From positions 62,001-126,000 of the forward strand of contig DATHJB010000170.1 in the NCBI GenBank assembly GCA_035316325.1: DNA of 64,000 nt, given 5' to 3'. Position 1 is the stretch's first letter. The number at the start of each line of letters is the position of its first letter. Below, one piece after another: positions 1 through 64,000 of this stretch. The stretch comes from Acidimicrobiales bacterium. Its GTDB lineage: Bacteria > Actinomycetota > Acidimicrobiia > Acidimicrobiales > VFJN01. Below the pieces are notes generated by a model. The model saw nothing but the letters and a program-made list of their open reading frames with translations, ran no database searches and had not been told where the DNA came from. The position numbers and the translations under genes are program-made.

Positions 1-483
1 CAGTTCCAGACCGACATCCAGGCCGCCGGGCTCGACGTGGTCGACAGCTACCTGTCGCTCACGGAGGTGTCGGAGTACGCCCAGGGCATCCCCGAGGAGC
101 GGCGCCAGGCCCGCCTGTACCCGCAGCTGCCGCCCGACGGGATGAGCGCCTTCTGCTTCTACCCCATGTCGAAGCGCCGCGGTGACGTCGACAACTGGTA
201 CCTGCTGTCGTACGGCGACCGGGAGAAGCTGATGTTCGGCCACGGCAGCACCGGTCGCACCTTCGCCGGTCGGGTGCTGCAGCTGATCACCGGCTCCACG
301 GGGATCGACGACTACGAGTGGGGCGTGACGCTGTTCGCCGTGCACCCCGACGACCTCAAGGACGTCGTCTACACGATGCGCTACGACGAGGCGTCGTCGC
401 GGTTCGCCGAGTTCGGCGTCTTCTACACCGGGATGGTGGCTTCCCTACCCGACATCTTGGTCGCCGTCGGCGTCCGCGACTGA
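1..483 (+). CDS. hemQ: Coproheme decarboxylase HemQ/ChdC, C-terminal part
   Basis: The gene is cut by the left edge; 160 codons remain in frame from base 1 to the TGA. Chlorite-dismutase-fold enzymes of this type use peroxide to decarboxylate coproheme III to heme b, the last step of the coproporphyrin-dependent pathway of Gram-positive bacteria. Seen: the family strings YPMSKRR, FGHGSTGR, LITGSTGIDDYEWGVTLF and VVYTMRYDEAS, in the usual order of the C-terminal half. The partner genes hemE, hemH and hemY lie about 58 kb away near the right end, so the pathway is split. The upstream half and start are outside the window. Confidence 0.93.
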   Translation, partial: QFQTDIQAAGLDVVDSYLSLTEVSEYAQGIPEERRQARLYPQLPPDGMSAFCFYPMSKRRGDVDNWYLLSYGDREKLMFGHGSTGRTFAGRVLQLITGSTGIDDYEWGVTLFAVHPDDLKDVVYTMRYDEASSRFAEFGVFYTGMVASLPDILVAVGVRD

Positions 484-487
484 GCGA

Positions 488-528
488 GCGTGGCCCGAGC
501 GGCCCGGCGCTTTGGCGCCGAGAGCGGG
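488..528 (+). repeat. Dispersed GC-rich repeat A, copy 1
   Basis: A 23-base block (488-510) is repeated exactly at 58567-58589. It is followed in both places by a small GGCGC/GCGCC hairpin and then AGAGCGGG. Here the hairpin is CGGCGC-tttg-GCGCCG. The copy sits between hemQ and livH. No coding sequence covers it. It could be a REP-like element or a structured transcript end; function unknown. Confidence 0.7.
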
Positions 529-600
529 AAACACTGAGCACTTCGATGAACACCTCGTTGCACGGCAGGACGTTCTGGTAACCGTCACGGCGCGCGGACC

Positions 601-606
601 TAAACT
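601..606 (+). promoter_or_regulatory. Candidate -10 box of the liv operon (leaderless type)
   Basis: TAAACT lies 10 bases before the livH ATG at 617, and there is no purine-rich ribosome site in between. Similar TAnnnT boxes sit 6-9 bases before several other starts in this window, which suggests transcripts starting at or near the start codon. No convincing -35 box is visible. Weak on its own. Confidence 0.35.
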
Positions 607-616
607 CCGCCGGGTC

Positions 617-1981
617 ATGGAGGGATCAGTGGTCGGACACCATCGCGATCGGCGGCGCAGGGCGCTGGCAAGACGGGTCGGTTGCCTGCTGGTAGGAGTG
701 GTCGGGTTGGCCGGGCTGGCGGCAGCCGCGGCCCCCGCGGGGGCGCAGGAGCCGCCCGCGGAACAGGCCCCGGCCGACGAGGCGCCCCAGGTCAACGGCC
801 GCATCCGCTACGAGGACGAGGCCGGCGAGGACGTCGCCGTGCCCGACGTGGAGATCACCGTCGAGTCGGAGGACGGGTCGTTCTCCGAGACCCTCACCAC
901 CGACGACGAGGGCGTGTTCAGCCTCGACCTGCCGGCACCGGGCAACTACACCGCCGAGATCGACACCAGCGGGCTGCCCGACGGCGTGGGGCTCGCCGAC
1001 GAGGACCGTGCCACGCTCGACCTCAACCTGTCGCCCGGCCAGGCCCAGCCGCTGCTGTTCCGCCTGGCCACCGGCGACGAGGTCGGCGGCGAGTCGACGC
1101 TCGAGAAGCTCCCCGACAGCATCTTCAACGGGATCCGCTTCGGGCTGGTGATCGCCATGTGCGCCATCGGCCTGTCGCTCATCTTCGGCACCACCGGCCT
1201 GGTGAACTTCGCGCACGGCGACATGGTCACGTTCGGCGCGCTGCTGGCGTTCTTCTTCAACCGCACGCTCGACATCCCCCTGCTGATCGCGGCGCCCATG
1301 GCGGTGGTGGGAGGCGGGTTGTTCGGAGCCGTCTTCAACCGGGGCGTGTGGCGGCCGCTGCGCGACCGGGGCACCGGCCTGGTGGCGATGATGATCGTGA
1401 GCTTCGGCATCGGGCTGGGGCTGCGCTACGTGTTCCTCTACCAGTTCCAGGGCGCCCGGCGGAGCTTCGGCGACTTCGACTACCAGCCCGACGACGTCGA
1501 CCTCGGCCTGATCTCGCCCGTCCCCCGCGACCTGTGGATCATGGGCATCTCGATCGTCGTGCTGGTGGGCGTGGCGGTGTTCCTGCAGCGCACGCTGATG
1601 GGCAAGGCCATGCGGGCGGTGTCCGACGACTCCGACCTGGCCGAGTCGTCCGGCGTCGACGTCGAGCGGGTGATCGCCTGGGTGTGGATCACCGGCGGGG
1701 GCCTGGCCGCCCTCGGTGGCATCTTCCAGGGCCTCGACCAGAAGATCCAGTGGCAGACCGGCAACCAGCTGCTGCTGCTGATCTTCGCCGGCGTGATCCT
1801 CGGCGGCCTCGGCACGTCGTACGGGGCGCTGGTCGGCAGCCTGACGATGGGCCTCCTCATCCAGGTGTCGGCGCTGTTCGTCGACACCGAGGTGCGCAAC
1901 GCCGCCGCCCTGCTGGTGATGATCGTCGTGCTGATGGTGCGGCCGCAGGGCATCCTCGGCTACGCGGAGAGGGTGGGGTAG
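617..1981 (+). CDS. livH: Branched-chain amino acid ABC transporter permease with extra N-terminal domain (LivH-like)
   Basis: 454 residues, against about 300 for ordinary LivH. The C-terminal ~300 residues are a LivH permease: a run of hydrophobic segments, with the family string GLSLIFGTTGLVNFAHGDM and the ending RPQGILG. In front is an added module. Residues 18-47 look like a signal segment (many Leu/Val/Ala, ending AGAQ). Residues ~60-150 look like a carboxypeptidase-regulatory or Cna-B type beta-sandwich (VNGRIRYEDE, TTDDEGVFSLDLPAPGNY). ATG at 617 is chosen because upstream codons look non-coding. First gene of livHMGF; the lipoprotein gene livK is convergent downstream. Expected role: inner-membrane channel half for Leu/Ile/Val or a related substrate. 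The added domain should face outside. Confidence 0.88.
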   Translation: MEGSVVGHHRDRRRRALARRVGCLLVGVVGLAGLAAAAAPAGAQEPPAEQAPADEAPQVNGRIRYEDEAGEDVAVPDVEITVESEDGSFSETLTTDDEGVFSLDLPAPGNYTAEIDTSGLPDGVGLADEDRATLDLNLSPGQAQPLLFRLATGDEVGGESTLEKLPDSIFNGIRFGLVIAMCAIGLSLIFGTTGLVNFAHGDMVTFGALLAFFFNRTLDIPLLIAAPMAVVGGGLFGAVFNRGVWRPLRDRGTGLVAMMIVSFGIGLGLRYVFLYQFQGARRSFGDFDYQPDDVDLGLISPVPRDLWIMGISIVVLVGVAVFLQRTLMGKAMRAVSDDSDLAESSGVDVERVIAWVWITGGGLAALGGIFQGLDQKIQWQTGNQLLLLIFAGVILGGLGTSYGALVGSLTMGLLIQVSALFVDTEVRNAAALLVMIVVLMVRPQGILGYAERVG

Positions 1982-1983
1982 CC

Positions 1984-2976
1984 GTGGACTGGGCAGAGAT
2001 CATCAGCGCCACGGCCCGCACCGGGGTGGGCACCACCGCCATCGTCTACGCCCTGGCGGCCATCGGCCTCAACGTGCACTTCGGCTACACCGGCCTGCTG
2101 AACTTCGGCCAGGTCGGGTTCATGGGCGCCGGCGCCTACGGCGTCGCCATCGCCGTCGACGTGTGGGGCTTCTCGCTGTGGGCCGGCATCGTCTTCAGCG
2201 TGTTCACCGCCGTGCTGCTGGCGCTGCTGCTGGGCCTGCCGACGCTGCGCCTGCGGGCCTCGTACCTGGCGATCGTCACGATCGCGGCCGGGGAGATCTT
2301 CCGCATCCTCATCCAGAACCCCAACTGGCGCGAGACCACGGGTGGCGCCAACGGCATCTCCGGCTTCTCCGACGCGTTCTACGACATCAACCCCATCGCC
2401 GACGGCTCCTACGGCTTCGGCCCGTGGCACTACAGCGCCCGGAGCCTGTGGGCGCTGCTGGTGGGCTGGGGCCTCGTGGTGGTGTTCGCCCTCGGGGTGG
2501 GGATCCTGATGCGCAGCCCGTGGGGTCGGGTGCTCAAGTCCGTCCGCGAGGACGAGGACGCCGCCCGCTCGCTGGGCAAGAACGCCTACGGCTTCAAGCT
2601 GCAGAGCCTGGTGGTCGGCGGCGTGATCGGCGCCTTCGCCGGCATGTACCAGGCGATCGAGAAGAGCTCGGCCACACCGGGCAACTACCGGCCCGAGACC
2701 ACGTTCTTCGTCTACGCCGCGCTGATCCTGGGCGGTGTCGCCCGCACCTGGGGTCCGGTGCTCGGAGCGATGCTGATGGTGGCCCTGCTCGAGCTCGTGA
2801 ACGGGATCCTGCGCGGGGCCGTCACCGAGGAGCTCATCCCCAGCAGCCTGATGGACACCACGCAGATCGGCCAGGTGCGCCTGATCCTCGTGGGCGTCGG
2901 CCTGGCGGCCCTGGTGGTGTTCCGCCCCCAGGGCCTCTTCGGCGACAAGCGTGAGATCGCGCTGGAGGACCGATGA
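1984..2976 (+). CDS. livM: Branched-chain amino acid ABC transporter permease LivM
   Basis: 330 residues starting with GTG three bases after the livH stop. An apparently longer ORF in this frame begins upstream, but that part is an out-of-frame reading of livH. Seen: hydrophobic membrane spans and the LivM string LNVHFGYTGLLNFGQVGFM near the N-terminus, then the conserved loop GVGILMRSPWGRVLKSVRED and a RPQGLFG ending. It forms the second half of the permease pore with LivH. The stop overlaps the livG start (ATGA). Confidence 0.93.
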   Translation: MDWAEIISATARTGVGTTAIVYALAAIGLNVHFGYTGLLNFGQVGFMGAGAYGVAIAVDVWGFSLWAGIVFSVFTAVLLALLLGLPTLRLRASYLAIVTIAAGEIFRILIQNPNWRETTGGANGISGFSDAFYDINPIADGSYGFGPWHYSARSLWALLVGWGLVVVFALGVGILMRSPWGRVLKSVREDEDAARSLGKNAYGFKLQSLVVGGVIGAFAGMYQAIEKSSATPGNYRPETTFFVYAALILGGVARTWGPVLGAMLMVALLELVNGILRGAVTEELIPSSLMDTTQIGQVRLILVGVGLAALVVFRPQGLFGDKREIALEDR

Positions 2977-3967
2977 GCGACGACACCGGCACGGGCACAG
3001 GTAGCGAGACCGCGACGGCTCCCGTCGACCTCTTCGCCGGCGTCGAGGAGACCCCGGGCGTCGACAAGCCCGACCCCATCCTGGTGGCGCACGACGTGGT
3101 CCGGCGCTTCGGCGGGCTCACCGCCGTCCACGTCCAGCGCCTGCAGGTGCAGCGCGGCTCGATCACGGCGCTCATCGGGCCCAACGGCGCCGGCAAGACC
3201 ACGTTCTTCAACCTGATCACCGGGTTCGACAAGGCCCAGGCCGGCGCCTGGTCGTTCGACGGCACGCCGCTGCAGGGACGCTCGGCCCACCGGGCGGCGC
3301 GGCTGGGCATCGTCCGCACCTTCCAGCTCACCAAGGCGCTGGCCCGCATGCGGGTGATCGACAACATGAAGCTCGGCGCCACCGGCCAGCTGGGCGAGCA
3401 CTTCCTGCCGGCGTTCCTCCAGCCGCTCTGGGGCGACCAGGAGCGGCGGATCGAGAAGCAGGCCGACCGCCTGCTGGAGCGCTTCAACCTGACACGTGTG
3501 CGCAACGACTTCGCCGGGGAGTTGTCGGGAGGGCAGCGCAAGCTGTTGGAGATGGCGCGTGCCCTGATGTCGGAGCCCAGCTTCCTGCTGCTCGACGAGC
3601 CCATGGCGGGGGTGAACCCGGCGCTGGCCGAGACGATCGTCAGCCACGTCCGGACGCTGCGCGACGAGGGCCTGACCGTGCTGTTCGTGGAGCACGACAT
3701 GGACATCGTGCGGACGATCAGCGACTGGGTGGTGGTGATGAGCGAGGGCGAGCTGATCGCCGAGGGCCGTCACAGCTCGATCGTCACCAACCCCGCGGTG
3801 ATCGACGCCTACCTCGGCGCCCACCACGGCACGCCGCTCGACCGGGCCGAGCAGGACCGCCAGCTCGCCGAGGCCGACGCCGCGATCACCGCCGCCGAAG
3901 GCGAAGGCGAGGGCGCCGCTGAAGCGGCCGACGAAGGCGAAGCCGCCGACGAGGAGGGACAGGGCTC

Positions 3968-3971
<4 letters not shown>
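2973..3971 (+). CDS. livG: Branched-chain amino acid ABC transporter ATPase LivG
   Basis: 332 residues, longer than the usual ~255. Walker A is GPNGAGKT, the signature is LSGGQRK, Walker B is FLLLDEPMAGV and the switch His follows in FVEHDMD. An N-terminal extension of ~40 residues rich in Thr/Asp/Glu precedes the domain. A C-terminal tail of ~40 residues is almost only Ala, Glu, Gly and Asp. LivG pairs with LivF to power import. The start overlaps livM and the end overlaps livF. The acidic tail is unusual but is low-complexity and may have no specific function. Confidence 0.93.
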
Positions 3972-4717
<746 letters not shown>

Positions 4718-4758
4718 CCGACCGGTCGACGAGCGGGCAGGGGTCCCCGGACGCGCCG

Positions 4759-4786
4759 GGGGCCGGCCCCCGGAGGAGCCGGCCCC
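4759..4786. terminator. Hairpin between convergent livF and livK
   Basis: GGGGCCGGC (4759-4767) pairs perfectly with GCCGGCCCC (4778-4786) across a 10-base loop. It lies between the ends of livF (+) and livK (-), so it could serve both strands. There is no T-run, as is common in GC-rich actinobacteria. Confidence 0.6.
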
Positions 4787-4807
4787 GTTGCGCTCACGGG
4801 TCGCTGG

Positions 4808-6163
4808 TTACAGCGACACGTCCTTGAACTCCTCGGCTTCGGTGTTGATCGTGTTGTCCTCGGCCCAGGTGTAGATGCCGTAGTTGGCGGCGGTCGGCTC
4901 GCCCGGCAGGGCGAAGTCGACCGGGCCCGACTGGCCGGTGTAGTCGATGTCGGCGTCGGGGTCCGCGTCGAGCAGCGCGAGGCACGACGCGTAGTCGGTG
5001 CACTCCTCGCCCTCACGGGTCACGGCGTTGATCTCCCGGGCCACGGCAGGCGCCTCGTCGGTCCCGGCAGCGGTGGCCGCCAGGGCCAGGATCACCAGCG
5101 CGTCGTAGGTCTCGGGACCGTACGTGAAGGTGCCCAGCGCCGGGTCCTGCTCCAGCAGGCGGGTGCGGAACTCGTCGGACACACCGGCACCGGGGATGGT
5201 GCCCTTGATGCCGACCAGTGCGCCCGGCTCGGTGAAGGCCTCACCGACGGCGTTCCCCATGTTGCCCTCGACGAAGTAGATCTTCTTGTTCGAGGGGGTG
5301 AAGCCGCTCTCGGTCAGGCCCGAGATGATCGTGCTGGACTCGTTGAAGCCGACGAGGAACAGTGCGTCCGGGTCGGCCTCCACGACCTGCTCGATCTCCG
5401 AGTCGAACTCGGTGCCTTCGGGGTCGTACACGATCTCGTCGACGACCTCGCCGCCGGCGTCTTCGAAGCCGGCCTTGATGAACTCGAGCAGGCCCTCGCC
5501 GTAGGGGTCCTGACGGGCCATGATCACCGCGTTCTCGGAGCCCTCGTCCAGCGCCAGCTGGGCAACGACCCGGCCTTGCAGGATGTCGGCCGCCGCGGTG
5601 CGGAAGTAGAGGTCGTCGTCCTCGTACGTGGTGAAGAGCGGACCGGTGTTCGACGGCGAGAACATGATCGTGCACTCGCCGATGATCGCCTCGATCTGGT
5701 TCGACGAGATCTGCGAGGCCGAGGCGCCGAGGACGGCGTCGACTCCGGCGGCCAGGTGCTCCTGCACGGCAGGAGTGGCCAGGTCGGGGTCGCCGTCGCC
5801 GGAGTCCTTCGGGTCGTAGCTCAGCGGAGCGCCGAGCACGCCGCCGGCCTCGTTGATGTCGGCCACGGCCAGTGCGGCGCCGGCCGCCTGGGGAGCGCCG
5901 AGGATGTCGCCGAGGTCGCCGGTCTCTGCCAGCAGGCCGCCGATCTTGAACTCCCCGTCGCTCGCGCTCGCCTCGCAACTCGGGTCGGCATCGCCGACCT
6001 CCTGCAGCGCGGCGATCGGATCGGGTTCGTCCGGCGTCTCCTCCTCGGTGCCGCCACCCCCGCCGCCGGTCTCGTCGTCATCGTCGTCACCGCAAGCCGC
6101 GGCGAACAGCGTGAGCCCGAGCAGGCAGGCGAGGAGCCTGAACCAATAGGTGTGCTGTCGCAT
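4808..6163 (-). CDS. livK: ABC transporter substrate-binding lipoprotein (LivK-like)
   Basis: 451 residues. ATG at 6163 is chosen because it gives a clean lipoprotein signal: MRQHTYWFRLLACLLGLT followed by lipobox FAAACG. A Asp/Gly/Glu-rich linker follows, as in many actinobacterial lipoproteins. The body is a type I periplasmic-binding (ANF-receptor-like) fold: IGGLLAETGDLGDILG near the front, ADINEAGGVLG, and VIMARQDPYGEG and LVGFNESSTII later. It should deliver substrate to LivHMGF from outside the membrane. It is transcribed separately, convergent with the permease/ATPase operon. The true ligand may not be a branched-chain amino acid. Confidence 0.9.
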   Translation of the reverse strand: MRQHTYWFRLLACLLGLTLFAAACGDDDDDETGGGGGGTEEETPDEPDPIAALQEVGDADPSCEASASDGEFKIGGLLAETGDLGDILGAPQAAGAALAVADINEAGGVLGAPLSYDPKDSGDGDPDLATPAVQEHLAAGVDAVLGASASQISSNQIEAIIGECTIMFSPSNTGPLFTTYEDDDLYFRTAAADILQGRVVAQLALDEGSENAVIMARQDPYGEGLLEFIKAGFEDAGGEVVDEIVYDPEGTEFDSEIEQVVEADPDALFLVGFNESSTIISGLTESGFTPSNKKIYFVEGNMGNAVGEAFTEPGALVGIKGTIPGAGVSDEFRTRLLEQDPALGTFTYGPETYDALVILALAATAAGTDEAPAVAREINAVTREGEECTDYASCLALLDADPDADIDYTGQSGPVDFALPGEPTAANYGIYTWAEDNTINTEAEEFKDVSL

Positions 6164-6212
6164 CTGTGTCCCCCTGTCCCATCTGGGACGCTGTCGGAAC
6201 GGAAACGCTGGG

Positions 6213-6241
6213 AGCATAGGTGTCGCGGGCACCCCGGTCTA
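6213..6241 (-). promoter_or_regulatory. Candidate promoter of livK
   Basis: On the minus strand TAGACC (6241-6236) and TATGCT (6218-6213) are separated by 17 bases, each matching the sigma-70 consensus at 4 of 6 positions. They lie ~50 bases before the livK ATG. Between them and the gene is the palindrome GTCCCA-tc-TGGGAC (6176-6189), a possible operator. Confidence 0.4.
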
Positions 6242-6355
6242 CGAGCGTTGGCGAGCTGACGTTGCAGTTTGCTAACGAATGACTGGGTCGACCGGTCAGG
6301 CTGACCACTTCCTTGCGGCGGCTCTCGACGAAACTGACAGGACGACGGAGGGCGA

Positions 6356-7207
6356 ATGAGCACAGCCAGGGCATCGATCTCGGGCCTCCGCGACGGCCTC
6401 CGCCGGCTCGACCGGGTGGTGGTGGCGTTCTCGGGGGGTGCCGATTCGGCGCTGGTGGCGTGGGCGGCCAACGACGTGCTGGGCCGCGACCGGGCGCTGG
6501 CGGTCACCGCCGTGTCGCCGTCGCTGCCCGCCGCCGAGCGGGCCGAGTGCGCCCGCCTGGCCGACGAGTGGGGCCTGCGCTGGGTCGAGGTGGTCACCGA
6601 CGAGATGGAGCAGGCGGCCTACGCCCGCAACGACGGCGACCGCTGCTACTGGTGCAAGGAGGCCCTGCTGCGGGCCGTGGCGCCCGTCGCCGCCGAGGAG
6701 GGCGCCACGGTGGTGCTGGGCGTCAACGTCGACGACCTGGGCGATCACCGTCCGGGCCAGCGGGCCGCGGCCGAGCGGGGCGCGGTGTTCCCGCTGGTCG
6801 ACGCCGGTTTCACCAAGGCCGACGTGCGCGAGTGGTCGCAGCGCCTCGGCCTCCGCACGTGGGACAAGCCGGCGGCCGCGTGCCTGGCGTCGCGGCTGCC
6901 GTACGGCACGCCGGTGACGCTGCGGCGGCTGGCGGAGGTCGAAGCCGCCGAGGCCGGGCTGCGTCACCTGGGGTTCGACGAGCTGCGGGTGCGGCACTAC
7001 GGCGAGCTGGCCCGCATCGAGGTGCCGGTGGCGCGGCTGGGCGACGTGGTGGCCCTGGCCGAGCGGGTGGTCGCCGCGGTGCAGGCGGCCGGCTACCGCT
7101 ACGTGACGCTCGACCTGGAGGGCCTGCGCTCCGGCAACCTCAACGGCGCTCTGTCGGGGCCGGGGTCGGCTATTCGCTCGGGCTCGGCGCCCACGTCGGG
7201 AAGCTGA
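6356..7207 (+). CDS. larE: LarE-family ATP-dependent sulfur transferase
   Basis: 283 residues. The PP-loop motif FSGGADSALVAW lies at residues ~24-35, so the protein activates a carboxylate with ATP. Further LarE marks are DRCYWCKEALL (~100), VDDLGDHRPGQRAAAERG (~135) and PAAACLASRLPYG (~178), whose Cys aligns with the sacrificial sulfur donor of LarE. The family thiolates a nicotinate-derived precursor to make the nickel-pincer cofactor of LarA-type racemases. No larB, larC or larA is in the window. Divergent from livK; its 3' end overlaps the next gene on the other strand by 38 bases. Confidence 0.88.
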   Translation: MSTARASISGLRDGLRRLDRVVVAFSGGADSALVAWAANDVLGRDRALAVTAVSPSLPAAERAECARLADEWGLRWVEVVTDEMEQAAYARNDGDRCYWCKEALLRAVAPVAAEEGATVVLGVNVDDLGDHRPGQRAAAERGAVFPLVDAGFTKADVREWSQRLGLRTWDKPAAACLASRLPYGTPVTLRRLAEVEAAEAGLRHLGFDELRVRHYGELARIEVPVARLGDVVALAERVVAAVQAAGYRYVTLDLEGLRSGNLNGALSGPGSAIRSGSAPTSGS

Positions 7208-7463
7208 CGTGGAGGACGCCCAGGCGCTCGACGATCCGACCCTTCGCCTTCAGCTCGTCGAAGCAGCGCCGCGCCTGGAGCGGGTCGTCGACCATGGCGG
7301 CGAACTCGCTGACGGTCAGGAGCAGGGGACCGGCCTCGGCGTCGGCGTCGCCCGGGCGGAGCAGGGCGTCGACCTCGAGCGTCGGGCGGCAGGGGTGCGT
7401 GCGGTCGATGCACACGCAGTGGTAGACGACACCCTCGAACACCGACAGCGCCCGGATCCTCAC
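7170..7463 (-). CDS. Hypothetical protein, 97 aa
   Basis: I do not recognise this protein. It starts with GTG at 7463 and has strongly GC-rich third positions, which supports real coding. Visible: YHCVCIDRTHPCRPTLEVDA near the N-terminus (three Cys and two His close together), then a more helical part with RRCFDELKAKGRIVERLG. Its end overlaps the end of larE tail-to-tail, and it is divergent from the gene at 7481. A metal site is possible but unproven. Confidence 0.55.
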   Translation of the reverse strand: MRIRALSVFEGVVYHCVCIDRTHPCRPTLEVDALLRPGDADAEAGPLLLTVSEFAAMVDDPLQARRCFDELKAKGRIVERLGVLHVSFPTWAPSPSE

Positions 7464-7480
7464 GCCGCTCGGTCTACCCC

Positions 7481-7942
7481 ATGACCCCCGACCCGGACGA
7501 CTCGCTCACCCGCTACGCGGCCTACGCCACCGAGCTGGCCGACGCCGTCGACGCCGCGCTCGCCGGCTGGGTGGAGCGCAGCGTGAGGTCCGTGGCCGCC
7601 GCCCAGGGCCTCGAGGTCGACGAGTCGGCCCTGCGCACGGCGGCCGAGGCGGCCCGGGCCGAGGGCGCGGAGCGGCTGCGGGCGTTGCTGGCGACCGACA
7701 TCGACGAGCAGGCCGGCAGCCCCCTCTCGATCCTCCGCTCGCTGGTGCGCTACCCGACCGAGGTGCTGCGGGCCGCCGGCGCCCGGCCGGTGCACCGCGA
7801 CGAGTTCGTCGTCCGCAGCTTCCCGGCCGACGTCTACGACCTGTCGCCCGCTGCGTTCGCCGACGTCGACCCCACCCTCCACGAGCCGGGCCTGGCCTGG
7901 GGCGCCGCCAAGGCCTACATCCACCTCTCCCGCCGCCGCTGA
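7481..7942 (+). CDS. Hypothetical protein, 153 aa
   Basis: I do not recognise a family. The protein is soluble and mostly helical by composition (Ala, Glu, Arg rich to residue ~90). It ends in a conserved-looking C-terminal half: RDEFVVRSFPADVYDLSPA and GLAWGAAKAYIHLSRRR. There is no signal peptide or membrane span. It starts 17 bases after the divergent gene's start and precedes glnB by ~50 bases, so it may share a transcript with glnB-glnD, but nothing shows a nitrogen role. Confidence 0.65.
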   Translation: MTPDPDDSLTRYAAYATELADAVDAALAGWVERSVRSVAAAQGLEVDESALRTAAEAARAEGAERLRALLATDIDEQAGSPLSILRSLVRYPTEVLRAAGARPVHRDEFVVRSFPADVYDLSPAAFADVDPTLHEPGLAWGAAKAYIHLSRRR

Positions 7943-10643
<2,701 letters not shown>

Positions 10644-10660
10644 CCGGCTGCTCCGGCGCC

Positions 10661-10687
10661 TTGACTGTCATAGAGCTCGGATAACGT
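10661..10687 (+). promoter_or_regulatory. Candidate promoter of the Nudix gene (leaderless)
   Basis: TTGACT (10661-10666) and TAACGT (10682-10687) are 15 bases apart. The box ends 7 bases before the GTG at 10695, which would put transcription start at or next to the start codon. No ribosome-binding sequence is present between them. Confidence 0.45.
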
Positions 10688-10694
10688 CCGTCCC

Positions 10695-11378
10695 GTGAGC
10701 GACCGGTTGCCCCCGACCCGACAGGACCTGATCCGCTGGGCCGAGGCGTTGTCGGGCATCGCCCGCACCGGCCTGGGGTTCACCGAGAGCCTCTACGAGC
10801 GGGAGCGGTTCGAGGAGGTGCTGGCCGTCGCCGGCGACATCCGGGCCGCGGCGCAGGCCGACGAGGAGTTCGACGCCGAGGACTTCGTCGACGAGTGGAT
10901 GAAGGGCGTCGGCCAGGGCGTGGCCGGCTACATCACCCCCAAGGTCGCGGTGGGCGCGGTCGTCTCCAACGACGAGGGTGAGATCCTGCTGGTGCAGCGG
11001 GCCGACTCGGGCGTCTGGCTGTACCCGACCGGTTGGGCCGACGTCGGCTACTCCGCCAGCGAGATCGCGGTGAAGGAGGTGCGGGAGGAGACGGGCATCC
11101 TGTGCGAGCCGGTGCGGCTGATCGCCCTGCTCGACGGCCTGCGCCTCGGCTTCACCAGCGTGCCGCTCTACAGCCTGGTGTTCCTGTGCAAGGCGGTGGG
11201 CGGGTCGCTGCAGGCCCACCCGCTGGAGACGTCCGACGTGGGCTGGTTCGGCGAGGACAAGCTGCCCCAGCCGCTCGCCGGCATCGACCAGTGGGGCGCG
11301 CAGGCGTTCCGGGCGATCCGCGGCGAGGCCGTCAGTGTGCTGTACGACGAGCCACGCGAGCGCCCCTGGTCCAACTGA
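10695..11378 (+). CDS. Nudix hydrolase with N-terminal Nudix-associated domain
   Basis: 227 residues. Residues 1-70 resemble the helical N-terminal domain of YjhB-type Nudix proteins (LIRWAEALSGIARTGL). The Nudix fold follows: VAVGAVVSNDEGEILLVQR, then the Nudix box region GWADVGYSASEIAVKEVREE. Compared with GX5EX7REUXEEXGU, the first Glu is Tyr and the Arg of RE is Lys, while EETG is intact. The substrate is probably a nucleoside diphosphate derivative such as ADP-ribose; sequence does not decide. It is convergent with the pseudogene at 11332 and overlaps it by 47 bases. Confidence 0.85.
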   Translation: MSDRLPPTRQDLIRWAEALSGIARTGLGFTESLYERERFEEVLAVAGDIRAAAQADEEFDAEDFVDEWMKGVGQGVAGYITPKVAVGAVVSNDEGEILLVQRADSGVWLYPTGWADVGYSASEIAVKEVREETGILCEPVRLIALLDGLRLGFTSVPLYSLVFLCKAVGGSLQAHPLETSDVGWFGEDKLPQPLAGIDQWGAQAFRAIRGEAVSVLYDEPRERPWSN

Positions 11379-11830
11379 GCGCGGAGAAGGGGACGTAGCT
11401 CCAGCAGGCGCTCAGCAGCATCGCCACCTTGGTGAGCAGGCCGACGACCGGGCTCGACAGCTTCTCCTCCTTGGTGCGGTGCCACAGGCCGGGCAGCACC
11501 CGGTCGACCCGCACCAGCTCGTCGCGGGCGACGAGGCTGTTGAGCGCCGCCTCCACCCGGTAGCCGCGCACGTCGTCGACCTCCAGCTGCTCGAACAGCT
11601 CCCGCCGCAGCGCCCGCTGGCCGGTGAGCACCGGCAGGCCCTCCAGGAAGATCGGGTTGGCGACGGGGCCCCGGTCGAACAGGCCGCACGCCATGTCGGC
11701 CTCGCCGCTGCGCACCAGGCCGACCAGCGTGTCGACGTGACCGGGGCGCAGGCCCACCAGGTCGGCGTCGAGGAACCACGGTCGCCGCCTCGTTCCAGGC
11801 GGGGATCACCGCCGCCACCCGCTCCTCCAT
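11332..11830 (-). pseudogene. Family 2 glycosyltransferase remnant with internal deletion
   Basis: From ATG 11830 the minus strand reads MEERVAAVIPAWNEAATV, a typical start of a GT2 nucleotide-sugar transferase. At ~11777 the frame changes (+1) and continues as WFLDADLVGLRPGHVDTLVG, which is the DxD region normally ~60-80 residues further on. The second frame then runs ~150 residues (ADMACGLFDRG, YRVEAALNSLVAR, LWHRTKEEKLSSP) to a TGA at 11334-11332. The substrate-binding core between the two motifs is missing, so the protein should be inactive. It lies 14 bases after the PAC2 gene on the same strand. An assembly error is the alternative. Confidence 0.7.
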
Positions 11831-11844
11831 GGGCCTGCCCCGCC

Positions 11845-12684
11845 TCAGTCCGGTCGGTCGCGGAGGAAGCGCTCGACCTCCTCGACCAGCGACCGGCCGG
11901 GTTGGTCGAGGTCGCGGTCGTGGCTGTCCTCGAGGTTGCGGACGTAGTCGGCGGTCTCCTCGTCCTCCGCCACCAGCTCACTGACCTGCCGCTCGTACGA
12001 CGCAGCGGCGATCTCCAGCTCGGTGGTGGGGAACCAGGTGTCGAGCACCTGCGCGGTGTGCTCGACCAGGGCGAGCGCGGCCTTCGGTGACGGCGCCGCC
12101 GGTACGTAGGTGGGCACCGCCGCCCACAGCGACGCCGTCGGCAGCCCGGCCTTCAGGCACGCCTGCGTGACCACGCCGACGATGCCGGTGGGCCCCTCGT
12201 AGGTGGAGGTGGGCAGGTCGAGGCGGGTGCTGAGCTGGGTCTCGGTGATGTTGCCGACGATGCGCACGGGGCGGCTGTGCGGCACCTCGGCCACCATCGC
12301 CCCGAGGGTGACGAAGAGGCTGCAGCCAACGCTCTGCGCCATCTCCACGACCTGGTCGCCGAAGGTGCGCCAGCGCAGGTGGGGCTCGGTGCCGACCACC
12401 ATCACCGCGTCACGGCCGCTGGGCAGCGTGAGGGCGTGGAACTCCGTCGACGGCCAGGTCAGCTCGCGCGCGCCGTCGTCGTCGAGCCGCACGTGGGGAC
12501 GGGCCGCGGTGAAGTCGAAGAACTCCTCCGGGTCGACGTGGGCGAACTCGTTGCCCTCGTAGCGGTCCACCAGGTAGCGGACCGCCCCGGTGGCCGCGTC
12601 GCCCGCATCGTTCCAGCCGGCGAAGGCTGCGACGAAGACCGGATCGCGCAGCGGCGGGTGCTCTTCCCACCGGATGTGACGCAC
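11845..12684 (-). CDS. PAC2-family protein
   Basis: 279 residues. The PAC2 (proteasome assembly chaperone-like) signature is visible from the front: PVFVAAFAGWNDAGDAATGA, then GGH-like loop region and ITETQLSTRLDLPTSTYEGP and GIVGVVTQACLKAGLPTASL. The C-terminal ~60 residues are a charged helix (SYERQVSELVAEDEE). Actinobacterial members are widespread; their exact role is not settled, although the eukaryotic/archaeal relatives assist proteasome assembly. First gene of a two-gene minus-strand unit with the broken glycosyltransferase. Confidence 0.88.
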   Translation of the reverse strand: MRHIRWEEHPPLRDPVFVAAFAGWNDAGDAATGAVRYLVDRYEGNEFAHVDPEEFFDFTAARPHVRLDDDGARELTWPSTEFHALTLPSGRDAVMVVGTEPHLRWRTFGDQVVEMAQSVGCSLFVTLGAMVAEVPHSRPVRIVGNITETQLSTRLDLPTSTYEGPTGIVGVVTQACLKAGLPTASLWAAVPTYVPAAPSPKAALALVEHTAQVLDTWFPTTELEIAAASYERQVSELVAEDEETADYVRNLEDSHDRDLDQPGRSLVEEVERFLRDRPD

Positions 12685-12765
12685 CCGTTCATGCTACGCG
12701 GTCCGCCGGGGCCCTCATCCCGGGCGGGCGGGCGCCGTCGTGCCGTGCCACTAGGTTGCGGACCC

Positions 12766-13206
12766 ATGAAGGTCGAGATCGCCACCACGCTCACGCCTGC
12801 GATCGTCGATGCGGTCGACAAGCTGGTGCCGCAGCTGTCGAAGTCGAACCCGCCGCCGACCGTCGAGGAGCTGGGCGACGTCGTGTCCTCGCCGGCGACC
12901 GACCTGTTCATCGCCCTGGCCGACGACGGGACCATCGTCGGCATGTCGACGCTGGCGGTGTTCCGCATCCCCACAGGGCAGCGGGCGTGGATCGAGGACG
13001 TGGTGGTCGACGAGTCCGCCACCCGCCAGGGCATCGGCGAGGCTCTGACGCAGGCGATGCTCGACCGGGCCGCCGAGCGGGGCTGCGTCACCGTCGACCT
13101 GACGTCCCGCCCCTCCCGGGACGCCGCCAACCGGCTCTACCAGCGCCTGGGCTTCACCCCGCGGGAGACGAACCTCTACCGGTTCGACCTCCGCGACGGC
13201 CGTTAG
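12766..13206 (+). CDS. GNAT-family N-acetyltransferase
   Basis: 146 residues. Acetyl-CoA binding motif A is VVDESATRQGIGEALTQAML (around residues 83-102), followed by the motif B region DAANRLYQRLGFTPRETNLY, both diagnostic for GNAT. The longer reading frame upstream runs antisense through the PAC2 gene, so ATG 12766 is taken as the start. A TAGGTT box (12752-12757) sits 8 bases before it. The acetyl acceptor is unknown. Confidence 0.88.
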   Translation: MKVEIATTLTPAIVDAVDKLVPQLSKSNPPPTVEELGDVVSSPATDLFIALADDGTIVGMSTLAVFRIPTGQRAWIEDVVVDESATRQGIGEALTQAMLDRAAERGCVTVDLTSRPSRDAANRLYQRLGFTPRETNLYRFDLRDGR

Positions 13207-13218
13207 CGTCGGGCCGGT

Positions 13219-14013
13219 ATGTCCACGCTGGTCGCCTTCCACGCCCATCCCGACGACGAGTGCATGGCCCAGTCGGGCACGCTGGCCAAGGCCGCGGCCG
13301 ACGGGCACCGGACCGTCGTCGTGTACGCCACCCGTGGGGAGGTCGGCGAGGTCGCCGACGGCTTCCTCGACCCGGGGGAGACGCTGGTGGAGCGGCGGAT
13401 GGTGGAGGCGCAGCGGTCGGCGGCGGTGCTGGGGGTGGCCCGGGTGGAGTGGCTGGGCTACCGGGACTCCGGGATGATGGGCACTCCCGAGAACGACGAT
13501 CCGCGCTGCTTCTGGCGGGCCGACGGCGAGGAGGCGGCTGCCCGGTTGGCCGCCATCGTGCGGGAGGAGGCGGCCGACGTCCTCACCGTGTACGACGTCA
13601 ACGGCCACTACGGCCACCCGGACCACATCCAGGTCCACCGGGTGGGCGTGCGGGCGGCCGAGCTGGCGGGGACGCCGCAGGTGCTGGAGCTGACGTGGGA
13701 CCGCGACCACCTGCGCACGATGATGAAGGCGGCGGCCGAGGCGGGTGCGTCGATCGACGACCTGCCCGACTTCGAGGCCGCCGGCATCGTCTTCGGCACC
13801 CCCGGCGACCAGATCACCACCCGCGTCGACGTCCGCCCCTACCTCGCCCGGAAGCGCGCCTCGATGGAAGCCCACGCCAGCCAGATCCAGGACACCGGCC
13901 CCCTCCTCGCCCTCCCCGAAGACGCCTTCTCGTCCGCCCTGGGCACCGAGTGGTACATCCGCCGGTCCGCCCCACCGGGCACAACCGACACCGACATCTT
14001 CACCGGCTTGTAG
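13219..14013 (+). CDS. PIG-L/MshB-type deacetylase
   Basis: 264 residues. The zinc motif AHPDDE (residues 9-14) and the second motif YGHPDHIQVH are intact, so the metal site (His-Asp...His) is complete. This family removes acetyl groups from N-acetylglucosaminyl compounds or cleaves mycothiol conjugates (MshB/Mca). The N-terminus LVAFHAHPDDECMAQSGTLA is close to the actinobacterial group. Starts 12 bases after the acetyltransferase; a TAGCGT box overlaps that gene's stop. Whether it belongs to mycothiol metabolism cannot be decided without mshA/mshC nearby. Confidence 0.85.
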   Translation: MSTLVAFHAHPDDECMAQSGTLAKAAADGHRTVVVYATRGEVGEVADGFLDPGETLVERRMVEAQRSAAVLGVARVEWLGYRDSGMMGTPENDDPRCFWRADGEEAAARLAAIVREEAADVLTVYDVNGHYGHPDHIQVHRVGVRAAELAGTPQVLELTWDRDHLRTMMKAAAEAGASIDDLPDFEAAGIVFGTPGDQITTRVDVRPYLARKRASMEAHASQIQDTGPLLALPEDAFSSALGTEWYIRRSAPPGTTDTDIFTGL

Positions 14014-14067
14014 TCGCTAACCGTTGTTACCGATGGGAGGTGCTCGGCTACCAGAGGGTTGCGAACT

Positions 14068-14084
14068 GGTCGGTCCGTCCGACC
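14068..14084. other. Small inverted repeat in the egtB upstream region
   Basis: GGTCGG-tccgt-CCGACC, perfect 6-base arms. It lies in the 208-base gap between the deacetylase stop (14013) and egtB, 47 bases past the stop. It may be a weak terminator or an operator. The rest of the gap holds no gene; the region near 14110 is slightly AT-richer (ATTTTCTC), consistent with a promoter. Confidence 0.35.
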
Positions 14085-14221
14085 CTGGCCTCCTCCGCCC
14101 GATGTGACGGAATTTTCTCACGCCGCTGACCTCGGGGTGTGCGGTTGGCGCGGCGGTGTCGGTGGAATGCCTTTGTAGGTTGCAAGGCGCCATTCGAGCG
14201 GACCCACCAAGCGGGGGGATC

Positions 14222-15598
14222 ATGACCGCATCCGTTGCCGAGGCCGGGGAGACCGGAGAGACCGGACAGACCGGGGGCACCCGGGACACCGGGACGCCCC
14301 AGGATCTGACGGACCGCTTCCTCGAGGTCCGGGCGATGACCGAGCAGCTGGCGCAGCCGCTCTCGGCCGAGGACCAGACCGTCCAGTCGATGCCCGACGT
14401 GAGCCCCACCAAGTGGCACCGGGCCCACACCACCTGGTTCTTCGAGACGTTCCTGCTGGGCGAGCACCAGCCCGGCTACACGCCGGTCGACCCCGCCTAC
14501 GCCTACCTCTTCAACTCCTACTACGAGGCCGTCGGTCCCCGGCACGCCCGCCCCGAGCGCGGCCTGCTGTCCCGTCCCGGCATCGACGAGATCGCCGCCT
14601 ACCGCGAGAAGGTCGACGACTCGATGGTCGGCTTCCTCGGCCGTGACCTGCACCCCGTCGCCGGCCGGCTGGTCACCCTGGGCCTCAACCACGAGCAGCA
14701 GCACCAGGAGCTCCTGCTCATGGACATCAAGCACGTGCTGGGGGCGAACCCCACCGAGCCGGCCTACCGCCCCGCCCGCCCCCAGCCAGCAGCAGCGGCG
14801 GCGGCGTCCAAGACCGCCACGCCGCCCGAGTGGATCGAGCACCCCGGCGGCATCGTCGCGATGGGCCACGAGGGCGAGGGCGAGGACGGGGCCTTCGCCT
14901 TCGACAACGAGACCCCGGTGCACGACACGCTGCTCACCCCGTTCGCGATCCGCCCGACGCTCGTGACCTGCGGCGAGTGGCTCGCCTTCGTCGCCGACGA
15001 CGGCTACGAGCGGCCCGAGCTGTGGATGTCCGACGGTTGGGGCACCGTGCGCACCCAGGGCTGGGACGCCCCCGAGTACTGGCGCCAGTGCGGCGACGGC
15101 ACCTGGAAGGTCCACACGCTCACCGGCACCCGTCCGGTCGACCCCGCCGAGCCGGTGTGCCACGTCAGCTGGTACGAGGCCGACGCCTACGCCCGCTGGG
15201 CCGGCTGTCGCCTCCCGACCGAGGCCGAGTGGGAGACGGTCGCCACCAGCCGCAGCCCCGCCCGCGCCCGGTCCGTCGCGGGCCTCGACATCGGCGACCT
15301 CACCGGCGACGGGCGCGGCCTCCACCCCCGAGCGCCCGGCGACACCGACGCCGACCCCGAGCAGTGGACCGGCGCCGTGTGGCAATGGACCGCCAGCAGC
15401 TACGGCCCCTACCCGGGCTTCCAGCCGGCCGCCGGCGCCGTCGGTGAGTACAACGGCAAGTTCATGGTGAACCAGCAGGCCCTGCGGGGCGGCGCCTGCG
15501 TCACTCCCGCCGGCCACACCCGACTCACCTACCGCAACTTCTTCTACCCGTCGTCCCGGTGGCCGTTCTGCGGCTTGCGCCTGGCGGTCGACCGATGA
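14222..15598 (+). CDS. egtB: Ergothioneine biosynthesis sulfoxide synthase EgtB
   Basis: 458 residues from ATG 14222, preceded by a purine-rich GGGGGG site. An N-terminal low-complexity stretch (residues 8-27, Gly/Thr/Glu) precedes a DinB-like domain with WHRAH (65-69) and the iron motif H157-E-Q-Q-H161-Q-E163 (HX3HXE). The C-terminal half is an FGE-sulfatase domain: HVSWYEADAYARWAGCRLPT, WQWTASSYGPYPGF, RGGACVT and RNFFYPSSRWPFCGLRLA. EgtB joins hercynine to a thiol donor with O2, using a mononuclear iron. It overlaps egtD (ATGA). egtA, egtC and egtE are not in the window. Confidence 0.94.
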   Translation: MTASVAEAGETGETGQTGGTRDTGTPQDLTDRFLEVRAMTEQLAQPLSAEDQTVQSMPDVSPTKWHRAHTTWFFETFLLGEHQPGYTPVDPAYAYLFNSYYEAVGPRHARPERGLLSRPGIDEIAAYREKVDDSMVGFLGRDLHPVAGRLVTLGLNHEQQHQELLLMDIKHVLGANPTEPAYRPARPQPAAAAAASKTATPPEWIEHPGGIVAMGHEGEGEDGAFAFDNETPVHDTLLTPFAIRPTLVTCGEWLAFVADDGYERPELWMSDGWGTVRTQGWDAPEYWRQCGDGTWKVHTLTGTRPVDPAEPVCHVSWYEADAYARWAGCRLPTEAEWETVATSRSPARARSVAGLDIGDLTGDGRGLHPRAPGDTDADPEQWTGAVWQWTASSYGPYPGFQPAAGAVGEYNGKFMVNQQALRGGACVTPAGHTRLTYRNFFYPSSRWPFCGLRLAVDR

Positions 15599-16623
15599 GC
15601 GCCAAGACAGCGCTCCTCGACGGTGGGGTGAGCGTCGACGTCCGGGTCCACGAGAGCGACTTCCGCCAGGCCCTCCGGCGGGACGCCATCGCCGGCCTCA
15701 CCGCGCACCCCAAGTGGATGACGCCGGTCTGGTTCTACGACGACCGGGGCTCGGCCCTCTACGAGCAGATCACCCGCCTGCCCGAGTACTACCCCTTCCG
15801 CACCGAGCGCGACCTGCTCCGGGCGAGCGCCGACGAGATCACGGACGTCGCCCGAGCCGAGGTGCTCGTCGAGCTCGGCTCCGGCACCTCCGAGAAGACC
15901 CGCCTCCTCCTCGAAGCCATGAAGCGCAGCCGCCACGGCCTGGCCGGCTACGTCCCGTTCGACGTCTCCGAGGCGACGCTGCGCTCCGCGGCCGCCACCA
16001 CCGCGGCCCAGTTCGAGGTCGGCGTCCACGCCATCGCCGGCGACTTCCACCGCCACCTCGACGCCATCCCCGACGTCGGCGTCCCCCGGCTGGTCGCCTT
16101 CCTGGGCAGCACCATCGGCAACTTCGACCGGCACGAGCGCCGCCGCTTCCTCCGGGACGTGGCCGGGGTCCTCACGCACGACGACCGCTTCCTGCTGGCG
16201 ACCGACCTCGTGAAGCCCGTCGAGCGACTGATCGCGGCCTACGACGACTCCGCCGGGGTGACCGCCGAGTTCAACCGCAACCTCCTCCGGGTCCTCAACC
16301 GCGAGCTGGGCGCCGACTTCTCACCCTCGCAGTTCGACCACGTGGCCCGCTGGAACGCCGAGGACAGCTGCGTCGAGATGCGGCTGTCCGCCCAGCAGGC
16401 GATGGGTGTCGACGTGCAGGCGCTCGACCTGCGCATCGGCTTCGCCGAAGGCGAGGAGATCCGCACGGAGATCAGCACCAAGTTCACCCCCGAGCAGGTC
16501 ACCGACGAGCTGGCCGTCGCCGGGATGGCGGTAGTCGCCAGCTGGACGGACCCAGCCGGCGACTACCTGTTGACGCTCGCCCGCCCCTACGCCCACGGGA
16601 TGTCACGGGTCAGCGCCAGCTGA
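15595..16623 (+). CDS. egtD: L-histidine N-alpha-methyltransferase EgtD
   Basis: 342 residues, the expected length (~320). Family marks: PKWMTPVWFYDDRGSALYEQ, ITRLPEYYPFRTERDLL, SAM-site ELGSGTSEKTRLLL and FLGSTIGNFDRHERRRFL. EgtD trimethylates histidine to hercynine with three SAM, supplying EgtB. The ATG is inside the egtB stop region; an alternative upstream start would lie within egtB. Histidine-binding residues downstream (YNAEDS-like WNAEDSCVEMRL) are recognisable. Confidence 0.94.
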   Translation: MSAKTALLDGGVSVDVRVHESDFRQALRRDAIAGLTAHPKWMTPVWFYDDRGSALYEQITRLPEYYPFRTERDLLRASADEITDVARAEVLVELGSGTSEKTRLLLEAMKRSRHGLAGYVPFDVSEATLRSAAATTAAQFEVGVHAIAGDFHRHLDAIPDVGVPRLVAFLGSTIGNFDRHERRRFLRDVAGVLTHDDRFLLATDLVKPVERLIAAYDDSAGVTAEFNRNLLRVLNRELGADFSPSQFDHVARWNAEDSCVEMRLSAQQAMGVDVQALDLRIGFAEGEEIRTEISTKFTPEQVTDELAVAGMAVVASWTDPAGDYLLTLARPYAHGMSRVSAS

Positions 16624-16629
16624 CACCGC

Positions 16630-16653
16630 TTGGGGCGGCGGCGGGGTGGTTGG
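16630..16653 (+). repeat. Dispersed GC-rich repeat B, copy 1
   Basis: A 24-base sequence beginning TTGGGGCGGCGG and ending GGTGGTTGG occurs again, identically and in the same orientation, at 19803-19826. This copy lies between the convergent ends of egtD and the sigma-like gene. It is followed by a GGGTTC/GAACCC inverted repeat (16657-16662 / 16682-16687) that may help terminate both genes. Confidence 0.65.
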
Positions 16654-16693
16654 ACGGGGTTCACACCACGGGCGGAGTAGGGAACCCGCGGGG

Positions 16694-17398
16694 TCACGCC
16701 ACGACCTGGGTGAGGCGGGCCTCGGCGCGGCTGCGGCGCTGGTAGGCGGCCGAGGGCGTCAGTCCGAGCTCCTTCGCGACGGGTTTGACCCGGTGGCCGT
16801 TGAGCCGGGTGTCGATGATGAGCTGGGCCTCGGTGTGGTCGAGGAGGCCGTCGCGCCGCCCCTGGCACACGAGCTGGATGATCTCCTGGGCCGGCGGCGT
16901 GGTGGTGCCGAGCTCGCCGGGCGCGGCCGGGTGGCTGGTGTCGTCGTCGTCGAACGGCTCCGACCGGGCGGCGCGCTGGGCGGAGCGGTAGATGCGGTTG
17001 CGGGCGTCGAGCAGGAGCCCCCCGGCCACCGACGTCCGCCGCTCGATCGGGTAGTCGAGGATGCCGAGCGCGATCTCCGACACGGCCTCGTCGGCGGTGA
17101 CGGTGGTGCGGGCGGCGAGGTTGCGGATGCCCGGCCCGAGGCACACGATCACCGTGAGCATGGCCGGTGAGTCGCCGCCCTGGGCGAAGCCGACGAGCCG
17201 GCCCAGCACGGCGTCGGCGGCCTTGGTCGGCAGGCTGCGGAGCCAAGGCTTCACGTCGGTGGGGGCGGCCAGCTCGGCCTCCTGCAGCGGCGTGCAACTG
17301 GCTCCCCAGCGTTTCAACGTGTCACGTTCGCAGCCACGCGTGATCAACCGGAGATGTCTCTCGGTCGATGCCAGCGCATCGGCGTCTGCCCAGTCCAT
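16694..17398 (-). CDS. Sigma-factor-like DNA-binding protein
   Basis: 234 residues from ATG 17398. The clearest feature is a C-terminal helix-turn-helix: LLDHTEAQLIIDTRLNGH followed by VKPVAKELGLTPSAAYQRRS, typical of sigma-70 region 4-like regulators. The middle has a helical part (LLLDARNRIYRSAQRAAR) that could be region 2-like, with an acidic linker (FDDDDTS). I cannot assign it to a named sigma group; similar proteins occur on actinobacterial chromosomes and mobile elements. Its upstream 220 bases carry several palindromes (17515-17582), which may be its own operators. Confidence 0.6.
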   Translation of the reverse strand: MDWADADALASTERHLRLITRGCERDTLKRWGASCTPLQEAELAAPTDVKPWLRSLPTKAADAVLGRLVGFAQGGDSPAMLTVIVCLGPGIRNLAARTTVTADEAVSEIALGILDYPIERRTSVAGGLLLDARNRIYRSAQRAARSEPFDDDDTSHPAAPGELGTTTPPAQEIIQLVCQGRRDGLLDHTEAQLIIDTRLNGHRVKPVAKELGLTPSAAYQRRSRAEARLTQVVA

Positions 17399-17514
17399 GT
17401 CGCCCTCCTCGCGTCGTGGTGGACATGCACCACATTGCCGGAGGATCGCACTACGGGAGGTGCTACGGAGCAGGGTACGTGTGTTGCATTCGCGTGACGA
17501 TGTCCGCCCGGGAC

Positions 17515-17582
17515 CCGGTATCCACGCGATCAGCACGTGGATACCGGCCCGGGTACCTCGTGGGTACCCCCTCGGGGGTACC
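17515..17582. promoter_or_regulatory. Cluster of palindromes upstream of the sigma-like gene
   Basis: Two perfect inverted repeats lie side by side. CCGGTATCCACG (17515-17526) pairs with CGTGGATACCGG (17536-17547), 9-base spacer. GGTACCCCC (17563-17571) pairs with GGGGGTACC (17574-17582), 2-base spacer. GGTACC occurs three times (17552, 17563, 17577). The cluster lies 117-184 bases before the start of the sigma-like gene and 39 bases past the stop of the gene at 17621. No ORF covers it. It may be an operator array, a terminator of the downstream-reading dehydrogenase gene, or both. Confidence 0.55.
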
Positions 17583-17620
17583 GAAAGGCCAGGTCGGCGG
17601 GGTCGTCCGGGGCGACCGGG

Positions 17621-18907
17621 TCAGCTGGCGCCGATGCGGAAGATCTCGCCGCCGCCGAGCCCGACGACGTAGACGTCGCCGCCGTTGTCGGTGCCGAACG
17701 ACACCAGCTGCTCGACGCTCGCGTCCTCGAAGCGCCCCTCGTCGACGACCTCGCCGTCGGCCAGCCGGATCGCCCGGACGTAGTTCTGGCACGAGTCGCC
17801 GAACAGGTAGATGCCCTCGAGCGACGTGGCCGGCCCCCGGTAGACGACGCCGCCGGTGACGGCGCAGCCGTCGTCGCCGTTCGCGTACTCGTACACCGGC
17901 AGCACGGCGCCGTCCGGGTTCGAGCCGCCCTCGAACGGGTGCGAGCCCTCCATCGCGTTCCAACCCAGGTTGGCGCCCCGACCGGCTCCCGTGCCGTCGG
18001 TGGCGGGCAGCCAGTCGATCTCCTCCCACTCGCCCTGGCCGACGTCGCCGATCCACAGGTCGCCGTTGGCGGGGTCGAACGAGAACCGCCATGGGTTGCG
18101 CAGGCCGTACGCCCAGACCTCGGGGCTGCCACCGCCGTCGGCGAACGGGTTGTCGGCCGGGATCAGGTAGGGCTCGTCGTCGCCCGCGGCCACCGCGCCC
18201 TCGGGGTCGATGCGCATGAGCTTGCCCAGCTGCGTCTCGGTGTCCTGGCCGTTGCTGTCGGGGTCGCCGCCGCCACCGCCGTCGCCCAACCCGAAGTAGA
18301 GGAAGCCGTCGGGGCCGAAGGCGATGTCGCCGCCGTTGTGGTTGGCCTGGGCCGGGCCCGCGGTCAGGATCTCCCGCCGGGAGCCCTCGTCGATCGACTC
18401 GCCGTCGAACTCGTAGGAGGCGATCACGTTGTGGCCGTCCGGCTCGGCCGTGTAGCTCACGTACAGCCGGGCGCCGTCGGGTGAGAAGGTCGCGTCGAGC
18501 AGGCCCTCCTCGCCCTCGGTGACGACGTCGTCGTCGATGTCGATGAGGGGCTCGGACGCCGCCTCGTAGGTGCGGGCGTCGCCCTCGCCGGCCACGTCGA
18601 CCTTGGTGACCGTGCCGTTCCAGCCGACGACGTACAGGGCCGGGTCGTCGGCCCGGTTGATGATCGAGATCGGCGCGTCGAAGGAACCGATGGAGGTGAG
18701 CGTCAGGTCGACCTCGTCGAGCGGCACCACCGCGGTGCCCTCGGCGTCGGTGGTGGGCGGGTCGGCCTGGTCGAGCTGGCCCTGGATGGGCTCGCCGCCG
18801 CTGCTCTCGTCGTCGTCGTCCCCGCAGGCGGTGGTGGTGGCCAGCAGCGTGCCGAGGGCGACGGCGGCGACGCAGCGGCGCGGTGTGAGGGTGGTCAGCA
18901 GGCTCAT
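17621..18907 (-). CDS. Secreted lipoprotein glucose/sorbosone dehydrogenase-like
   Basis: 428 residues from ATG 18907. N-terminal lipoprotein signal ends LLATTTACG, followed by an Asp/Glu/Ser linker. The rest is a six-bladed propeller of the PQQ-dependent sugar dehydrogenase (YliI/Asd-like) family: EEGLLDATFSPDGARLYVSY, NHNGGDIAFGPDGFLYFGLG, GKLMRIDPEG, WAYGLRNPWRFSFDP, DLWIGDVGQGEWEEIDW. It should oxidise a sugar or other alcohol outside the cell, with PQQ if the cofactor is available. No pqq genes are in the window. The start overlaps the tesB stop (ATGA), so the two are co-transcribed. Confidence 0.85.
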   Translation of the reverse strand: MSLLTTLTPRRCVAAVALGTLLATTTACGDDDDESSGGEPIQGQLDQADPPTTDAEGTAVVPLDEVDLTLTSIGSFDAPISIINRADDPALYVVGWNGTVTKVDVAGEGDARTYEAASEPLIDIDDDVVTEGEEGLLDATFSPDGARLYVSYTAEPDGHNVIASYEFDGESIDEGSRREILTAGPAQANHNGGDIAFGPDGFLYFGLGDGGGGGDPDSNGQDTETQLGKLMRIDPEGAVAAGDDEPYLIPADNPFADGGGSPEVWAYGLRNPWRFSFDPANGDLWIGDVGQGEWEEIDWLPATDGTGAGRGANLGWNAMEGSHPFEGGSNPDGAVLPVYEYANGDDGCAVTGGVVYRGPATSLEGIYLFGDSCQNYVRAIRLADGEVVDEGRFEDASVEQLVSFGTDNGGDVYVVGLGGGEIFRIGAS

Positions 18908-19761
18908 GGGCGGCCCACCCTGATCAGGCCTTCCTGTACGACCGAAGCCACGAGATCTCCCCCTTGGGTGTAGACGAGGCCGCGGGCCAGGCCGCGACCA
19001 CTCGATGCAGTGGGTGTGTCCTGGCTGTAGAGCAGCCATTCGTCGGCCCGGAACGACCGGTGGAACCACATCGCATGGTCCAGGCTGGCCATGAACAACG
19101 TGGGTGTGAACCACGTGCCGGCGTGGGGCAGCAGCGTGGTGTCGAGCAGGGTCATGTCCGACGCGTACGTCAGCACGATGGTGTGCAGCAGCGGGTCGTC
19201 GGGCAGCGTGCCGTCGGCCCGGAGCCACACCCGCTGGTAGGGCGGCAGCGCCCGGGTCCGGTCGTCAGGGGCCCAGTCGGCGACGCGGGTGTCGATGGCC
19301 TGGGGGCGGTCCAGGAGGTCGCCGAGCTTGTCGGCGAGCGGGGCGAGGCGGGCCCGGCGGTCGGGCAGCGACTCGGGGTCCGGCGCGTCGGGCATCGGGA
19401 AGGCGTGCTCCAGGCCCTCCTCGGGCACCTGGAAGCTGGCCGACATGTTGAAGATGGCCTGGCCGTGCTGGATGGCGACCACCCGGCGGGTGGTGAAGGA
19501 GCGCCCGTCGCGGATGCGGTCGACCTCGTAGAGGATCGGCACCGTCGGGTCGCCCGGGCGCAGGAAGTAGGCGTGGAGCGAGTGGACCTGGCCGCCGTCG
19601 TCCTCCAGCGTGCGGGCGGCGGCGACCAGCGCCTGACCGGCCACCTGGCCACCGAAGACGCGCTGGCGGTCCTCCTTCGGGGAGACCCCTCGGAAGATGT
19701 TGACCTCGATGGGCTCCAGATCCATGAGCTGGACCAGGTCGTCGACCGCCGTCTGCGACAC
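18904..19761 (-). CDS. tesB: Acyl-CoA thioesterase II
   Basis: 285 residues. GTG 19761 (SQTAVDDLVQLMDLEPIEVN) is chosen because it gives the family N-terminus; codons further upstream look non-coding. Double hotdog fold marks: FGGQVAGQALVAAARTL, HSLHAYFLRPGDPTVPILYE, GRSFTTRRVVAIQHGQAIF, then the second hotdog with SLDHAMWFHRSFRADEWLLY and GLVYTQGGDLVASVVQEGL. The enzyme hydrolyses medium/long acyl-CoAs in the cytoplasm. Divergent from the glycosidase gene. The pairing with a secreted dehydrogenase has no obvious functional reason. Confidence 0.92.
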   Translation of the reverse strand: MSQTAVDDLVQLMDLEPIEVNIFRGVSPKEDRQRVFGGQVAGQALVAAARTLEDDGGQVHSLHAYFLRPGDPTVPILYEVDRIRDGRSFTTRRVVAIQHGQAIFNMSASFQVPEEGLEHAFPMPDAPDPESLPDRRARLAPLADKLGDLLDRPQAIDTRVADWAPDDRTRALPPYQRVWLRADGTLPDDPLLHTIVLTYASDMTLLDTTLLPHAGTWFTPTLFMASLDHAMWFHRSFRADEWLLYSQDTPTASSGRGLARGLVYTQGGDLVASVVQEGLIRVGRP

Positions 19762-19802
19762 GCCGGAAGAAGCTACAGGGCCTCGGCGCCAGCCGAGACC
19801 TT

Positions 19803-19826
19803 TTGGGGCGGCGGCGGGGTGGTTGG
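19803..19826 (+). repeat. Dispersed GC-rich repeat B, copy 2
   Basis: Identical 24-base copy of 16630-16653, same orientation, here in the 118-base divergent gap between tesB and the glycosidase gene. Flanking bases differ. The location differs in kind from copy 1, which is between convergent genes, so a terminator role is unlikely for both. Confidence 0.65.
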
Positions 19827-19879
19827 TACGGGCTAGTTGTCGATGGGCCGACGACAGGACACGACGGTAGGTTTCCGCC

Positions 19880-21088
19880 GTGACTGACGACACCGTGCGG
19901 TTCCCCGACGGGTTCCTCTGGGGGACGGCGACCGCGGCCCACCAGATCGAGGGCGCCAACTGGAACAACGACTGGTGGGCGTGGGAGCACGCCGAAGGCA
20001 CGGTGTGCCAGGAGCCCTCGGGCGACGCCTGCGACTCGTGGAACCGCTGGTCCGAGGACGTCGACCTGGTGGCGCAGCTGGGCCTGAACACCTACCGGTT
20101 CTCGATCGAGTGGAGCCGCATCGAGCCCGAGGAGGGTGAGTGGTCGGCCGCGTCGATCGCCCACTACCGGGCCATCTGCGAGGCGCTCCTGGCCCGCGGC
20201 ATCGAGCCGACGGTGACGTTCCACCACTTCACGACCCCCCGTTGGGTCACGGCGCTCGGCGGCTGGGACGAGCCGGCGACGATCGACCGCTTCGCCCGCT
20301 TCTGCGAGCGCGCCGCCGGCGAGCTGGGCGACGTCATGCGCCGGGCGTGCACGATCAACGAGCCGAACATCGTGGCCACGATGGGCTGGCTGGTGGGGTT
20401 CTTCCCGCCGGGCCACCGCGACCCGGAGGCGCGCCGCCGGATCAACGGCCACTTCGTGGAGGCGCACCGTCGGGCCGTCGACGCCATCCGCTCGGCCGCC
20501 CCGGGTGTCCCCGTGGGCCTGACGCTGTCGATGACCGACTACCAGGCCGTCGACGGGGGCGAGTCGCGGCGAGACCGCTACCGGCGGGGCATGGAGGACG
20601 TGTTCCTCGATGCCGTCGAGGGCGACGACTACGTCGGCGTGCAGACCTACACGCGCCAGCGGGTCGGCTCCGACGGGCAGGTGGGGGCCGAGGACGGCGT
20701 CCCGGTCCTGACCATGGGCTACGAGTACTACCCGGCCGCGCTGGAGGCGACCCTGCGGCGGGCCTGGGACTACACCCGGGGCGAGGTGCCGCTGCTGGTG
20801 ACCGAGAACGGCATCGGCACCGGCGACGACGAGCAGCGCATCGCCTACGTGCGCGAGGCGCTCCAGGGGGTCGGCCGCTGCCTGGCCGACGGCATCGACG
20901 TGCGGGGCTACACGTACTGGTCGCTGCTCGACAACTTCGAGTGGGCGCTGGGCTACGGGCCCCACTTCGGCCTGGTGGAGGTCGACCGCACGTCGTTCGT
21001 CCGCACCCCCAAGGCCAGCGCGAGGTGGTTCTCGGACGTGGCGCGGGCCAACGCCCTGCCGGCGTCGTCGACGTCGGCGTCGGCGTGA
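19880..21088 (+). CDS. Family 1 glycoside hydrolase (beta-glucosidase-like)
   Basis: 402 residues from GTG 19880; a TAGGTT box lies 6 bases before it. GH1 marks: FPDGFLWGTATAAHQIEGA at the N-terminus, TINEPN (acid/base Glu), VTENGIG (nucleophile Glu), GYTYWSLLDNFEWALGYGPH. Both catalytic glutamates are present. There is no signal peptide, so it is cytoplasmic. It is ~50 residues shorter than many GH1 enzymes, and the loop between the acid/base and nucleophile is reduced. Exact sugar specificity cannot be read. Its stop overlaps the start of the methyltransferase gene. Confidence 0.9.
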   Translation: MTDDTVRFPDGFLWGTATAAHQIEGANWNNDWWAWEHAEGTVCQEPSGDACDSWNRWSEDVDLVAQLGLNTYRFSIEWSRIEPEEGEWSAASIAHYRAICEALLARGIEPTVTFHHFTTPRWVTALGGWDEPATIDRFARFCERAAGELGDVMRRACTINEPNIVATMGWLVGFFPPGHRDPEARRRINGHFVEAHRRAVDAIRSAAPGVPVGLTLSMTDYQAVDGGESRRDRYRRGMEDVFLDAVEGDDYVGVQTYTRQRVGSDGQVGAEDGVPVLTMGYEYYPAALEATLRRAWDYTRGEVPLLVTENGIGTGDDEQRIAYVREALQGVGRCLADGIDVRGYTYWSLLDNFEWALGYGPHFGLVEVDRTSFVRTPKASARWFSDVARANALPASSTSASA

Positions 21089-21711
21089 TGGACCCCGACC
21101 TGCGCAAGCTCGCCGAGGCCGCCCGGGGCTTCATGCCGCCCGACGAGGGCGAGGCGCTGTTCGACGCCGCGCGGTCGGTCGACGTGGACGGGCCGTTCCT
21201 GGAGGTGGGCAGCTACTGCGGCAAGTCGGCCATCTACCTGGGAGCGGCGGCCCGGGAGCGGGGGCGGGTGCTGTTCTCGATCGACCACCACCGCGGCTCC
21301 GAGGAGAACCAGCCGGGCTGGGAGTGGCACGAGCCCGACCTGGTCGACCCCGAGGTCGGTCGCATGGACACCCTCCCGATCTTCCGGCGCACTGTGTTCG
21401 ACGCCGGGCTGGAGGCGTCGGTGGTGGCGGTGGTGGGCGACTCGCCGACGGTGGGCCGCTGGTGGACCACGCCGCTGGCGCTGCTGTTCGTCGACGGTGG
21501 CCACGGCGCCGAGCCCGCCCGGCACGACTACGAGACGTGGACGCCGCACGTTGCCCCCGGCGGTCTGCTGCTGATCCACGACGTCTTCACCGACCCGGCC
21601 GCCGGTGGCCAGGCCCCCTACGAGCAGATCTACCGCCCGGCGATCGAGTCGGGCCGGTTCGTCGAGCGCGCCACCGTCGGCTCCCTCCGCGCCCTCACCC
21701 GGGTCGGATGA
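21088..21711 (+). CDS. Class I SAM-dependent methyltransferase-like protein
   Basis: 207 residues from ATG 21088. SAM-fold marks: FLEVGSYCGKSAIYLGAAA (motif I), LFSIDHHRGSEEN (motif II region, acidic Asp), PLALLFVDGGHGAEPARHD and APGGLLLIHDVF. This pattern is shared with the family often annotated methyltransf_24/class I methyltransferase. The acceptor is unknown. It is coupled translationally to the glycosidase gene. A longer upstream reading frame is out of frame with the glycosidase and is not coding. Confidence 0.8.
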   Translation: MDPDLRKLAEAARGFMPPDEGEALFDAARSVDVDGPFLEVGSYCGKSAIYLGAAARERGRVLFSIDHHRGSEENQPGWEWHEPDLVDPEVGRMDTLPIFRRTVFDAGLEASVVAVVGDSPTVGRWWTTPLALLFVDGGHGAEPARHDYETWTPHVAPGGLLLIHDVFTDPAAGGQAPYEQIYRPAIESGRFVERATVGSLRALTRVG

Positions 21712-21750
21712 CCGATAACTACCGTGATTGGCCGGTCTAGCGTGCGGAGC

Positions 21751-22404
21751 ATGAGCGTCGGAAGCACCCATCGGACGCTGCGGGAAGCGGTGGTGGACGA
21801 GCTCCGGGGGATGATCACCCGGGGCGACCTCAAGCCCGGCGACCGGCTGGTCGAGGACCGCCTGGCCGAGCGGCTGGGCGTGTCGCGCAACCCGGTGCGG
21901 GAGGCGATCCGGGCGCTGGAGAGCACCGGCCTGGTGGAGGTGCGGCCCCGCAAGGGTGCCTACGTCTCGTCGTTCGACCTGGAGGACGTGCGCAAGCTGC
22001 TGCAGTTGCGGGCGCTGCTGGAGGCGTACGCGGCCGAGCTGGCGGCGGGGCGGGACGACGCCGAGGGCCTGGCGCGCCTGACCGCGGTGCTGGAGGACGG
22101 GCGTCGGGCGTCGGCCGGCGACGACCTGGTGCGGGCCGCCGAGTGCCACCGCGAGTTCCACGTCGCCATCGAGGAGATGGCGGGCAACCCCTACCTGGGC
22201 CATGCCGTGGCGCCCCTGCGGCACCAGACGGAGCTCGTGTTCTCGGTGCTGTCGTCGCACCGGGAGGGCATGAGCTGGGAGGAGCACCAGCGCATCCGCG
22301 ACGCGATCGCCGCCGGCGACGTCACGGGTGCCCGCGACGCCACCTACGCCCACATGACCGCCGTCGTCACCGCGCTCGAGTCCGCCCACCCCGCCGGCCC
22401 CTGA
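21751..22404 (+). CDS. GntR-family regulator (FCD type) 1
   Basis: 217 residues. Winged helix: LREAVVDELRGMITRGDLKP, LAERLGVSRNPVREAIRALE, then GLVEVRPRKGAYV. C-terminal FCD ligand domain: helical, with the metal-type residues in CHREFHVAIEEMAGNPYL and the closing HQRIRDAIAAGD. It senses a small organic acid or similar in related proteins. A TAGCGT box lies 7 bases before the ATG, with no ribosome site. Its target is unknown; MarR is convergent 12 bases downstream. Confidence 0.9.
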   Translation: MSVGSTHRTLREAVVDELRGMITRGDLKPGDRLVEDRLAERLGVSRNPVREAIRALESTGLVEVRPRKGAYVSSFDLEDVRKLLQLRALLEAYAAELAAGRDDAEGLARLTAVLEDGRRASAGDDLVRAAECHREFHVAIEEMAGNPYLGHAVAPLRHQTELVFSVLSSHREGMSWEEHQRIRDAIAAGDVTGARDATYAHMTAVVTALESAHPAGP

Positions 22405-22416
22405 GTCGCCCGCGCG

Positions 22417-22860
22417 TCAGCGCTCGACCAGGCGGGTGAGCAGGGCGACCAGGCGGTTGCGGTCCTCGGCGGGGAGCGGGGCGAGGATGTCGTCCTGGAC
22501 CTTCGCCAGCAGGCGGTCGAGCTGTCGGAGCCGGCGGCGACCGGCGGGGGTGAGGCTCACGACGTTGCGACGGCGGTCGGCAGGGTCGGGGGTGCGCTCG
22601 ACGTAGCCCTGGTCGGCCAGCTCGTTGACGGCGGCCACCACGTCGCTGCGGTCGATCATGGTGCGGCGGCCGAGCTCGGCCTGGCTGGCGGGGCCGACGT
22701 CGTCGAGGGCGGCCAGCAGTGAGTAGTGGTGGCGCCGGGTGCCGGCGGCGGCCAGGCCCTCGGCGACCGCCCGGTTGGCGGCGAGGGCGACCTGGTTGAC
22801 GAGCCAGCTCGGCAGGGTCCTCAGCCGGGCCGGTGCGGCGTGGGCGTCGACGGGCTCCAT
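22417..22860 (-). CDS. MarR-family regulator
   Basis: 147 residues. Typical MarR winged helix: HHYSLLAALDDVGPASQAEL, RRTMIDRSDVVAAVNELADQ, then the wing GYVERTPDPADRRRNVVSLT, ending in a dimer helix (QLDRLLAKVQDDILAPL). No Cys that would suggest redox sensing. It is divergent from the SnoaL-like gene at 22964; the 103 bases between them contain inverted repeats that are good operator candidates, so it probably controls that gene and itself. Confidence 0.92.
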   Translation of the reverse strand: MEPVDAHAAPARLRTLPSWLVNQVALAANRAVAEGLAAAGTRRHHYSLLAALDDVGPASQAELGRRTMIDRSDVVAAVNELADQGYVERTPDPADRRRNVVSLTPAGRRRLRQLDRLLAKVQDDILAPLPAEDRNRLVALLTRLVER

Positions 22861-22877
22861 CGCGGCAAGGTAGCAAC

Positions 22878-22943
22878 TTCGTTGGCCCTACCCACGAGTT
22901 GCGGAATACCGTTGGTATCGCCAATGTTGGTGAGGCCAACGAA
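22878..22943. promoter_or_regulatory. Candidate MarR operators between divergent genes
   Basis: TTCGTTGGCC (22878-22887) and GGCCAACGAA (22934-22943) are perfect inverse copies 46 bases apart. Between them lies the short palindrome ATACC-gtt-GGTAT (22906-22918) and a further TTGGTG. All share the core CCAAC/GTTGG. MarR proteins usually bind 16-20 base palindromes in exactly this position. Confidence 0.5.
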
Positions 22944-22963
22944 CCGCAACGGGAGGAAGACCG

Positions 22964-23434
22964 ATGGACGCCACAGTTCGGGAGCTCATCGACCGCAACG
23001 AGATCGCCGACCTGGTCAGCCGGCTGGGTGTCGTCCTCGACGAGGGCCGCTTCGACGAGATGAAGTCGCTGCTCGCGGAGGACGTCACCGTCCGCACGCC
23101 GGGTGGCGCCGCCCAGGGGCCCGAGGCGGTGATCGCCCAGGCGAGCCGCAACCACCGGCCCGAGCAGCCGATCCAGCACCTGATCACCAACCTGCTCGTC
23201 GACCTCGACGGCGACCGTGCTGCAGCAGCCCGGGCCAACCTGGTGGTGCACTTCGGGGCGACGGACGGCGGGGCTGAACCGACGACGGCGCCGGCGCCCC
23301 CGGTCGAGTACACGCTGGGCGAGGTGTACCGCTTCGGCCTCGTCCGGGCGCCCGACGGCTGGCGCTTCGCGAGCATCGAGACGACTCCGTTGTGGTACTC
23401 CGGCACCCCGATCCGCCCGCCTCGGGCCGCCTGA
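22964..23434 (+). CDS. SnoaL-like / NTF2-fold protein
   Basis: 156 residues. N-terminal pattern VRELIDRNEIADLVSRLGVV followed by LDEGRFDEMKSLLAEDVTVR is that of SnoaL_4-type NTF2-like proteins, ending in the beta strands LGEVYRFGLVRAPDGWRF. Such proteins act as small dehydratases, isomerases or binding proteins; the active residues cannot be assigned here. A GGGAGGA ribosome site precedes the ATG. It is probably regulated by the divergent MarR. Confidence 0.8.
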   Translation: MDATVRELIDRNEIADLVSRLGVVLDEGRFDEMKSLLAEDVTVRTPGGAAQGPEAVIAQASRNHRPEQPIQHLITNLLVDLDGDRAAAARANLVVHFGATDGGAEPTTAPAPPVEYTLGEVYRFGLVRAPDGWRFASIETTPLWYSGTPIRPPRAA

Positions 23435-23443
23435 GGTGGGGGC

Positions 23444-23488
23444 AACTGCGACAGAACCGGCCGGTTTCGGGCTCGTTCTGTCGCAGTT
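23444..23488. terminator. Strong bidirectional hairpin terminator
   Basis: AACTGCGACAGAAC (23444-23457) pairs perfectly over 14 bases with GTTCTGTCGCAGTT (23475-23488); loop 17 bases. It fills the gap between the convergent SnoaL-like gene (ends 23434) and the oxidase gene (ends 23493). A short TTTC follows on the plus strand. Confidence 0.75.
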
Positions 23489-23492
23489 TCGG

Positions 23493-24575
23493 TCAGCGGA
23501 GGCGGGCCGGGCGGACGGCGTCGACGAGGTCGTCGGGGAGAGCCACAGGCGTGCCGGTGATGTCGGCGGCCGCCAACGCGGCGAGGGCGGGGGCGGTCTT
23601 GATGCCGGCGCCGCCCTGGCCAACCAGCCAGTAGAAGCCGGGAGCGTCGGGGTCGAAGCCGGCGGCCGGGATCCGGTCGGAGGTGAAGGTGCGGAGTCCG
23701 GCCCACGCCCGGCGGACCGAGCGGACCGGCAGAGTCGTGGCGTCACGCAGGCGGTCGAGGGCCAGGGCGACGTCGAGCTCCTCCGGGCGGGCATCCCCCG
23801 GAGGCGACGGGGTCTCGTCGGCAGGGGAGAGCAGCAGGCCACCCGGCTCGGGCTCGGCGTAGAAGCCCCCGCCGGCGTCCATGACCAGCGGCCAGCCGCC
23901 GACGTCGTGGCCGTCGGGCACCGCCACGAGGCACGCCGTCCGTCGCAGCGGCGCCAGCCCCAAGGGCGCCACCCCCGCCCGCGAGGCCACCACGTCGCCC
24001 CACGCCCCGGCGGCGTTCACCACCACGCCGCACCGGAGGACCGAGCCGCCCACCTCCACCCGCCAGCCGCCGCCCACGCGGGCCAGCTGCGCCACCGCCG
24101 CGCCCGTCCGCACGTCCAGCCCGCGCAGGTACCCCTGCAGCAGCGCGGCCACGTCGACCGACCGGGCCTCCGCCTCGTACACGCCGCCCGCGGCCGCCCA
24201 CGCCGGCCGCAGCTGCGGGACCAGCTGCCGCACCTCCTCCGGGCCGATCCGCCGGGCGGACGCCGCCAGGTCGTCGAGCGACGCCGGGTCCTCGGCGACC
24301 CACAGCAGCCCCCGGGGCGACAGGAGCGGGTGGTCGACGAACCCCGCCGGTGGGGCGTCGAGGAACGGCCGCGACGCCCGGGCCAGGGCGCACACCACCG
24401 GATGGCCGACGGTCTCGTTGGTGACCGCGGCCGAGCGGCCGGTGGCGTGGTGCCCCGGCAGCGCCTCCTGCTCGACGAGCACCACCCGGGCCCCCGCCCG
24501 GCTCAGCGCCCACGCAGCGGCGGCGCCGGCGATCCCACCGCCCACCACCACGACGTCGGCGTCGACGCCGGTCAC
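23493..24575 (-). CDS. FAD-dependent amino acid/amine oxidoreductase (DAO family)
   Basis: 360 residues from GTG 24575, overlapping the stop of the TSUP gene (GTGA). FAD-binding motif: ADVVVVGGGIAGAAAAWALS, then VVLVEQEALPGHHATGRSAA. The C-terminus has WAGLRTFTSDRIPAAGFDP and FYWLVGQGGAGIKTAPA, the second FAD contact of the D-amino acid/sarcosine/glycine oxidase fold. It oxidises an amine to imine, giving H2O2 or passing electrons on. The substrate is not readable. Third gene of a minus-strand unit with two TSUP permeases, suggesting a transported amine or amino acid. Confidence 0.85.
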   Translation of the reverse strand: MTGVDADVVVVGGGIAGAAAAWALSRAGARVVLVEQEALPGHHATGRSAAVTNETVGHPVVCALARASRPFLDAPPAGFVDHPLLSPRGLLWVAEDPASLDDLAASARRIGPEEVRQLVPQLRPAWAAAGGVYEAEARSVDVAALLQGYLRGLDVRTGAAVAQLARVGGGWRVEVGGSVLRCGVVVNAAGAWGDVVASRAGVAPLGLAPLRRTACLVAVPDGHDVGGWPLVMDAGGGFYAEPEPGGLLLSPADETPSPPGDARPEELDVALALDRLRDATTLPVRSVRRAWAGLRTFTSDRIPAAGFDPDAPGFYWLVGQGGAGIKTAPALAALAAADITGTPVALPDDLVDAVRPARLR

Positions 24576-25297
24576 AGCGCGGCCAGGACCTCGCGCAACA
24601 GCAGGACGGCCGACGTGGCCCCGGCGAACCAGAGGATCGCGCCCCGCGTCCGGCCCTGGTCGAGCCAGCGGGCCGACACCGCCGACAGGGCGAACCCCAG
24701 CAGCGTCGGCGGCAGCAGCGACAGGCCGAGGCCCAGCTCCTCGCCGCCGAACGCCCCCGTCACCGTCAACGTCGACAGCGACAGGGTCGCCCCGAACACG
24801 AAGAACAGCGCCAGCGTCGAACGCAGCCGGGCGCCGTCCTCCCGCTGGTACAGCAGCGCCATCGCCGGGCCACCCACCGAGGTGATCGTGCCCATGAAGC
24901 CCGAGGCGGCGCCGGCGCCGAAGTTGGCGGGCCCGGTCGGCTCCACCCGCAGCCCGGCCGCGCTGAGCGCCACCCCCGCCAGCACCAGCACGGCGAACAG
25001 CAGGATCAACCCCCGCTGCGGCAGCGCCGCCACGGCGACGGCGCCCACCAGCGTGCCCGGCACCCGGCCGACGATGGCCCAGCGCACGCCCCCGACGTCG
25101 AGCGAACCCCGCTCCCGCAACGCCACCAGCAGCGTCAGCACCACCCCGACGCACAGCAGCGGCCCCGGCACCAGGCGCTCGTCGACCAGCGCCAGCACCG
25201 GCGCCCCGACGGTCCCCAACCCGAACCCCAGCGCCCCGTGCACGCAGGCCGCCACGGCCACCGCCAGCGCGACGACCAGGTACGCGCCCGGCGTCAT
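24572..25297 (-). CDS. TSUP-family (TauE/SafE) permease 1
   Basis: 241 residues, about eight hydrophobic segments. Family pattern: ACVHGALGFGLGTVGAPVLA at the front, and the mirrored repeat GAASGFMGTITSVGGPAMAL in the second half. TSUP proteins export or import sulfite, sulfonates, organosulfur anions or small carboxylates. The start overlaps the end of the second TSUP gene and the stop overlaps the oxidase gene, so all three are co-translated. Confidence 0.88.
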   Translation of the reverse strand: MTPGAYLVVALAVAVAACVHGALGFGLGTVGAPVLALVDERLVPGPLLCVGVVLTLLVALRERGSLDVGGVRWAIVGRVPGTLVGAVAVAALPQRGLILLFAVLVLAGVALSAAGLRVEPTGPANFGAGAASGFMGTITSVGGPAMALLYQREDGARLRSTLALFFVFGATLSLSTLTVTGAFGGEELGLGLSLLPPTLLGFALSAVSARWLDQGRTRGAILWFAGATSAVLLLREVLAAL

Positions 25298-26139
25298 CCG
25301 GCGTCGGCAGCGACGTCGGTGGCGTCGTCGTGGCGGGCGGCGGGGTGGACCAGCTGCCAGAGCATGCGGGTGGCCACGATCAGCAGCAGCGCCGCGAAGA
25401 GGACGTTCGACGTCGTCTCCGACATGCCGACCGACACCTTCGACGCCGCGAACGCCGACACCACCCCGGCCAGGCCCACGATCGCGGCGATCGGCATGTC
25501 GGCGTTGCCGTTCTTCCGGTTGCGGGCCGTGCCCATGATCGACGTGGGGATGATCACCGCCAGCGACGTGCCCTTGGCGACGGCCGGCGGGATCCGCAGC
25601 AGCACCACCATCGCCGGCACCATGATGATCCCGCCGCCGACGCCCAGCAGCCCGGCGAGCACGCCGCTGGCCAGGCCCAGCAACAGCAGCCCGACGATCG
25701 AGGCGAGGTGGAGGTCGGCGCGCCCGCCGGCGTCGGAGTGGTCGATCAGCATGCGCAGCGCCGTGGCGGCCAGGAGCCCGGCGAAGCAGAACCCCAGCGC
25801 CCGCTGCGGCAGGGTGCGCAGCACGTGCGTGCCGACGACCGCTCCGCCCACGGCCCCTGCCGCCAGCAGCCCGGCGACGGGCCAGTCGACCTTGTCCTCG
25901 AGCGTGTAGCTCAGCGTCGACGAGAGGGCGATCGGCAGCACGGCCGCCAGCGACGTGCCGTGCGCCAGCCGCTGGTCCATCCGCATGACCAGCACCAGCG
26001 CCGGCACGATGAGGATGCCGCCGCCCACCCCGAACAGCCCGGACAGGAAGCCGGCGACCAGCCCCACCACGATGGCGCGCACCAGCAGCGGTCGGACCCG
26101 GCTCAGGGCGTCAGTTTCCACGGCGGTCTCGGGCAGCAC
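25294..26139 (-). CDS. TSUP-family (TauE/SafE) permease 2
   Basis: 281 residues. Stronger match to the classical TSUP repeat: GFLSGLFGVGGGILIVPALV in the first half and GVLAGLLGVGGGIIMVPAMV in the second. Membrane protein with ~8 spans; residues 1-20 are soluble. It is the first gene of the TSUP-TSUP-oxidase unit. The two TSUP proteins are clearly different in sequence, so this is not a recent duplication. Possible heteromer or two substrates. Confidence 0.9.
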   Translation of the reverse strand: MLPETAVETDALSRVRPLLVRAIVVGLVAGFLSGLFGVGGGILIVPALVLVMRMDQRLAHGTSLAAVLPIALSSTLSYTLEDKVDWPVAGLLAAGAVGGAVVGTHVLRTLPQRALGFCFAGLLAATALRMLIDHSDAGGRADLHLASIVGLLLLGLASGVLAGLLGVGGGIIMVPAMVVLLRIPPAVAKGTSLAVIIPTSIMGTARNRKNGNADMPIAAIVGLAGVVSAFAASKVSVGMSETTSNVLFAALLLIVATRMLWQLVHPAARHDDATDVAADAG

Positions 26140-26172
26140 GGATGGAGCTCCTCGGGGGACGAACGGGGGGGG

Positions 26173-27214
26173 TCAGCGCACGAAGCACGCGGCGAGGTGG
26201 CCGGGGGCCTTCTCCTCGAGCGGCGGCTGCTCGCGGCGGCAACGGTCCTCGGCGAGCGGGCAGCGGGTGTGGAACCGGCAGCCCACGGGCGGGTCGATGG
26301 GGTCGGGTATCTCGCCCGACAGGACGATGCGGCGGCGCCGTCGCTGCGTCGGGGGATCGGGCACGGGCACCGACGACAGCAGCGCCTCGGTGTAGGGGTG
26401 GATCGGGTGGTCGTACACCCGATCGGCGGGGGCGAGCTCGACGAGCTTGCCGGCGTAGAGGATGGCGATGCGGTGCGAGATGTGCCGCACCACCGACAGG
26501 TCGTGGGCGATGAACAGGTAGCTGAGGCCCAGCTCGGCCTGCAGGTCCTGCAGCAGGTTGACGACCTGGGCGCGCACCGACACGTCGAGTGCCGACACCG
26601 GCTCGTCGGCGACGATGAAGTCGGGCTGGAGGGCCAGCGCCCGGGCGATGCCGATGCGCTGGCGCTGGCCGCCGGAGAAGGCGTGGGGGCGGCGGTCGAC
26701 GGTGTCGGCGGGGAGGCCGCAGCGGTCGAGCAGCTCGACCACCTGGTCCTTCGCCGCCGCGGCGTTGCGGGCCAGGCCGTGGACGACCAGCGGCTCCGCG
26801 ACCAGCTCCAGCACCGACATGCGGGGGTTGAGGCTGGCGTAGGGGTCCTGGAACACGATCTGCATCCGCCGTCGCAGTCGGCGCAGCTCCTCGCCCTTCA
26901 CGTGGGTGATGTCCCGGCCGTCGAAGCGGATGGTGCCGGCGGTCGGGGCGATGCGGCGCAGGACGGCCCGCCCGATGGTGGTCTTCCCCGACCCCGACTC
27001 GCCCACGAGCCCCAGCGTCTCACCTCGGCCGACGGTCAGCGACACGTCGTCCACGGCGTGGACCTCGAGCTTCGTGCGACCCCAGAACCCGGTGCGCCCG
27101 ACGGGGAAGCGGATGGTCAGCCCGTCGATCTCGACGAGCGTGTCGGCCCCGGCCGACGAGGCGGTTGTCGGACCGGGGCCGGACACGATCTGGGGGGAGG
27201 GCTGAGGTGTCGAC

Positions 27215-27222
<8 letters not shown>
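26173..27222 (-). CDS. oppF: Opp/Dpp-type ABC transporter ATPase (OppF-like)
   Basis: 349 residues from ATG 27222; a further upstream start (27249) would lie inside oppD. Walker [10 protein letters not shown], signature [15 protein letters not shown], Walker [14 protein letters not shown], then the OppF C-terminus with the cysteine region [12 protein letters not shown] (iron-sulfur or zinc-like motif seen in Dpp/Opp ATPases). It couples ATP to uptake of a peptide-like or other small molecule. Last gene of the five-gene importer operon. Confidence 0.92.
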
Positions 27223-28219
<997 letters not shown>

Positions 28220-28220
28220 G

Positions 28221-29231
28221 TCAGACCCCCGTCCCCGCGCCCTCGGCCCCCGCCGTGGCGGTGGCGGCGAACTTCTTCTCGCGCTCCTGGGGGTCGAGCG
28301 CCACCCGCAGCCAGCTCGACAGCAGGTTGACCGCCAGCACGGTGAGGCTCAGCAGGATGCCGGGGTAGACGATCAGCCACTGGTTGCCGAACAGCTCGTG
28401 GTCGCCGGCCCGGGCGATGTCGAGGCCCCAGGTCACCGTCGGGTGCTGCACGCCCAGGCCGAGGAACGACAGGGCGGCCTCGGCCAGGATGATCCGGGCG
28501 AACTCCAGCACCGCCAGCGTGGCCAGCGGCGAGGTGAGGTTGGGGAGGATGTGGGTCAGCACCACCCGCCGGGGCTTGCAGCCGACCATCTCGGCGGCCT
28601 CGACGAAGGGCCTCTCCTTCACGGTGAGCGCCACGCCCCGGGTCATGCGGGCGTAGACCATCCAGCCGTTGATGGCCAGGATGACGGTGACCGACAGCAC
28701 GCTGCCACCGACCAGGGCGATCAGCAGCATCGCCAGCAGTAGCCCGGGGAACGACACCTGCACGTCGACCCAGCCCATCAGCCAGCGGTCGACGCGGCCG
28801 CCCTTGTAGCCGGAGATCAGGCCGATCAGGATCCCGAACGACCCGGCGACCGCGACGACGGCGACCCCGATGAACAGCGAGGTGCGGGCGCCGTAGAGCA
28901 GGCGCGACAGCACGTCGTAGCCCTGCCAGTCAGTGCCGAGCGGGTGCGACCACTCGCCGCCGTGCCACACCGGTGACTGGAGGGCGTTCGACAGGTCGCC
29001 GCCGTTGGGGTCCTCGGGCGCCAGCCACGGGGCGAAGATCGCCGCCAGCGCCAGCAGCACCAGGAACACCAGGCTGACCATGCCGAGCTTGTCGCGGGCG
29101 AGGTCGCCCAGCAGCCCCCGCGGCGTCGACGCCCCCGACAGCTCGAACGGCCGCCCGAACAGGGCGTCCTCCGCCTCGGTGGCCTCGTCCTCCTCGTGCT
29201 GCGACGCCGTGTGCTCGTCGGTGGCGCTCAC
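28221..29231 (-). CDS. oppC: Opp/Dpp-type ABC transporter permease (OppC-like)
   Basis: 336 residues from GTG 29231 (overlapping the oppB stop, GTGA). An acidic cytoplasmic N-terminus (~45 residues) is followed by the OppC signature LGTDWQGYDVLSRLLYGART, membrane spans and the EAA loop region EAAEMVGCKPRRVVLTHILP. Two hydrophobic segments at the end (GILLSLTVLAVNLLSSWLRV). Forms the channel with OppB. Confidence 0.92.
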   Translation of the reverse strand: MSATDEHTASQHEEDEATEAEDALFGRPFELSGASTPRGLLGDLARDKLGMVSLVFLVLLALAAIFAPWLAPEDPNGGDLSNALQSPVWHGGEWSHPLGTDWQGYDVLSRLLYGARTSLFIGVAVVAVAGSFGILIGLISGYKGGRVDRWLMGWVDVQVSFPGLLLAMLLIALVGGSVLSVTVILAINGWMVYARMTRGVALTVKERPFVEAAEMVGCKPRRVVLTHILPNLTSPLATLAVLEFARIILAEAALSFLGLGVQHPTVTWGLDIARAGDHELFGNQWLIVYPGILLSLTVLAVNLLSSWLRVALDPQEREKKFAATATAGAEGAGTGV

Positions 29232-30151
29232 GAGAGCTTCACCCGTGGGTCGATCAGCTTGTAGCTGACGTCGATGAGCAGGCTGATGACCACCACCATC
29301 ACGGCGACCACGAAGACGATGGCCTGGATCAGGAAGAAGTCGTTGTTCTGGATGGCCTGCACGGCCATGAACCCCAGTCCGTTCCAGTTGAAGACGGTCT
29401 CGACCACCACCGTGTAACCGGCGAACGCCCGGATGACCTCCCAGCCGAACAGCGTCACGAACGGGATCGCGGCGTTGCGCAGGGCATGGACGGCGACGAC
29501 CCGGGTCTGGCTCAGCCCCTTCGCCTTGGCGACCTTCACGTACTGGGTGTTGAGCTCGTCGATCATCGCCGAGCGCACGACCATCGCCAGCCGCCCGATG
29601 GCGGGCAGCGCCAGGCAGATGGCGGGGAGCACCAGGTTCTTCGTCCACGGGCCAGGGCCCGACTCGAACCACTGCAACCGCACCGTGAACAGGATCAGCA
29701 GCACGAACCCCACGAAGAACTGCGGCACCGACAGGCCCACCAGGCTGAGCGTGGTGAGGGTCCGGTCGGCCACGCTGCCCGGTCTTCGGGCGGCGAACAC
29801 CCCCAGCGGCACCGCGCACACCACCGCCACCACCATCCCGAGCGCCACCAGCTGGAACGTCCGGGGCAGGTAGTCGAACACCACCTCGAGCGCCGGTGTG
29901 TTGCGCACGTAGGTCGAGTCGCCCAGGTCAAGTCGCCCCAGGTCGCCGACGAAGTCGACGAACTGCTCCGGGATCGGCCGGTCGAAGCCGAGCTCGGCCC
30001 GGCGGGCATCGCGCTGCTCCACGGTGGCCGAGAGCGGCAGCATGAACTTCACGGGGTCGCCCACCATGCGGGTCACGACGAACACGAACACCGTGACCCC
30101 GGCGATGACGATGAGGCCCTGTCCGAGCCTCCTGGCGATGTAGCGCCCCAT
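29228..30151 (-). CDS. oppB: Opp/Dpp-type ABC transporter permease (OppB-like)
   Basis: 307 residues. MGRYIARRLGQGLIVIAGVT is the standard OppB start. Large external loop with LGFDRPIPEQFVDFVGDLG, then membrane spans and the EAA-type loop KVAKAKGLSQTRVVAVHALR. C-terminal DVSYKLIDPRVKL is the family ending. A long hairpin (30183-30211) separates it from the binding-protein gene upstream. Confidence 0.93.
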   Translation of the reverse strand: MGRYIARRLGQGLIVIAGVTVFVFVVTRMVGDPVKFMLPLSATVEQRDARRAELGFDRPIPEQFVDFVGDLGRLDLGDSTYVRNTPALEVVFDYLPRTFQLVALGMVVAVVCAVPLGVFAARRPGSVADRTLTTLSLVGLSVPQFFVGFVLLILFTVRLQWFESGPGPWTKNLVLPAICLALPAIGRLAMVVRSAMIDELNTQYVKVAKAKGLSQTRVVAVHALRNAAIPFVTLFGWEVIRAFAGYTVVVETVFNWNGLGFMAVQAIQNNDFFLIQAIVFVVAVMVVVISLLIDVSYKLIDPRVKLS

Positions 30152-30182
30152 GTCGTTCCCCCTCTGCCGCTCTCGGCCGCCT

Positions 30183-30211
30183 GTCGGTCACCGGGTCAAC
30201 CGGTGACCGAC
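30183..30211 (-). other. Intercistronic hairpin at the binding-protein stop codon
   Basis: GTCGGTCACCGG (30183-30194) pairs perfectly with CCGGTGACCGAC (30200-30211), 5-base loop. On the minus strand it covers the last codons and stop (30198-30196) of the binding-protein gene, before oppB. Hairpins here usually stabilise the upstream message or reduce read-through, so that the binding protein is made in excess over the permease. Confidence 0.6.
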
Positions 30212-31731
30212 ATCTCCTTCACGAGGAGCTTGGCGTCGACCCGAGGCGCCCATTCGAGCTGCTCGGACAGGCCGTAGAGGTCCTCGTTGTTGACCAGCCA
30301 GACGAAGTACGCCTGGTCGTAGGCCAGCGAGACCGCCTCGTTGTAGATGGGCACCCGGGCGTCGGCGTCGAGCTCGGACCGGGCCTGGTCGATGAGCGTG
30401 GCGAGCTCCTCGTCGCTGTTCGACGATCCGACGCCGCCGGCCTGGTAGAAGGTCGACAGCTGGCGGTCGGCGTCGAGCAGGTCGTTCGAGCTCGACACGA
30501 AGATGGCGTCGGCCCGGCTCTCCCGGTCGAAGAGCACGTCGAGGTACTCGTCGAAGCCGGGGGTCTGCAGGTCGACCGTGAGGCCGGCCTCGGTCCAGTA
30601 GCTGGCGACGGCTTCGACCAGCTCCCGGTCGTTGAGCCAGCGGCCCGACGACTCGCCCACCAGCGTGATGGTCTCGCCGGCGACGCCGGCGTCCTCGATG
30701 AGCGACTTGGCCTCGTCGGGGTCGTAGGCGTAGGGCTCGAGGTCCTCGTCGAAGCCGACGATCGACGAGCTGAGCAGCTGGCCGGGGTCGACCTCGGCGT
30801 GGCCGCCGTAGACCTGCTCGACGATGGCCTCCTTGTCGACCGCCAGGTTGAGCGCCGTGCGGACGTTCGGGTCGGCGGTCACGCCGGCGTCGGCGTTGAG
30901 GATGACGATTGGGTGCTCCTGGCCCTGGACCTGGGCGAACGCGGGCGCCTGCTCGACGTCGTGGGGAGCGAGGTTGGTGATGAGGTCGTACTGACCCGAC
31001 TTGAGCCCGGCGAGCCGAGTGCCGGCCTCGGTGACGAACTCGTAGTTCACCGTGTCGACCTCGGGGGCGTCGCCCCAGTAGTCGGCGTTGGCCTCGAGCG
31101 TGAGCGCCGAGCCCGGCTCGTAGGAGTCGAACGTGTAGGGACCGGTGCCCACCGGCTCGTCGCTGAGGTCCTCGACCTCGGCGGCGGTGGTCGGGATCAT
31201 CTTCAGCCAGTACATGCGGGCCGGCAGCACGCCGTCGGGCTCAGCGGTGGTGATCTGCACCGTCGTGTCGTCCACCTTGGTCGCACCGGTGAGCGAGCTG
31301 AAGAAGCCGTCGAGGTCGGTCTGGGCGTCGGCCACCAGTCCGACGATCCGCTCGACGGAGGCGACGACCGAGTCGGCGTCGAACGCCGAGTCGTCGTGGA
31401 AGGTGACGCCCTCCTGGAGCGTGAACTCCCAGGTGGTGTCGTCGACCTGGGTGGGCAGCTCGGTGGCGAGGCCGGGTTGCAGCTCGCCCTCGGGGCTGCG
31501 GGTGAGCAGGGTCTCGTAGATGTTGTCGTTGATGGCCCGCTCGCCACCGTCGTCCACGAGGTAGGGGTCGAGGGAAGTGGGCTCGGAGCCGAGCGCGATG
31601 GTGATCTCGGCAGCGTCGCCGCTCGAGTCCCCGCCGTCTCCGCTGCCGCCCGAGTCGTCGTCGTCTCCGCAGCCGGCGGCCAAGATGCCACCGATGACGA
31701 GGACGGCGGCGAGGCGCTGTCGATTCCTCAC
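30196..31731 (-). CDS. ABC transporter substrate-binding lipoprotein, family 5
   Basis: 511 residues. Lipoprotein signal MRNRQRLAAVLVIGGILAAG with Cys at the cleavage site, then a D/S/G-rich linker. Body is the OppA/DppA-type family 5 fold: ALGSEPTSLDPYLVDDGGER, TWEFTLQEGVTFHDDSAFDA, VGTGPYTFDSYEPGSALTLE, NADYWGDAPEVDTVNY, ALNLAVDKEAIVEQVYGG. It captures substrate outside the cell for OppBCDF. Family 5 ligands include peptides, nickel chelates and other small molecules; the ligand cannot be read. First gene of its operon; divergent from a GntR gene. Confidence 0.92.
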   Translation of the reverse strand: MRNRQRLAAVLVIGGILAAGCGDDDDSGGSGDGGDSSGDAAEITIALGSEPTSLDPYLVDDGGERAINDNIYETLLTRSPEGELQPGLATELPTQVDDTTWEFTLQEGVTFHDDSAFDADSVVASVERIVGLVADAQTDLDGFFSSLTGATKVDDTTVQITTAEPDGVLPARMYWLKMIPTTAAEVEDLSDEPVGTGPYTFDSYEPGSALTLEANADYWGDAPEVDTVNYEFVTEAGTRLAGLKSGQYDLITNLAPHDVEQAPAFAQVQGQEHPIVILNADAGVTADPNVRTALNLAVDKEAIVEQVYGGHAEVDPGQLLSSSIVGFDEDLEPYAYDPDEAKSLIEDAGVAGETITLVGESSGRWLNDRELVEAVASYWTEAGLTVDLQTPGFDEYLDVLFDRESRADAIFVSSSNDLLDADRQLSTFYQAGGVGSSNSDEELATLIDQARSELDADARVPIYNEAVSLAYDQAYFVWLVNNEDLYGLSEQLEWAPRVDAKLLVKEMSVTG

Positions 31732-31756
31732 GTTGCGTCTCTCCTACTGTGAGTCT

Positions 31757-31794
31757 CCCGGTCACCGATGACCGGGATGTTCTCGGTATACAAT
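31757..31794. promoter_or_regulatory. Divergent operator region between importer and GntR gene
   Basis: Two elements. A 20-base palindrome CCCGGTCAccgaTGACCGGG (31757-31776) is perfect in its 8-base arms. GGTATACAAT (31785-31794) resembles sites at 50181-50192 and 47502-47513 (reverse). The second element also contains TACAAT, which could be a -10 box of the GntR gene, so operator and promoter may overlap. Confidence 0.5.
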
Positions 31795-31818
31795 CGACAA
31801 CAGACGGAGTCAACCTCT

Positions 31819-32523
31819 ATGACCCGTCTGAACGCAACGTTCACGCAAGGGAAACAACGGATGGTCGACGCCCACGCCCGTGCCCGCCCCATAGGTCAGA
31901 TCCACCAACCGCTGCGCGAGGCGGTGCAGGACGCGATCCGCGCCGCCATCGTCGACGGGCGCTATCCCCAGGGAGAGCGCCTGCTGGAGGACCAGCTCGC
32001 CCACGAGCTGGACGTCTCCCGCAACCCCGTGCGCGAGGCGCTGCAGGCGCTCGCCACCGAGGGCTTCGTGGTGATCGAACCCCGCCGGGGCGCACGGGTG
32101 GCATCGGTGTCGCCCGAGCGCGCCGGCGAGCTGTTCGAGGTGCGCGAGGTGCTGGAGGGCCTTGCCGCCCGGTTGGCCGCCTCCCGGCGGACGCCCGAGC
32201 AGCTGGCGGTGCTGGAGGACATCGTCGCCGAGGGCTCACGCCTCGTCGACGCCGGGCGCCTCGGCGAGCTGCCCGAGCTCAACACCCGGTTCCACGCCGC
32301 GCTGCAGGCCGCCGCCGCCAACGGGATGCTCACCGACGTGCTGGGCCGCCTCGGCCCCATCGTCACGTGGGTCTACGCCCACCGCATCGCCGAGCGCTCG
32401 ACCTACTCGTGGACCGAGCACGCCGCCATCGTCGAAGCGATCGCCGCCGGCGACGCCGACCTGGCCCACCGGCGGGCCTGCACCCACATCGCCGCCGCCC
32501 GCGCCGCCTACCTCACCGGCTGA
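31819..32523 (+). CDS. GntR-family regulator (FCD type) 2
   Basis: 234 residues from ATG 31819 (GGAG site 9 bases upstream); ATG 31861 is also possible and would remove 14 residues. DNA-binding domain: PLREAVQDAIRAAIVDGRYP, ELDVSRNPVREALQALATEG, FVVIEPRRGARVASV. FCD domain follows (ELFEVREVLEGLAARLAA, LNTRFHAALQAAAANGML). Divergent from the importer operon; convergent with the eight-gene catabolic operon. Likely local regulator of the importer and perhaps of other units sharing the TATACAA site. Confidence 0.9.
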   Translation: MTRLNATFTQGKQRMVDAHARARPIGQIHQPLREAVQDAIRAAIVDGRYPQGERLLEDQLAHELDVSRNPVREALQALATEGFVVIEPRRGARVASVSPERAGELFEVREVLEGLAARLAASRRTPEQLAVLEDIVAEGSRLVDAGRLGELPELNTRFHAALQAAAANGMLTDVLGRLGPIVTWVYAHRIAERSTYSWTEHAAIVEAIAAGDADLAHRRACTHIAAARAAYLTG

Positions 32524-32537
32524 GGTGCCCCGACGAA

Positions 32538-32580
32538 ATTGCGTGGGAGGTGGCCCCAGGACGACCACCTGCCACGCAAT
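32538..32580. terminator. Bidirectional hairpin terminator
   Basis: The 16-base arm 32538-32553 (ATTGCGTGGGAGGTGG) pairs with 32565-32580 (CCACCTGCCACGCAAT) with one mismatch; loop 11 bases. It lies between the convergent ends of the GntR gene and nadX. The outer CGAAATTGCG is also found at the hairpin near 51679. Confidence 0.75.
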
Positions 32581-32588
32581 ATCGGGTC

Positions 32589-33392
32589 TCAGGCGCCGAC
32601 GATGAGCCGGGCGTCGCGGTCGGCGAGGGCGCGGAGGACGGCGTAGGGGGTGACGGCGCTGGTGCGGGGGTTGGCCGACGGGGTGTTCTCGACGGTCAGC
32701 TCGTAACGGCCGGCGTCGGCCTCGACCTCGATGCGGTGCCGGACCCGGGCGGCCTCGGCCTCGGCGACGATGTCGACGTGGGTGGCGTCGAAGCCGGTCG
32801 TCGCCAGGGCCAGTGTGGCGGCCACGTTGGACGAGTCGGGGAAGCGCCGGACGGCGTCGCGGGCGGAGCCGGAGAACACGGTGTGGGGGTGGCGGGAGCG
32901 GAGGAGCTGTGCCCGCTCGTCGTCGGACATCCACGGTCGCTCCAGCGCCTGGGGACGCTTCACCGTGGTCAGCCGCACCGAGTGGACCGGGCCCATCAGC
33001 GCGGCGGCCCGCAGCAGGTCCAGCCCGCCGATCGCCCCGGACGACAGCAGCACCCGCCCCCGGCCCTCGTGGGTGTCGCAGAGGTGGGCGCGCAGCCGGT
33101 CGTCCACCAGGGCGCCGACGCTCACCACCAGCAGGTCGACCCCGGCGTCGACCACCGCCGGCCCGTGGTCGGCCAGCGCCTGGGCGCCGGCGGCCTCGAC
33201 CACGACGTCGCTGCGGTCGACCAGCTCGCCGATCGACGCCACCAGCAGGTCGAGCCCGGCCGCGACCACCGTGGGCCCGGAGCGTCGCAGCACCCCGGCG
33301 AGGCGGCAGCCAGGCACCTCGCCCCGCGCGAGCGCCTCGGCCACGACCGAGCCGATGGCCCCCGCGCCGATCACACCCACCGCGGCCGTCAT
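32589..33392 (-). CDS. nadX: Aspartate dehydrogenase-like protein
   Basis: 267 residues from ATG 33392, overlapping the dioxygenase stop. Rossmann motif VGVIGAGAIGSVVAEAL at the N-terminus, and the DUF108 domain marks LLSSGAIGGLDLLRAAALMG, VRLTTVKRP, VFSGSARDAVRRFPDSSNVA. Known members convert aspartate to iminosuccinate with NAD(P). In this setting, far from NAD genes and last in a ring-degradation operon, it more probably reduces or oxidises an amino/imino intermediate of the pathway; that is inference. Confidence 0.8.
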   Translation of the reverse strand: MTAAVGVIGAGAIGSVVAEALARGEVPGCRLAGVLRRSGPTVVAAGLDLLVASIGELVDRSDVVVEAAGAQALADHGPAVVDAGVDLLVVSVGALVDDRLRAHLCDTHEGRGRVLLSSGAIGGLDLLRAAALMGPVHSVRLTTVKRPQALERPWMSDDERAQLLRSRHPHTVFSGSARDAVRRFPDSSNVAATLALATTGFDATHVDIVAEAEAARVRHRIEVEADAGRYELTVENTPSANPRTSAVTPYAVLRALADRDARLIVGA

Positions 33393-34498
33393 GGGTCGGG
33401 CGCCCCTCGGGCCCGCCGGACCAGGTCGACCTGGAGGCGGGCCAGGAAGCCGAGCAGGGGATGGACGCCGAGGTCGCGGAGAGCCGGCTCGTCGAGGCCG
33501 ACGAGGGCGAGGCGTTCGGCGTCGCTCAGCGGGTAGCGGTCGACGAACCCGGCGGGGTCGTCGAGGAACGCGTCGGTGGCGTCGGGCTCGGAGCGGAGGG
33601 CGTACAGGGCCTCGTAGAGCGGCAGCCGGGCCGGGTCGGGCATGGGGTAGTGCAGCGGCTCGGCGCCCGAGTCGCCGTCGCGGTCGCCATCGCCGTCGCC
33701 CTTCGTCCACGCCGCGATGGCGTAGGTGTGGTGCCACGACGGCTCCACGGCCACCTCGTCGGGGACGACCTCGCCGACGGCGCCCGCCAGGATCAGCCAC
33801 GAGCGGGCCTCGACGTTGCCGGTGCGGTCGAGGGCGTCGTCGTCGAGCGCCAGCAGGGCACGGAGGTTGCCGGCGGCGATGCGCTCGACCAGGGCCCGGT
33901 CGCCGGCGACGTCGGGCTCGGAGTAGCGGTCGGTGCCGGGGTAGTGCGACAGACCGCCGCTGGCGACGACGACGGCCCGCACGTCGAGCTCCTCCAGCGC
34001 CCGGCGCAGCGCGACCCCGAAGGCGTAGCAGCGGTCGCCGCTGGGCTGCGGCGGCAGGTAGCTGTTCACGAAGATCGGCAGCACCGCCGTCTCGGGCCCG
34101 AAGCCGCAGAAGGTGAGCGGGATGCCGAACTCGTAGCCGATCGTGGCGTTCATCGAGTAGGCCGGGTCGAACCCCTGGCCCTGCAGCGAGCGCAGCACGG
34201 CGGCCGCGGTGCCCGACGGGACGGGCCAGGCGAAGTCACGGCCGGCGAAGGTGCCCTTGGCCTCGGGCCCGCACAGCACGGTGAACGAGGGGACGCAGTG
34301 GAGGGCGAAGTTGTCGAGGTGGTCGTTGGCGACGACCACCACCAGGTCGGGGCCCAGCGCCCGCAGCCGTTCGCCGACGCCGGCCATGCAGTCGTGCACC
34401 CGCTGCACCTGGGCGTGGTCCTCGGTGTCGGGCAGGGTGAAGAACTGGGGTGCGTGCGGCACCGCCGCCGCCCCCACGACACCCCCTCGGCGGCTCAC
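33389..34498 (-). CDS. Class III extradiol dioxygenase, LigB-LigA fusion
   Basis: 369 residues from GTG 34498 (GTGA overlap with the upstream gene). Residues 1-~270 are a LigB-type catalytic domain: VPHAPQF (first metal His), VVANDHLDNFAL (second His), VVVASGGLSHYPGT (catalytic His), and later EPSWHHTYAIAAW. Residues ~285-369 are a LigA-type small subunit (LYEALYALRSEP, DPAGFVDRYPLSDAERLALV). Two-subunit protocatechuate 4,5-dioxygenases carry these as separate chains; gallate dioxygenases carry a fusion. It opens a catechol-like or hydroxylated heteroaromatic ring using Fe(II) and O2. The substrate cannot be named. Confidence 0.85.
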   Translation of the reverse strand: MSRRGGVVGAAAVPHAPQFFTLPDTEDHAQVQRVHDCMAGVGERLRALGPDLVVVVANDHLDNFALHCVPSFTVLCGPEAKGTFAGRDFAWPVPSGTAAAVLRSLQGQGFDPAYSMNATIGYEFGIPLTFCGFGPETAVLPIFVNSYLPPQPSGDRCYAFGVALRRALEELDVRAVVVASGGLSHYPGTDRYSEPDVAGDRALVERIAAGNLRALLALDDDALDRTGNVEARSWLILAGAVGEVVPDEVAVEPSWHHTYAIAAWTKGDGDGDRDGDSGAEPLHYPMPDPARLPLYEALYALRSEPDATDAFLDDPAGFVDRYPLSDAERLALVGLDEPALRDLGVHPLLGFLARLQVDLVRRARGAPDP

Positions 34499-35034
34499 GC
34501 CCGCCCCCCGATCGTGACGGCGGTACCGGCGTCGGCGGTGATGGTGCCCAGGTCGGCGGCGGCCCGGGTGATGGCCCGGACGATGTTGACGTAGCCGGTG
34601 CAGCGACACAGGTTCCCGCCCAGCTCGTGACGGATGTCGTCGGGCGTGGCGTCGGGGCGGCGGGTGACGACGTCGACCGCCGTCATCAACATCCCGGAGG
34701 TGCAGAAGCCGCACTGGAGGCCGTGCTCGGCGGCGAACGCCTCCCGGACGGCATCGGCCACGGGACCGGCGAGGCCCTCGACGGTCACGACGTCGCTCCC
34801 GTCGCAGGCGGCGGCGAGAGTGATGCACGACCGCACCGGCCGGTCGTCGACCAGCACCGTGCAGGCCCCGCAGACCCCGTGCTCGCAGCCGAGGTGGGTG
34901 CCGGTGAGGTGCAGCCGCTCCCGCAGGGCGTCGGCCAGCGACAGCCGACCGGGCACCTGCAGCTCGTGCACAGCGCCGTTCACCCTCACCCGCACGGCGG
35001 TGCCGGGATCAGGAGCTGTGTCGTCGTCGGTCAT
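34495..35034 (-). CDS. Molybdenum hydroxylase, [2Fe-2S] subunit (CoxS-like)
   Basis: 179 residues. First cluster of the plant type: HLGCEHGVCGACTVLVDD, with a fourth Cys in RSCITLA. Second cluster in the helical domain: QCGFCTSGML and LCRCTGYVNI. All eight Cys are present. It passes electrons between the molybdenum and FAD subunits. The gene overlaps those for the FAD subunit and the dioxygenase. The C-terminus has a ~20 residue Thr/Ala/Gly tail. Confidence 0.94.
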   Translation of the reverse strand: MTDDDTAPDPGTAVRVRVNGAVHELQVPGRLSLADALRERLHLTGTHLGCEHGVCGACTVLVDDRPVRSCITLAAACDGSDVVTVEGLAGPVADAVREAFAAEHGLQCGFCTSGMLMTAVDVVTRRPDATPDDIRHELGGNLCRCTGYVNIVRAITRAAADLGTITADAGTAVTIGGRA

Positions 35035-35810
35035 GCAGCCTCCCTCTGGCGGGCCTGGTCGAGGGCGCGGGCGATGGTCACCCCGTGGAGGTGGCGCTCG
35101 TACGCGTCACCGTCGGGCAGTGCGGCGAGGTCGTCGGGGTCGACCCGTAGCGGCACCGATGCCGCCGCCCCCAGCCACACCTCGGCCCGGCCGTCGGCGG
35201 CGACGATCGCCACCGCCAGCGACTCCGCGAACTCGCCCGGTTTGCGGGCGGACTTGGCGAACCCCCAGCGCGACCCCGGCGCCAGGCGCGGCACGTCGAC
35301 GGCGACCACGGCCTCGTCGTCGTCGAGGGCGTTGGTGAAGAAGCCCTGCACGAACTCGGTGGCCGGCACGACGCGCTCGCCCCGCTCGGCCGATCGCACG
35401 ACGACCCCGGCTCCGAGGGCGGCCATCACCACCGGCCACTCCGCCGAGCTGTCGGCGTGGGCCAGGCTGCCGCCGAGCGTCCCCCGGTTGCGGATCGCCC
35501 GGTAGCCGATGCCCCCGGCGACCGCCCGCAGCAGGCCGTCGGCGGCGTCGGGCACCAGCGCGTCCTCGAACCACGAGTGCACGACGCCGGCCCCGTACCG
35601 GATCCGGTCGGGCGCCTCGGTCACGTCGGCCAGCTCCGCCACCCGCCCGATGTCGACGACCACGGCCGGCTGCGCCAACCGCATGTTCAGCAGCGGCACC
35701 AGGCTCTGCCCGCCCGACATCAGCTTCGCGTCGTCGCCGTGCTCCGCCAGCAACGCCAGGGCCTCGTCGGTCGACTCCGCCCGCCGGTATGTGAACGGCG
35801 CCGGCTTCAC
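35031..35810 (-). CDS. Molybdenum hydroxylase, FAD subunit (CoxM-like)
   Basis: 259 residues from GTG 35810 (GTGA overlap with the large subunit). FAD-site strings: LMSGGQSLVPLLNMRLAQP and GTLGGSLAHADSSAEWPVV with the preceding YRAIRNR. C-terminal domain of the family follows. The large reading frame upstream in this frame is antisense-like noise. Second of three subunits. Confidence 0.93.
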   Translation of the reverse strand: MKPAPFTYRRAESTDEALALLAEHGDDAKLMSGGQSLVPLLNMRLAQPAVVVDIGRVAELADVTEAPDRIRYGAGVVHSWFEDALVPDAADGLLRAVAGGIGYRAIRNRGTLGGSLAHADSSAEWPVVMAALGAGVVVRSAERGERVVPATEFVQGFFTNALDDDEAVVAVDVPRLAPGSRWGFAKSARKPGEFAESLAVAIVAADGRAEVWLGAAASVPLRVDPDDLAALPDGDAYERHLHGVTIARALDQARQREAA

Positions 35811-38221
35811 GCCGCCCCCTCGATGGCTTCCCACACCCGGCGGGGGGTGAGAGGGGTCTGGGTGATGGAGACGCCGAGGGTGTGGAGGGCGTCGGTGACG
35901 GCGTTGGCGATGGCGGCGGGTGGGGCGATGGCGCCGCCCTCGCCCATCCCCTTCATGCCGAGCACCGTGAACGGCGACAGGGTCTCGAGGTGGGCGATCT
36001 TGATGTCGGGGATCTCCGTGGCCCCCGGCAGCAGGTAGTCCATGAAGGTGGTGGCCTGGGGCTGGCCCTCGTCGTCGAAGGTCGACTCCTCCAGCAGCGC
36101 CGTGCCGATGCCCTGGGCGACGCCGCCGTGGATCTGCCCGTCGACGATCATCGGGTTCACCACCCGCCCGCAGTCCTCGGCGACGGCGTAGTCGAGCAGC
36201 GCCACCTGCCCGGTGTCGAGGTCGACCTCCACCACGGCGGCGTGGGTCGACGAGGCGAACGTGCCCGTCTCGACCGACGGCCGGTAGCGGTCGGTCACCT
36301 CCAGGCACGGGTCGATCTCGCGGGGCAGCCGCTCCATGTGGAGGTAGGCGGCGTCGGCGACCTCGGCCAGCGACACCTCGCCGGCCGGCCCCCGCACGGC
36401 GCCGTCGACCAGCGCCAGTTCGTCGGCCGGGCAGCCCAGCAGGTGGGCGGCGATCGCCACGACCTTGGCGGCCAGCTGCTCGCAGGCCCGGTAGGTGGCC
36501 CCGCCGGCCATCACCATCGACCGGGAGGCGAACGTGCCCATCCCGTAGGGCGCGGTCTCGGTGTCGCCGTGCAGGACATGGACGGTGGCGGGGTCGATGC
36601 CCAGCACCTCGCTCGCCACCTGGGCCAGCGTGGTCTCCAACCCCTGACCGTGTGACTGGATGCCCACCTTCACGGTGAGGGCCCCCGAGGGGTCGATCAC
36701 CGCGGTCGCCGACTCGAACCCGAACGTGACCGGCAGCCCCCGCGACACCCACTCGGCCTGACCGTGGGCGGTCTGCTCCGTGTAGGAGGCGTACCCCACC
36801 CCGAGCCGTCGCCGGCCGGTCCCGTCCGCCGCCTGGCGGGCCCGGACGGCGTCGTGCTCGATCAATCCTGAGGCGGCATCGACCGTGGCCGCGTAGTCGC
36901 CGCTGTCGTAGACCTTCCCCGTCACCGACGTGTAGGGGAACTCGTCGGGGCGGACCATGTTGCGGGCGCGGACGTCGCGGGCCTCGAGCCCCAGCGCCAG
37001 GGCCACCTCGTCGATCGTGCGCTCGATGGCGAAGCACGCGCCCGGCCGGGCGACCCCCCGGTACGGCCCGAGCGGGGGCTTGTTGGTGGCGACCGTGGTG
37101 GCGACGTAGCGGTAGTCCCGCAGCCGGTACGGCCCAGGGATGATGCCGGCGGCCATCCCCGCCTCCATCGCCGCCGTCCACGGCCAGACGGAGTACGCCC
37201 CCGAGTCGACCATGATCCGGGCGTCGATCCCGAGCAGCTCGCCGTCGGCCCGGGCGTGCGCGGTCATCTCGTACCGGTGCTCACGGGCCTGGGCGGAGCC
37301 GACCAGGTGCTCCCAGCGATCCTCGATCCAGCGGACCGGGCGCTCCACGAGCAGCGCCAGGGCACACAGCGCCACCTCCTCGGGATACAGGTTGTTCTTG
37401 ATCCCGAAGCCGCCGCCCACGTCGGGGGCGACCACCCGCAGCCGGTGCTCGGCCAGGCCGAGCTGCTGGGCCAGCACCGACCGGATGACATGGGGGAACT
37501 GCGTGGAGCTGTGGAGGACGAGCTGGTCGAGCCGACCGTCGTAGTGGGCGACGCAGCCCCGGGTCTCCAGCGGCACGCCGGCTTGGCGGCCCATCCGGTA
37601 CGAGCGGGTGATGGTGAGGTCGGCCTCGGCCGCCGCGGCGCGGAGGTCGCCCACCGAGGTGGTGGTCTCCAGGAACCGGTTGTCGGGCCAGTGCTCGTGG
37701 ACCAGCGGCGACTCCGGCCGCAGCGCCGCCTCCATGTCGACCACGGCCGGGAGCGGGTCGACGTCGACGAACACCTCGGCGGCCCGGTCCTCGGCGTCGG
37801 CCCGGTCGGTGCCCAGCACGGCGACGACCGGCTCGCCGACGAACCGCACCTTCCCCTCGGCCAGGATCGGGTACTCGGAGCTGCGGAAGTCGGGGTGCTT
37901 GGCGTCGGCGACGATGGGCCGGGCCAGCGGCCGCAGGTCATCGGCCGTGAAGGCCTGGACGCCGCCCGGCGCGTCGATCCCGACCAGGCGCCCGTGGGCC
38001 ACCTGGCTGCGGACGAAGGCGACCTCCAGCATCCCGGGCAGCACCACGTCGGCGACGAAGTGACCCTGCCCCCGCAGGTGCCGACGGTCCTCGTTGCGCC
38101 GCTGCCGGGCCCCGACCCCACCCGGCCGCACCACCCGAGCCGCTCGTCCACCCGCCGGCACCACCCCCGCTTCGGCTGTCGCGCCGGCGGGGGCGGTGGG
38201 CTGGGCCTCGGTCAGCCCCAT
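35807..38221 (-). CDS. Molybdenum hydroxylase, large subunit (CoxL-like)
   Basis: 804 residues from ATG 38221. Family marks: YRMGRQAGVPLETRGCVAHY, VVAPDVGGGFGIKNNLYPEE, GPYRGVARPGACFAIER, TVKVGIQSHGQGLETTLAQV, GTFASRSMVMAGGATYRAC, and the catalytic-Glu region VLGMKGMGEGGAIAPPAA. The active-site loop is PYRGVARP and lacks the Cys of form I CO dehydrogenase (AYRCSFR), so it is a hydroxylase of other substrates. These enzymes insert water oxygen next to a ring nitrogen or at an aldehyde. Overlaps the small Cys protein gene by 10 bases. Confidence 0.92.
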   Translation of the reverse strand: MGLTEAQPTAPAGATAEAGVVPAGGRAARVVRPGGVGARQRRNEDRRHLRGQGHFVADVVLPGMLEVAFVRSQVAHGRLVGIDAPGGVQAFTADDLRPLARPIVADAKHPDFRSSEYPILAEGKVRFVGEPVVAVLGTDRADAEDRAAEVFVDVDPLPAVVDMEAALRPESPLVHEHWPDNRFLETTTSVGDLRAAAAEADLTITRSYRMGRQAGVPLETRGCVAHYDGRLDQLVLHSSTQFPHVIRSVLAQQLGLAEHRLRVVAPDVGGGFGIKNNLYPEEVALCALALLVERPVRWIEDRWEHLVGSAQAREHRYEMTAHARADGELLGIDARIMVDSGAYSVWPWTAAMEAGMAAGIIPGPYRLRDYRYVATTVATNKPPLGPYRGVARPGACFAIERTIDEVALALGLEARDVRARNMVRPDEFPYTSVTGKVYDSGDYAATVDAASGLIEHDAVRARQAADGTGRRRLGVGYASYTEQTAHGQAEWVSRGLPVTFGFESATAVIDPSGALTVKVGIQSHGQGLETTLAQVASEVLGIDPATVHVLHGDTETAPYGMGTFASRSMVMAGGATYRACEQLAAKVVAIAAHLLGCPADELALVDGAVRGPAGEVSLAEVADAAYLHMERLPREIDPCLEVTDRYRPSVETGTFASSTHAAVVEVDLDTGQVALLDYAVAEDCGRVVNPMIVDGQIHGGVAQGIGTALLEESTFDDEGQPQATTFMDYLLPGATEIPDIKIAHLETLSPFTVLGMKGMGEGGAIAPPAAIANAVTDALHTLGVSITQTPLTPRRVWEAIEGAA

Positions 38222-38367
38222 CGCTCGTCGATGGCGGCGGCCTCGTCGACCGTGAACTTCCGCCTGTCGTAGGGGCATTCCAGCTGCACGTCGGCGTGCC
38301 GGATGCCGTAGTCGACCGAGAACGCCTTGCCGCAGCCCGGGCACGTCACCCAGAAGATCCGTTGCAT
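38212..38367 (-). CDS. Small Cys-rich (zinc-ribbon-like) protein, 51 aa
   Basis: A short gene between ubiD and the molybdenum large subunit. It starts with ATG 38367, ten bases after the ubiD stop, and ends TGA 38214-38212 inside the next start. It reads MQRIFWVTCPGCGKAFSVDY, then GIRHADVQLECPYDRRKF and a helical end with DEAAAIDERWG. Cys9, Cys12 and Cys31, with His24 or Asp34, could hold a zinc or iron. In position and style it recalls the small D subunits (VdcD/YclD) of hydroxyarylic acid decarboxylases that sit next to UbiD-type catalytic subunits, but the sequence similarity is only general. Confidence 0.75.
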   Translation of the reverse strand: MQRIFWVTCPGCGKAFSVDYGIRHADVQLECPYDRRKFTVDEAAAIDERWG

Positions 38368-38377
38368 GCCGGTCCCT

Positions 38378-39775
38378 TCAGCTCCCCGCCAGGTAGGCGT
38401 CGAGGTCGATGCGGTCGAGGGCCTCCTGCGGCACCCGGTTCATCTCGGGGATCGCCTTGTCGAGCGGCCGCGTGGCGTCGATGAGCACCTTCCGGTAGCC
38501 CATCGACGTGGTGAACACCGTCGGGATGTTGTGGATCATGTCGACGTCCCGGGACGGGTCGACGTTGACGAGCGTCGCCCAGATGACGTCCTCCTCGTTG
38601 AACACGTCGATCACGCTGTCGACCACCACCACCACCTGGAACGTCCACGACTCCTGGATGGCGGCCAGCGCCACGGCCTTGCCCTGCCCCTCGCGGGTCT
38701 TGGCGATCGACACGTAGCAGGCCAGCCGGCCGCAGCCCGAGTAGGGCAGGTGCACCGCGGTGACGATGTCGCCGAACTTGCGGCGCAGCGTGTTGTAGAG
38801 CGTCCCCTCCTTGGGGATCTGACCGACGGTGAAGTGGTCGTGGTGGCCGGCGAAGACGTCCTGCAGGATGGCGTCGTGGCGCCGGGTGATGGCGGTCACG
38901 TTCATCACCGGCCGCAGGGTCTGGGCCTGGTACTGGCGGGTGATGTCGCCGAACGGGTCGGCGATCAGGCGCTCGCCGGGCGGCACCTCGCCCTCGATGA
39001 GGATCTCGGCGTCGGCCGGGACCAGGAACTCGTCGCCCCACGTCTCGGAGGGCACCAGCCTCAGCGGCTCGCCCAGGAAGCCGCCGATGGTGGTGAAGTC
39101 GTCGGACTCGTACGGCGTCAGCCCCATCGTCCCCAGGTAGAAGGCGGGGTGGTGACCCAGCACGGCCACGATCGGCATGGGCTGCTGCCGGGCCTCGTAC
39201 CAGGCGAGCGCCCGCTCGGTGTCGGGGGAGTGGATGGTGATCCGCAGCCGCTGGTGGTCCTCGAAGTCGTAGAACGCCTTGATGAAGGCGGCGTTGTAGG
39301 CGCCGGTCTCCGGGTCCTTCACCAGCAGGGTCATGGTGAGGCAGGGCCCGTAGTCGCCCTCGGAGTGGATGACGACCGGCAGGTCGCGGGTGTCGATCCG
39401 GTCGCCGGTCAGCACCACCTCCTTGGCGGGTGCGTCGCCGGCGCCGACCACGGTGGGCCCGATGCCGGCCTCGCCGAGGCGGGAGAACTCCAGGCTCAGC
39501 GGCAGGTCGGACTGGTCGCGGGGGAAGTCGAGCGCCGTGGCGCAGCGGGCCCGCTCGGCGAACACGTTGATGAGCACCGGGATGTCGGAGGGCTCGCCCC
39601 GGAGGTTCTTCGGGTGCTCGAACAGCACCGCCGGCCGCTCGCCCCGCCGGTACAGGTGCTCCATCACGGCGGTCACGTCGTAGTTGGCGGGGTCGACCTC
39701 TCGGGTGACCCGCCGGAGGTCGTCGGGGTGCTCCGACTCGATCTGCTTGATGAAGGTGCGCAGGTCCTTGGCCAT
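38378..39775 (-). CDS. ubiD: UbiD-family decarboxylase
   Basis: 465 residues. Family marks: LRTFIKQIESEHPDDLRRVT, VLINVFAERARCATAL, the prFMN/metal region YGPCLTMTLLVKDPETGAYN, PAFYLGTMGLTPYESDDFTT, DAEILIEGEVPPGERL (two acid residues of the E-R-E set), GQIPKEGTLYNTLRRKFGDI. It removes or adds CO2 on aromatic or unsaturated carboxylates with prenylated FMN, made by the ubiX product encoded 2 kb away. With the small Cys protein and the molybdenum enzyme in the operon, it is likely part of a degradation pathway and not of ubiquinone or menaquinone synthesis. Confidence 0.92.
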   Translation of the reverse strand: MAKDLRTFIKQIESEHPDDLRRVTREVDPANYDVTAVMEHLYRRGERPAVLFEHPKNLRGEPSDIPVLINVFAERARCATALDFPRDQSDLPLSLEFSRLGEAGIGPTVVGAGDAPAKEVVLTGDRIDTRDLPVVIHSEGDYGPCLTMTLLVKDPETGAYNAAFIKAFYDFEDHQRLRITIHSPDTERALAWYEARQQPMPIVAVLGHHPAFYLGTMGLTPYESDDFTTIGGFLGEPLRLVPSETWGDEFLVPADAEILIEGEVPPGERLIADPFGDITRQYQAQTLRPVMNVTAITRRHDAILQDVFAGHHDHFTVGQIPKEGTLYNTLRRKFGDIVTAVHLPYSGCGRLACYVSIAKTREGQGKAVALAAIQESWTFQVVVVVDSVIDVFNEEDVIWATLVNVDPSRDVDMIHNIPTVFTTSMGYRKVLIDATRPLDKAIPEMNRVPQEALDRIDLDAYLAGS

Positions 39776-39787
39776 CGTCTCCTCGAT

Positions 39788-41251
39788 TCAGCTGTCGGGG
39801 GTCAGCCGGAGGCCGACGAACTTGAGCTGCGACAACGCCTCCATGGCGTAGCGGACGCCCTCGCGACCGACGCCGCTCTGGCCGTAGCCGCCGAAGGGGG
39901 TGGTGTCGAGGCGGAAGCGGGTGGACTCGTTGATCCACACCGACCCGGCCGCGATGTCCTCGGCGGCTCGCAGGGCATGGGAAAGGCTGCGGGTGAAGCA
40001 CGCCGCCTGCAACCCGAAGGGCGAGTCGTTGGCGATGGCGACGGCGTGGTCGAGCGAGTCGGCCGGCAGCACCACTGCCACCGGGCCGAACACCTCGTCG
40101 CGGCAGATCATGGCGTCGGGCGGCGCGTCGACCACCACGGTCGGCCCGAAGCACAGGTCGTCGTCGCGGTCGGGCCGCCCGTCGAGCAGGAGCTTGGCGC
40201 CCCGCTCCTCGGCGTCGGTGACGAAGCGCGCCACGGCGTCGCGGCGGCCCTTGTGGGCCAGCGGGCCGATCTCGGTGGCCGGGTCGTCGGGGTCGCCCAC
40301 GACCATGGCCTGGGCGGCGGCGACGAAGCGGCCGACGAAGGCGTCGAACGCGGGCCGCTCGACGATCACCCGCTGCGCCGAGATGCACTGCTGGCCGCTG
40401 GCGCCGAAGGCGGCGTGGGCGATGCTGGCGGCGGCGTCGTCCAGGTCGGCGTCGGCGAGGACGATGTTGGGGGCGTTCGAGCCGAGCTCCAGCAGCACCG
40501 GCTTGATCCCGGCGGCCGCCATGACCGCCCGACCGGCGGCGACTCCGCCCGTGAGCGTGACGGCCCGCACCTGGGGGTGCGACGCCAGGCCGCGGGCGAT
40601 CTCGGGCCCTCCCGGGAGGACGCTCAGCAGGCCCGGCGGAAGGGCATCGCCGAGCAGCTCGGCGATCTGGAGGGCGACGATCGCCCCCTCGGGCGCCGGC
40701 TTCACCACGACGGCGTTGCCGACGGCCAGCGCCGGCGCCACCTTCTGCAGCAGCAGGTTGACGGGGGCGTTGAACGGCGTGACCGCGGCGACCACGCCGA
40801 ACGGCTCGCGACGGGTGAGGCCCCAGCGGCCGTCACCTCCGGGGACCCCGTCGAGGGGGAGGTTCTCGCCGCCGAAGCGGGAGATCTCCTCGGCCGCCAG
40901 GTCGAGCAGCTGGACGCCCCGGCCCACCTCGAACTCGCTGGCCCGGCGGGGCTTGCCCAGCGTGGCGACGAGCGTGTCGACGAGGTCGGCCGCATGCTCG
41001 GCGAGGGCCCGGGCGCCGGCGTGCAGCCAGCCGGCCCGCACGTGACCGGGCGTCCGCCGGTGCTGCCGGGCGGCCTCGTGGCCGAGGGTGACGGCCCGCT
41101 CGACGTCGGCGGCGGTGGCCTGCTCCACCTCGCCGAGGGGGCGGCCGCGGAAGGGGGCGACGGCCTCGGCGACGGAACGGGTCTCGTCGCGGTCCGACGC
41201 TCCACCCAGCCAGAGCCCCCAGCGCCCGGCGCCGTCCTCGATCTGTCGCAT
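39788..41251 (-). CDS. Aldehyde dehydrogenase 1
   Basis: 487 residues. NAD site VTLTGGVAAGRAV, LLELGSNAPNIVLADADL with catalytic Glu, and catalytic Cys in GASGQQCISAQRVIVERP; EVFGPVAVVLPAD and FGGYGQSGVGREG follow. Note LTGG instead of the usual FTGS at the NAD loop. First gene of the minus-strand operon, preceded by an operator-like region. It probably oxidises the semialdehyde formed by ring cleavage. Confidence 0.92.
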   Translation of the reverse strand: MRQIEDGAGRWGLWLGGASDRDETRSVAEAVAPFRGRPLGEVEQATAADVERAVTLGHEAARQHRRTPGHVRAGWLHAGARALAEHAADLVDTLVATLGKPRRASEFEVGRGVQLLDLAAEEISRFGGENLPLDGVPGGDGRWGLTRREPFGVVAAVTPFNAPVNLLLQKVAPALAVGNAVVVKPAPEGAIVALQIAELLGDALPPGLLSVLPGGPEIARGLASHPQVRAVTLTGGVAAGRAVMAAAGIKPVLLELGSNAPNIVLADADLDDAAASIAHAAFGASGQQCISAQRVIVERPAFDAFVGRFVAAAQAMVVGDPDDPATEIGPLAHKGRRDAVARFVTDAEERGAKLLLDGRPDRDDDLCFGPTVVVDAPPDAMICRDEVFGPVAVVLPADSLDHAVAIANDSPFGLQAACFTRSLSHALRAAEDIAAGSVWINESTRFRLDTTPFGGYGQSGVGREGVRYAMEALSQLKFVGLRLTPDS

Positions 41252-41296
41252 GGTCCCTCCTCTCCTCGGTCTCGGGGCCTGCTCGAAGTGTCCCTA

Positions 41297-41360
41297 CCAA
41301 TCTGGCATCCAAGGCAGAACGGGCGCAAGTGGTCCTGCCAATCTTCTCGAATGCTTGGCA
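41297..41360. promoter_or_regulatory. Candidate operator for the FadR-type GntR protein
   Basis: TGCCAA (41336-41341) and TTGGCA (41355-41360) form an inverted repeat with a 13-base spacer. CCAATCT occurs twice as a direct repeat (41297-41303 and 41338-41344), 41 bases apart, close to four helical turns. The region is the divergent gap between aldehyde dehydrogenase 1 and the GntR gene at 41412, so it could control both operons. Confidence 0.45.
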
Positions 41361-41411
41361 AACGGGCCTCGATGGGACATGATGGTCGGACCACTTCGGG
41401 AAGGGAGGCCA

Positions 41412-42137
41412 ATGGCGGCGGCTGCGCCCGCACAATCCAACGACCACGATCGGGTGTCGACCTCGGTGGTCGACCACCTGCGTGAGATCCTGGAATCCGG
41501 CGAGCTGGGTCCTGGCGACCGTCTCCCCGCCGAGCGCGAGCTGGCGGAGAGCCTGGGCGTCGGTCGCAACAGCATCCGCGAGGCCCTGCGCGAGCTGCAG
41601 TCGCTGGGGCTCGTGGAGTCTCGCCGTGGTGCCGGCACCTTCGTGCGGGCCGCCGACCCGAGCTTGTTGATGGCGCCGTTCCAGGCGGTCATCTCCCTGT
41701 CGCAGGCCGCGGTCGACGACGTGATGGAGTTCCGCCTGGCGTTCGAGCCCGAGGTGGCGGCGATGGCGGCCGCCAACGCGGAGGAGGAGGACGTCCTCGA
41801 TCTGGGCAGCGCGCTGCGCCGGTTCAACTGGGCCGTCGAGTCCGACGCACACCCCCTCGACGCCGACATCGCCTTCCACGAGGCGGTCGCCCGCTGCACC
41901 AAGAACCCGTTGGTGATCGCCGTGCAGCACGCGCTCAATCAGCTGTTCGCCGAGCTGCGCACCCGGTTGTCGGCCAACAGCTACCAGCCCGACGACCACG
42001 CACCCCGGGGTCACCAGGCACTGTTCGGGGCCATCGTCGCCGGAGACCCCAACGCCGCCCGCGACGTCATGCGCCGGCACCTCGAAGAGGTGGAGGAGTC
42101 CCTGGCGATCTGGCGCGGCCTGGACGATCTGGAATGA
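41412..42137 (+). CDS. GntR-family regulator (FadR type) 3
   Basis: 241 residues from ATG 41412 with a GGGAGG site upstream. Winged helix: STSVVDHLREILESGELGPG, DRLPAERELAESLGVGRNSI, REALRELQSLGLVESRRGAG. FCD ligand domain in the C-terminal half, with DIAFHEAVARCTKNPL and RGHQALFGAIVAGDPNAARD. The PAERELAE form marks the FadR/PdhR group. Its stop overlaps ubiX (ATGA), so it is co-transcribed with the cofactor genes. Likely the pathway regulator for the divergent catabolic operon. Confidence 0.92.
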   Translation: MAAAAPAQSNDHDRVSTSVVDHLREILESGELGPGDRLPAERELAESLGVGRNSIREALRELQSLGLVESRRGAGTFVRAADPSLLMAPFQAVISLSQAAVDDVMEFRLAFEPEVAAMAAANAEEEDVLDLGSALRRFNWAVESDAHPLDADIAFHEAVARCTKNPLVIAVQHALNQLFAELRTRLSANSYQPDDHAPRGHQALFGAIVAGDPNAARDVMRRHLEEVEESLAIWRGLDDLE

Positions 42138-42712
42138 CACGCCCTACCCCCGATCGACCGCGGCTGGTGGTGGGCATCTCCGGGTCGAGCGCGCCTCAGC
42201 TCGGCATCGGCCTGCTGCGGGCCCTGCACGACCTCGGCACCGTCGAGACCCACCTGGTGGTGTCGAACGGGGCCGTCCAGACCCTCAAGCTCGAGGCCGA
42301 CACCGACGTCGCCACGGTCGCCGCCCTGGCCGACGTGGTGCACGACAACGCGGACCTCGCCGCGGCCATCTCCTCCGGCTCGTTCCGCACGCAGGGCATG
42401 GTGGTGATCCCGTGCTCGATGCGGACGCTCGCCGGCGTCGCCACCGGCAACACCACCGACCTGCTCACCCGGGCCGCCGACGTCACCCTGAAGGAACGAC
42501 GGCGGCTGGTGCTGGTGCCCCGGGAGACGCCGCTCAACCTCATCCACATCCGCAACATGGAGACGGTCACGCTGGCGGGCGCCACGGTGCTGCCGCCGGT
42601 GCCGGCCTTCTACCACCGGCCCCGCTCGATCGACGACCTGGTGGCGCACATCGCCGGCAAGGTGCTCGACCAGTTCGGCATCGAGCACGACCTCTTCACC
42701 CGATGGTCGTGA
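42134..42712 (+). CDS. ubiX: UbiX flavin prenyltransferase
   Basis: 192 residues. Flavoprotein motif LVVGISGSSAPQLGIGLLRA (usual GxSGA is GISGSS here), MVVIPCSMRTLAGVATGNTT (the conserved PCSMxTLA), RLVLVPRETPLNLIHIRNME and PPVPAFYHRPRSIDDLV. It makes prenylated FMN from FMN and dimethylallyl phosphate for the UbiD enzyme. Overlaps the GntR stop and the next start. Confidence 0.94.
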   Translation: MTRPTPDRPRLVVGISGSSAPQLGIGLLRALHDLGTVETHLVVSNGAVQTLKLEADTDVATVAALADVVHDNADLAAAISSGSFRTQGMVVIPCSMRTLAGVATGNTTDLLTRAADVTLKERRRLVLVPRETPLNLIHIRNMETVTLAGATVLPPVPAFYHRPRSIDDLVAHIAGKVLDQFGIEHDLFTRWS

Positions 42713-43161
42713 ACGTCCCCGAGGCCGTGGCCGCGGCGCTGACGACGCCGGTCGAGGTGGGCGTGCCCACGCAGATGTTCCCCTTCCTGACCGTCGACGA
42801 CGCCGGCGCACCGCACTGCGCCGTGGTGTCGTCCACCGAGGTGGCGGTGGCCGACGACGGAACCAAGCTGTTCCTCGTGCTCGGTGGCCGGCGGTCCCGG
42901 TCCTACCTGGAGGCAAGTGGTCGGGCGACGCTGCTGGCCGTCGAGGGCACCACGCTCCACACCCTGAAGCTCACGCTGGTGGCGTCGCGGGAGCACGACG
43001 GGGTGTTCGCCGCCGCGCTGCAGGTCGCCGACCACCAGGCCGACAGCCTCGGCATCGCCCTGGTGCCGCTGGGGTTCACGCCGCCGCCCGACATCGCCGA
43101 GCGCGAGCGCTGGGACGTCACCGTCGCCGCGCTCGCTGCCATCCGTCACCAGAGGAGCTGA
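42703..43161 (+). CDS. Pyridoxamine-phosphate-oxidase-like (split beta-barrel) protein
   Basis: 152 residues. ATG 42703 or GTG 42709, both overlapping the ubiX stop. Residues 20-100 show the split-barrel pattern of FMN-binding proteins (FPFLTVDDAGAPHCAVVSST, LFLVLGGRRSRSYLEASGRA). It could bind FMN or a related flavin, so a role in handling the prenylated FMN or its precursor is attractive, but this is inference from the neighbours. No catalytic residues can be assigned. Confidence 0.65.
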   Translation: MVVNVPEAVAAALTTPVEVGVPTQMFPFLTVDDAGAPHCAVVSSTEVAVADDGTKLFLVLGGRRSRSYLEASGRATLLAVEGTTLHTLKLTLVASREHDGVFAAALQVADHQADSLGIALVPLGFTPPPDIAERERWDVTVAALAAIRHQRS

Positions 43162-43162
43162 C

Positions 43163-43825
43163 GTGGAGCTGACCAACCGATTCCGGGTCGCCGTGCCGAT
43201 CGCCGAGGCATGGGCCCTGCTCACCGACGTCGAGCGGATCGCGCCGTGCCTCCCCGGCGCCCAGCTCACCGAGATCGAGGGCGACGAGTACCGGGGTGTC
43301 GTCAAGGTGAAGGTGGGGCCGATCACGGCGCAGTACCGGGGTGTGGCCCGCTTCGTGGAGCGCGACGAGGGGGCGCACCGGGCGGTCCTGCGGGCCGAGG
43401 GCCGGGAGACCAGGGGTCAGGGCAACGCCGCGGCGACGGTGAGCGCCCAGCTCACGTCGGACGGCGACGGCACCGAGGTCGCGGTCGTCACCGACCTGAC
43501 GATCACCGGCAAGGTCGCCCAGTTCGGTCGCGGCGTCCTCGCCGACGTCTCCACCAAGCTCCTCGACCAGTTCGTGAGCTCCCTAGAGTCGCAGCTCGCG
43601 GCCGGCTCCAACGGCCACGGCGGGCCGGAGGCGAGCTCGGCCGGTGCCGCCGCGGCCAAGGACCCGTCTCCGGAGGTCCGTCACATCGATTCGCCCGAGG
43701 CCGAGCCCGTCGACCTCCTCGACGCCGCCGGTGCCCCGGTCTTCCGCCGCGCCGCCCCGCTGCTGGCCGGCTTCGCCATCGCCTGGTTCGTCCTCCGGGT
43801 CCTGCGCAAGCGCAAGAACAGGTAG
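43163..43825 (+). CDS. coxG: CoxG-like SRPBCC protein with C-terminal membrane anchor
   Basis: 220 residues from GTG 43163. Residues 1-145 match the CO dehydrogenase subunit G family: FRVAVPIAEAWALLTDVERI, APCLPGAQLTEIEGDEYRG, VKVKVGPITAQYRGVARF and the closing DQFVSSLESQL. A linker rich in Ala/Ser/Glu follows. Residues ~193-212 are hydrophobic (PLLAGFAIAWFVLRVL) with a basic end RKRKNR, so a tail anchor is likely. In carboxydotrophs CoxG recruits the molybdenum enzyme to the membrane. It should do so for the enzyme encoded at 34-38 kb. Confidence 0.88.
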   Translation: MELTNRFRVAVPIAEAWALLTDVERIAPCLPGAQLTEIEGDEYRGVVKVKVGPITAQYRGVARFVERDEGAHRAVLRAEGRETRGQGNAAATVSAQLTSDGDGTEVAVVTDLTITGKVAQFGRGVLADVSTKLLDQFVSSLESQLAAGSNGHGGPEASSAGAAAAKDPSPEVRHIDSPEAEPVDLLDAAGAPVFRRAAPLLAGFAIAWFVLRVLRKRKNR

Positions 43826-43832
43826 CGCCGGG

Positions 43833-44603
43833 CTAGAAGCCGCGGACGGCGCCGCCGTCGACCCGGACTGCGGTGCCGGTGACGAACGAGGCCCGCTCGC
43901 TGCAGAGGAAGGCGACGACGTCGGCCAGCTCCTCGGGGCGGCCGACACGGCCCAGGGGGATCGCGGCGAGGTGCTCGGCGTGGACCTCCTCTACTGGGCG
44001 ATCCTCCGCGGCGGCCCGGGCCGCCTCGAAGCGCTCCAGCCCGCCGGTGGCGAACTGGCCGGTCACCACCACGGTGACGTTCACGTCGGGCGCCAGCTCC
44101 AGCGCCAGCGACCGGGCCATCGCCGACACGCCGCTGCGGAACACCGAGGACAGCGCCAGGTCCGGCGACGCCTCGACGATCGACCGGGCCGTCATGAACA
44201 CCAGCCGTCCACCGCCACCGCCACTACCAGCCGCCCGGCGCAGGTGCGGCGCCGCGGCCCGGGACACCTCCAACGCCGGCCGCAGCATCGACGCGTAGGC
44301 GGCATCGTCGAACCCGTCGGTGGCCATGATCCCGCCGGGCTTCCCGCCGCCGGTGTTGACCACGCACATGTCGAGCCCGCCCAGCACCGCCACGGCGTCG
44401 GCGACCACCTGCGCACCCGCGCCCGGCACGGTCAGGTCGACGACCACCCCCGTCGCCCCGTCCACCGACGCCGCCCGCTCGGCCGACCGGGACGTCACGA
44501 CCACCTGGGCACCCTCGGCGAGCAGCGTCTCCGCCACCGCCCGCCCCAGCCCCGCCGACGACCCCAGCACCAGCGCCCGCTTGCCCTCAAGACCCAGGTC
44601 CAT
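43833..44603 (-). CDS. Short-chain dehydrogenase family protein, atypical active site
   Basis: 256 residues. Cofactor site: KRALVLGSSAGLGRAVAETL, VVNTGGGKPGG. In the catalytic region the alignment is SSVFRSGVSAMARSLALELA, where the family has YxxxK; here Tyr becomes Ser and Lys becomes Arg. The C-terminal PLGRVGRPEELADVVAFLCS and TGTAVRVDGG are standard. Such YxxxK-lacking SDRs exist, often with unknown activity. Last gene of the minus-strand unit. Confidence 0.85.
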   Translation of the reverse strand: MDLGLEGKRALVLGSSAGLGRAVAETLLAEGAQVVVTSRSAERAASVDGATGVVVDLTVPGAGAQVVADAVAVLGGLDMCVVNTGGGKPGGIMATDGFDDAAYASMLRPALEVSRAAAPHLRRAAGSGGGGGRLVFMTARSIVEASPDLALSSVFRSGVSAMARSLALELAPDVNVTVVVTGQFATGGLERFEAARAAAEDRPVEEVHAEHLAAIPLGRVGRPEELADVVAFLCSERASFVTGTAVRVDGGAVRGF

Positions 44604-44607
44604 CCGC

Positions 44608-46053
44608 TCAGCTCCCCAGGAAGACGGTCCGGCTGACCGTGTAGAAGTCCATGACCGTCGGCCCGAGCTGCTCCTTGTGGACGCCCGTGCCCGACTGCTT
44701 GATCCCGCCGAAGGGGGCGTTGAGCGCCGCCCCGACGGTCGGCCGGTTGACCTTCACCATCCCGGCCTCCACCTCGGCGACGAACCGCTGGGCGGCGCCC
44801 AGGTCACGGGTGCAGATCGCCGCCGCCAGCCCGTACTCGACGTCGTTGGCCGACTCGATCGCCTGGTCCAGCCCCGACACCCGCTCGAACCCCACGACCG
44901 GCCCGAACACCTCGTCCCGCGCCAACGCACTGCCCCGAGCAACCCCCGTGAGCACGGTCGGCGGGAAGAAGCACCCACGAGCCAGAGCTCCCTCGACAGC
45001 CCGGGAACCCCCGCACGCCACCGCAGCGCCCTCGGCCACGGCACCCGCCACCGCGGCCTCCATCGCCGAGACGGCACCCGCATCGACCAGCGGCCCCATC
45101 GTCACCCCGTCGGCGTCGCCCGGCCCGATCACGTACCCCGAGGCCAACTGCACGACCCGCTCCAGCAGCTCGTCGTGCACCGATGCCTCGACGAGGATCC
45201 GCCCTGCGCCCGTGCAGGCCTGGCCGGTGAGGCTGAACGACGACCGGGCCACCACCTGGGCGGCGGCGTCGAGGTCGGCGTCGGCCAGCACGACCACCGG
45301 GTTCTTGCCGCCCAGCTCCAGCTGCGAACGTCGCCCCAGCCCGATCGACGAGTGGATCTTCCGACCCGTCGCCAGTGACCCCGTGAACGTGACGGCGCCC
45401 ACCCGCGAGTCGGTCACCAGGGCAGCGCCTGCACCGAACCCGTGCACCACGTTGACCACGCCCGGGGGGAAGCCGGCGGCCTCGAAGGCGGCGCCCAGCC
45501 GGTCGCCCATCAACGGCGTGAGCGGTGACGGCTTGAACACCACGGTGTTGCCCGCCGCCAGCGCCGGCCCGATCTTCCGGCTCGCCAGGTTCAGGGGGAA
45601 GTTCCACGGCGTGATGACCCCCACCACGCCGACGGGGTCGCGGGTCGTCCACGCCAGCGTCCCGTCGTCGGAGGGGAACGTGGTGCCGGTGAGCCGCAGC
45701 GCCTCGCCGGCGTAGATCTCCAGGTTCTTCGGCGTCCGCCCGGCCTCCATGCGGGCGTCGGCCAGCGGCTTGCCCTCTTCGGCCACCATCTCGCGGGCGT
45801 TCCGGTCGGCGTCACCGGCCAGCACGTGGGCGGCCCGCCCCAGTAGTTCGGCCCGCTGCGAAGGCGTGGTCCGCCGCCACGAAGCCGCCGCGTCGACCGC
45901 GGCCGCCACTGCCGCCGCCATGTCGTCCGGCGTCGACTCGGGCGCCACCGACACGACCCGCTCGACGTCCGCGGGGTTGCGTCGCTCGAAGACGGCGCCG
46001 TCCGCGGCGGGCACCGCCGCGCCGCCGATCCGGTTCAAGACCTCGACGGTCAC
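44608..46053 (-). CDS. Aldehyde dehydrogenase 2
   Basis: 481 residues from GTG 46053, which follows the GlcG stop by 2 bases; a farther ATG lies inside the GlcG gene. Canonical marks: ITPWNFPLNLASRKIGPALA, FTGSLATGRKI, LELGGKNPVVVLADADL (Glu), SLTGQACTGAGRILVEA (catalytic Cys), DEVFGPVVGFERV, NAPFGGIKQSGTG. More typical of the family than aldehyde dehydrogenase 1. It oxidises an aldehyde or semialdehyde with NAD(P). Confidence 0.93.
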   Translation of the reverse strand: MTVEVLNRIGGAAVPAADGAVFERRNPADVERVVSVAPESTPDDMAAAVAAAVDAAASWRRTTPSQRAELLGRAAHVLAGDADRNAREMVAEEGKPLADARMEAGRTPKNLEIYAGEALRLTGTTFPSDDGTLAWTTRDPVGVVGVITPWNFPLNLASRKIGPALAAGNTVVFKPSPLTPLMGDRLGAAFEAAGFPPGVVNVVHGFGAGAALVTDSRVGAVTFTGSLATGRKIHSSIGLGRRSQLELGGKNPVVVLADADLDAAAQVVARSSFSLTGQACTGAGRILVEASVHDELLERVVQLASGYVIGPGDADGVTMGPLVDAGAVSAMEAAVAGAVAEGAAVACGGSRAVEGALARGCFFPPTVLTGVARGSALARDEVFGPVVGFERVSGLDQAIESANDVEYGLAAAICTRDLGAAQRFVAEVEAGMVKVNRPTVGAALNAPFGGIKQSGTGVHKEQLGPTVMDFYTVSRTVFLGS

Positions 46054-46055
46054 GG

Positions 46056-46535
46056 TCAGTCCGCCGTGGGGGTCGGGGGCTGCCAGTCGTCCCACTTGGC
46101 GAAGTCGACGGGTTCGCCAAGGTGCTCCAGCAGGGCGGTGATCCCCGCCTTGCAGCAGGCGATGTCCTCCCTGGTGTGGCCGCCGGACACGCCGATGCCG
46201 CCCACCACCTCGCCGCCGACCTCGATCGGCCAGCCGCCCACGAAGATCGTGAACCTGCCGCCGTGCATGTTCATGATCCCGAACGCCTCCTGGCCGGGCT
46301 GGGCGTTCGTGTAGGTGTGGGTGGGCCGGCGGTGGCAGGCGGCGGTGAAGGCCTTGGCGACGGCGATGTCGACGCTGGTGACCTTGCCGTTGTCGGGCCG
46401 CTTCACCACGATCGGGTAGCCGGCGGCGTCACTGACGCACACCACCGAGCCGACGCCCAGCTCGGCCGCGGTGGCCAGGGCGGCGTCGACGGCGATCTCG
46501 GCCTCGGCGAGGGACAGGCGATGACTGACGATCAC
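46056..46535 (-). CDS. GlcG/HbpS-family protein
   Basis: 159 residues from GTG 46535 (GTGA overlap with the upstream gene). Family string: SLAEAEIAVDAALATAAELG, VVCVSDAAGYPIVVKRPDN, VDIAVAKAFTAACHRRPTHT, MHGGRFTIFVGGWPIEVGGE, VVGGIGVSGGHTREDIACC. GlcG/HbpS proteins occur beside oxidative pathways for hydroxy acids and aromatics and sometimes bind heme or cobalamin; the function is unclear. Here it accompanies two dehydrogenases and an imine-type enzyme. Confidence 0.88.
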   Translation of the reverse strand: MIVSHRLSLAEAEIAVDAALATAAELGVGSVVCVSDAAGYPIVVKRPDNGKVTSVDIAVAKAFTAACHRRPTHTYTNAQPGQEAFGIMNMHGGRFTIFVGGWPIEVGGEVVGGIGVSGGHTREDIACCKAGITALLEHLGEPVDFAKWDDWQPPTPTAD

Positions 46536-47497
46536 GGTTGCTCCTTGTCGGTGTCGGTCGGGTAGTCGGTCTCGGCGGCGTGGCGTTCCCAGGCCAGGCC
46601 GGCGGTGGCGACGTCCTGCAGGGCGACGCCCTGGGTCTCGAACAGCACGGGCCCCGCCGAGCCCGCCCGCGGCACGGCGCCACCGGCCGTACCGGCGACC
46701 ACGTCGTGCAACTCCACCGCTCGCTCCCAGTCGAAGCGGCCGGCCGCGGTGGCTCGCAGCAGGTCGCCGCACTCGCTGCGGGACCCGGTCACGTCGTCGG
46801 CCACCACGGCCGCGCAGCGCTCGACCACGTCGGGCCCGATCTCGCAGCGGTCGTACTTGGTGGCGCCCACGGCGCAGATCAGCGCCCGGTCGCTCACGAC
46901 GGTGGCGGGGAACAGCGGCTCGGGCGACGAGGTGACGGTGACGACCACGTCGGCGCCGTCGACGGCCGAGGCGGCGGAGGGGGCGACGACCACGGTGGGG
47001 AGGCCCTGCCCGGCAGACCGCTCCTGCAACCCCCGGGCGGCCTCGGGTCGACGGGCGTAGAGGCGCACCTCGGCGAGGTCCGGCAGCTCGGCCGCCAGCA
47101 TCTCCAGGTGCCCCCAGGCCTGGCGCCCGCCACCGACCACCGCGGCGACCTGCGACGACGGCGCCGCCAGGTGACGGATGGCCAGGGCCGACGTGGCGGG
47201 CGTCCGCAGCGACGTCACGGCGTTGCCGTCGAGCGTGCACAGCACCCGGCCCGACAGGTCGAAGAGCACGATGACGAACGTGAAGCGCCCGTCGACCGTG
47301 GCGTAGACCTTGCCCCCGGAGTAGGGCGGCACCACCGCGGCCATGGCCGATGCCATGCCCTCGGAGGACGTGGCCCGGACGCGCGTGGTCGTGGCCGCCC
47401 GGGCATGTCCCCAGGCGGCGTAGGCCTCGTCCAGCCGTGCGGTCACCGCCGGCAGGTCGAGGACGTCGAGCACGGCCGCGTCGTCGAGATGCATCAT
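46532..47497 (-). CDS. Ornithine cyclodeaminase/mu-crystallin family protein
   Basis: 321 residues from ATG 47497. Alternative starts are 47494 and 47509; the last overlaps the operator. The long frame upstream of this is antisense to the MFS gene and is not coding. Family marks: VYATVDGRFTFVIVLFDLSG, CTLDGNAVTSLRTPATSALA, VAAVVGGGRQAWGHLEMLAA (Rossmann), CAVGATKYDRCEIGPDVVER, ADDVTGSRSECGDLLRATA. Members include cyclodeaminases, ketimine reductases and alanine dehydrogenases. A reductase acting on an imine intermediate fits the context. Divergent from the MFS gene. Confidence 0.87.
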   Translation of the reverse strand: MMHLDDAAVLDVLDLPAVTARLDEAYAAWGHARAATTTRVRATSSEGMASAMAAVVPPYSGGKVYATVDGRFTFVIVLFDLSGRVLCTLDGNAVTSLRTPATSALAIRHLAAPSSQVAAVVGGGRQAWGHLEMLAAELPDLAEVRLYARRPEAARGLQERSAGQGLPTVVVAPSAASAVDGADVVVTVTSSPEPLFPATVVSDRALICAVGATKYDRCEIGPDVVERCAAVVADDVTGSRSECGDLLRATAAGRFDWERAVELHDVVAGTAGGAVPRAGSAGPVLFETQGVALQDVATAGLAWERHAAETDYPTDTDKEQP

Positions 47498-47501
47498 CGG
47501 A

Positions 47502-47518
47502 TATTGCATACTGTACGC
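47502..47518. promoter_or_regulatory. Candidate operator in the MFS/cyclodeaminase divergent gap
   Basis: TATTGCATACTGTACGC matches the reverse complement of the site before the diiron oxidase (TTTGTATACTGTC) at 10 of the 12 best-aligned positions. The divergent gap is only 24 bases, so a bound protein would affect both genes. The MFS start follows at 47522. Confidence 0.45.
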
Positions 47519-47521
47519 GAG

Positions 47522-48721
47522 ATGGCTGGTGGACAACCCCTTCCCACTCAGGCCTCGCCGCCCGAGGCCGAGGAGCGCCCCCAGTGGGGCGGCTTCGTGC
47601 TGGCCTGCTCCGCCTACCTGGCGGCCAGCGTCGGCGAGTCGCTGCTCAGCCCCATCTTCCCCACGACGGCCAAGGACCTCGGCCTCGACCTGACCCTCGG
47701 CGGCACGGCGTTCGGCCTGCTCACCGGCAGCATCGCCGTGGCCAACATCGTCGGCGGCCGCCTCCTGCCCCGGCTCGGCGCCACCCGCGTCATCCGCATC
47801 GCCGGCCTGCTGACCGTCGTCGGCGCGCTGCTGGCCGCCACCGCGCCCTCGTTCCCGCAGCTGGCCGCCGCCCAAGTGCTGCTGGGCGCGGGGTCGGGCT
47901 TCTACTTCCCGGCCGGCATCCAGGCCGTCGGCATGCTCGCCGGCTCCCGCCGCAAGGGCTTCGCCATGGGCATGTTCGGCGTCGCTTTCTCGGGCGGACT
48001 CACCATCGCCGCCGTACTGGCCGCGCTCGGTGCCGACCACGGCTGGCGCGTGCCGTTCGTCGTGTCGGCCGTCCTGTCGGTGGCGGCGCTGGTCGGCACG
48101 CTGTGGCTCCGCACACCCCCGCTGGCGCCGCCCGCCGCCCGGGCCCGGATCGGCGACGTGCTCGGCCTGCCCACGTTCGTCGGCACCGTCGGTTCGGTGT
48201 GCCAGTACGGCACGGTGTCGTTCCTCACCACGTTCGCCGTCGACGAGTGGGGGATGACGGTCGCCGCCGCGGCCGCGCTCCTGGCCGTGGGGCGCGTGCT
48301 GTCGATCCTGGCCAAGGTGCTCTCGGGGGCCGGCGCCGACCGCACCGGCCCGCTGACCAGCGCCAAGCGCACCGCGGCCCTGCTGGTGGCGACCGGCCTC
48401 GGGTGGACGCTGCTGCCCGCGTCGATCCCCACCTACGCCCTGGCGGCGGTGTTCGCGGGCACCGTGAGCTCGCTGTTCCCCCTGGCCAACGTGCTTGCCT
48501 TCGAGCGCTTCGGGGCGCAGGGCGGCGCGCTCGGCCTCTACCGGTCGGTCCAGATCGGCCTCGGAGCTCTGGCGACGTTCCTGGTCGGCGTGGCTGCGGA
48601 CGTCGTCGGCCTCCGTCCCGTCCTGGCCGTCACCGTGGTGCTGCCGCTGCTGCTCTTCACCGTCGGCCGTCAGACCCCGAGCGAGGAGCCGACGGTGCGG
48701 GGGTCGGCGGCGGCCTCGTAG
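47522..48721 (+). CDS. Major facilitator superfamily transporter
   Basis: 399 residues. Twelve hydrophobic spans; typical interdomain basic loops GGRLLPRLGATRVIRIAGLL and ARIGDVLGLPTFVGTVGSV. An N-terminal cytoplasmic stretch of ~20 residues (PLPTQASPPEAEERP). It is probably an importer or exporter of a pathway compound; the substrate cannot be read. The end overlaps the end of the gamma-glutamyltransferase-like gene by 52 bases, tail to tail. Confidence 0.88.
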   Translation: MAGGQPLPTQASPPEAEERPQWGGFVLACSAYLAASVGESLLSPIFPTTAKDLGLDLTLGGTAFGLLTGSIAVANIVGGRLLPRLGATRVIRIAGLLTVVGALLAATAPSFPQLAAAQVLLGAGSGFYFPAGIQAVGMLAGSRRKGFAMGMFGVAFSGGLTIAAVLAALGADHGWRVPFVVSAVLSVAALVGTLWLRTPPLAPPAARARIGDVLGLPTFVGTVGSVCQYGTVSFLTTFAVDEWGMTVAAAAALLAVGRVLSILAKVLSGAGADRTGPLTSAKRTAALLVATGLGWTLLPASIPTYALAAVFAGTVSSLFPLANVLAFERFGAQGGALGLYRSVQIGLGALATFLVGVAADVVGLRPVLAVTVVLPLLLFTVGRQTPSEEPTVRGSAAAS

Positions 48722-50127
48722 GGCTCGTCGCCCCGCCGCACCCGCACCACCTGCTGGGCCGACTTGAGGCCCCAGCGGGCGCCGCGCACCACCCGGGGCG
48801 CCACCGCGGCCAGGCCCACGACGTCGTCGTCGCCGAGCCCGCCCTCCACCCGGACGCCGTCGTCGGCGGGCAGCCACTCCCACTTGGGCGACGCCACCAG
48901 CACGCCCGGCGACCAGCACCCCGAGACGACCTGCCCCAGGGTCTGGGCGTTCCACGGCATCTGGTTGTCGCCGCCCGGGGTGCCGCCGGCGAGCCGGGGC
49001 CGTCCGGTGGCGTCGGCCACCATCCAGGCGTGGAGCGTGGTGGCCGGCCGTCGCCCGGCGGCCGGGAAGTTGGGGTGGTCCGGCTCGGGTGTGAAGCCCC
49101 GACCGGCCCGGTTGTTGAGCACCAGGTCGTACTCGGGCACCACGATCCCGCTGCCGAACCGCGGGTAGGAGTTCGAGTGCACGACGACCACGACGTTCCC
49201 GTCGCGGTCCGCGGCGGAGACCATCGACGTGCCGCTGGGATCCGAGGTCGACTGGCGGACCACGTCGACGGCGGCCATCACCCGTCCGTACGCATCGCCG
49301 GCCCCCGCAGCCGGGCGCGCCCCGGCGACGGCGTGGAGCAGCGCCGGCCCCTGGGTCGGCGCCGGCGTCGCCCAGGCGGCGAACGGCCCGGCGGTCCCGG
49401 ACGCGCACGGCACCCACTCGGCCCGGGCGTGGGCCAGCAGGTCGTCCTGCATCAGCACCCCGCCCCGGGCCCGCACGGCGCGCACCACGGCGGCACCCAG
49501 CGGCCCGGCGAGCACCTCCGGCCCGCGGTCGAGCAGCTCGCCGATCGCCGCCGCCAGCCGGGGCAGTCGCACGATCGTGCCCCGCTCGATCGGCCGCCCG
49601 TCGACCAGGTAGGTGCACCCGTCCGGCTGCATCTCCTGCAGCAGCGCGACCGACTGCCGCGACAGGTCGGTGGCCACGCCCGCCCACGGGAACCCGTCGG
49701 TGGCCAGCGCCAACGCCGGTGCCGCCAACCGCTCGAGAGGCAACCGTCCCCGAGAGGCCAGCACCAGGTAGCCGGCCGGTGCTGCGGGCGGTCCGACCGA
49801 CGTCGCCCCCACGTCGCGCCACGGGTGGCTCGACGCGGCGCCCGCCAACCCGGCCGCCGCGCCGCCGATGGCCAGCAGCGACTCGGGCACGGCGTCGTCG
49901 GAACCCCCAGCCAGTGCGATCGCCACCAGGTCGCCCCCCAACCCGCACTTGGGCGGGAGGAGCACGCCCTCGGCCAGCGCCATGGCGACGACGGCGTCGT
50001 AGGCGTTGCCACCCTCGCGCAGCACCTGCGCGCCCGCCGAGGCGGCGAGCGGCGCGGCGGCGCAGACGACGCCGTGGGCGCCGCGCCCGGTGCACTGCTC
50101 GGCCATGACGGCCACCTCGTGGGGCAC
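48670..50127 (-). CDS. Gamma-glutamyltransferase-family protein
   Basis: 485 residues; no signal peptide, so cytoplasmic. N-terminal half: GVVCAAAPLAASAGAQVLRE, GGNAYDAVVAMALAEGVLLP. The likely autoprocessing site is DPSGTSMVSAADRDGNVVVV, with Thr after Gly where the family has TTH; the following Asp-Arg-Asp-Gly-Asn is conserved. Later GSGIVVPEYDLVLNNR and GGTPGGDNQMPWNAQTLGQV complete the Ntn-hydrolase fold. It would hydrolyse or transfer an acyl/glutamyl group from an amide. In this setting a gamma-glutamylated or otherwise amidated substrate is possible. ATG 50106 is an alternative start. Confidence 0.83.
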   Translation of the reverse strand: MPHEVAVMAEQCTGRGAHGVVCAAAPLAASAGAQVLREGGNAYDAVVAMALAEGVLLPPKCGLGGDLVAIALAGGSDDAVPESLLAIGGAAAGLAGAASSHPWRDVGATSVGPPAAPAGYLVLASRGRLPLERLAAPALALATDGFPWAGVATDLSRQSVALLQEMQPDGCTYLVDGRPIERGTIVRLPRLAAAIGELLDRGPEVLAGPLGAAVVRAVRARGGVLMQDDLLAHARAEWVPCASGTAGPFAAWATPAPTQGPALLHAVAGARPAAGAGDAYGRVMAAVDVVRQSTSDPSGTSMVSAADRDGNVVVVVHSNSYPRFGSGIVVPEYDLVLNNRAGRGFTPEPDHPNFPAAGRRPATTLHAWMVADATGRPRLAGGTPGGDNQMPWNAQTLGQVVSGCWSPGVLVASPKWEWLPADDGVRVEGGLGDDDVVGLAAVAPRVVRGARWGLKSAQQVVRVRRGDEPYEAAADPRTVGSSLGV

Positions 50128-50173
50128 GTCAGCAGGCCTGTTCGGGGGAAGAAGGGGCTTGCGTCATGAGGGA

Positions 50174-50192
50174 TTTGTAGACAGTATACAAA
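50174..50192. promoter_or_regulatory. Palindromic operator before the diiron oxidase operon
   Basis: TTTGTAgacagtaTACAAA: perfect 6-base arms and 7-base spacer, in the 109-base gap between the gamma-glutamyltransferase-like gene and the oxidase gene. The right half ACAGTATACAAA recurs as GGTATACAAT at 31785-31794 and, reversed, near 47502. Resembles FCD-type GntR operators. Confidence 0.55.
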
Positions 50193-50236
50193 TGAAGGAC
50201 GAGGGGATCAGAATCCGTACGGAAGGGACCACTCCC

Positions 50237-50956
50237 ATGGCAGACCTGCTGGCCAGAGACGAGTTCAGGACAGCCCTCGAAGATGCGATCAAGGGTCGTG
50301 AGGCGAAGAACGCCTCCTTCTCCCAAGCATGGGCCAACGGCGAGCTCCAGCGGCACCACTTCGCCCGGTGGGCCGAGAACCACTACCACTACGTGGGCCC
50401 TTTCGCCGACTACCTCAGCTACATCTACGCCAACACGCCCGACAACCTCACCGACGCCAAGGACTTCCTCCTCCAGAACATGTACGAGGAGGAGCTGTCC
50501 GACGTCCGCCACACCGACCTGCTCATCCGCTTCGCCGAGGCCTGCGGCACCACCGCCGAGCGGGTCACCGACATCGACAACGCCACCCCCGTCACCCGGG
50601 GCCTCCAGGGCTGGTGCTACGCCGTCGCCTTCCGGGAGCACTTCGCCGTGGCCACCGCGGCCCTGGTCGTGGGCCTGGAGTCGCAGGTCCCGTCGATCTA
50701 CCGCCGCCAGTACCCGGCGCTGCTCGAGAAGTACGGCTTCAGCGAGGAGGAAGCCGAGTTCTTCGACCTGCACATCACCAGCGACGAGGTGCACGGCGAG
50801 CGCGGCTACCAGATCGTGCTCGACCACTGCGACACCGTGCCGCTGCAGCAGCGGGCCCTCCAGCTCGTCCGGCACGGCGCCGAGATGCGGTTCTCGTACA
50901 CGAAGACGCTGTACGACACCTATGTCGCTCCCGACCTCGAGGCCGTCACGGCCTGA
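50237..50956 (+). CDS. Heme-oxygenase-like diiron oxidase (CADD-like fold)
   Basis: 239 residues from ATG 50237, with GGAAGGGA 9 bases upstream. ATG 50192 is also in frame but sits in the operator. Six likely metal ligands fall at CADD spacing: Glu85 and His92 (NMYEEELSDVRH), Glu148 (VVGLESQVP), His179, Asp183 and His186 (FDLHITSDEVHG). CADD itself has Glu81, His88, Glu142, His174, Asp178, His181. Family members oxidise amino acids or other small molecules with O2 using a diiron cluster; some are PqqC or TenA relatives. Two ferredoxin genes follow directly, which suggests it needs external electrons. Confidence 0.85.
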   Translation: MADLLARDEFRTALEDAIKGREAKNASFSQAWANGELQRHHFARWAENHYHYVGPFADYLSYIYANTPDNLTDAKDFLLQNMYEEELSDVRHTDLLIRFAEACGTTAERVTDIDNATPVTRGLQGWCYAVAFREHFAVATAALVVGLESQVPSIYRRQYPALLEKYGFSEEEAEFFDLHITSDEVHGERGYQIVLDHCDTVPLQQRALQLVRHGAEMRFSYTKTLYDTYVAPDLEAVTA

Positions 50957-50970
50957 CCTCGGGCGTCCCC

Positions 50971-51336
50971 GTGCCCACCATCCGGTTCCTCACCAGCGAC
51001 CGGCAGGTCGACTTCGACGACGGTGACGACGTCAACCTGCTACGCGTCGCCATCCGCCGGGAGTGCGGGGTGCCGTTCAAGTGCGCCAGCGGCAACTGCG
51101 GCACCGATCGGGTGCGGGTGGTGGAGGGCGCCGAGAACCTCGAGTCGGCCCGACGACGGGAGCGGGAGACCCTGGGCGAGGAGCTGCTCGGCCAGGGCTA
51201 CCGGCTGGCCTGCCAGACCTACGTGCGCGGCGACGTGGCGGTGGAGTGGGACCCGAACCAGACGGCGCTGATCTCGGATCGCGCCGCCGAGCGGCTGCGG
51301 GCGAAGTGGCTCTCCGGGGCCGACACGGACCGATGA
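50971..51336 (+). CDS. [2Fe-2S] ferredoxin with an Asp at a ligand position
   Basis: 121 residues from GTG 50971, 14 bases after the oxidase stop. Beta-grasp fold with the plant-type pattern, but the cluster motif reads FKCASGNCGTDRVRV: Cys38, Cys43, then Asp46 where the third Cys is expected, and Cys81 (LACQTYVRG) as the fourth. Cys32 in RRECGVPF is an extra nearby Cys. The codon is GAT, two changes from Cys, so this is not a single-base error. It may carry a cluster with a Cys3Asp set or recruit Cys32. It probably feeds electrons to the diiron oxidase. Confidence 0.85.
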   Translation: MPTIRFLTSDRQVDFDDGDDVNLLRVAIRRECGVPFKCASGNCGTDRVRVVEGAENLESARRRERETLGEELLGQGYRLACQTYVRGDVAVEWDPNQTALISDRAAERLRAKWLSGADTDR

Positions 51337-51716
51337 GCACCTCCACCTGGGTCGACGTCGGCGGGGTCGCCGAGCTGCGCCGCCGCCGCAAGGTCGTGGT
51401 GCCGCACGACGAGGGCGAGGTCCTCGTGCTACTCCACGACGGCGACGTCCACGCCTTCGACAACCAGTGCATCCACCGTCAGCGCGAGCTGCACAGGGGC
51501 GTCGTGCTCAACGGCAAGCTCGTCTGCCCCGGCCACCAGTGGGCCTTCGAGCTCGGCACCGGCTGGGAGGCCACCAAGGCCGAGTGCCAACCCACCTACG
51601 ACGTGCGCATCGAGTCCGACCGCATCCTCCTCGACCTGGCGAGCCGCGCGACCCGCACCTCCCCCAACCCCAACCCCGAAATTGCGCTCGAAAACCCGCA
51701 CATAGCGGCCGAATGA
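51333..51716 (+). CDS. Rieske-type [2Fe-2S] protein
   Basis: 127 residues, start overlapping the ferredoxin stop (ATGA). Rieske ligands are intact: CIH (Cys46, His48) and CPGH (Cys65, His68) with 16 residues between. A small soluble ferredoxin, like those of aromatic oxygenases and of nitrite reductase small subunits. The C-terminal 20 residues are an unstructured Thr/Pro/Asn tail. Its partner is most likely the diiron oxidase of the same operon. A reductase is not encoded here. Confidence 0.92.
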   Translation: MSTSTWVDVGGVAELRRRRKVVVPHDEGEVLVLLHDGDVHAFDNQCIHRQRELHRGVVLNGKLVCPGHQWAFELGTGWEATKAECQPTYDVRIESDRILLDLASRATRTSPNPNPEIALENPHIAAE

Positions 51717-51725
51717 ACGCAATTT
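51679..51725. terminator. Inverted repeat at convergent gene ends
   Basis: AAATTGCG (51679-51686) and CGCAATTT (51718-51725) are perfect inverse copies with a 31-base loop containing the Rieske stop codon. The left arm lies in the last codons of that gene. Likely a weak terminator between it and the convergent hydrolase-like gene. Confidence 0.4.
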
Positions 51726-51752
51726 GCCGGGGGAAGCACCCGCCCGGGCGGA

Positions 51753-52814
51753 TCAGTCGCGGTCGCTGACCGGGGTGTCGGCGTCGAGGAGCGCCGGCAG
51801 CAGGGCGTCATGGCGGGTGAAGAGCCCGCTGGCAGGGGAGCCCACGCCCGACTCGCCGGCCAGGGCGTCGCCGCACAGCACGACCGCCGCGGCCGTGTAC
51901 GTCGAGCGCTCGTCGGCCGGGAAGCGGCTCTCGTCCGGGTAGACGGTGCCGGTCCAGTAGCGGCCGTCGTCGGTGCGGAACTGCTGCGCCCAGCCGTACA
52001 GCTCCCGTGCCCGCTCCGCTTCGCCCACCACCAGGTTGGCCAGGGCGTACTCGCAGGTCTCGGCCACCGTGACCCACGGCCGGTCGGCGACGCAGCGCAC
52101 GCCCCGGCCCTCCAGCACGAAGGCGTCGTGGCGGGCGGCCAGCCGGGCCCGACCCTCCTCGCCGGTCACGACACCGGTGAGCACCGGGTAGTACCAGTCC
52201 ATCGCCCAGCGGTGCTTGGGGGAGAAGGCCTCGGCCTCGTCGTGGCGGATCACGTGGGCCAGCCGGGCGGCCGACAGCTCCCAGTCGGGACGCTCGTGGC
52301 CCAGCAGCCCGGCCAGCGCGATCGCGCACCGCAACGAGTGGCACATCGACGACGATCCGGTGAGCAGGGCGAACGACCACGGCGTACCGTCGGTGTGGCG
52401 GGCCCACAGGATCTCGCCCCGCGGCGTCTGGAGGTCGAGCACGAAGTCCATGGCCCGCTCCACCACCGGCCACATCTCCTCGGCGAAGCCACGATCGCCG
52501 GTGCACAGCCAGCGGTGCCACACGCCGGCGGCGACGAAGGCGCACACGTTGGCGTCGAGCTTGTCCTGCTCGACCCGGTCGGCCAGGTAGTACTGGTGCC
52601 AGGCGCCGTCGGGCCGCTGGAGACCGGCCAGCCACTGGAAGGCCCGGTCGGCGGCGGCGTCGTGGCCCCCGAGGGTCAGCGCCATGGCCGCCTCGACGTG
52701 GTTCCAGGGGTCGGCGTGGCCACCGGGGAACCAGGGGATCATCCCCGAGGGCAGCTGCCACTCGGCGATGGCGTCGACGGTGGGCTGCAACTCGCCCGCT
52801 ACGAAGCTCCTCAT
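51753..52814 (-). CDS. Six-hairpin (alpha/alpha toroid) glycosidase-like protein
   Basis: 353 residues, cytoplasmic. Repeated helical pairs with WLAGLQRPDGAWHQYYLADR, NVCAFVAAGVWHRWLCTGDR and CEYALANLVVGEAERARELY fit an alpha/alpha toroid, as in GH15/GH88-like hydrolases and prenyltransferase-like proteins of actinobacteria. I cannot identify catalytic residues with certainty; several Asp/Glu lie in the likely pocket (LDANVC, WYYPVLTG). Together with the methyltransferase and glycosyltransferase it forms a conserved-looking operon, probably for a polysaccharide or glycolipid. Confidence 0.72.
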   Translation of the reverse strand: MRSFVAGELQPTVDAIAEWQLPSGMIPWFPGGHADPWNHVEAAMALTLGGHDAAADRAFQWLAGLQRPDGAWHQYYLADRVEQDKLDANVCAFVAAGVWHRWLCTGDRGFAEEMWPVVERAMDFVLDLQTPRGEILWARHTDGTPWSFALLTGSSSMCHSLRCAIALAGLLGHERPDWELSAARLAHVIRHDEAEAFSPKHRWAMDWYYPVLTGVVTGEEGRARLAARHDAFVLEGRGVRCVADRPWVTVAETCEYALANLVVGEAERARELYGWAQQFRTDDGRYWTGTVYPDESRFPADERSTYTAAAVVLCGDALAGESGVGSPASGLFTRHDALLPALLDADTPVSDRD

Positions 52815-53560
52815 GCAGCACTCTCCTTCACCGAGAGTGGCTTCTGTGCGTAGATGACGATGCTCTTACCGATCACGGGGCTGAGCACCCGGTCGGCCAG
52901 GCGGGTGAAGCGGGCCCACGGCTGTGTGCCGGCGATGTCCCACACCAGCGCCGTGTGGTACTTCTTCACCAGGAAGTGCTCGTCGTTGGTGGGCCCGACG
53001 GCGCAGCGCAGCCACCAGTAGGGGCTGTGGATGCCGTGGGCGTGGTGCGACCCCTTCGGCTTGAGGCCCGCCCGCCGCAGCTTCGCCCGCAGGCCCGACT
53101 CGGTGTAGATCCGCACGTGGCCACCCTCGACGAAGGGGGCGTGGTACTCGTCGGTCAGCGCCCAGCAGACCCGCTCGGCCAGCCACGCCGGCACGGTCAC
53201 AGCCATCGAGCCGCCGGGCCGCAGCACCCGGGCCAGCTCGCCGATGGCGGCCTCGTCGCCCGCGATGTGCTCCAGCACCTCGGCGGCGATGATGCGGTCG
53301 AACGATCCGTCGGGGAACGGCAGGCGGGTGGCGTCGCCCCGCGTGCAGGCCGAGTGGCCCTCGGCAGGGATCTGCTTGTCGGCGGCCATGGCGGCGGCCA
53401 TCCCGGCGACGTCCTTGAGCTCGCCCTCGTCGTAGTCGAAGGCGACCACCCGGGCGCCCCGGCGCAGCGCCTCGAAGGCGTGACGACCGGCGCCGCAGCC
53501 CAGGTCGAGGAGGCGATCGCCGGGTGCCAACCCCAGCCGGTCGTAGTCGACGGTCAGCAT
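52811..53560 (-). CDS. Class I SAM-dependent methyltransferase
   Basis: 249 residues; start GTG-free ATG 53560, 4 bases before the glycosyltransferase stop. Motif I LLDLGCGAGRHAFEALRRGA, RVVAFDYDEGELKDV, FPDGSFDRIIAAEVLEHIAG, VLRPGGSMAVTVPAWLAERV: a complete methyltransf_11-type SAM fold. The acceptor is unknown; the lipid or sugar product of the neighbouring glycosyltransferase is a natural candidate. The stop overlaps the hydrolase-like gene (ATGA). Confidence 0.9.
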   Translation of the reverse strand: MLTVDYDRLGLAPGDRLLDLGCGAGRHAFEALRRGARVVAFDYDEGELKDVAGMAAAMAADKQIPAEGHSACTRGDATRLPFPDGSFDRIIAAEVLEHIAGDEAAIGELARVLRPGGSMAVTVPAWLAERVCWALTDEYHAPFVEGGHVRIYTESGLRAKLRRAGLKPKGSHHAHGIHSPYWWLRCAVGPTNDEHFLVKKYHTALVWDIAGTQPWARFTRLADRVLSPVIGKSIVIYAQKPLSVKESAA

Positions 53561-53564
53561 GCGA

Positions 53565-54839
53565 TCAGTGAGCCGCCGCTGAAGCCGACGCCTGGTCGAG
53601 GCGGATGCGGTACTGCTCGACGGTGCGCTCGGCCGTGTGCCGCCACGACCACTGGTCGACGACCCGCTGGCGTCCCCGGCGCCCGACGGTGTCGCGCAGG
53701 TCGGTCTGGTCGAAGGCCCAGCGGATCTTGGCGGCCAGGGCGTCGGAGTCGCCGGGGGCCACCACCAGAGCGGTGTCGCCGTCCTTGCCGACGACCTCGG
53801 GCAGGGCCCCGCCGGAGGTGGCGATCAGCGGCGTGCCGCACGCCATGGCCTCGATCGCCGGCAGCGAGAAGCCCTCGTAGAGCGACGGCACCACGGCCAT
53901 CTGGGCCTCGGCGTACAGCTCGATGATCCGCTCCTCGGGCACGCCGGACACGAACTCGACGGCGTCCTCCAGCCCCAGGCGGCGGATGGTCTCGTCGGAG
54001 CGGCCACCCTCCTTGCGCCGGCCGATGACCACCAGGTGGGCGTCGTGGCGCTCGGTCCGCAGCTTGGCCAGCGCTTCGAGCAGGTACCGCAGGCCCTTCA
54101 TTGTCACGTCGGCGGAGGCGGTCGTCACCAGGCGGCCGGGGACCGGCGCCACCTCGGGGAGCGGCCGGAACAGGTCGACGTCGACGCCGACCGGCACGAT
54201 CGCCATCTTCGCCGGGTCGACCTGGTGGTCGGCGACGATGTCCTTGAACGAGCTCTCCGACACCGTGACCACCCGCTGGATGCGCCGGGCCACCCGGGTC
54301 TGCATGTTGGTGAACGAGTACCAGCGCCGCAGCGAGAACTTCCGGTACCGGCTCTCGGCGTGCTCCAGCTCGAGGCGCCGGTCGACGGTGATGGGGTGGT
54401 GGATGGTGGCCAGCACCGGGATGCCCTCGCGCTCGATGGCGAGGAGGCCGTAGCCGAGGCACTGGTTGTCGTGGACCAGGTCGAAGTCGCCCTTGCGCTT
54501 GCGCAGGTGCGACCAGGCTCGGAGGCTGAACGCCAGCGGCTCGGGGAACTGGCCCGCCGAGAACGACGAGACCTCCACGAAGTCCTGCCAGTGCTTCAGC
54601 TCCCAGATGCCCGGCATCCGCATCGGGAAGTGGTCGTTGTAGATGTCGAGGCTCGGCAGCTCGATCAGCGGGACGCGGTCGTCGAGCACCGGAAAGGGCT
54701 GGCCACCGAGCACCTCCACGTGGTGCCCGAGGTCGGCCAGGGCCTTGGACAGATGGCGTACGTACACGCCCTGCCCACCCACGTGGGGCTTGCCGCGGTA
54801 GGCGAGTAGTGCGATCCGCAGGGGTCGCTCCGGCGACAT
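53565..54839 (-). CDS. Family 4 glycosyltransferase
   Basis: 424 residues from ATG 54839; a farther start at 54893 is less likely. N-terminal domain: RIALLAYRGKPHVGGQGVYV, LSKALADLGHHVEVLGG. C-terminal GT-B nucleotide-sugar site: VPVGVDVDLFRPLPEV, VVIGRRKEGGRSDET, the EX7E region PSLYEGFSLPAIEAMACGTP. Retaining transferase of the cytoplasmic membrane face. First gene of the three-gene operon; upstream is a small palindrome. Confidence 0.93.
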   Translation of the reverse strand: MSPERPLRIALLAYRGKPHVGGQGVYVRHLSKALADLGHHVEVLGGQPFPVLDDRVPLIELPSLDIYNDHFPMRMPGIWELKHWQDFVEVSSFSAGQFPEPLAFSLRAWSHLRKRKGDFDLVHDNQCLGYGLLAIEREGIPVLATIHHPITVDRRLELEHAESRYRKFSLRRWYSFTNMQTRVARRIQRVVTVSESSFKDIVADHQVDPAKMAIVPVGVDVDLFRPLPEVAPVPGRLVTTASADVTMKGLRYLLEALAKLRTERHDAHLVVIGRRKEGGRSDETIRRLGLEDAVEFVSGVPEERIIELYAEAQMAVVPSLYEGFSLPAIEAMACGTPLIATSGGALPEVVGKDGDTALVVAPGDSDALAAKIRWAFDQTDLRDTVGRRGRQRVVDQWSWRHTAERTVEQYRIRLDQASASAAAH

Positions 54840-54862
54840 GGCCCGAAACCTTTCCGTCCAAC

Positions 54863-54876
54863 TGACCAAGCGGTCA
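54863..54876. promoter_or_regulatory. Palindrome upstream of the glycosyltransferase gene
   Basis: TGACC-aagc-GGTCA, 5-base arms; the outer bases AAC...GTT extend it imperfectly. It lies 24 bases before the glycosyltransferase start. TetR-family operators often look like this. The rest of the ~156-base gap to the Hsp70-like gene end is free of other recognisable signals. Confidence 0.35.
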
Positions 54877-54995
54877 AGTTCTTCTGCGCACACCCCCCAG
54901 CAGGGTGCTGGCGCTGGATTCGGAACAGGTTACAGGCTGCGTGCAACCGCCCCTCCCGAGCGTCCGGACGGTGGCGGCGCGGCCTCAGGGCGGGG

Positions 54996-56927
54996 TCAGC
55001 GGTCGGGCGGGACGTCGCGGAGCGACGGTCGGAGGTCGTCGGGAGGGTTCGTGGTCTCGGTCGAGCTCGGCGGCGTGGTGGTGGACGACGTGGTGGTCGA
55101 CGGGTCCGTGGTCGTGGTGGTGGACTCGGTGGTCGACGTGGTGGTGGGGTTGGTGGTCGACGGGTTGGTCGACGGCGTCGTGGGGCCGGTGGTCGACGGG
55201 TGGGTCGACGGGGGCCGGGTCGGATGGCTGGTCGTGGTGTCGTCGCGGGTGGTTGACGAGCTCACGGCGCCGCCGCCCCGCCCGCCGTCGCTGTCCTCGT
55301 CGTCGTCTGTCGTGGTGGAGGAGGAAGACGACGAGGACGATGTGCTGTCGAGCGACGAGGACGACCCGTGCACGGCCTCCGCTCCCGATCGGTCGCCCAC
55401 CGTGTCGTCGGAGCCGAGGGCGCTGACGCCGCCCTGGTCGGTGGTCGTGTCGTCGCCGCCACCGCCACCCAGCGCGAGGGCACCGGCCACCACCACGGCC
55501 ACGCCGGCGAGGGCGCTCAGCACGGCCGCGCCCGCCCGCACGTTGAGCCCCTGGCCCACCAGCTCACCGAACCGCGAGCGGGAGCCGCCCATGTCGAACT
55601 CGGCGTCGTCGTACTCGGCGTTCTCGTGGTGGTGCGGGGACGGGGCCGGCGGCTGCGGGTGGTCGCGCCGCAGGGTCGGGTCGACGCCGAGGCCCGGGGA
55701 GGCCAGCGGGCGGTCGGCAACCACCGTGCCGACGGCCGGCGACCGGGCGTCGACCTCGTCGTAGCCGAGGGCGCCGTACCCGCCCGGGACGCCGGGACCG
55801 GTGGCACCGAGGGGACTGAGCGGCCGCGTGCCCACCTCGGGGAACGTGAACCGCGCCGGGGCCGCCGGCTCCTCGTCGACCATCTGGACGGCACCCACCG
55901 CCACCGTCAGCTCCGGGAACGGGTCGACGAGCACCTGCATGCCGGTGCGGGCCGACACGACGTCGGCGACTGCCGGGATGCGGGCGGACCCGCCGATGAG
56001 CGCCACCACGTCGACGTCCCGCGAGTGGACGCCGGTGCGGTCGACCATCTCGACCATCACGTCGACGGTCAGCTCCAGGTGCGGGTACAGGATGGCGTCG
56101 AAGTCGTCGCGGGTGAGCCGTACCAGGGCCGGGCTGCTGGGCAGGGAGGCGTCGATGGTCACCTCCGCCTCGTACGACAGCCGCTCCTTGGCGTCGCGGC
56201 ACTCGGCCCGCAGGCGCGACAGCGCCGCGATCGACGCCGGGTCGCCCAGGTCGAGCCGGGCGATCGCCCCGTCGAGCATGCGGTCGACGTGGTCGAGGAC
56301 CAGGTCGTCGATGTCGATGCCGCCGAAGTCGTTCAGGCCGGCCGGGTCGCCGATGATCGAGAAGCGGTCGCCCTGGCGTCGCACCAGGCTGGTGTCGAAG
56401 GTGCCGCCGCCCAGGTCGTAGACGGCGATCGTGCAGTCGGACGGCAGCACGCCGTCGCACGCCAGCTTCACGCTGGCCGCCACCGGGTCGGGCACCACCA
56501 GCGCGCTGGGGAACAGCTCGTCGGCGATGCGCTCGACGGCCTCGCAGCGGACGCCCTCGGGCACCGCCGGGTGCGCCAGCACGACCTGACCCGGAGGCCC
56601 GCCGTGGAGGGCGCCGGCCCGCTGCGCGATGGTGGCGTACAGCGTGCGGAGCAGCTCGTGGGGGGTGCGGATCTCGCCGCCGACGGTGATCGGCGTCTGC
56701 TGGAGGACGGGGTCGTGGCGTAGGCCGCGCGCCACCCGGGTCAGCTCGAGGCCGGCGACGCGCTCGGCCTCGTCGCCCACCAGGGCCGAGCCGTCGTCGT
56801 GGAGCACCACGACCGCCGGCAACGTGGCGGTGCGCTCGCCGAGGGCACAGGGCTGCACTCGCCCGCCCTGCTTGGTGGCGCCTGCCCCGGATGCCGTGCC
56901 GACGTCCAGACCGAGTATGAACGACAT
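54996..56927 (-). CDS. Hsp70-like protein with membrane anchor and Ser/Thr tail
   Basis: 643 residues from ATG 56927. Residues 1-~360 are an Hsp70/actin-like ATPase domain: FILGLDVGTASGAG (phosphate 1), VVPDPVAASVKLACDGVLP, IAVYDLGGGTFDTSLV (phosphate 2), LIGGSARIPAVADVV (adenosine). There is no classical substrate-binding domain. After a Pro/His linker, residues ~464-486 are one hydrophobic span, then ~157 residues are nearly all Ser, Thr, Asp, Pro and Gly. The tail would lie outside the membrane if the ATPase is inside. The tail has the look of an O-glycosylated wall or spacer segment. It is next to lnt, so an envelope role is plausible. Confidence 0.87.
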   Translation of the reverse strand: MSFILGLDVGTASGAGATKQGGRVQPCALGERTATLPAVVVLHDDGSALVGDEAERVAGLELTRVARGLRHDPVLQQTPITVGGEIRTPHELLRTLYATIAQRAGALHGGPPGQVVLAHPAVPEGVRCEAVERIADELFPSALVVPDPVAASVKLACDGVLPSDCTIAVYDLGGGTFDTSLVRRQGDRFSIIGDPAGLNDFGGIDIDDLVLDHVDRMLDGAIARLDLGDPASIAALSRLRAECRDAKERLSYEAEVTIDASLPSSPALVRLTRDDFDAILYPHLELTVDVMVEMVDRTGVHSRDVDVVALIGGSARIPAVADVVSARTGMQVLVDPFPELTVAVGAVQMVDEEPAAPARFTFPEVGTRPLSPLGATGPGVPGGYGALGYDEVDARSPAVGTVVADRPLASPGLGVDPTLRRDHPQPPAPSPHHHENAEYDDAEFDMGGSRSRFGELVGQGLNVRAGAAVLSALAGVAVVVAGALALGGGGGDDTTTDQGGVSALGSDDTVGDRSGAEAVHGSSSSLDSTSSSSSSSSTTTDDDEDSDGGRGGGAVSSSTTRDDTTTSHPTRPPSTHPSTTGPTTPSTNPSTTNPTTTSTTESTTTTTDPSTTTSSTTTPPSSTETTNPPDDLRPSLRDVPPDR

Positions 56928-56984
56928 TCCCGTCTCCCGTTCCCCACGTCGGTTGCCGTGGGACGCCACACCGTAACGAGACCG

Positions 56985-58529
56985 TCACCCCCCAGAGGGT
57001 GCAAAGTCCCTGGTTTTTGCGTCGTCGGCCGCAGTGGGTGGTGGGTCGACCACCTGCTGCTGCCTTTCGTTGCGCTTTGCCTGACGGGACAGGAACCACC
57101 CGGCGACCAGGGAGAACAGGGCCACGATCCAGGCCGGGAGCAGGCCGAGACGGGTGTAGATCGTGTTGCCGCTGCGCCGGACGACCGTGTCCTGGAGCAC
57201 GGTCTGCTCACTCACCGCGCTGCGCTGGTGCACGGTGCCGTCCGGTCCGATGATGGCGGTGAAGCCCGTCGGAGCGGCCTGCAGCACCCAGCGCCCGGTC
57301 TCCATGGCACGCATGCGTGACGACGCGACCTGCTGGGTCTGCACCATCGTGCCGGTGTACGACGAGCCGTTCGTGGGGTTCAACACCACCTCGCCGCCCT
57401 GCTCGACGCCCTCACGGACGCGGTCGCCGAAGAAGATCTCCCAGGAGATCGCCACGGACACCGGACCGGCGGAGGTGTCCAGCTCGGCGGGACCCTCGCC
57501 GATGATCGCCTCCCGATCGGTCAGGGAGTCGCCCGCGAAGCGCTCGATCAGCGACCGCAACGGCACGTACTCGCCGAACGGGACGCGGTGCACCTTGTCG
57601 TAGCGGTCGACGATCTCGCCGTCGGCCTCGAACAGCACCGAGGCGTTGCGGAAGTGCTCGGGGCCGTCGCCCTCCACCACACCGGCGACGATCGGAGCGT
57701 CGAGCTCCTGCGCCAGGTCCGACAGCTCCTCGCCCTCGCGGGACTCGTCGATCGGACCGTCGACGTCGACCACGTCCTCGGGCCACACCACCAGGTCGAC
57801 GGGCGTGTCGATCTCTCGGCTCGCCTCCACGTGGCGCTCGAACACGAGGCGCTCGTCGGTGTCCTCGGCACGGGTGCCCTGCTCACCGCCGCCCTGGACG
57901 AGGGCGACGTCGATCTCGCCGCCGTCGACGGCCTCGCCCCGGGGTGCGAGCGCGGCGAACGCGAGCGCGACGACCACGCAACCGGCCCCGACGGCGGTGG
58001 CGCGCCACTGCCGGCTCACGGCCGCGGCCAGCGCCACCCCCGCGATCACCGTCAGCTCGACCAGCAGCAGCGACCCGCCGACCCGCAGCACGGGTGCCAG
58101 GGGGCTGGCCACCTGCCCGACGGCCAGGCTCGACAGCGGCACGCCGCCGAAGGGCCACGACCAGCGGAGCAGCTCGGTGAGGGCGATCGCTCCGGGCAGG
58201 GCCACCCAGCGGCCCGGCGACGTGGCGGGGACGACCGCCGCGGCGACGCCGACCAGCGCGGCGTAGACGATCGTGGCGATGAAGTAGCCCGGCAGCGTCA
58301 GGTCCTGCATCCACAGCAGCGACGGCAGGTACAGGCCCAGCCCGACGAGCCAGCCCCGGCGGAACCTCGTCCATCGCGGCTGGTCGGCGATCAGGCGGTC
58401 GAGCGCGACGAGGCCGACGAAGGCGAGGGGCCACCACCCCCAGGGTGGAAGGGCCGCAGCGAGCAGGATTCCCGACCCGAGCGCGAGCACGGGGGTGCGG
58501 ATCCGGTTGGCGGTAGCGGACACGGCCAT
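56985..58529 (-). CDS. lnt: Apolipoprotein N-acyltransferase Lnt, Cys-to-Ser variant
   Basis: 514 residues from ATG 58529. N-terminal ~200 residues hydrophobic (6-7 spans; ILLAAALPPWGWWPLAFVGL). Nitrilase domain follows: Glu251 (VVWPEDVV) and Lys312 (DKVHRVPFGEYVPL) match E. coli Glu267 and Lys335. At the catalytic Cys position (E. coli Cys387) the sequence is AISWEIFFGDRVREG, that is Ser362, codon TCC. NPTNGSSYTGT and the final membrane span follow. Lnt adds the third acyl chain to lipoproteins; with Ser the usual thioester chemistry is not possible, so activity or mechanism is uncertain. Confidence 0.85.
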   Translation of the reverse strand: MAVSATANRIRTPVLALGSGILLAAALPPWGWWPLAFVGLVALDRLIADQPRWTRFRRGWLVGLGLYLPSLLWMQDLTLPGYFIATIVYAALVGVAAAVVPATSPGRWVALPGAIALTELLRWSWPFGGVPLSSLAVGQVASPLAPVLRVGGSLLLVELTVIAGVALAAAVSRQWRATAVGAGCVVVALAFAALAPRGEAVDGGEIDVALVQGGGEQGTRAEDTDERLVFERHVEASREIDTPVDLVVWPEDVVDVDGPIDESREGEELSDLAQELDAPIVAGVVEGDGPEHFRNASVLFEADGEIVDRYDKVHRVPFGEYVPLRSLIERFAGDSLTDREAIIGEGPAELDTSAGPVSVAISWEIFFGDRVREGVEQGGEVVLNPTNGSSYTGTMVQTQQVASSRMRAMETGRWVLQAAPTGFTAIIGPDGTVHQRSAVSEQTVLQDTVVRRSGNTIYTRLGLLPAWIVALFSLVAGWFLSRQAKRNERQQQVVDPPPTAADDAKTRDFAPSGG

Positions 58530-58566
58530 GGATCTTCCCACGTCAGGAGCCGAGCCGACAGGCGAG

Positions 58567-58608
58567 GCGTGGCCCGAGCGGCCCGGCGCCGTAGGCGCCA
58601 AGAGCGGG
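58567..58608 (+). repeat. Dispersed GC-rich repeat A, copy 2
   Basis: 23-base block 58567-58589 identical to 488-510, then GGCGCC-gta-GGCGCC region and AGAGCGGG as in copy 1. It lies in the 152-base gap between the lnt start and the hemY stop, on the plus strand. The hairpin base sequence is conserved in pairing but not in the loop. Confidence 0.7.
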
Positions 58609-58630
58609 CAGCTCGCGCATCGTTCGACCT

Positions 58631-58650
58631 CTCGGCGGCGAAGCGCCGAG
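58631..58650 (-). terminator. Hairpin after the heme operon
   Basis: CTCGGCG-gcgaag-CGCCGAG, perfect 7-base arms, 32 bases past the hemY stop on the minus strand. Reasonable terminator of hemE-hemH-hemY; no T-run. Confidence 0.5.
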
Positions 58651-58681
58651 GACGAGCAGTCGTGCCTATCCGCGCAGCCCC

Positions 58682-60052
58682 TCAGCGCGGGAGGACGCTG
58701 GCGACGGCGTGCTGCGCCGAGCGGATGCAGGCGGGCATGCCCACCCCGTCGACCCAGCTGCCGGCGACGGCGACGCCCGGGGCGTGGGCGGCGAGGTCGG
58801 CTCGGATGGCGGCCACCCGGTCGGCGTGACCCGGTCGGGGCTGGGGGAAGGAGTCGTGCCAGCGGGTCAGCCGCACGTCGACGGGCGTGCCGTGCAGGCC
58901 CATCGTGGCCCCCAGGTCGGCCAGCAGGGCACTGACCAGGGCGTCGTCGTCGAGCCCGAGCGCCCGCTCGTCGCCCGCCCGCCCGGCCGACGCCCGCAGC
59001 AGCACCAGCTCGGGGTCGAGGGCCCGGGCCAGGTGCGGCCACTTCGCTGACGTCCACGAGCAGGCGGTCAGCAGCCGCCCTTCCGACGGCGGCACCAGGT
59101 AGCCCGACCCGTCGAGGTCCCGCTCGATGTCCTCACGCCGCACGGCCAGCGCCAGCAGCGCCACCGAGGAGTAGCCGACGTCGGCCAGCCGTGCCCCGGC
59201 GTCGGGGGCGTGCGGCCCGACCAGCTTGGCGGTCATCCCGGCAGGGGTGGCGACGACGACGGCGTCGGCGGAGATCCCGGCCGGGGCGACGTGCCACCGC
59301 CCGTCCCGTCGGTCGAGCGCATCGACGGGCGTCGCGACCCGAACGGCGTCGCCCAGGCGCTCCCGCAGGGCGTCCACGAGCTGGCCCATCCCACCCCGGG
59401 GGGCCAGGAACACCGGGGCTTCCGAGCTCGGCGCGGCCGCCCGCAGTTCTGCCGCGCCCCGGACGAGGCTGGCGTTCCGGCGGCGGGCCTCGGCCAGCTG
59501 GGGCGTGGCGACCTGCAGCGACAGGGCGTCGCAGTCGGCGGCCCAGATGCCACCCACCAGTGGCGCGATCAGCTTGTCGAGCACCTCGTCGCCCAGCCGC
59601 CGCCGGACCAGCGCTCCGATGGCCTCGTCGGCGTCGCCCGGGGGCCGGTCGTCGGGGCGGTCGAGGTCCTCCCGCAGGCGGGCCAGACCGGCCGCCGTGA
59701 GGATCCCGGTGGCGGCCACGGCGTCGACGTCGGTCGGCACCCCGAGCAGCTGCTCCGACGGCAGCCGCCGCAGCGTCCCCTCCGACCACAGGTAGGCGGC
59801 GCCCGTCGCCGGCGACACCAGCTCGTCGGTCAGGCCCACCGACCGGCACAGCTCGACCGCCTCGGGCACCCGGGCCAGGAACCCGTCGGCCGACTCGTCC
59901 AGCGCCACACCGGCCACCGGCGAGGTCCGGAGCTTGCCGCCCACCCGGCCATCGGCTTCCAGCACGACCACGTCGGCCCCCCGGCGCCGCGCCTCCCACG
60001 CCGCCGCCAGCCCGGCGATCCCCCCACCGACGACGGCGACGTCGACGTTCAC
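58682..60052 (-). CDS. hemY: Protoporphyrinogen/coproporphyrinogen oxidase (HemY/CgoX type)
   Basis: 456 residues from GTG 60052 (GTGA overlap with hemH). FAD motif VAVVGGGIAGLAAAWEARRR, VVVLEADGRVGGKLRTSPVA; middle region PLVGGIWAADCDALSLQV; FLAPRGGMGQLVDALRERL; C-terminal VAGSWVDGVGMPACIRSAQH. Given HemQ in the same genome the substrate is more likely coproporphyrinogen III than protoporphyrinogen IX. Last gene of the heme operon. Confidence 0.92.
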   Translation of the reverse strand: MNVDVAVVGGGIAGLAAAWEARRRGADVVVLEADGRVGGKLRTSPVAGVALDESADGFLARVPEAVELCRSVGLTDELVSPATGAAYLWSEGTLRRLPSEQLLGVPTDVDAVAATGILTAAGLARLREDLDRPDDRPPGDADEAIGALVRRRLGDEVLDKLIAPLVGGIWAADCDALSLQVATPQLAEARRRNASLVRGAAELRAAAPSSEAPVFLAPRGGMGQLVDALRERLGDAVRVATPVDALDRRDGRWHVAPAGISADAVVVATPAGMTAKLVGPHAPDAGARLADVGYSSVALLALAVRREDIERDLDGSGYLVPPSEGRLLTACSWTSAKWPHLARALDPELVLLRASAGRAGDERALGLDDDALVSALLADLGATMGLHGTPVDVRLTRWHDSFPQPRPGHADRVAAIRADLAAHAPGVAVAGSWVDGVGMPACIRSAQHAVASVLPR

Positions 60053-61005
60053 GACGACGTGGACCGCGGCCGGGCCCAGTTGCCGGCGGCACAGATCCCG
60101 AAGACCCGCTCGGCGAGGGCCTCCATCACCGACGCGTCGTCGTTGATCGACGGGGTGCGGGCGAACGCCAGCCCCACCTCCTCGGCGACCCGGGCGGCGT
60201 CGACGTCGAGGTCGTAGAGCACCTCCAGGTGGTCCGACACGAAGCCCTGCGGGCACACCAGCACGCCCTCGGCCCGACCGGTGGCGGCCAGGTTGCGGAT
60301 CACCTCGAGGACGTCCGGCCCGCGCCAGGGTTCAGGGGTCCGCCCCGCCGACTGCCACGCCAGCGCCCAGTCGGCCCACGGGTCGAGCCCGGCCCCGGTG
60401 GCGATGGCCAGCGCCGATGCCTGCAGCTGGTCGGGGTAGGGATCGCGGTCGAGCACCCGCTCGGGGAGGCTGTGGGCGGTGAACAGCACCTTCGTGGCGT
60501 CCGGCAGGGGGTCCAACGCCTCCCGCACCCGCGACGCCTGGAGGTCGACCCACGCCGGCAGGTCGTGCCAGCTCTCGATGCCGCTGTAGACGATGCCGCG
60601 GTTGGCCTCGACGATCACGGCCCCGGCCCGCTGGTGGTACTCGCCCACCGACGCCCGCGACCAGTGCGGTGCCAGCACCAGACCCACCACCTGCTCCACG
60701 TCGTCGTCCTCGAGCAGGGCCTTCACGGCGTCCTCGACGTACGGCGGTGCGTGCTTGTTGCCCAGCTCGACTCGCCAACCACCGGGCTCCCGCGCCTCCA
60801 GCCCGTCGCTGAGGGCGCCCACCTGCTCGCGGGTCCGCTCGGCCAGGGGCGACAGTCCGCCGATGGCGTCGTAGCGGCGCTGCAGGTCCTTGAGCTGCTC
60901 GTCGCTGGGCGGTCGACCGTGGCGGATGTGGGTGTAGTACTCCGCCACCTGGTCAGCCGACGCCGGCGTGCCGTACGCCATCACGACGAGTCCCCGTTGT
61001 GTCAT
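60049..61005 (-). CDS. hemH: Ferrochelatase (coproporphyrin type) HemH/CpfC
   Basis: 318 residues. [39 protein letters not shown], metal-site His in [12 protein letters not shown] and Glu in [17 protein letters not shown]. It inserts Fe(II) into the porphyrin. Overlaps hemE and hemY. Length and lack of a C-terminal extension fit actinobacterial CpfC. Confidence 0.93.
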
Positions 61006-62039
61006 CCGGCCGTCCCCTCTGCGTGCACCAGCTCCACTATGCGCGAGAGGATCGAGGGATCGGTGGAGGGCAGAACGCCGTGGCCCAGGTTGAAGATGTG
61101 CCCGGGTCGGCCGCCGTTGCGGGCCAGGATCGCCCGCACCTGCTCGGCCACCGCGGGCCAGGGGGCGAGGCAGATCGCCGGGTCGAGGTTGCCCTGCACC
61201 GCGAGGGAAGGGCCCAGCCGGCGCCGTGCCTCGTCGAGCGGCACCCGCCAGTCGACGCCCACCACGTCGGCTCCCGCCTTCGCGAGCAGTGGCAGCAGCT
61301 CACCGGTGGTCACCCCGAAGTGGATGCGGGGCACGTCGAGGTCGGCGAGGCCGGCGAACACCTTGGCGCTGGCCGGCAGCACGTGACGCTCGTAGAGGTC
61401 TGGGCTCAGCGCGCCCGCCCAGCTGTCGAAGATCTGCACCGCCGACGCCCCGGCCTCCACCTGGTTGCGCACCGAGGTCAGCGCCAGGTCGGCGAGGCGG
61501 TCGACCAGTTCGGCCCACAGGCCCGGGTCGCCCACCATCAGCGCCTTGGTGCGGGCCAGCTCCCGTGACGGCCCACCCTCCACGAGGTAGCTGGCCACGG
61601 TGAACGGCGCCCCGGCGAACCCGATGAGCGGCACGTCGCCCAGCTCGGTCACCAGCTGGCGGACGGTCTGCGCCACCCACGGGCAGTCGACGTCGGGCTC
61701 GAGGGGGCGGAGCCGCTGCAGGTCGGCTGCGGAGCGGAACGGCTCGGCCACCACGGGACCGATGCCGGGCGCCACGTCGACGCCGAACCCGATCGCCTCG
61801 ACCGGCACGACGATGTCGCTGAAGAGGATCGCCGCGTCCACCCCGTGGCGGCGCACGGGCTGGAGGGTGATCTCGGTGGCGAGGTCGGGCTCGCGGATGG
61901 CCTGCAGGATGCTCCCGGTGCCGCGGATCTGCCGGTACTCGGGCAGCGAACGTCCTGCCTGGCGCATGAACCAGACGGGGACCCGAGTGGCGCTCAGGTT
62001 GCGGCACGCCCGCAGGAAGGGGGCGTCGGGGCTGGGCAC
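61002..62039 (-). CDS. hemE: Uroporphyrinogen decarboxylase HemE
   Basis: 345 residues from GTG 62039; a TAACTT box lies 6 bases before it, with no ribosome site. [20 protein letters not shown] is the family signature, [40 protein letters not shown] and [20 protein letters not shown]. Converts uroporphyrinogen III to coproporphyrinogen III. First gene of hemE-hemH-hemY. Confidence 0.95.
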
Positions 62040-62144
62040 GCCGCCAAGTTACGCCCTTCTTTCGGCCCATCCCCAGAACCCCCTACGCGCCCCGCTCGGG
62101 TAGGGGGAATCTCCTGGTCGACAGGGGGTGCCAGGGAGGCGACG

Positions 62145-62735
62145 ATGTGTGCCATGAGGACACCTGACGAAGACGGGGCGCCGGAGGACGGCACGACCTC
62201 GGGCTCGGTCGGCGACGGTTTCGGCGCTTCCGCCGGTGAACTCACCGACGGCTTCGGCGAGGACGACTTCTCCGACGACAACACGTTCGACGACAGCACC
62301 GACGCCGGGTTCGGCGACGACACCGACAGCACCGACACCGGCGGCACCGGCGGCACCGAGAGCGACGACGGCGGATCGTCGTTCGGCGACGGCCTGAGCG
62401 ACGACGAGGCCGAGAACGTCCTGGTGGAGATCCTGGAGGACGTCTTCGGCGACGACGCCCCCGAGGTGCTCGAGGACATGGAGGAGGCCACGGGCCTCGA
62501 CGCCGGCGAGCTCCACGAGGCCCTGGACGAGGCCGACGCGTTCGACGGTGCCCCCGCCGTCCCCGCGCTCGACGAGGGTGACGGCTTCGAGACGCTGCAG
62601 GACGACGCCTACGACCCGTACGACCCGGCCGAGGCCATCTCGCAGTCCGACTTCGACCTCACCGGCGACGGCCACGTCGACAACCACGACCTCCGCGAGG
62701 CCGCCCACCCCTTCGACTTCGACATCACGCCCTAA
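62145..62735 (+). CDS. Very acidic protein with one calcium-loop-like motif
   Basis: 196 residues from ATG 62145 (AGGGAGG six bases upstream); ATG 62154 is an alternative. Composition is extreme: Asp, Glu, Gly, Ser and Thr dominate, with almost no basic residues. Residues ~40-85 are low complexity (DDTDSTDTGGTGGTESDD). A helical acidic stretch follows (DEAENVLVEILEDVFGDD), then near the end DLTGDGHVDNHDL, which fits the EF-hand/dockerin calcium loop except for Thr at position 3. No signal peptide. I do not recognise a family; calcium or metal binding is possible. Confidence 0.7.
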   Translation: MCAMRTPDEDGAPEDGTTSGSVGDGFGASAGELTDGFGEDDFSDDNTFDDSTDAGFGDDTDSTDTGGTGGTESDDGGSSFGDGLSDDEAENVLVEILEDVFGDDAPEVLEDMEEATGLDAGELHEALDEADAFDGAPAVPALDEGDGFETLQDDAYDPYDPAEAISQSDFDLTGDGHVDNHDLREAAHPFDFDITP

Positions 62736-62839
62736 GACCCCTCGGTGACCTGCCGTGGTCGGGGCATGGCGACCCGGGGAGCGACCCGTCGGCCGATCCC
62801 CGGTAGCATGGTCAACTCTTTCGACCGCTGGAGGGGCGA

Positions 62840-64000
62840 TTGGCGTTCCACCCCGATCTGGTTGCCGAGCAGGACTACATCGACCGCGCCTACGACAGCT
62901 TGGAGCGCGCCAAGCAGACGGCGACGCGGCTGCGTTCGATGGTCGAGGTGGGCAAAGGCGGCACTGAGCAGGCCCGCTGGGAGCGGGAGATGATCGAGGG
63001 CAACATCGCCAACCGCCTCGACTACCTGAACCTCGGGGACGCCAGCCTGGTCTTCGGTCGCATCGACCGCACCCAGTCCGACGGCGGCGACACCTATTAC
63101 ATAGGCCGGGTCGCGGTGGCCGACGACACCCAGGAGCCCCTCGTCGTCGACTGGCGGGCGCCGGTGGCCGAGCCCTTCTACCGGGCGACCGGTCGGGCGT
63201 CGATGGGCCTGGTACGCCGCCGCCACTTCGCCACCCGGGGCCGCCGCCTGCTGGGCATCGAGGACGAGCTGTTCGGCGAGGGTGCCGGCCTCCTCGACGG
63301 CGGGCTGGCCGTCTCCGACAACGGGAACAAGGTGCGGGGCCACGGTGTCCTGCTCGCCGCGCTGGAGGAGTCCCGGACCGGTCACCTGTCCGACATCGTC
63401 GGCACCATCCAGGCCGAGCAGGACGAGATCATCCGCTCCGAGCTGCCCGGCGTTCTGGTGGTCCAGGGTGGTCCGGGCACCGGCAAGACGGTGGTCGCCC
63501 TCCACCGCGCCGCCTACCTCCTCTACACCTACCGGTTCCCGCTGGAGGGCCAGGGCGTCCTGGTGATCGGCCCGAACCGCCTGTTCCTGGGCTACATCGA
63601 GCAGGTGCTGCCCAGCCTGGGCGAGGCCGGCGTCGAGCTGGCGGTCCTGGCCGACCTCGTCGAGAACGTGCGGGTGACCGGCTTCGACAAGGCCGTCGCC
63701 GCCCGGGTGAAGGGCGATCTGCGGATGGCCCGGGTGCTGGCCAAGGCCGTGCGCGACCGGGAGCGCCCGCTGCGTCGCCCGCTCGAGGTCGGCTTCGGCC
63801 TGCAGACCCTCCGGGTTCCGGTCCGCCGCACGGTGTCGATGGTCGCCGAGGCCCGCCGCCGCTTCCGCACCCACAACGCCGGCCGCCGCTTCGTGGAGGC
63901 CCGGCTGTTCGAGGCGCTGACCGAGTCCAGCCGCACGCCGACCACCCTCGACGAGGTCAAGGGCCGGCTGCGCCACACCCCCGAGGTGCGGGAGGCGCTG
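62840..64000 (+). CDS. helD: HelD/UvrD-like superfamily 1 helicase, N-terminal part
   Basis: 387 codons up to the right edge, no stop. TTG 62840 is the start that fits: no ATG or GTG in this frame between the previous stop and here, with GGAGG 5 bases upstream. N-terminal coiled region AEQDYIDRAYDSLERAKQTA, then DYLNLGDASLVFGRIDR, DTYYIGRVAVADDTQEPLVV, DWRAPVAEPFYRAT: the HelD pattern. Walker A is VVQGGPGTGKTVVALHRAAY, followed by LVIGPNRLFLGYIEQVLPSL. HelD proteins bind RNA polymerase and release it from stalled complexes. The rest of the ATPase lies outside the window. Confidence 0.9.
   Translation, partial: MAFHPDLVAEQDYIDRAYDSLERAKQTATRLRSMVEVGKGGTEQARWEREMIEGNIANRLDYLNLGDASLVFGRIDRTQSDGGDTYYIGRVAVADDTQEPLVVDWRAPVAEPFYRATGRASMGLVRRRHFATRGRRLLGIEDELFGEGAGLLDGGLAVSDNGNKVRGHGVLLAALEESRTGHLSDIVGTIQAEQDEIIRSELPGVLVVQGGPGTGKTVVALHRAAYLLYTYRFPLEGQGVLVIGPNRLFLGYIEQVLPSLGEAGVELAVLADLVENVRVTGFDKAVAARVKGDLRMARVLAKAVRDRERPLRRPLEVGFGLQTLRVPVRRTVSMVAEARRRFRTHNAGRRFVEARLFEALTESSRTPTTLDEVKGRLRHTPEVREAL

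Follow-up and report, generated by a model that had tools for sequence, protein, structure and literature searches.

The window, a 64 kb stretch of DNA from an Acidimicrobiales bacterium, contains two divergent operons built around a UbiD-family decarboxylase, a molybdenum hydroxylase, and an extradiol dioxygenase. The features are as follows.

39788-41251, minus strand: aldehyde dehydrogenase (ALDH, 487 aa; PF00171, 475 bits)
38378-39775, minus strand: UbiD-family prFMN decarboxylase, HmfF-like (465 aa; PF01977, PF20695, PF20696)
38212-38367, minus strand: 51-aa Cys-rich, zinc-ribbon-like protein (weak DUF7560 match, under the cut-off)
35807-38221, minus strand: CoxL-type molybdenum hydroxylase large subunit (PF02738, PF20256, PF01315)
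35031-35810, minus strand: CoxM-type FAD subunit (PF00941)
34495-35034, minus strand: CoxS-type 2x[2Fe-2S] subunit (PF00111, PF01799)
33389-34477, minus strand: LigBA, a LigB-LigA fusion and non-canonical class III extradiol dioxygenase (362 aa; PF02900)
32589-33392, minus strand: NadX, aspartate-dehydrogenase-like protein (267 aa; PF01958, PF03447)
41383-41393, strand not given: candidate FadR/FCD-type GntR operator, TGGTCGGACCA, located by its sequence in the divergent intergenic region
41412-42137, plus strand: GntR/FCD transcription regulator (PF00392, PF07729)
42134-42712, plus strand: UbiX flavin prenyltransferase (NCBIfam UbiX models above cut-off)
42709-43161, plus strand: split-barrel protein, PhdC-type prFMN maturase (150 aa; homology to 9srg and 9nk0)
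43163-43825, plus strand: CoxG-like (SRPBCC) protein (PF06240; also found in related clusters)
48670-50127, minus strand: GGT-like Ntn hydrolase, outside the span first reported (PF01019)

The 12 genes of the two operons (eight minus, four plus) are all full-length open reading frames, and most show the distribution of GC over codon positions expected of real genes. Profile matches returned the families named in the original prediction, whose gene set and arrangement hold as twelve intact, tightly packed genes. Its description of overlaps almost throughout was too generous; four of the seven minus-strand junctions overlap (by 10, 4, 4, and 4 bases), whereas 12, 10, and 17 bases separate the genes at the other three. 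On the plus strand, the values are -4, -4, and +1. Genes for decarboxylation, molybdenum-dependent hydroxylation, and ring opening are arranged together in adjoining operons, as had been proposed. The operons are separated by 160 bp, and the position of TGGTCGGACCA in this region suggests that it may be the GntR operator; sites of the general type TNGTNNNACNA occur four times in the 64 kb, with no excess over chance across the window. No relative of the 51-aa Cys protein was found in the other related loci compared.

The best solved relative of CoxL is quinoline 2-oxidoreductase (1t3q, 556 bits, versus 464 and 428 bits for CO dehydrogenase, CODH). The catalytic Glu is present in the motif GEGG and, with L, M, and S subunits and all domains in place, CoxLMS has the make-up of the xanthine oxidase family. 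Form I aerobic CO dehydrogenase was considered and rejected: the score was 584 bits against a cut-off of 950, and the loop reads GPYRGVAR rather than the CODH Cys loop.

LigBA contains a LigB superfamily domain (PF02900, 109 bits, cut-off 26). The original prediction had called the protein a LigB-LigA fusion and had proposed modeling of the LigB domain. Pfam gave no match to the LigA part, but an AlphaFold2 model (mean pLDDT 86) has as its best fold match the gallate dioxygenase DesB, itself a LigB-LigA fusion, over ~400 columns, and its fold matches are nearest DesB/LigAB. In the alignment, the Fe(II) ligands (two His and one Glu; H8, H53, and E223) and the base His, H178, are conserved across the family, in which a WHH motif is invariant. 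The acid His (DesB H124, LigB H127, MhpB H115) is replaced by Tyr in the window protein and by Tyr, Thr, or Ser in the family; most outgroup rows have His. DesB lacking its acid His has no detectable activity (PMC3962378). The score of LigBA for gallate dioxygenase is 49 bits, against a cut-off of 412. The protein is therefore a class III extradiol enzyme, as originally stated, in its domain, iron ligands, base His, and fold, but not a standard one. Because the acid His is lost, ring opening by LigBA would be the work of a non-canonical enzyme. The tree does not support Tyr-type LigBA proteins as a single clade, and its placement of the window sequence is weak (92/66).

UbiD has all three UbiD domains and is closest among solved structures to 6h6x/6h6v (165 bits for 6h6x, versus 73 for PhdA, 6da6). 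H314 is shared with both, and E. coli UbiD has no His at the equivalent position; its HmfF counterpart has a role in specificity (PMC7976604). The E-R-E triad, which almost every one of the 19 UbiDs in the comparison retains, is altered to K166, A272, and D277 (R to K, E to A, and E to D; the last change is also seen in three others). Decarboxylase activity is consequently not assured, and any decarboxylation would fall to a non-canonical enzyme. UbiX scored above two subfamily cut-offs (255 versus 188 bits and 232 versus 109 bits). The split-barrel protein, encoded directly downstream of UbiX, matches 9srg and 9nk0 (E about 2e-26) and keeps the PhdC residues E47, F126, a hydrophobic residue at 132, E136, and W138 (PMC13040415). 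Judged from this alignment, it is a PhdC-type prenyl-flavin maturase.

Searching other genomes for the same families, as had been proposed, revealed a conserved CoxLMS-LigBA core in Proteobacteria. CoxL-CoxM-CoxS-LigBA occur in the same order in most related loci and, because this order repeats in a different phylum, the gene set is more than a chance assembly. In an alphaproteobacterium (L101/L110) the order is GntR, then CoxLMS-LigBA-ALDH-GGT-CoxG-ABC transporter-NadX. In Burkholderiales it is TctC-CoxLMS-LigBA-FAD monooxygenase-CoxG-GGT, usually accompanied by genes for RidA and FAA hydrolase. Among 12 Burkholderiales-type loci, genes near LigBA encode GGT (10), FAA hydrolase (9), RidA-family proteins (8), and FAD monooxygenase (8), neighbors that would fit an amide and an enamine intermediate. 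Cultured environmental bacteria among the carriers are Variovorax soli NBRC 106424, Rhodovarius crocodyli, and Paracandidimonas soli. The partner monooxygenase is nearest 2-methyl-3-hydroxypyridine-5-carboxylate oxygenase (192 bits, versus 78 for the next). As CoxL is nearest quinoline 2-oxidoreductase and this monooxygenase is nearest a 3-hydroxypyridine-carboxylate oxygenase, the substrate of the locus is likely a nitrogen heteroaromatic. UbiD and UbiX are absent from L101/L110 and from a further set of related clusters (L037-L050), which overturns the view that they belong to the conserved pathway; on these gene orders, UbiD, UbiX, and the PhdC-type maturase are a local addition outside its core. 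No close relative of LigBA was found in the order, class, or phylum of the window, and none of UbiD in its class. Plasmid LigBA matches (≤34% identity) belonged to other LigB groups and had no cluster. The window cluster contains no ring monooxygenase; the genome has several PF01494 FAD monooxygenases, sought as the missing step, with all strong ones on other contigs. FAA hydrolase, also sought as a missing step, is absent from the window and has seven matches elsewhere in the genome.

The span originally reported is real, but the pathway seems to reach beyond it. The window GGT-like protein shares 41% identity with its counterpart in the L101 cluster (27% with GGT44), and its gene probably belongs to the pathway. 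It is one of three such genes in the genome and is part of another operon, 14 kb away from LigBA. The protein falls short of the gamma-glutamyltransferase equivalog (127 bits, cut-off 358); in the alignment, the nucleophile Thr is kept and the position of the gamma-glutamyl-binding Asp, D433 in E. coli, is Gly. Among solved structures, the GGT-like proteins match GGT and cephalosporin acylase best, a ranking that does not support an HpxW-type oxamate amidohydrolase. NadX is closest to L-aspartate dehydrogenase 2dc1 among solved structures, has a 40% identical relative in L101, and scores under the aspartate dehydrogenase equivalogs (169 versus 207 bits for TIGR03855; 174 versus 267). Relatives of ALDH, 52% and 51% identical, directly follow LigBA in L038 and L101.

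Starting from the gene families observed, their conserved association, and the PhdC, CoxL, and LigBA assignments, we consider aerobic breakdown of an N-heteroaromatic carboxylate or dicarboxylate of the hydroxypyridine type the likeliest role of the locus, at about even chances. UbiX would make the prFMN and the PhdC-like protein mature it, and UbiD would use it to remove one carboxyl, probably beside the ring nitrogen. CoxLMS, aided by CoxG, would hydroxylate the carbon adjoining the nitrogen to give a 3-hydroxy-2-pyridone; since the cluster has no ring monooxygenase, the first hydroxyl must arrive with the substrate. LigBA would open the ring beside the hydroxyl, yielding an N-acyl (oxamate-type) enamine with an aldehyde, and the GGT-like Ntn hydrolase would split the amide. 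ALDH would then oxidize the aldehyde and NadX reduce the imino acid; if the ring were of the picolinate type, this fragment would be iminosuccinate, to be turned into aspartate. In Burkholderiales, RidA and FAA hydrolase would handle the fragment instead. We infer the substrate, the reaction order, and every intermediate. The relationships of CoxL and of the Burkholderiales monooxygenase, together with the conserved association, agree with the original proposal that the locus serves aerobic catabolism, its substrate probably being an N-heteroaromatic carboxylate. The altered UbiD triad, the missing acid His of LigBA, the separate operon of the window GGT, and the solved relatives of the GGT-like protein, which are not oxamate amidohydrolase, run counter to the scheme, as do the lack of a ring monooxygenase in the cluster and benzenoid-looking LigBA contexts.

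Those contexts (HpaB in L088; UbiD, MR_MLE, and Amidohydro_2 in L107) mean that the LigBA family is not tied to N-heterocycles. Molybdenum hydroxylases of the CoxLMS family also oxidize aldehydes. In a benzenoid pathway, the molybdenum enzyme would oxidize an aromatic aldehyde, UbiD would decarboxylate the acid to a catechol for cleavage by LigBA, and ALDH and NadX would act like semialdehyde dehydrogenase and LigC. The DesB/LigAB-like fold of LigBA fits, and HpaB, MR_MLE, or Amidohydro_2 genes do lie beside some LigBA relatives. We nevertheless consider this unlikely: CoxL is nearest quinoline 2-oxidoreductase, LigBA lacks the acid His that DesB and MhpB need for catechols, and the GGT-like, RidA, and pyridine-type monooxygenase partners have no obvious role on a nitrogen-free ring. 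Alternatively, UbiD, UbiX, and PhdC might merely be adjacent and serve another process (e.g., quinone metabolism), leaving CoxLMS-LigBA-ALDH-GGT-NadX as the pathway. The UbiD-free cores of L101/L110 and L037-L050 are consistent with this, but it is improbable given that UbiD sits within the operon between ALDH and CoxL (gaps of 10-12 bases), the genes for UbiX and PhdC are in one operon with that for the pathway's CoxG, UbiD scores 138 bits against a menaquinone decarboxylase cut-off of 496, and a second UbiX-type flavoprotein gene exists elsewhere in the genome. Hmf clusters also combine UbiD and UbiX with a molybdenum enzyme, and UbiD shares the specificity His of 6h6x/6h6v, its nearest relatives, but a furan route, with UbiD as furan dicarboxylate decarboxylase, CoxLMS as a furoyl-CoA-type dehydrogenase, and LigBA and NadX as passengers, is very improbable because CoxLMS and LigBA stay together as a conserved unit in loci that lack UbiD and the annotated genes from 24.6 to 51 kb include no CoA ligase or thioesterase.

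Within the N-heteroaromatic reading, a more specific version is possible, although we hold it tentatively. The acid-His-less class III branch would cleave 3-hydroxy-2-pyridones, which could chelate the iron without an acid His, to N-oxalyl enamines, and a GGT-type Ntn hydrolase would split these. With the Mo-hydroxylase this would constitute an undescribed N-heteroaromatic pathway in two phyla, fed here by an altered-triad UbiD and ending in aspartate. If right, the locus provides genetic access to a scattered and undescribed way of breaking aromatic rings that contain nitrogen. Two enzymes that pipelines name for glutathione and NAD metabolism, the GGT-family acylase and the one resembling aspartate dehydrogenase, would also be tied to aromatic catabolism. 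The locus poses testable questions of mechanism, in an extradiol dioxygenase without the supposedly essential acid His and a UbiD without the usual Glu-Arg-Glu triad.

The combination of genes was suspected from the outset to be unlike the standard described clusters, and we found no description of it in the open-licence literature searched. The picolinate and nicotinate (pic, nic) pathways, via 2,5-dihydroxypyridine, resemble our scheme in having a Mo-hydroxylase step, the first one there, and an N-heteroaromatic carboxylate as substrate. They open the ring with NicX-type dioxygenases, none of which is among the annotated genes from 24.6 to 51 kb. The 4-hydroxypyridine (kpi) and lumichrome (lum) pathways, like our scheme, hydroxylate an N-heterocycle, open it by extradiol cleavage, and hydrolyze an amide, but neither has the gene set of the window; KpiC is an amidohydrolase-family dioxygenase, and lum relies on a TPP decarboxylase plus other genes (PMC7356986, PMC12746152). 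CoxLMS resembles quinoline 2-oxidoreductase and similar hydroxylases in its three subunits, full set of domains, and GEGG Glu, but has different operon partners and is not a CO dehydrogenase. LigBA matches DesB/LigAB in the order of its domains, the residues that bind Fe, and the base His; its family differs from DesB, LigB, and MhpB in placing Tyr, Thr, or Ser at the acid-His position and has an invariant WHH motif instead. The UbiD-UbiX-PhdC triplet, with the PhdC active-site residues kept, is also that of phdABC in Mycolicibacterium fortuitum (PMC13040415); the window UbiD, however, is closest to 6h6x rather than PhdA, its triad is altered, and the triplet is combined here with a Mo-hydroxylase and LigBA.

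All twelve genes of the original prediction, eight on the minus strand and four in a divergent plus-strand operon, were recovered in gene models built on open frames, codon-position GC, ribosome-binding sites and family matches. Four minus-strand junctions overlap (by 10, 4, 4 and 4 bases) and the other gaps are 12, 10 and 17 bases; the plus-strand junctions are −4, −4 and +1. The two operons are separated by 160 bases. Other features of the region are listed below.

13219–16623, genes for PIG-L, EgtB-like (FGE-sulfatase/DinB) and EgtD-like (PF10017) proteins, a set of the ergothioneine type
26173–32523, oligopeptide-type ABC transporter (two ATPases, two permeases, SBP_bac_5), beside the NadX end, a possible uptake system
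41383–41393, candidate operator TGGTCGGACCA inside the divergent gap, which fits the FadR-type form; in the window, sites of this form do not exceed the number expected by chance
43833–46520, minus strand, SDR, second ALDH and HbpS-like genes, facing CoxG
50006–50956, gene for the iron-containing redox enzyme Haem_oxygenas_2 (PF14518), oriented divergently to the GGT-like gene

The ABC transporter is accompanied by a second, divergent GntR/FCD regulator, and the two immediately adjoin the operon at its NadX end. In one related locus (L085), LigBA too has SDR and HbpS genes next to it.

A single-protein scan of genome contigs identified 14 loci (L037–L050), all in Proteobacteria, with LigBA relatives of 43–53% identity across nearly the full protein. 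The order CoxL-CoxM-CoxS-LigBA recurs in most of them, and the Burkholderiales form reads GntR / TctC-CoxLMS-LigBA-FAD monooxygenase-CoxG-GGT. Near LigBA in the 12 Burkholderiales-type loci (L037 and L040–L050) are genes for GGT (10/12), FAA hydrolase (9/12), a RidA/YjgF protein (8/12) and the FAD monooxygenase (8/12). CoxLMS is replaced by a Rieske oxygenase and reductase in L041 and L048. In L041 (Achromobacter denitrificans), two RidA genes with identical translations (7611–7991 and 16654–17034) lie either side of the LigBA-GGT-Rieske cluster. Sampling of the window's order, class and phylum (∼300, 395 and 396 genomes, partly shared) gave no other LigBA member, in contrast to the order of L038, where 11 of 43 genomes have one. 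An Azospirillum argentinense plasmid (L052, 1469–13912) carries CoxLMS (CoxL 52%) with GGT, an SRPBCC protein, amidase and HpxZ and without LigBA; in this related cluster, the ring-processing step differs.

The cluster most like that of the window is L101/L110, in a single alphaproteobacterial genome. It comprises GntR / CoxL CoxM CoxS LigBA ALDH GGT CoxG, along with an ABC transporter of the branched-chain type and NadX (identity to the window: CoxL 56%, LigBA 49%, ALDH 51%, GGT 41%, NadX 40%). L038, on a short contig, has CoxLMS-LigBA-ALDH-CoxG in the same order. The gene content of L101/L110 suggests that ALDH, NadX, CoxG and the GGT-like gene at 48670–50127 belong with CoxLMS-LigBA in the window. 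Because UbiD, UbiX and PhdC are all absent from L101/L110, their presence in the window suggests an addition. Of the 14 genomes that carry L037–L050, 7 have UbiD genes, in no case inside the cluster. Directly past the L101 cluster (L110, 1042–15717) are a second NadX, a second ALDH (51%), an amidase-like gene and another set of CoxLMS genes.

An alignment of 15 LigBA-family members retains H8, H53, H178 and E223. In the window and most alphaproteobacterial loci, Tyr occupies the position of LigB H127, DesB H124 and MhpB H115; Burkholderiales-type LigBA has Thr there, and most outgroup LigB proteins have His. Instead of this His, the family shows an invariant WHH motif. DesB H124 is the counterpart of the proposed MhpB acid, and activity of DesB H124F was not detectable (PMC3962378). 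The AlphaFold2 model of LigBA (pLDDT 86) best matches DesB. In the tree, the family stands apart from the outgroups and the window protein is a deep, weakly placed branch. At L107 (1927–14668), a LigBA of the family lies ∼6.5 kb from UbiD (26%) and an MR_MLE gene, and adjoins Aldolase_II, 2-hydroxyacid dehydrogenase and Amidohydro_2 genes; L105 and L106 have similar UbiD neighbors.

The best solved relative of CoxL is quinoline 2-oxidoreductase (556 bits; CO dehydrogenases, 464 and 428). CoxL has the active-loop sequence GPYRGVAR and retains the catalytic Glu of GEGG. For the Burkholderiales-form monooxygenase, the closest enzyme is 2-methyl-3-hydroxypyridine-5-carboxylate oxygenase (192 bits; next enzyme, 78). 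NadX is an aspartate dehydrogenase relative scoring under equivalog cut-offs. The GGT-like protein retains the nucleophile Thr and aligns Gly with the Asp that binds the gamma-glutamyl group in E. coli GGT; it is therefore likely to act on a non-glutamyl acyl group.

UbiD is most similar to 6h6x and 6h6v (165 bits), which we take to be the HmfF structures. 6H6V is among the UbiD-family structures used previously (PMC8379154). H314 aligns with the HmfF His linked to furan-type specificity (PMC7976604). The E-R-E triad positions read K166, A272 and D277, different from nearly all of 19 other UbiDs, three of which share Asp in place of the last Glu. The split-barrel protein matches PhdC (9srg, 9srj; E = 2e-26) and retains its E47, F126, hydrophobic residue 132, E136 and W138 in alignment (PMC13040415).

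We infer the order and intermediates of the following pathway from chemistry. UbiD would decarboxylate, CoxLMS would α-hydroxylate, LigBA would perform extradiol opening of a 3-hydroxy-2-pyridone, the GGT-like protein would hydrolyze an amide, ALDH would oxidize and NadX would reduce an imine. 5,6-Dihydroxypicolinate, opened as LigAB opens protocatechuate, would give N-oxalyl-2-amino-4-oxobutenoate, which amide hydrolysis, ALDH and an aspartate-dehydrogenase-like enzyme would convert to aspartate. In the Burkholderiales form, RidA and an FAA-type acylpyruvase would yield pyruvate and formate. Points against this scheme are that the UbiD triad is altered, that LigBA has lost the histidine, that two related loci (L088 and L107) have contexts that look benzenoid, and that the GGT gene is distant from LigBA.

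The combination had been put forward as a candidate undescribed locus; a search limited to open-licence full text found no paper on it, so the claim of novelty is provisional. The nearest described pathways, those for 4-hydroxypyridine and lumichrome, use genes other than those of the window locus.
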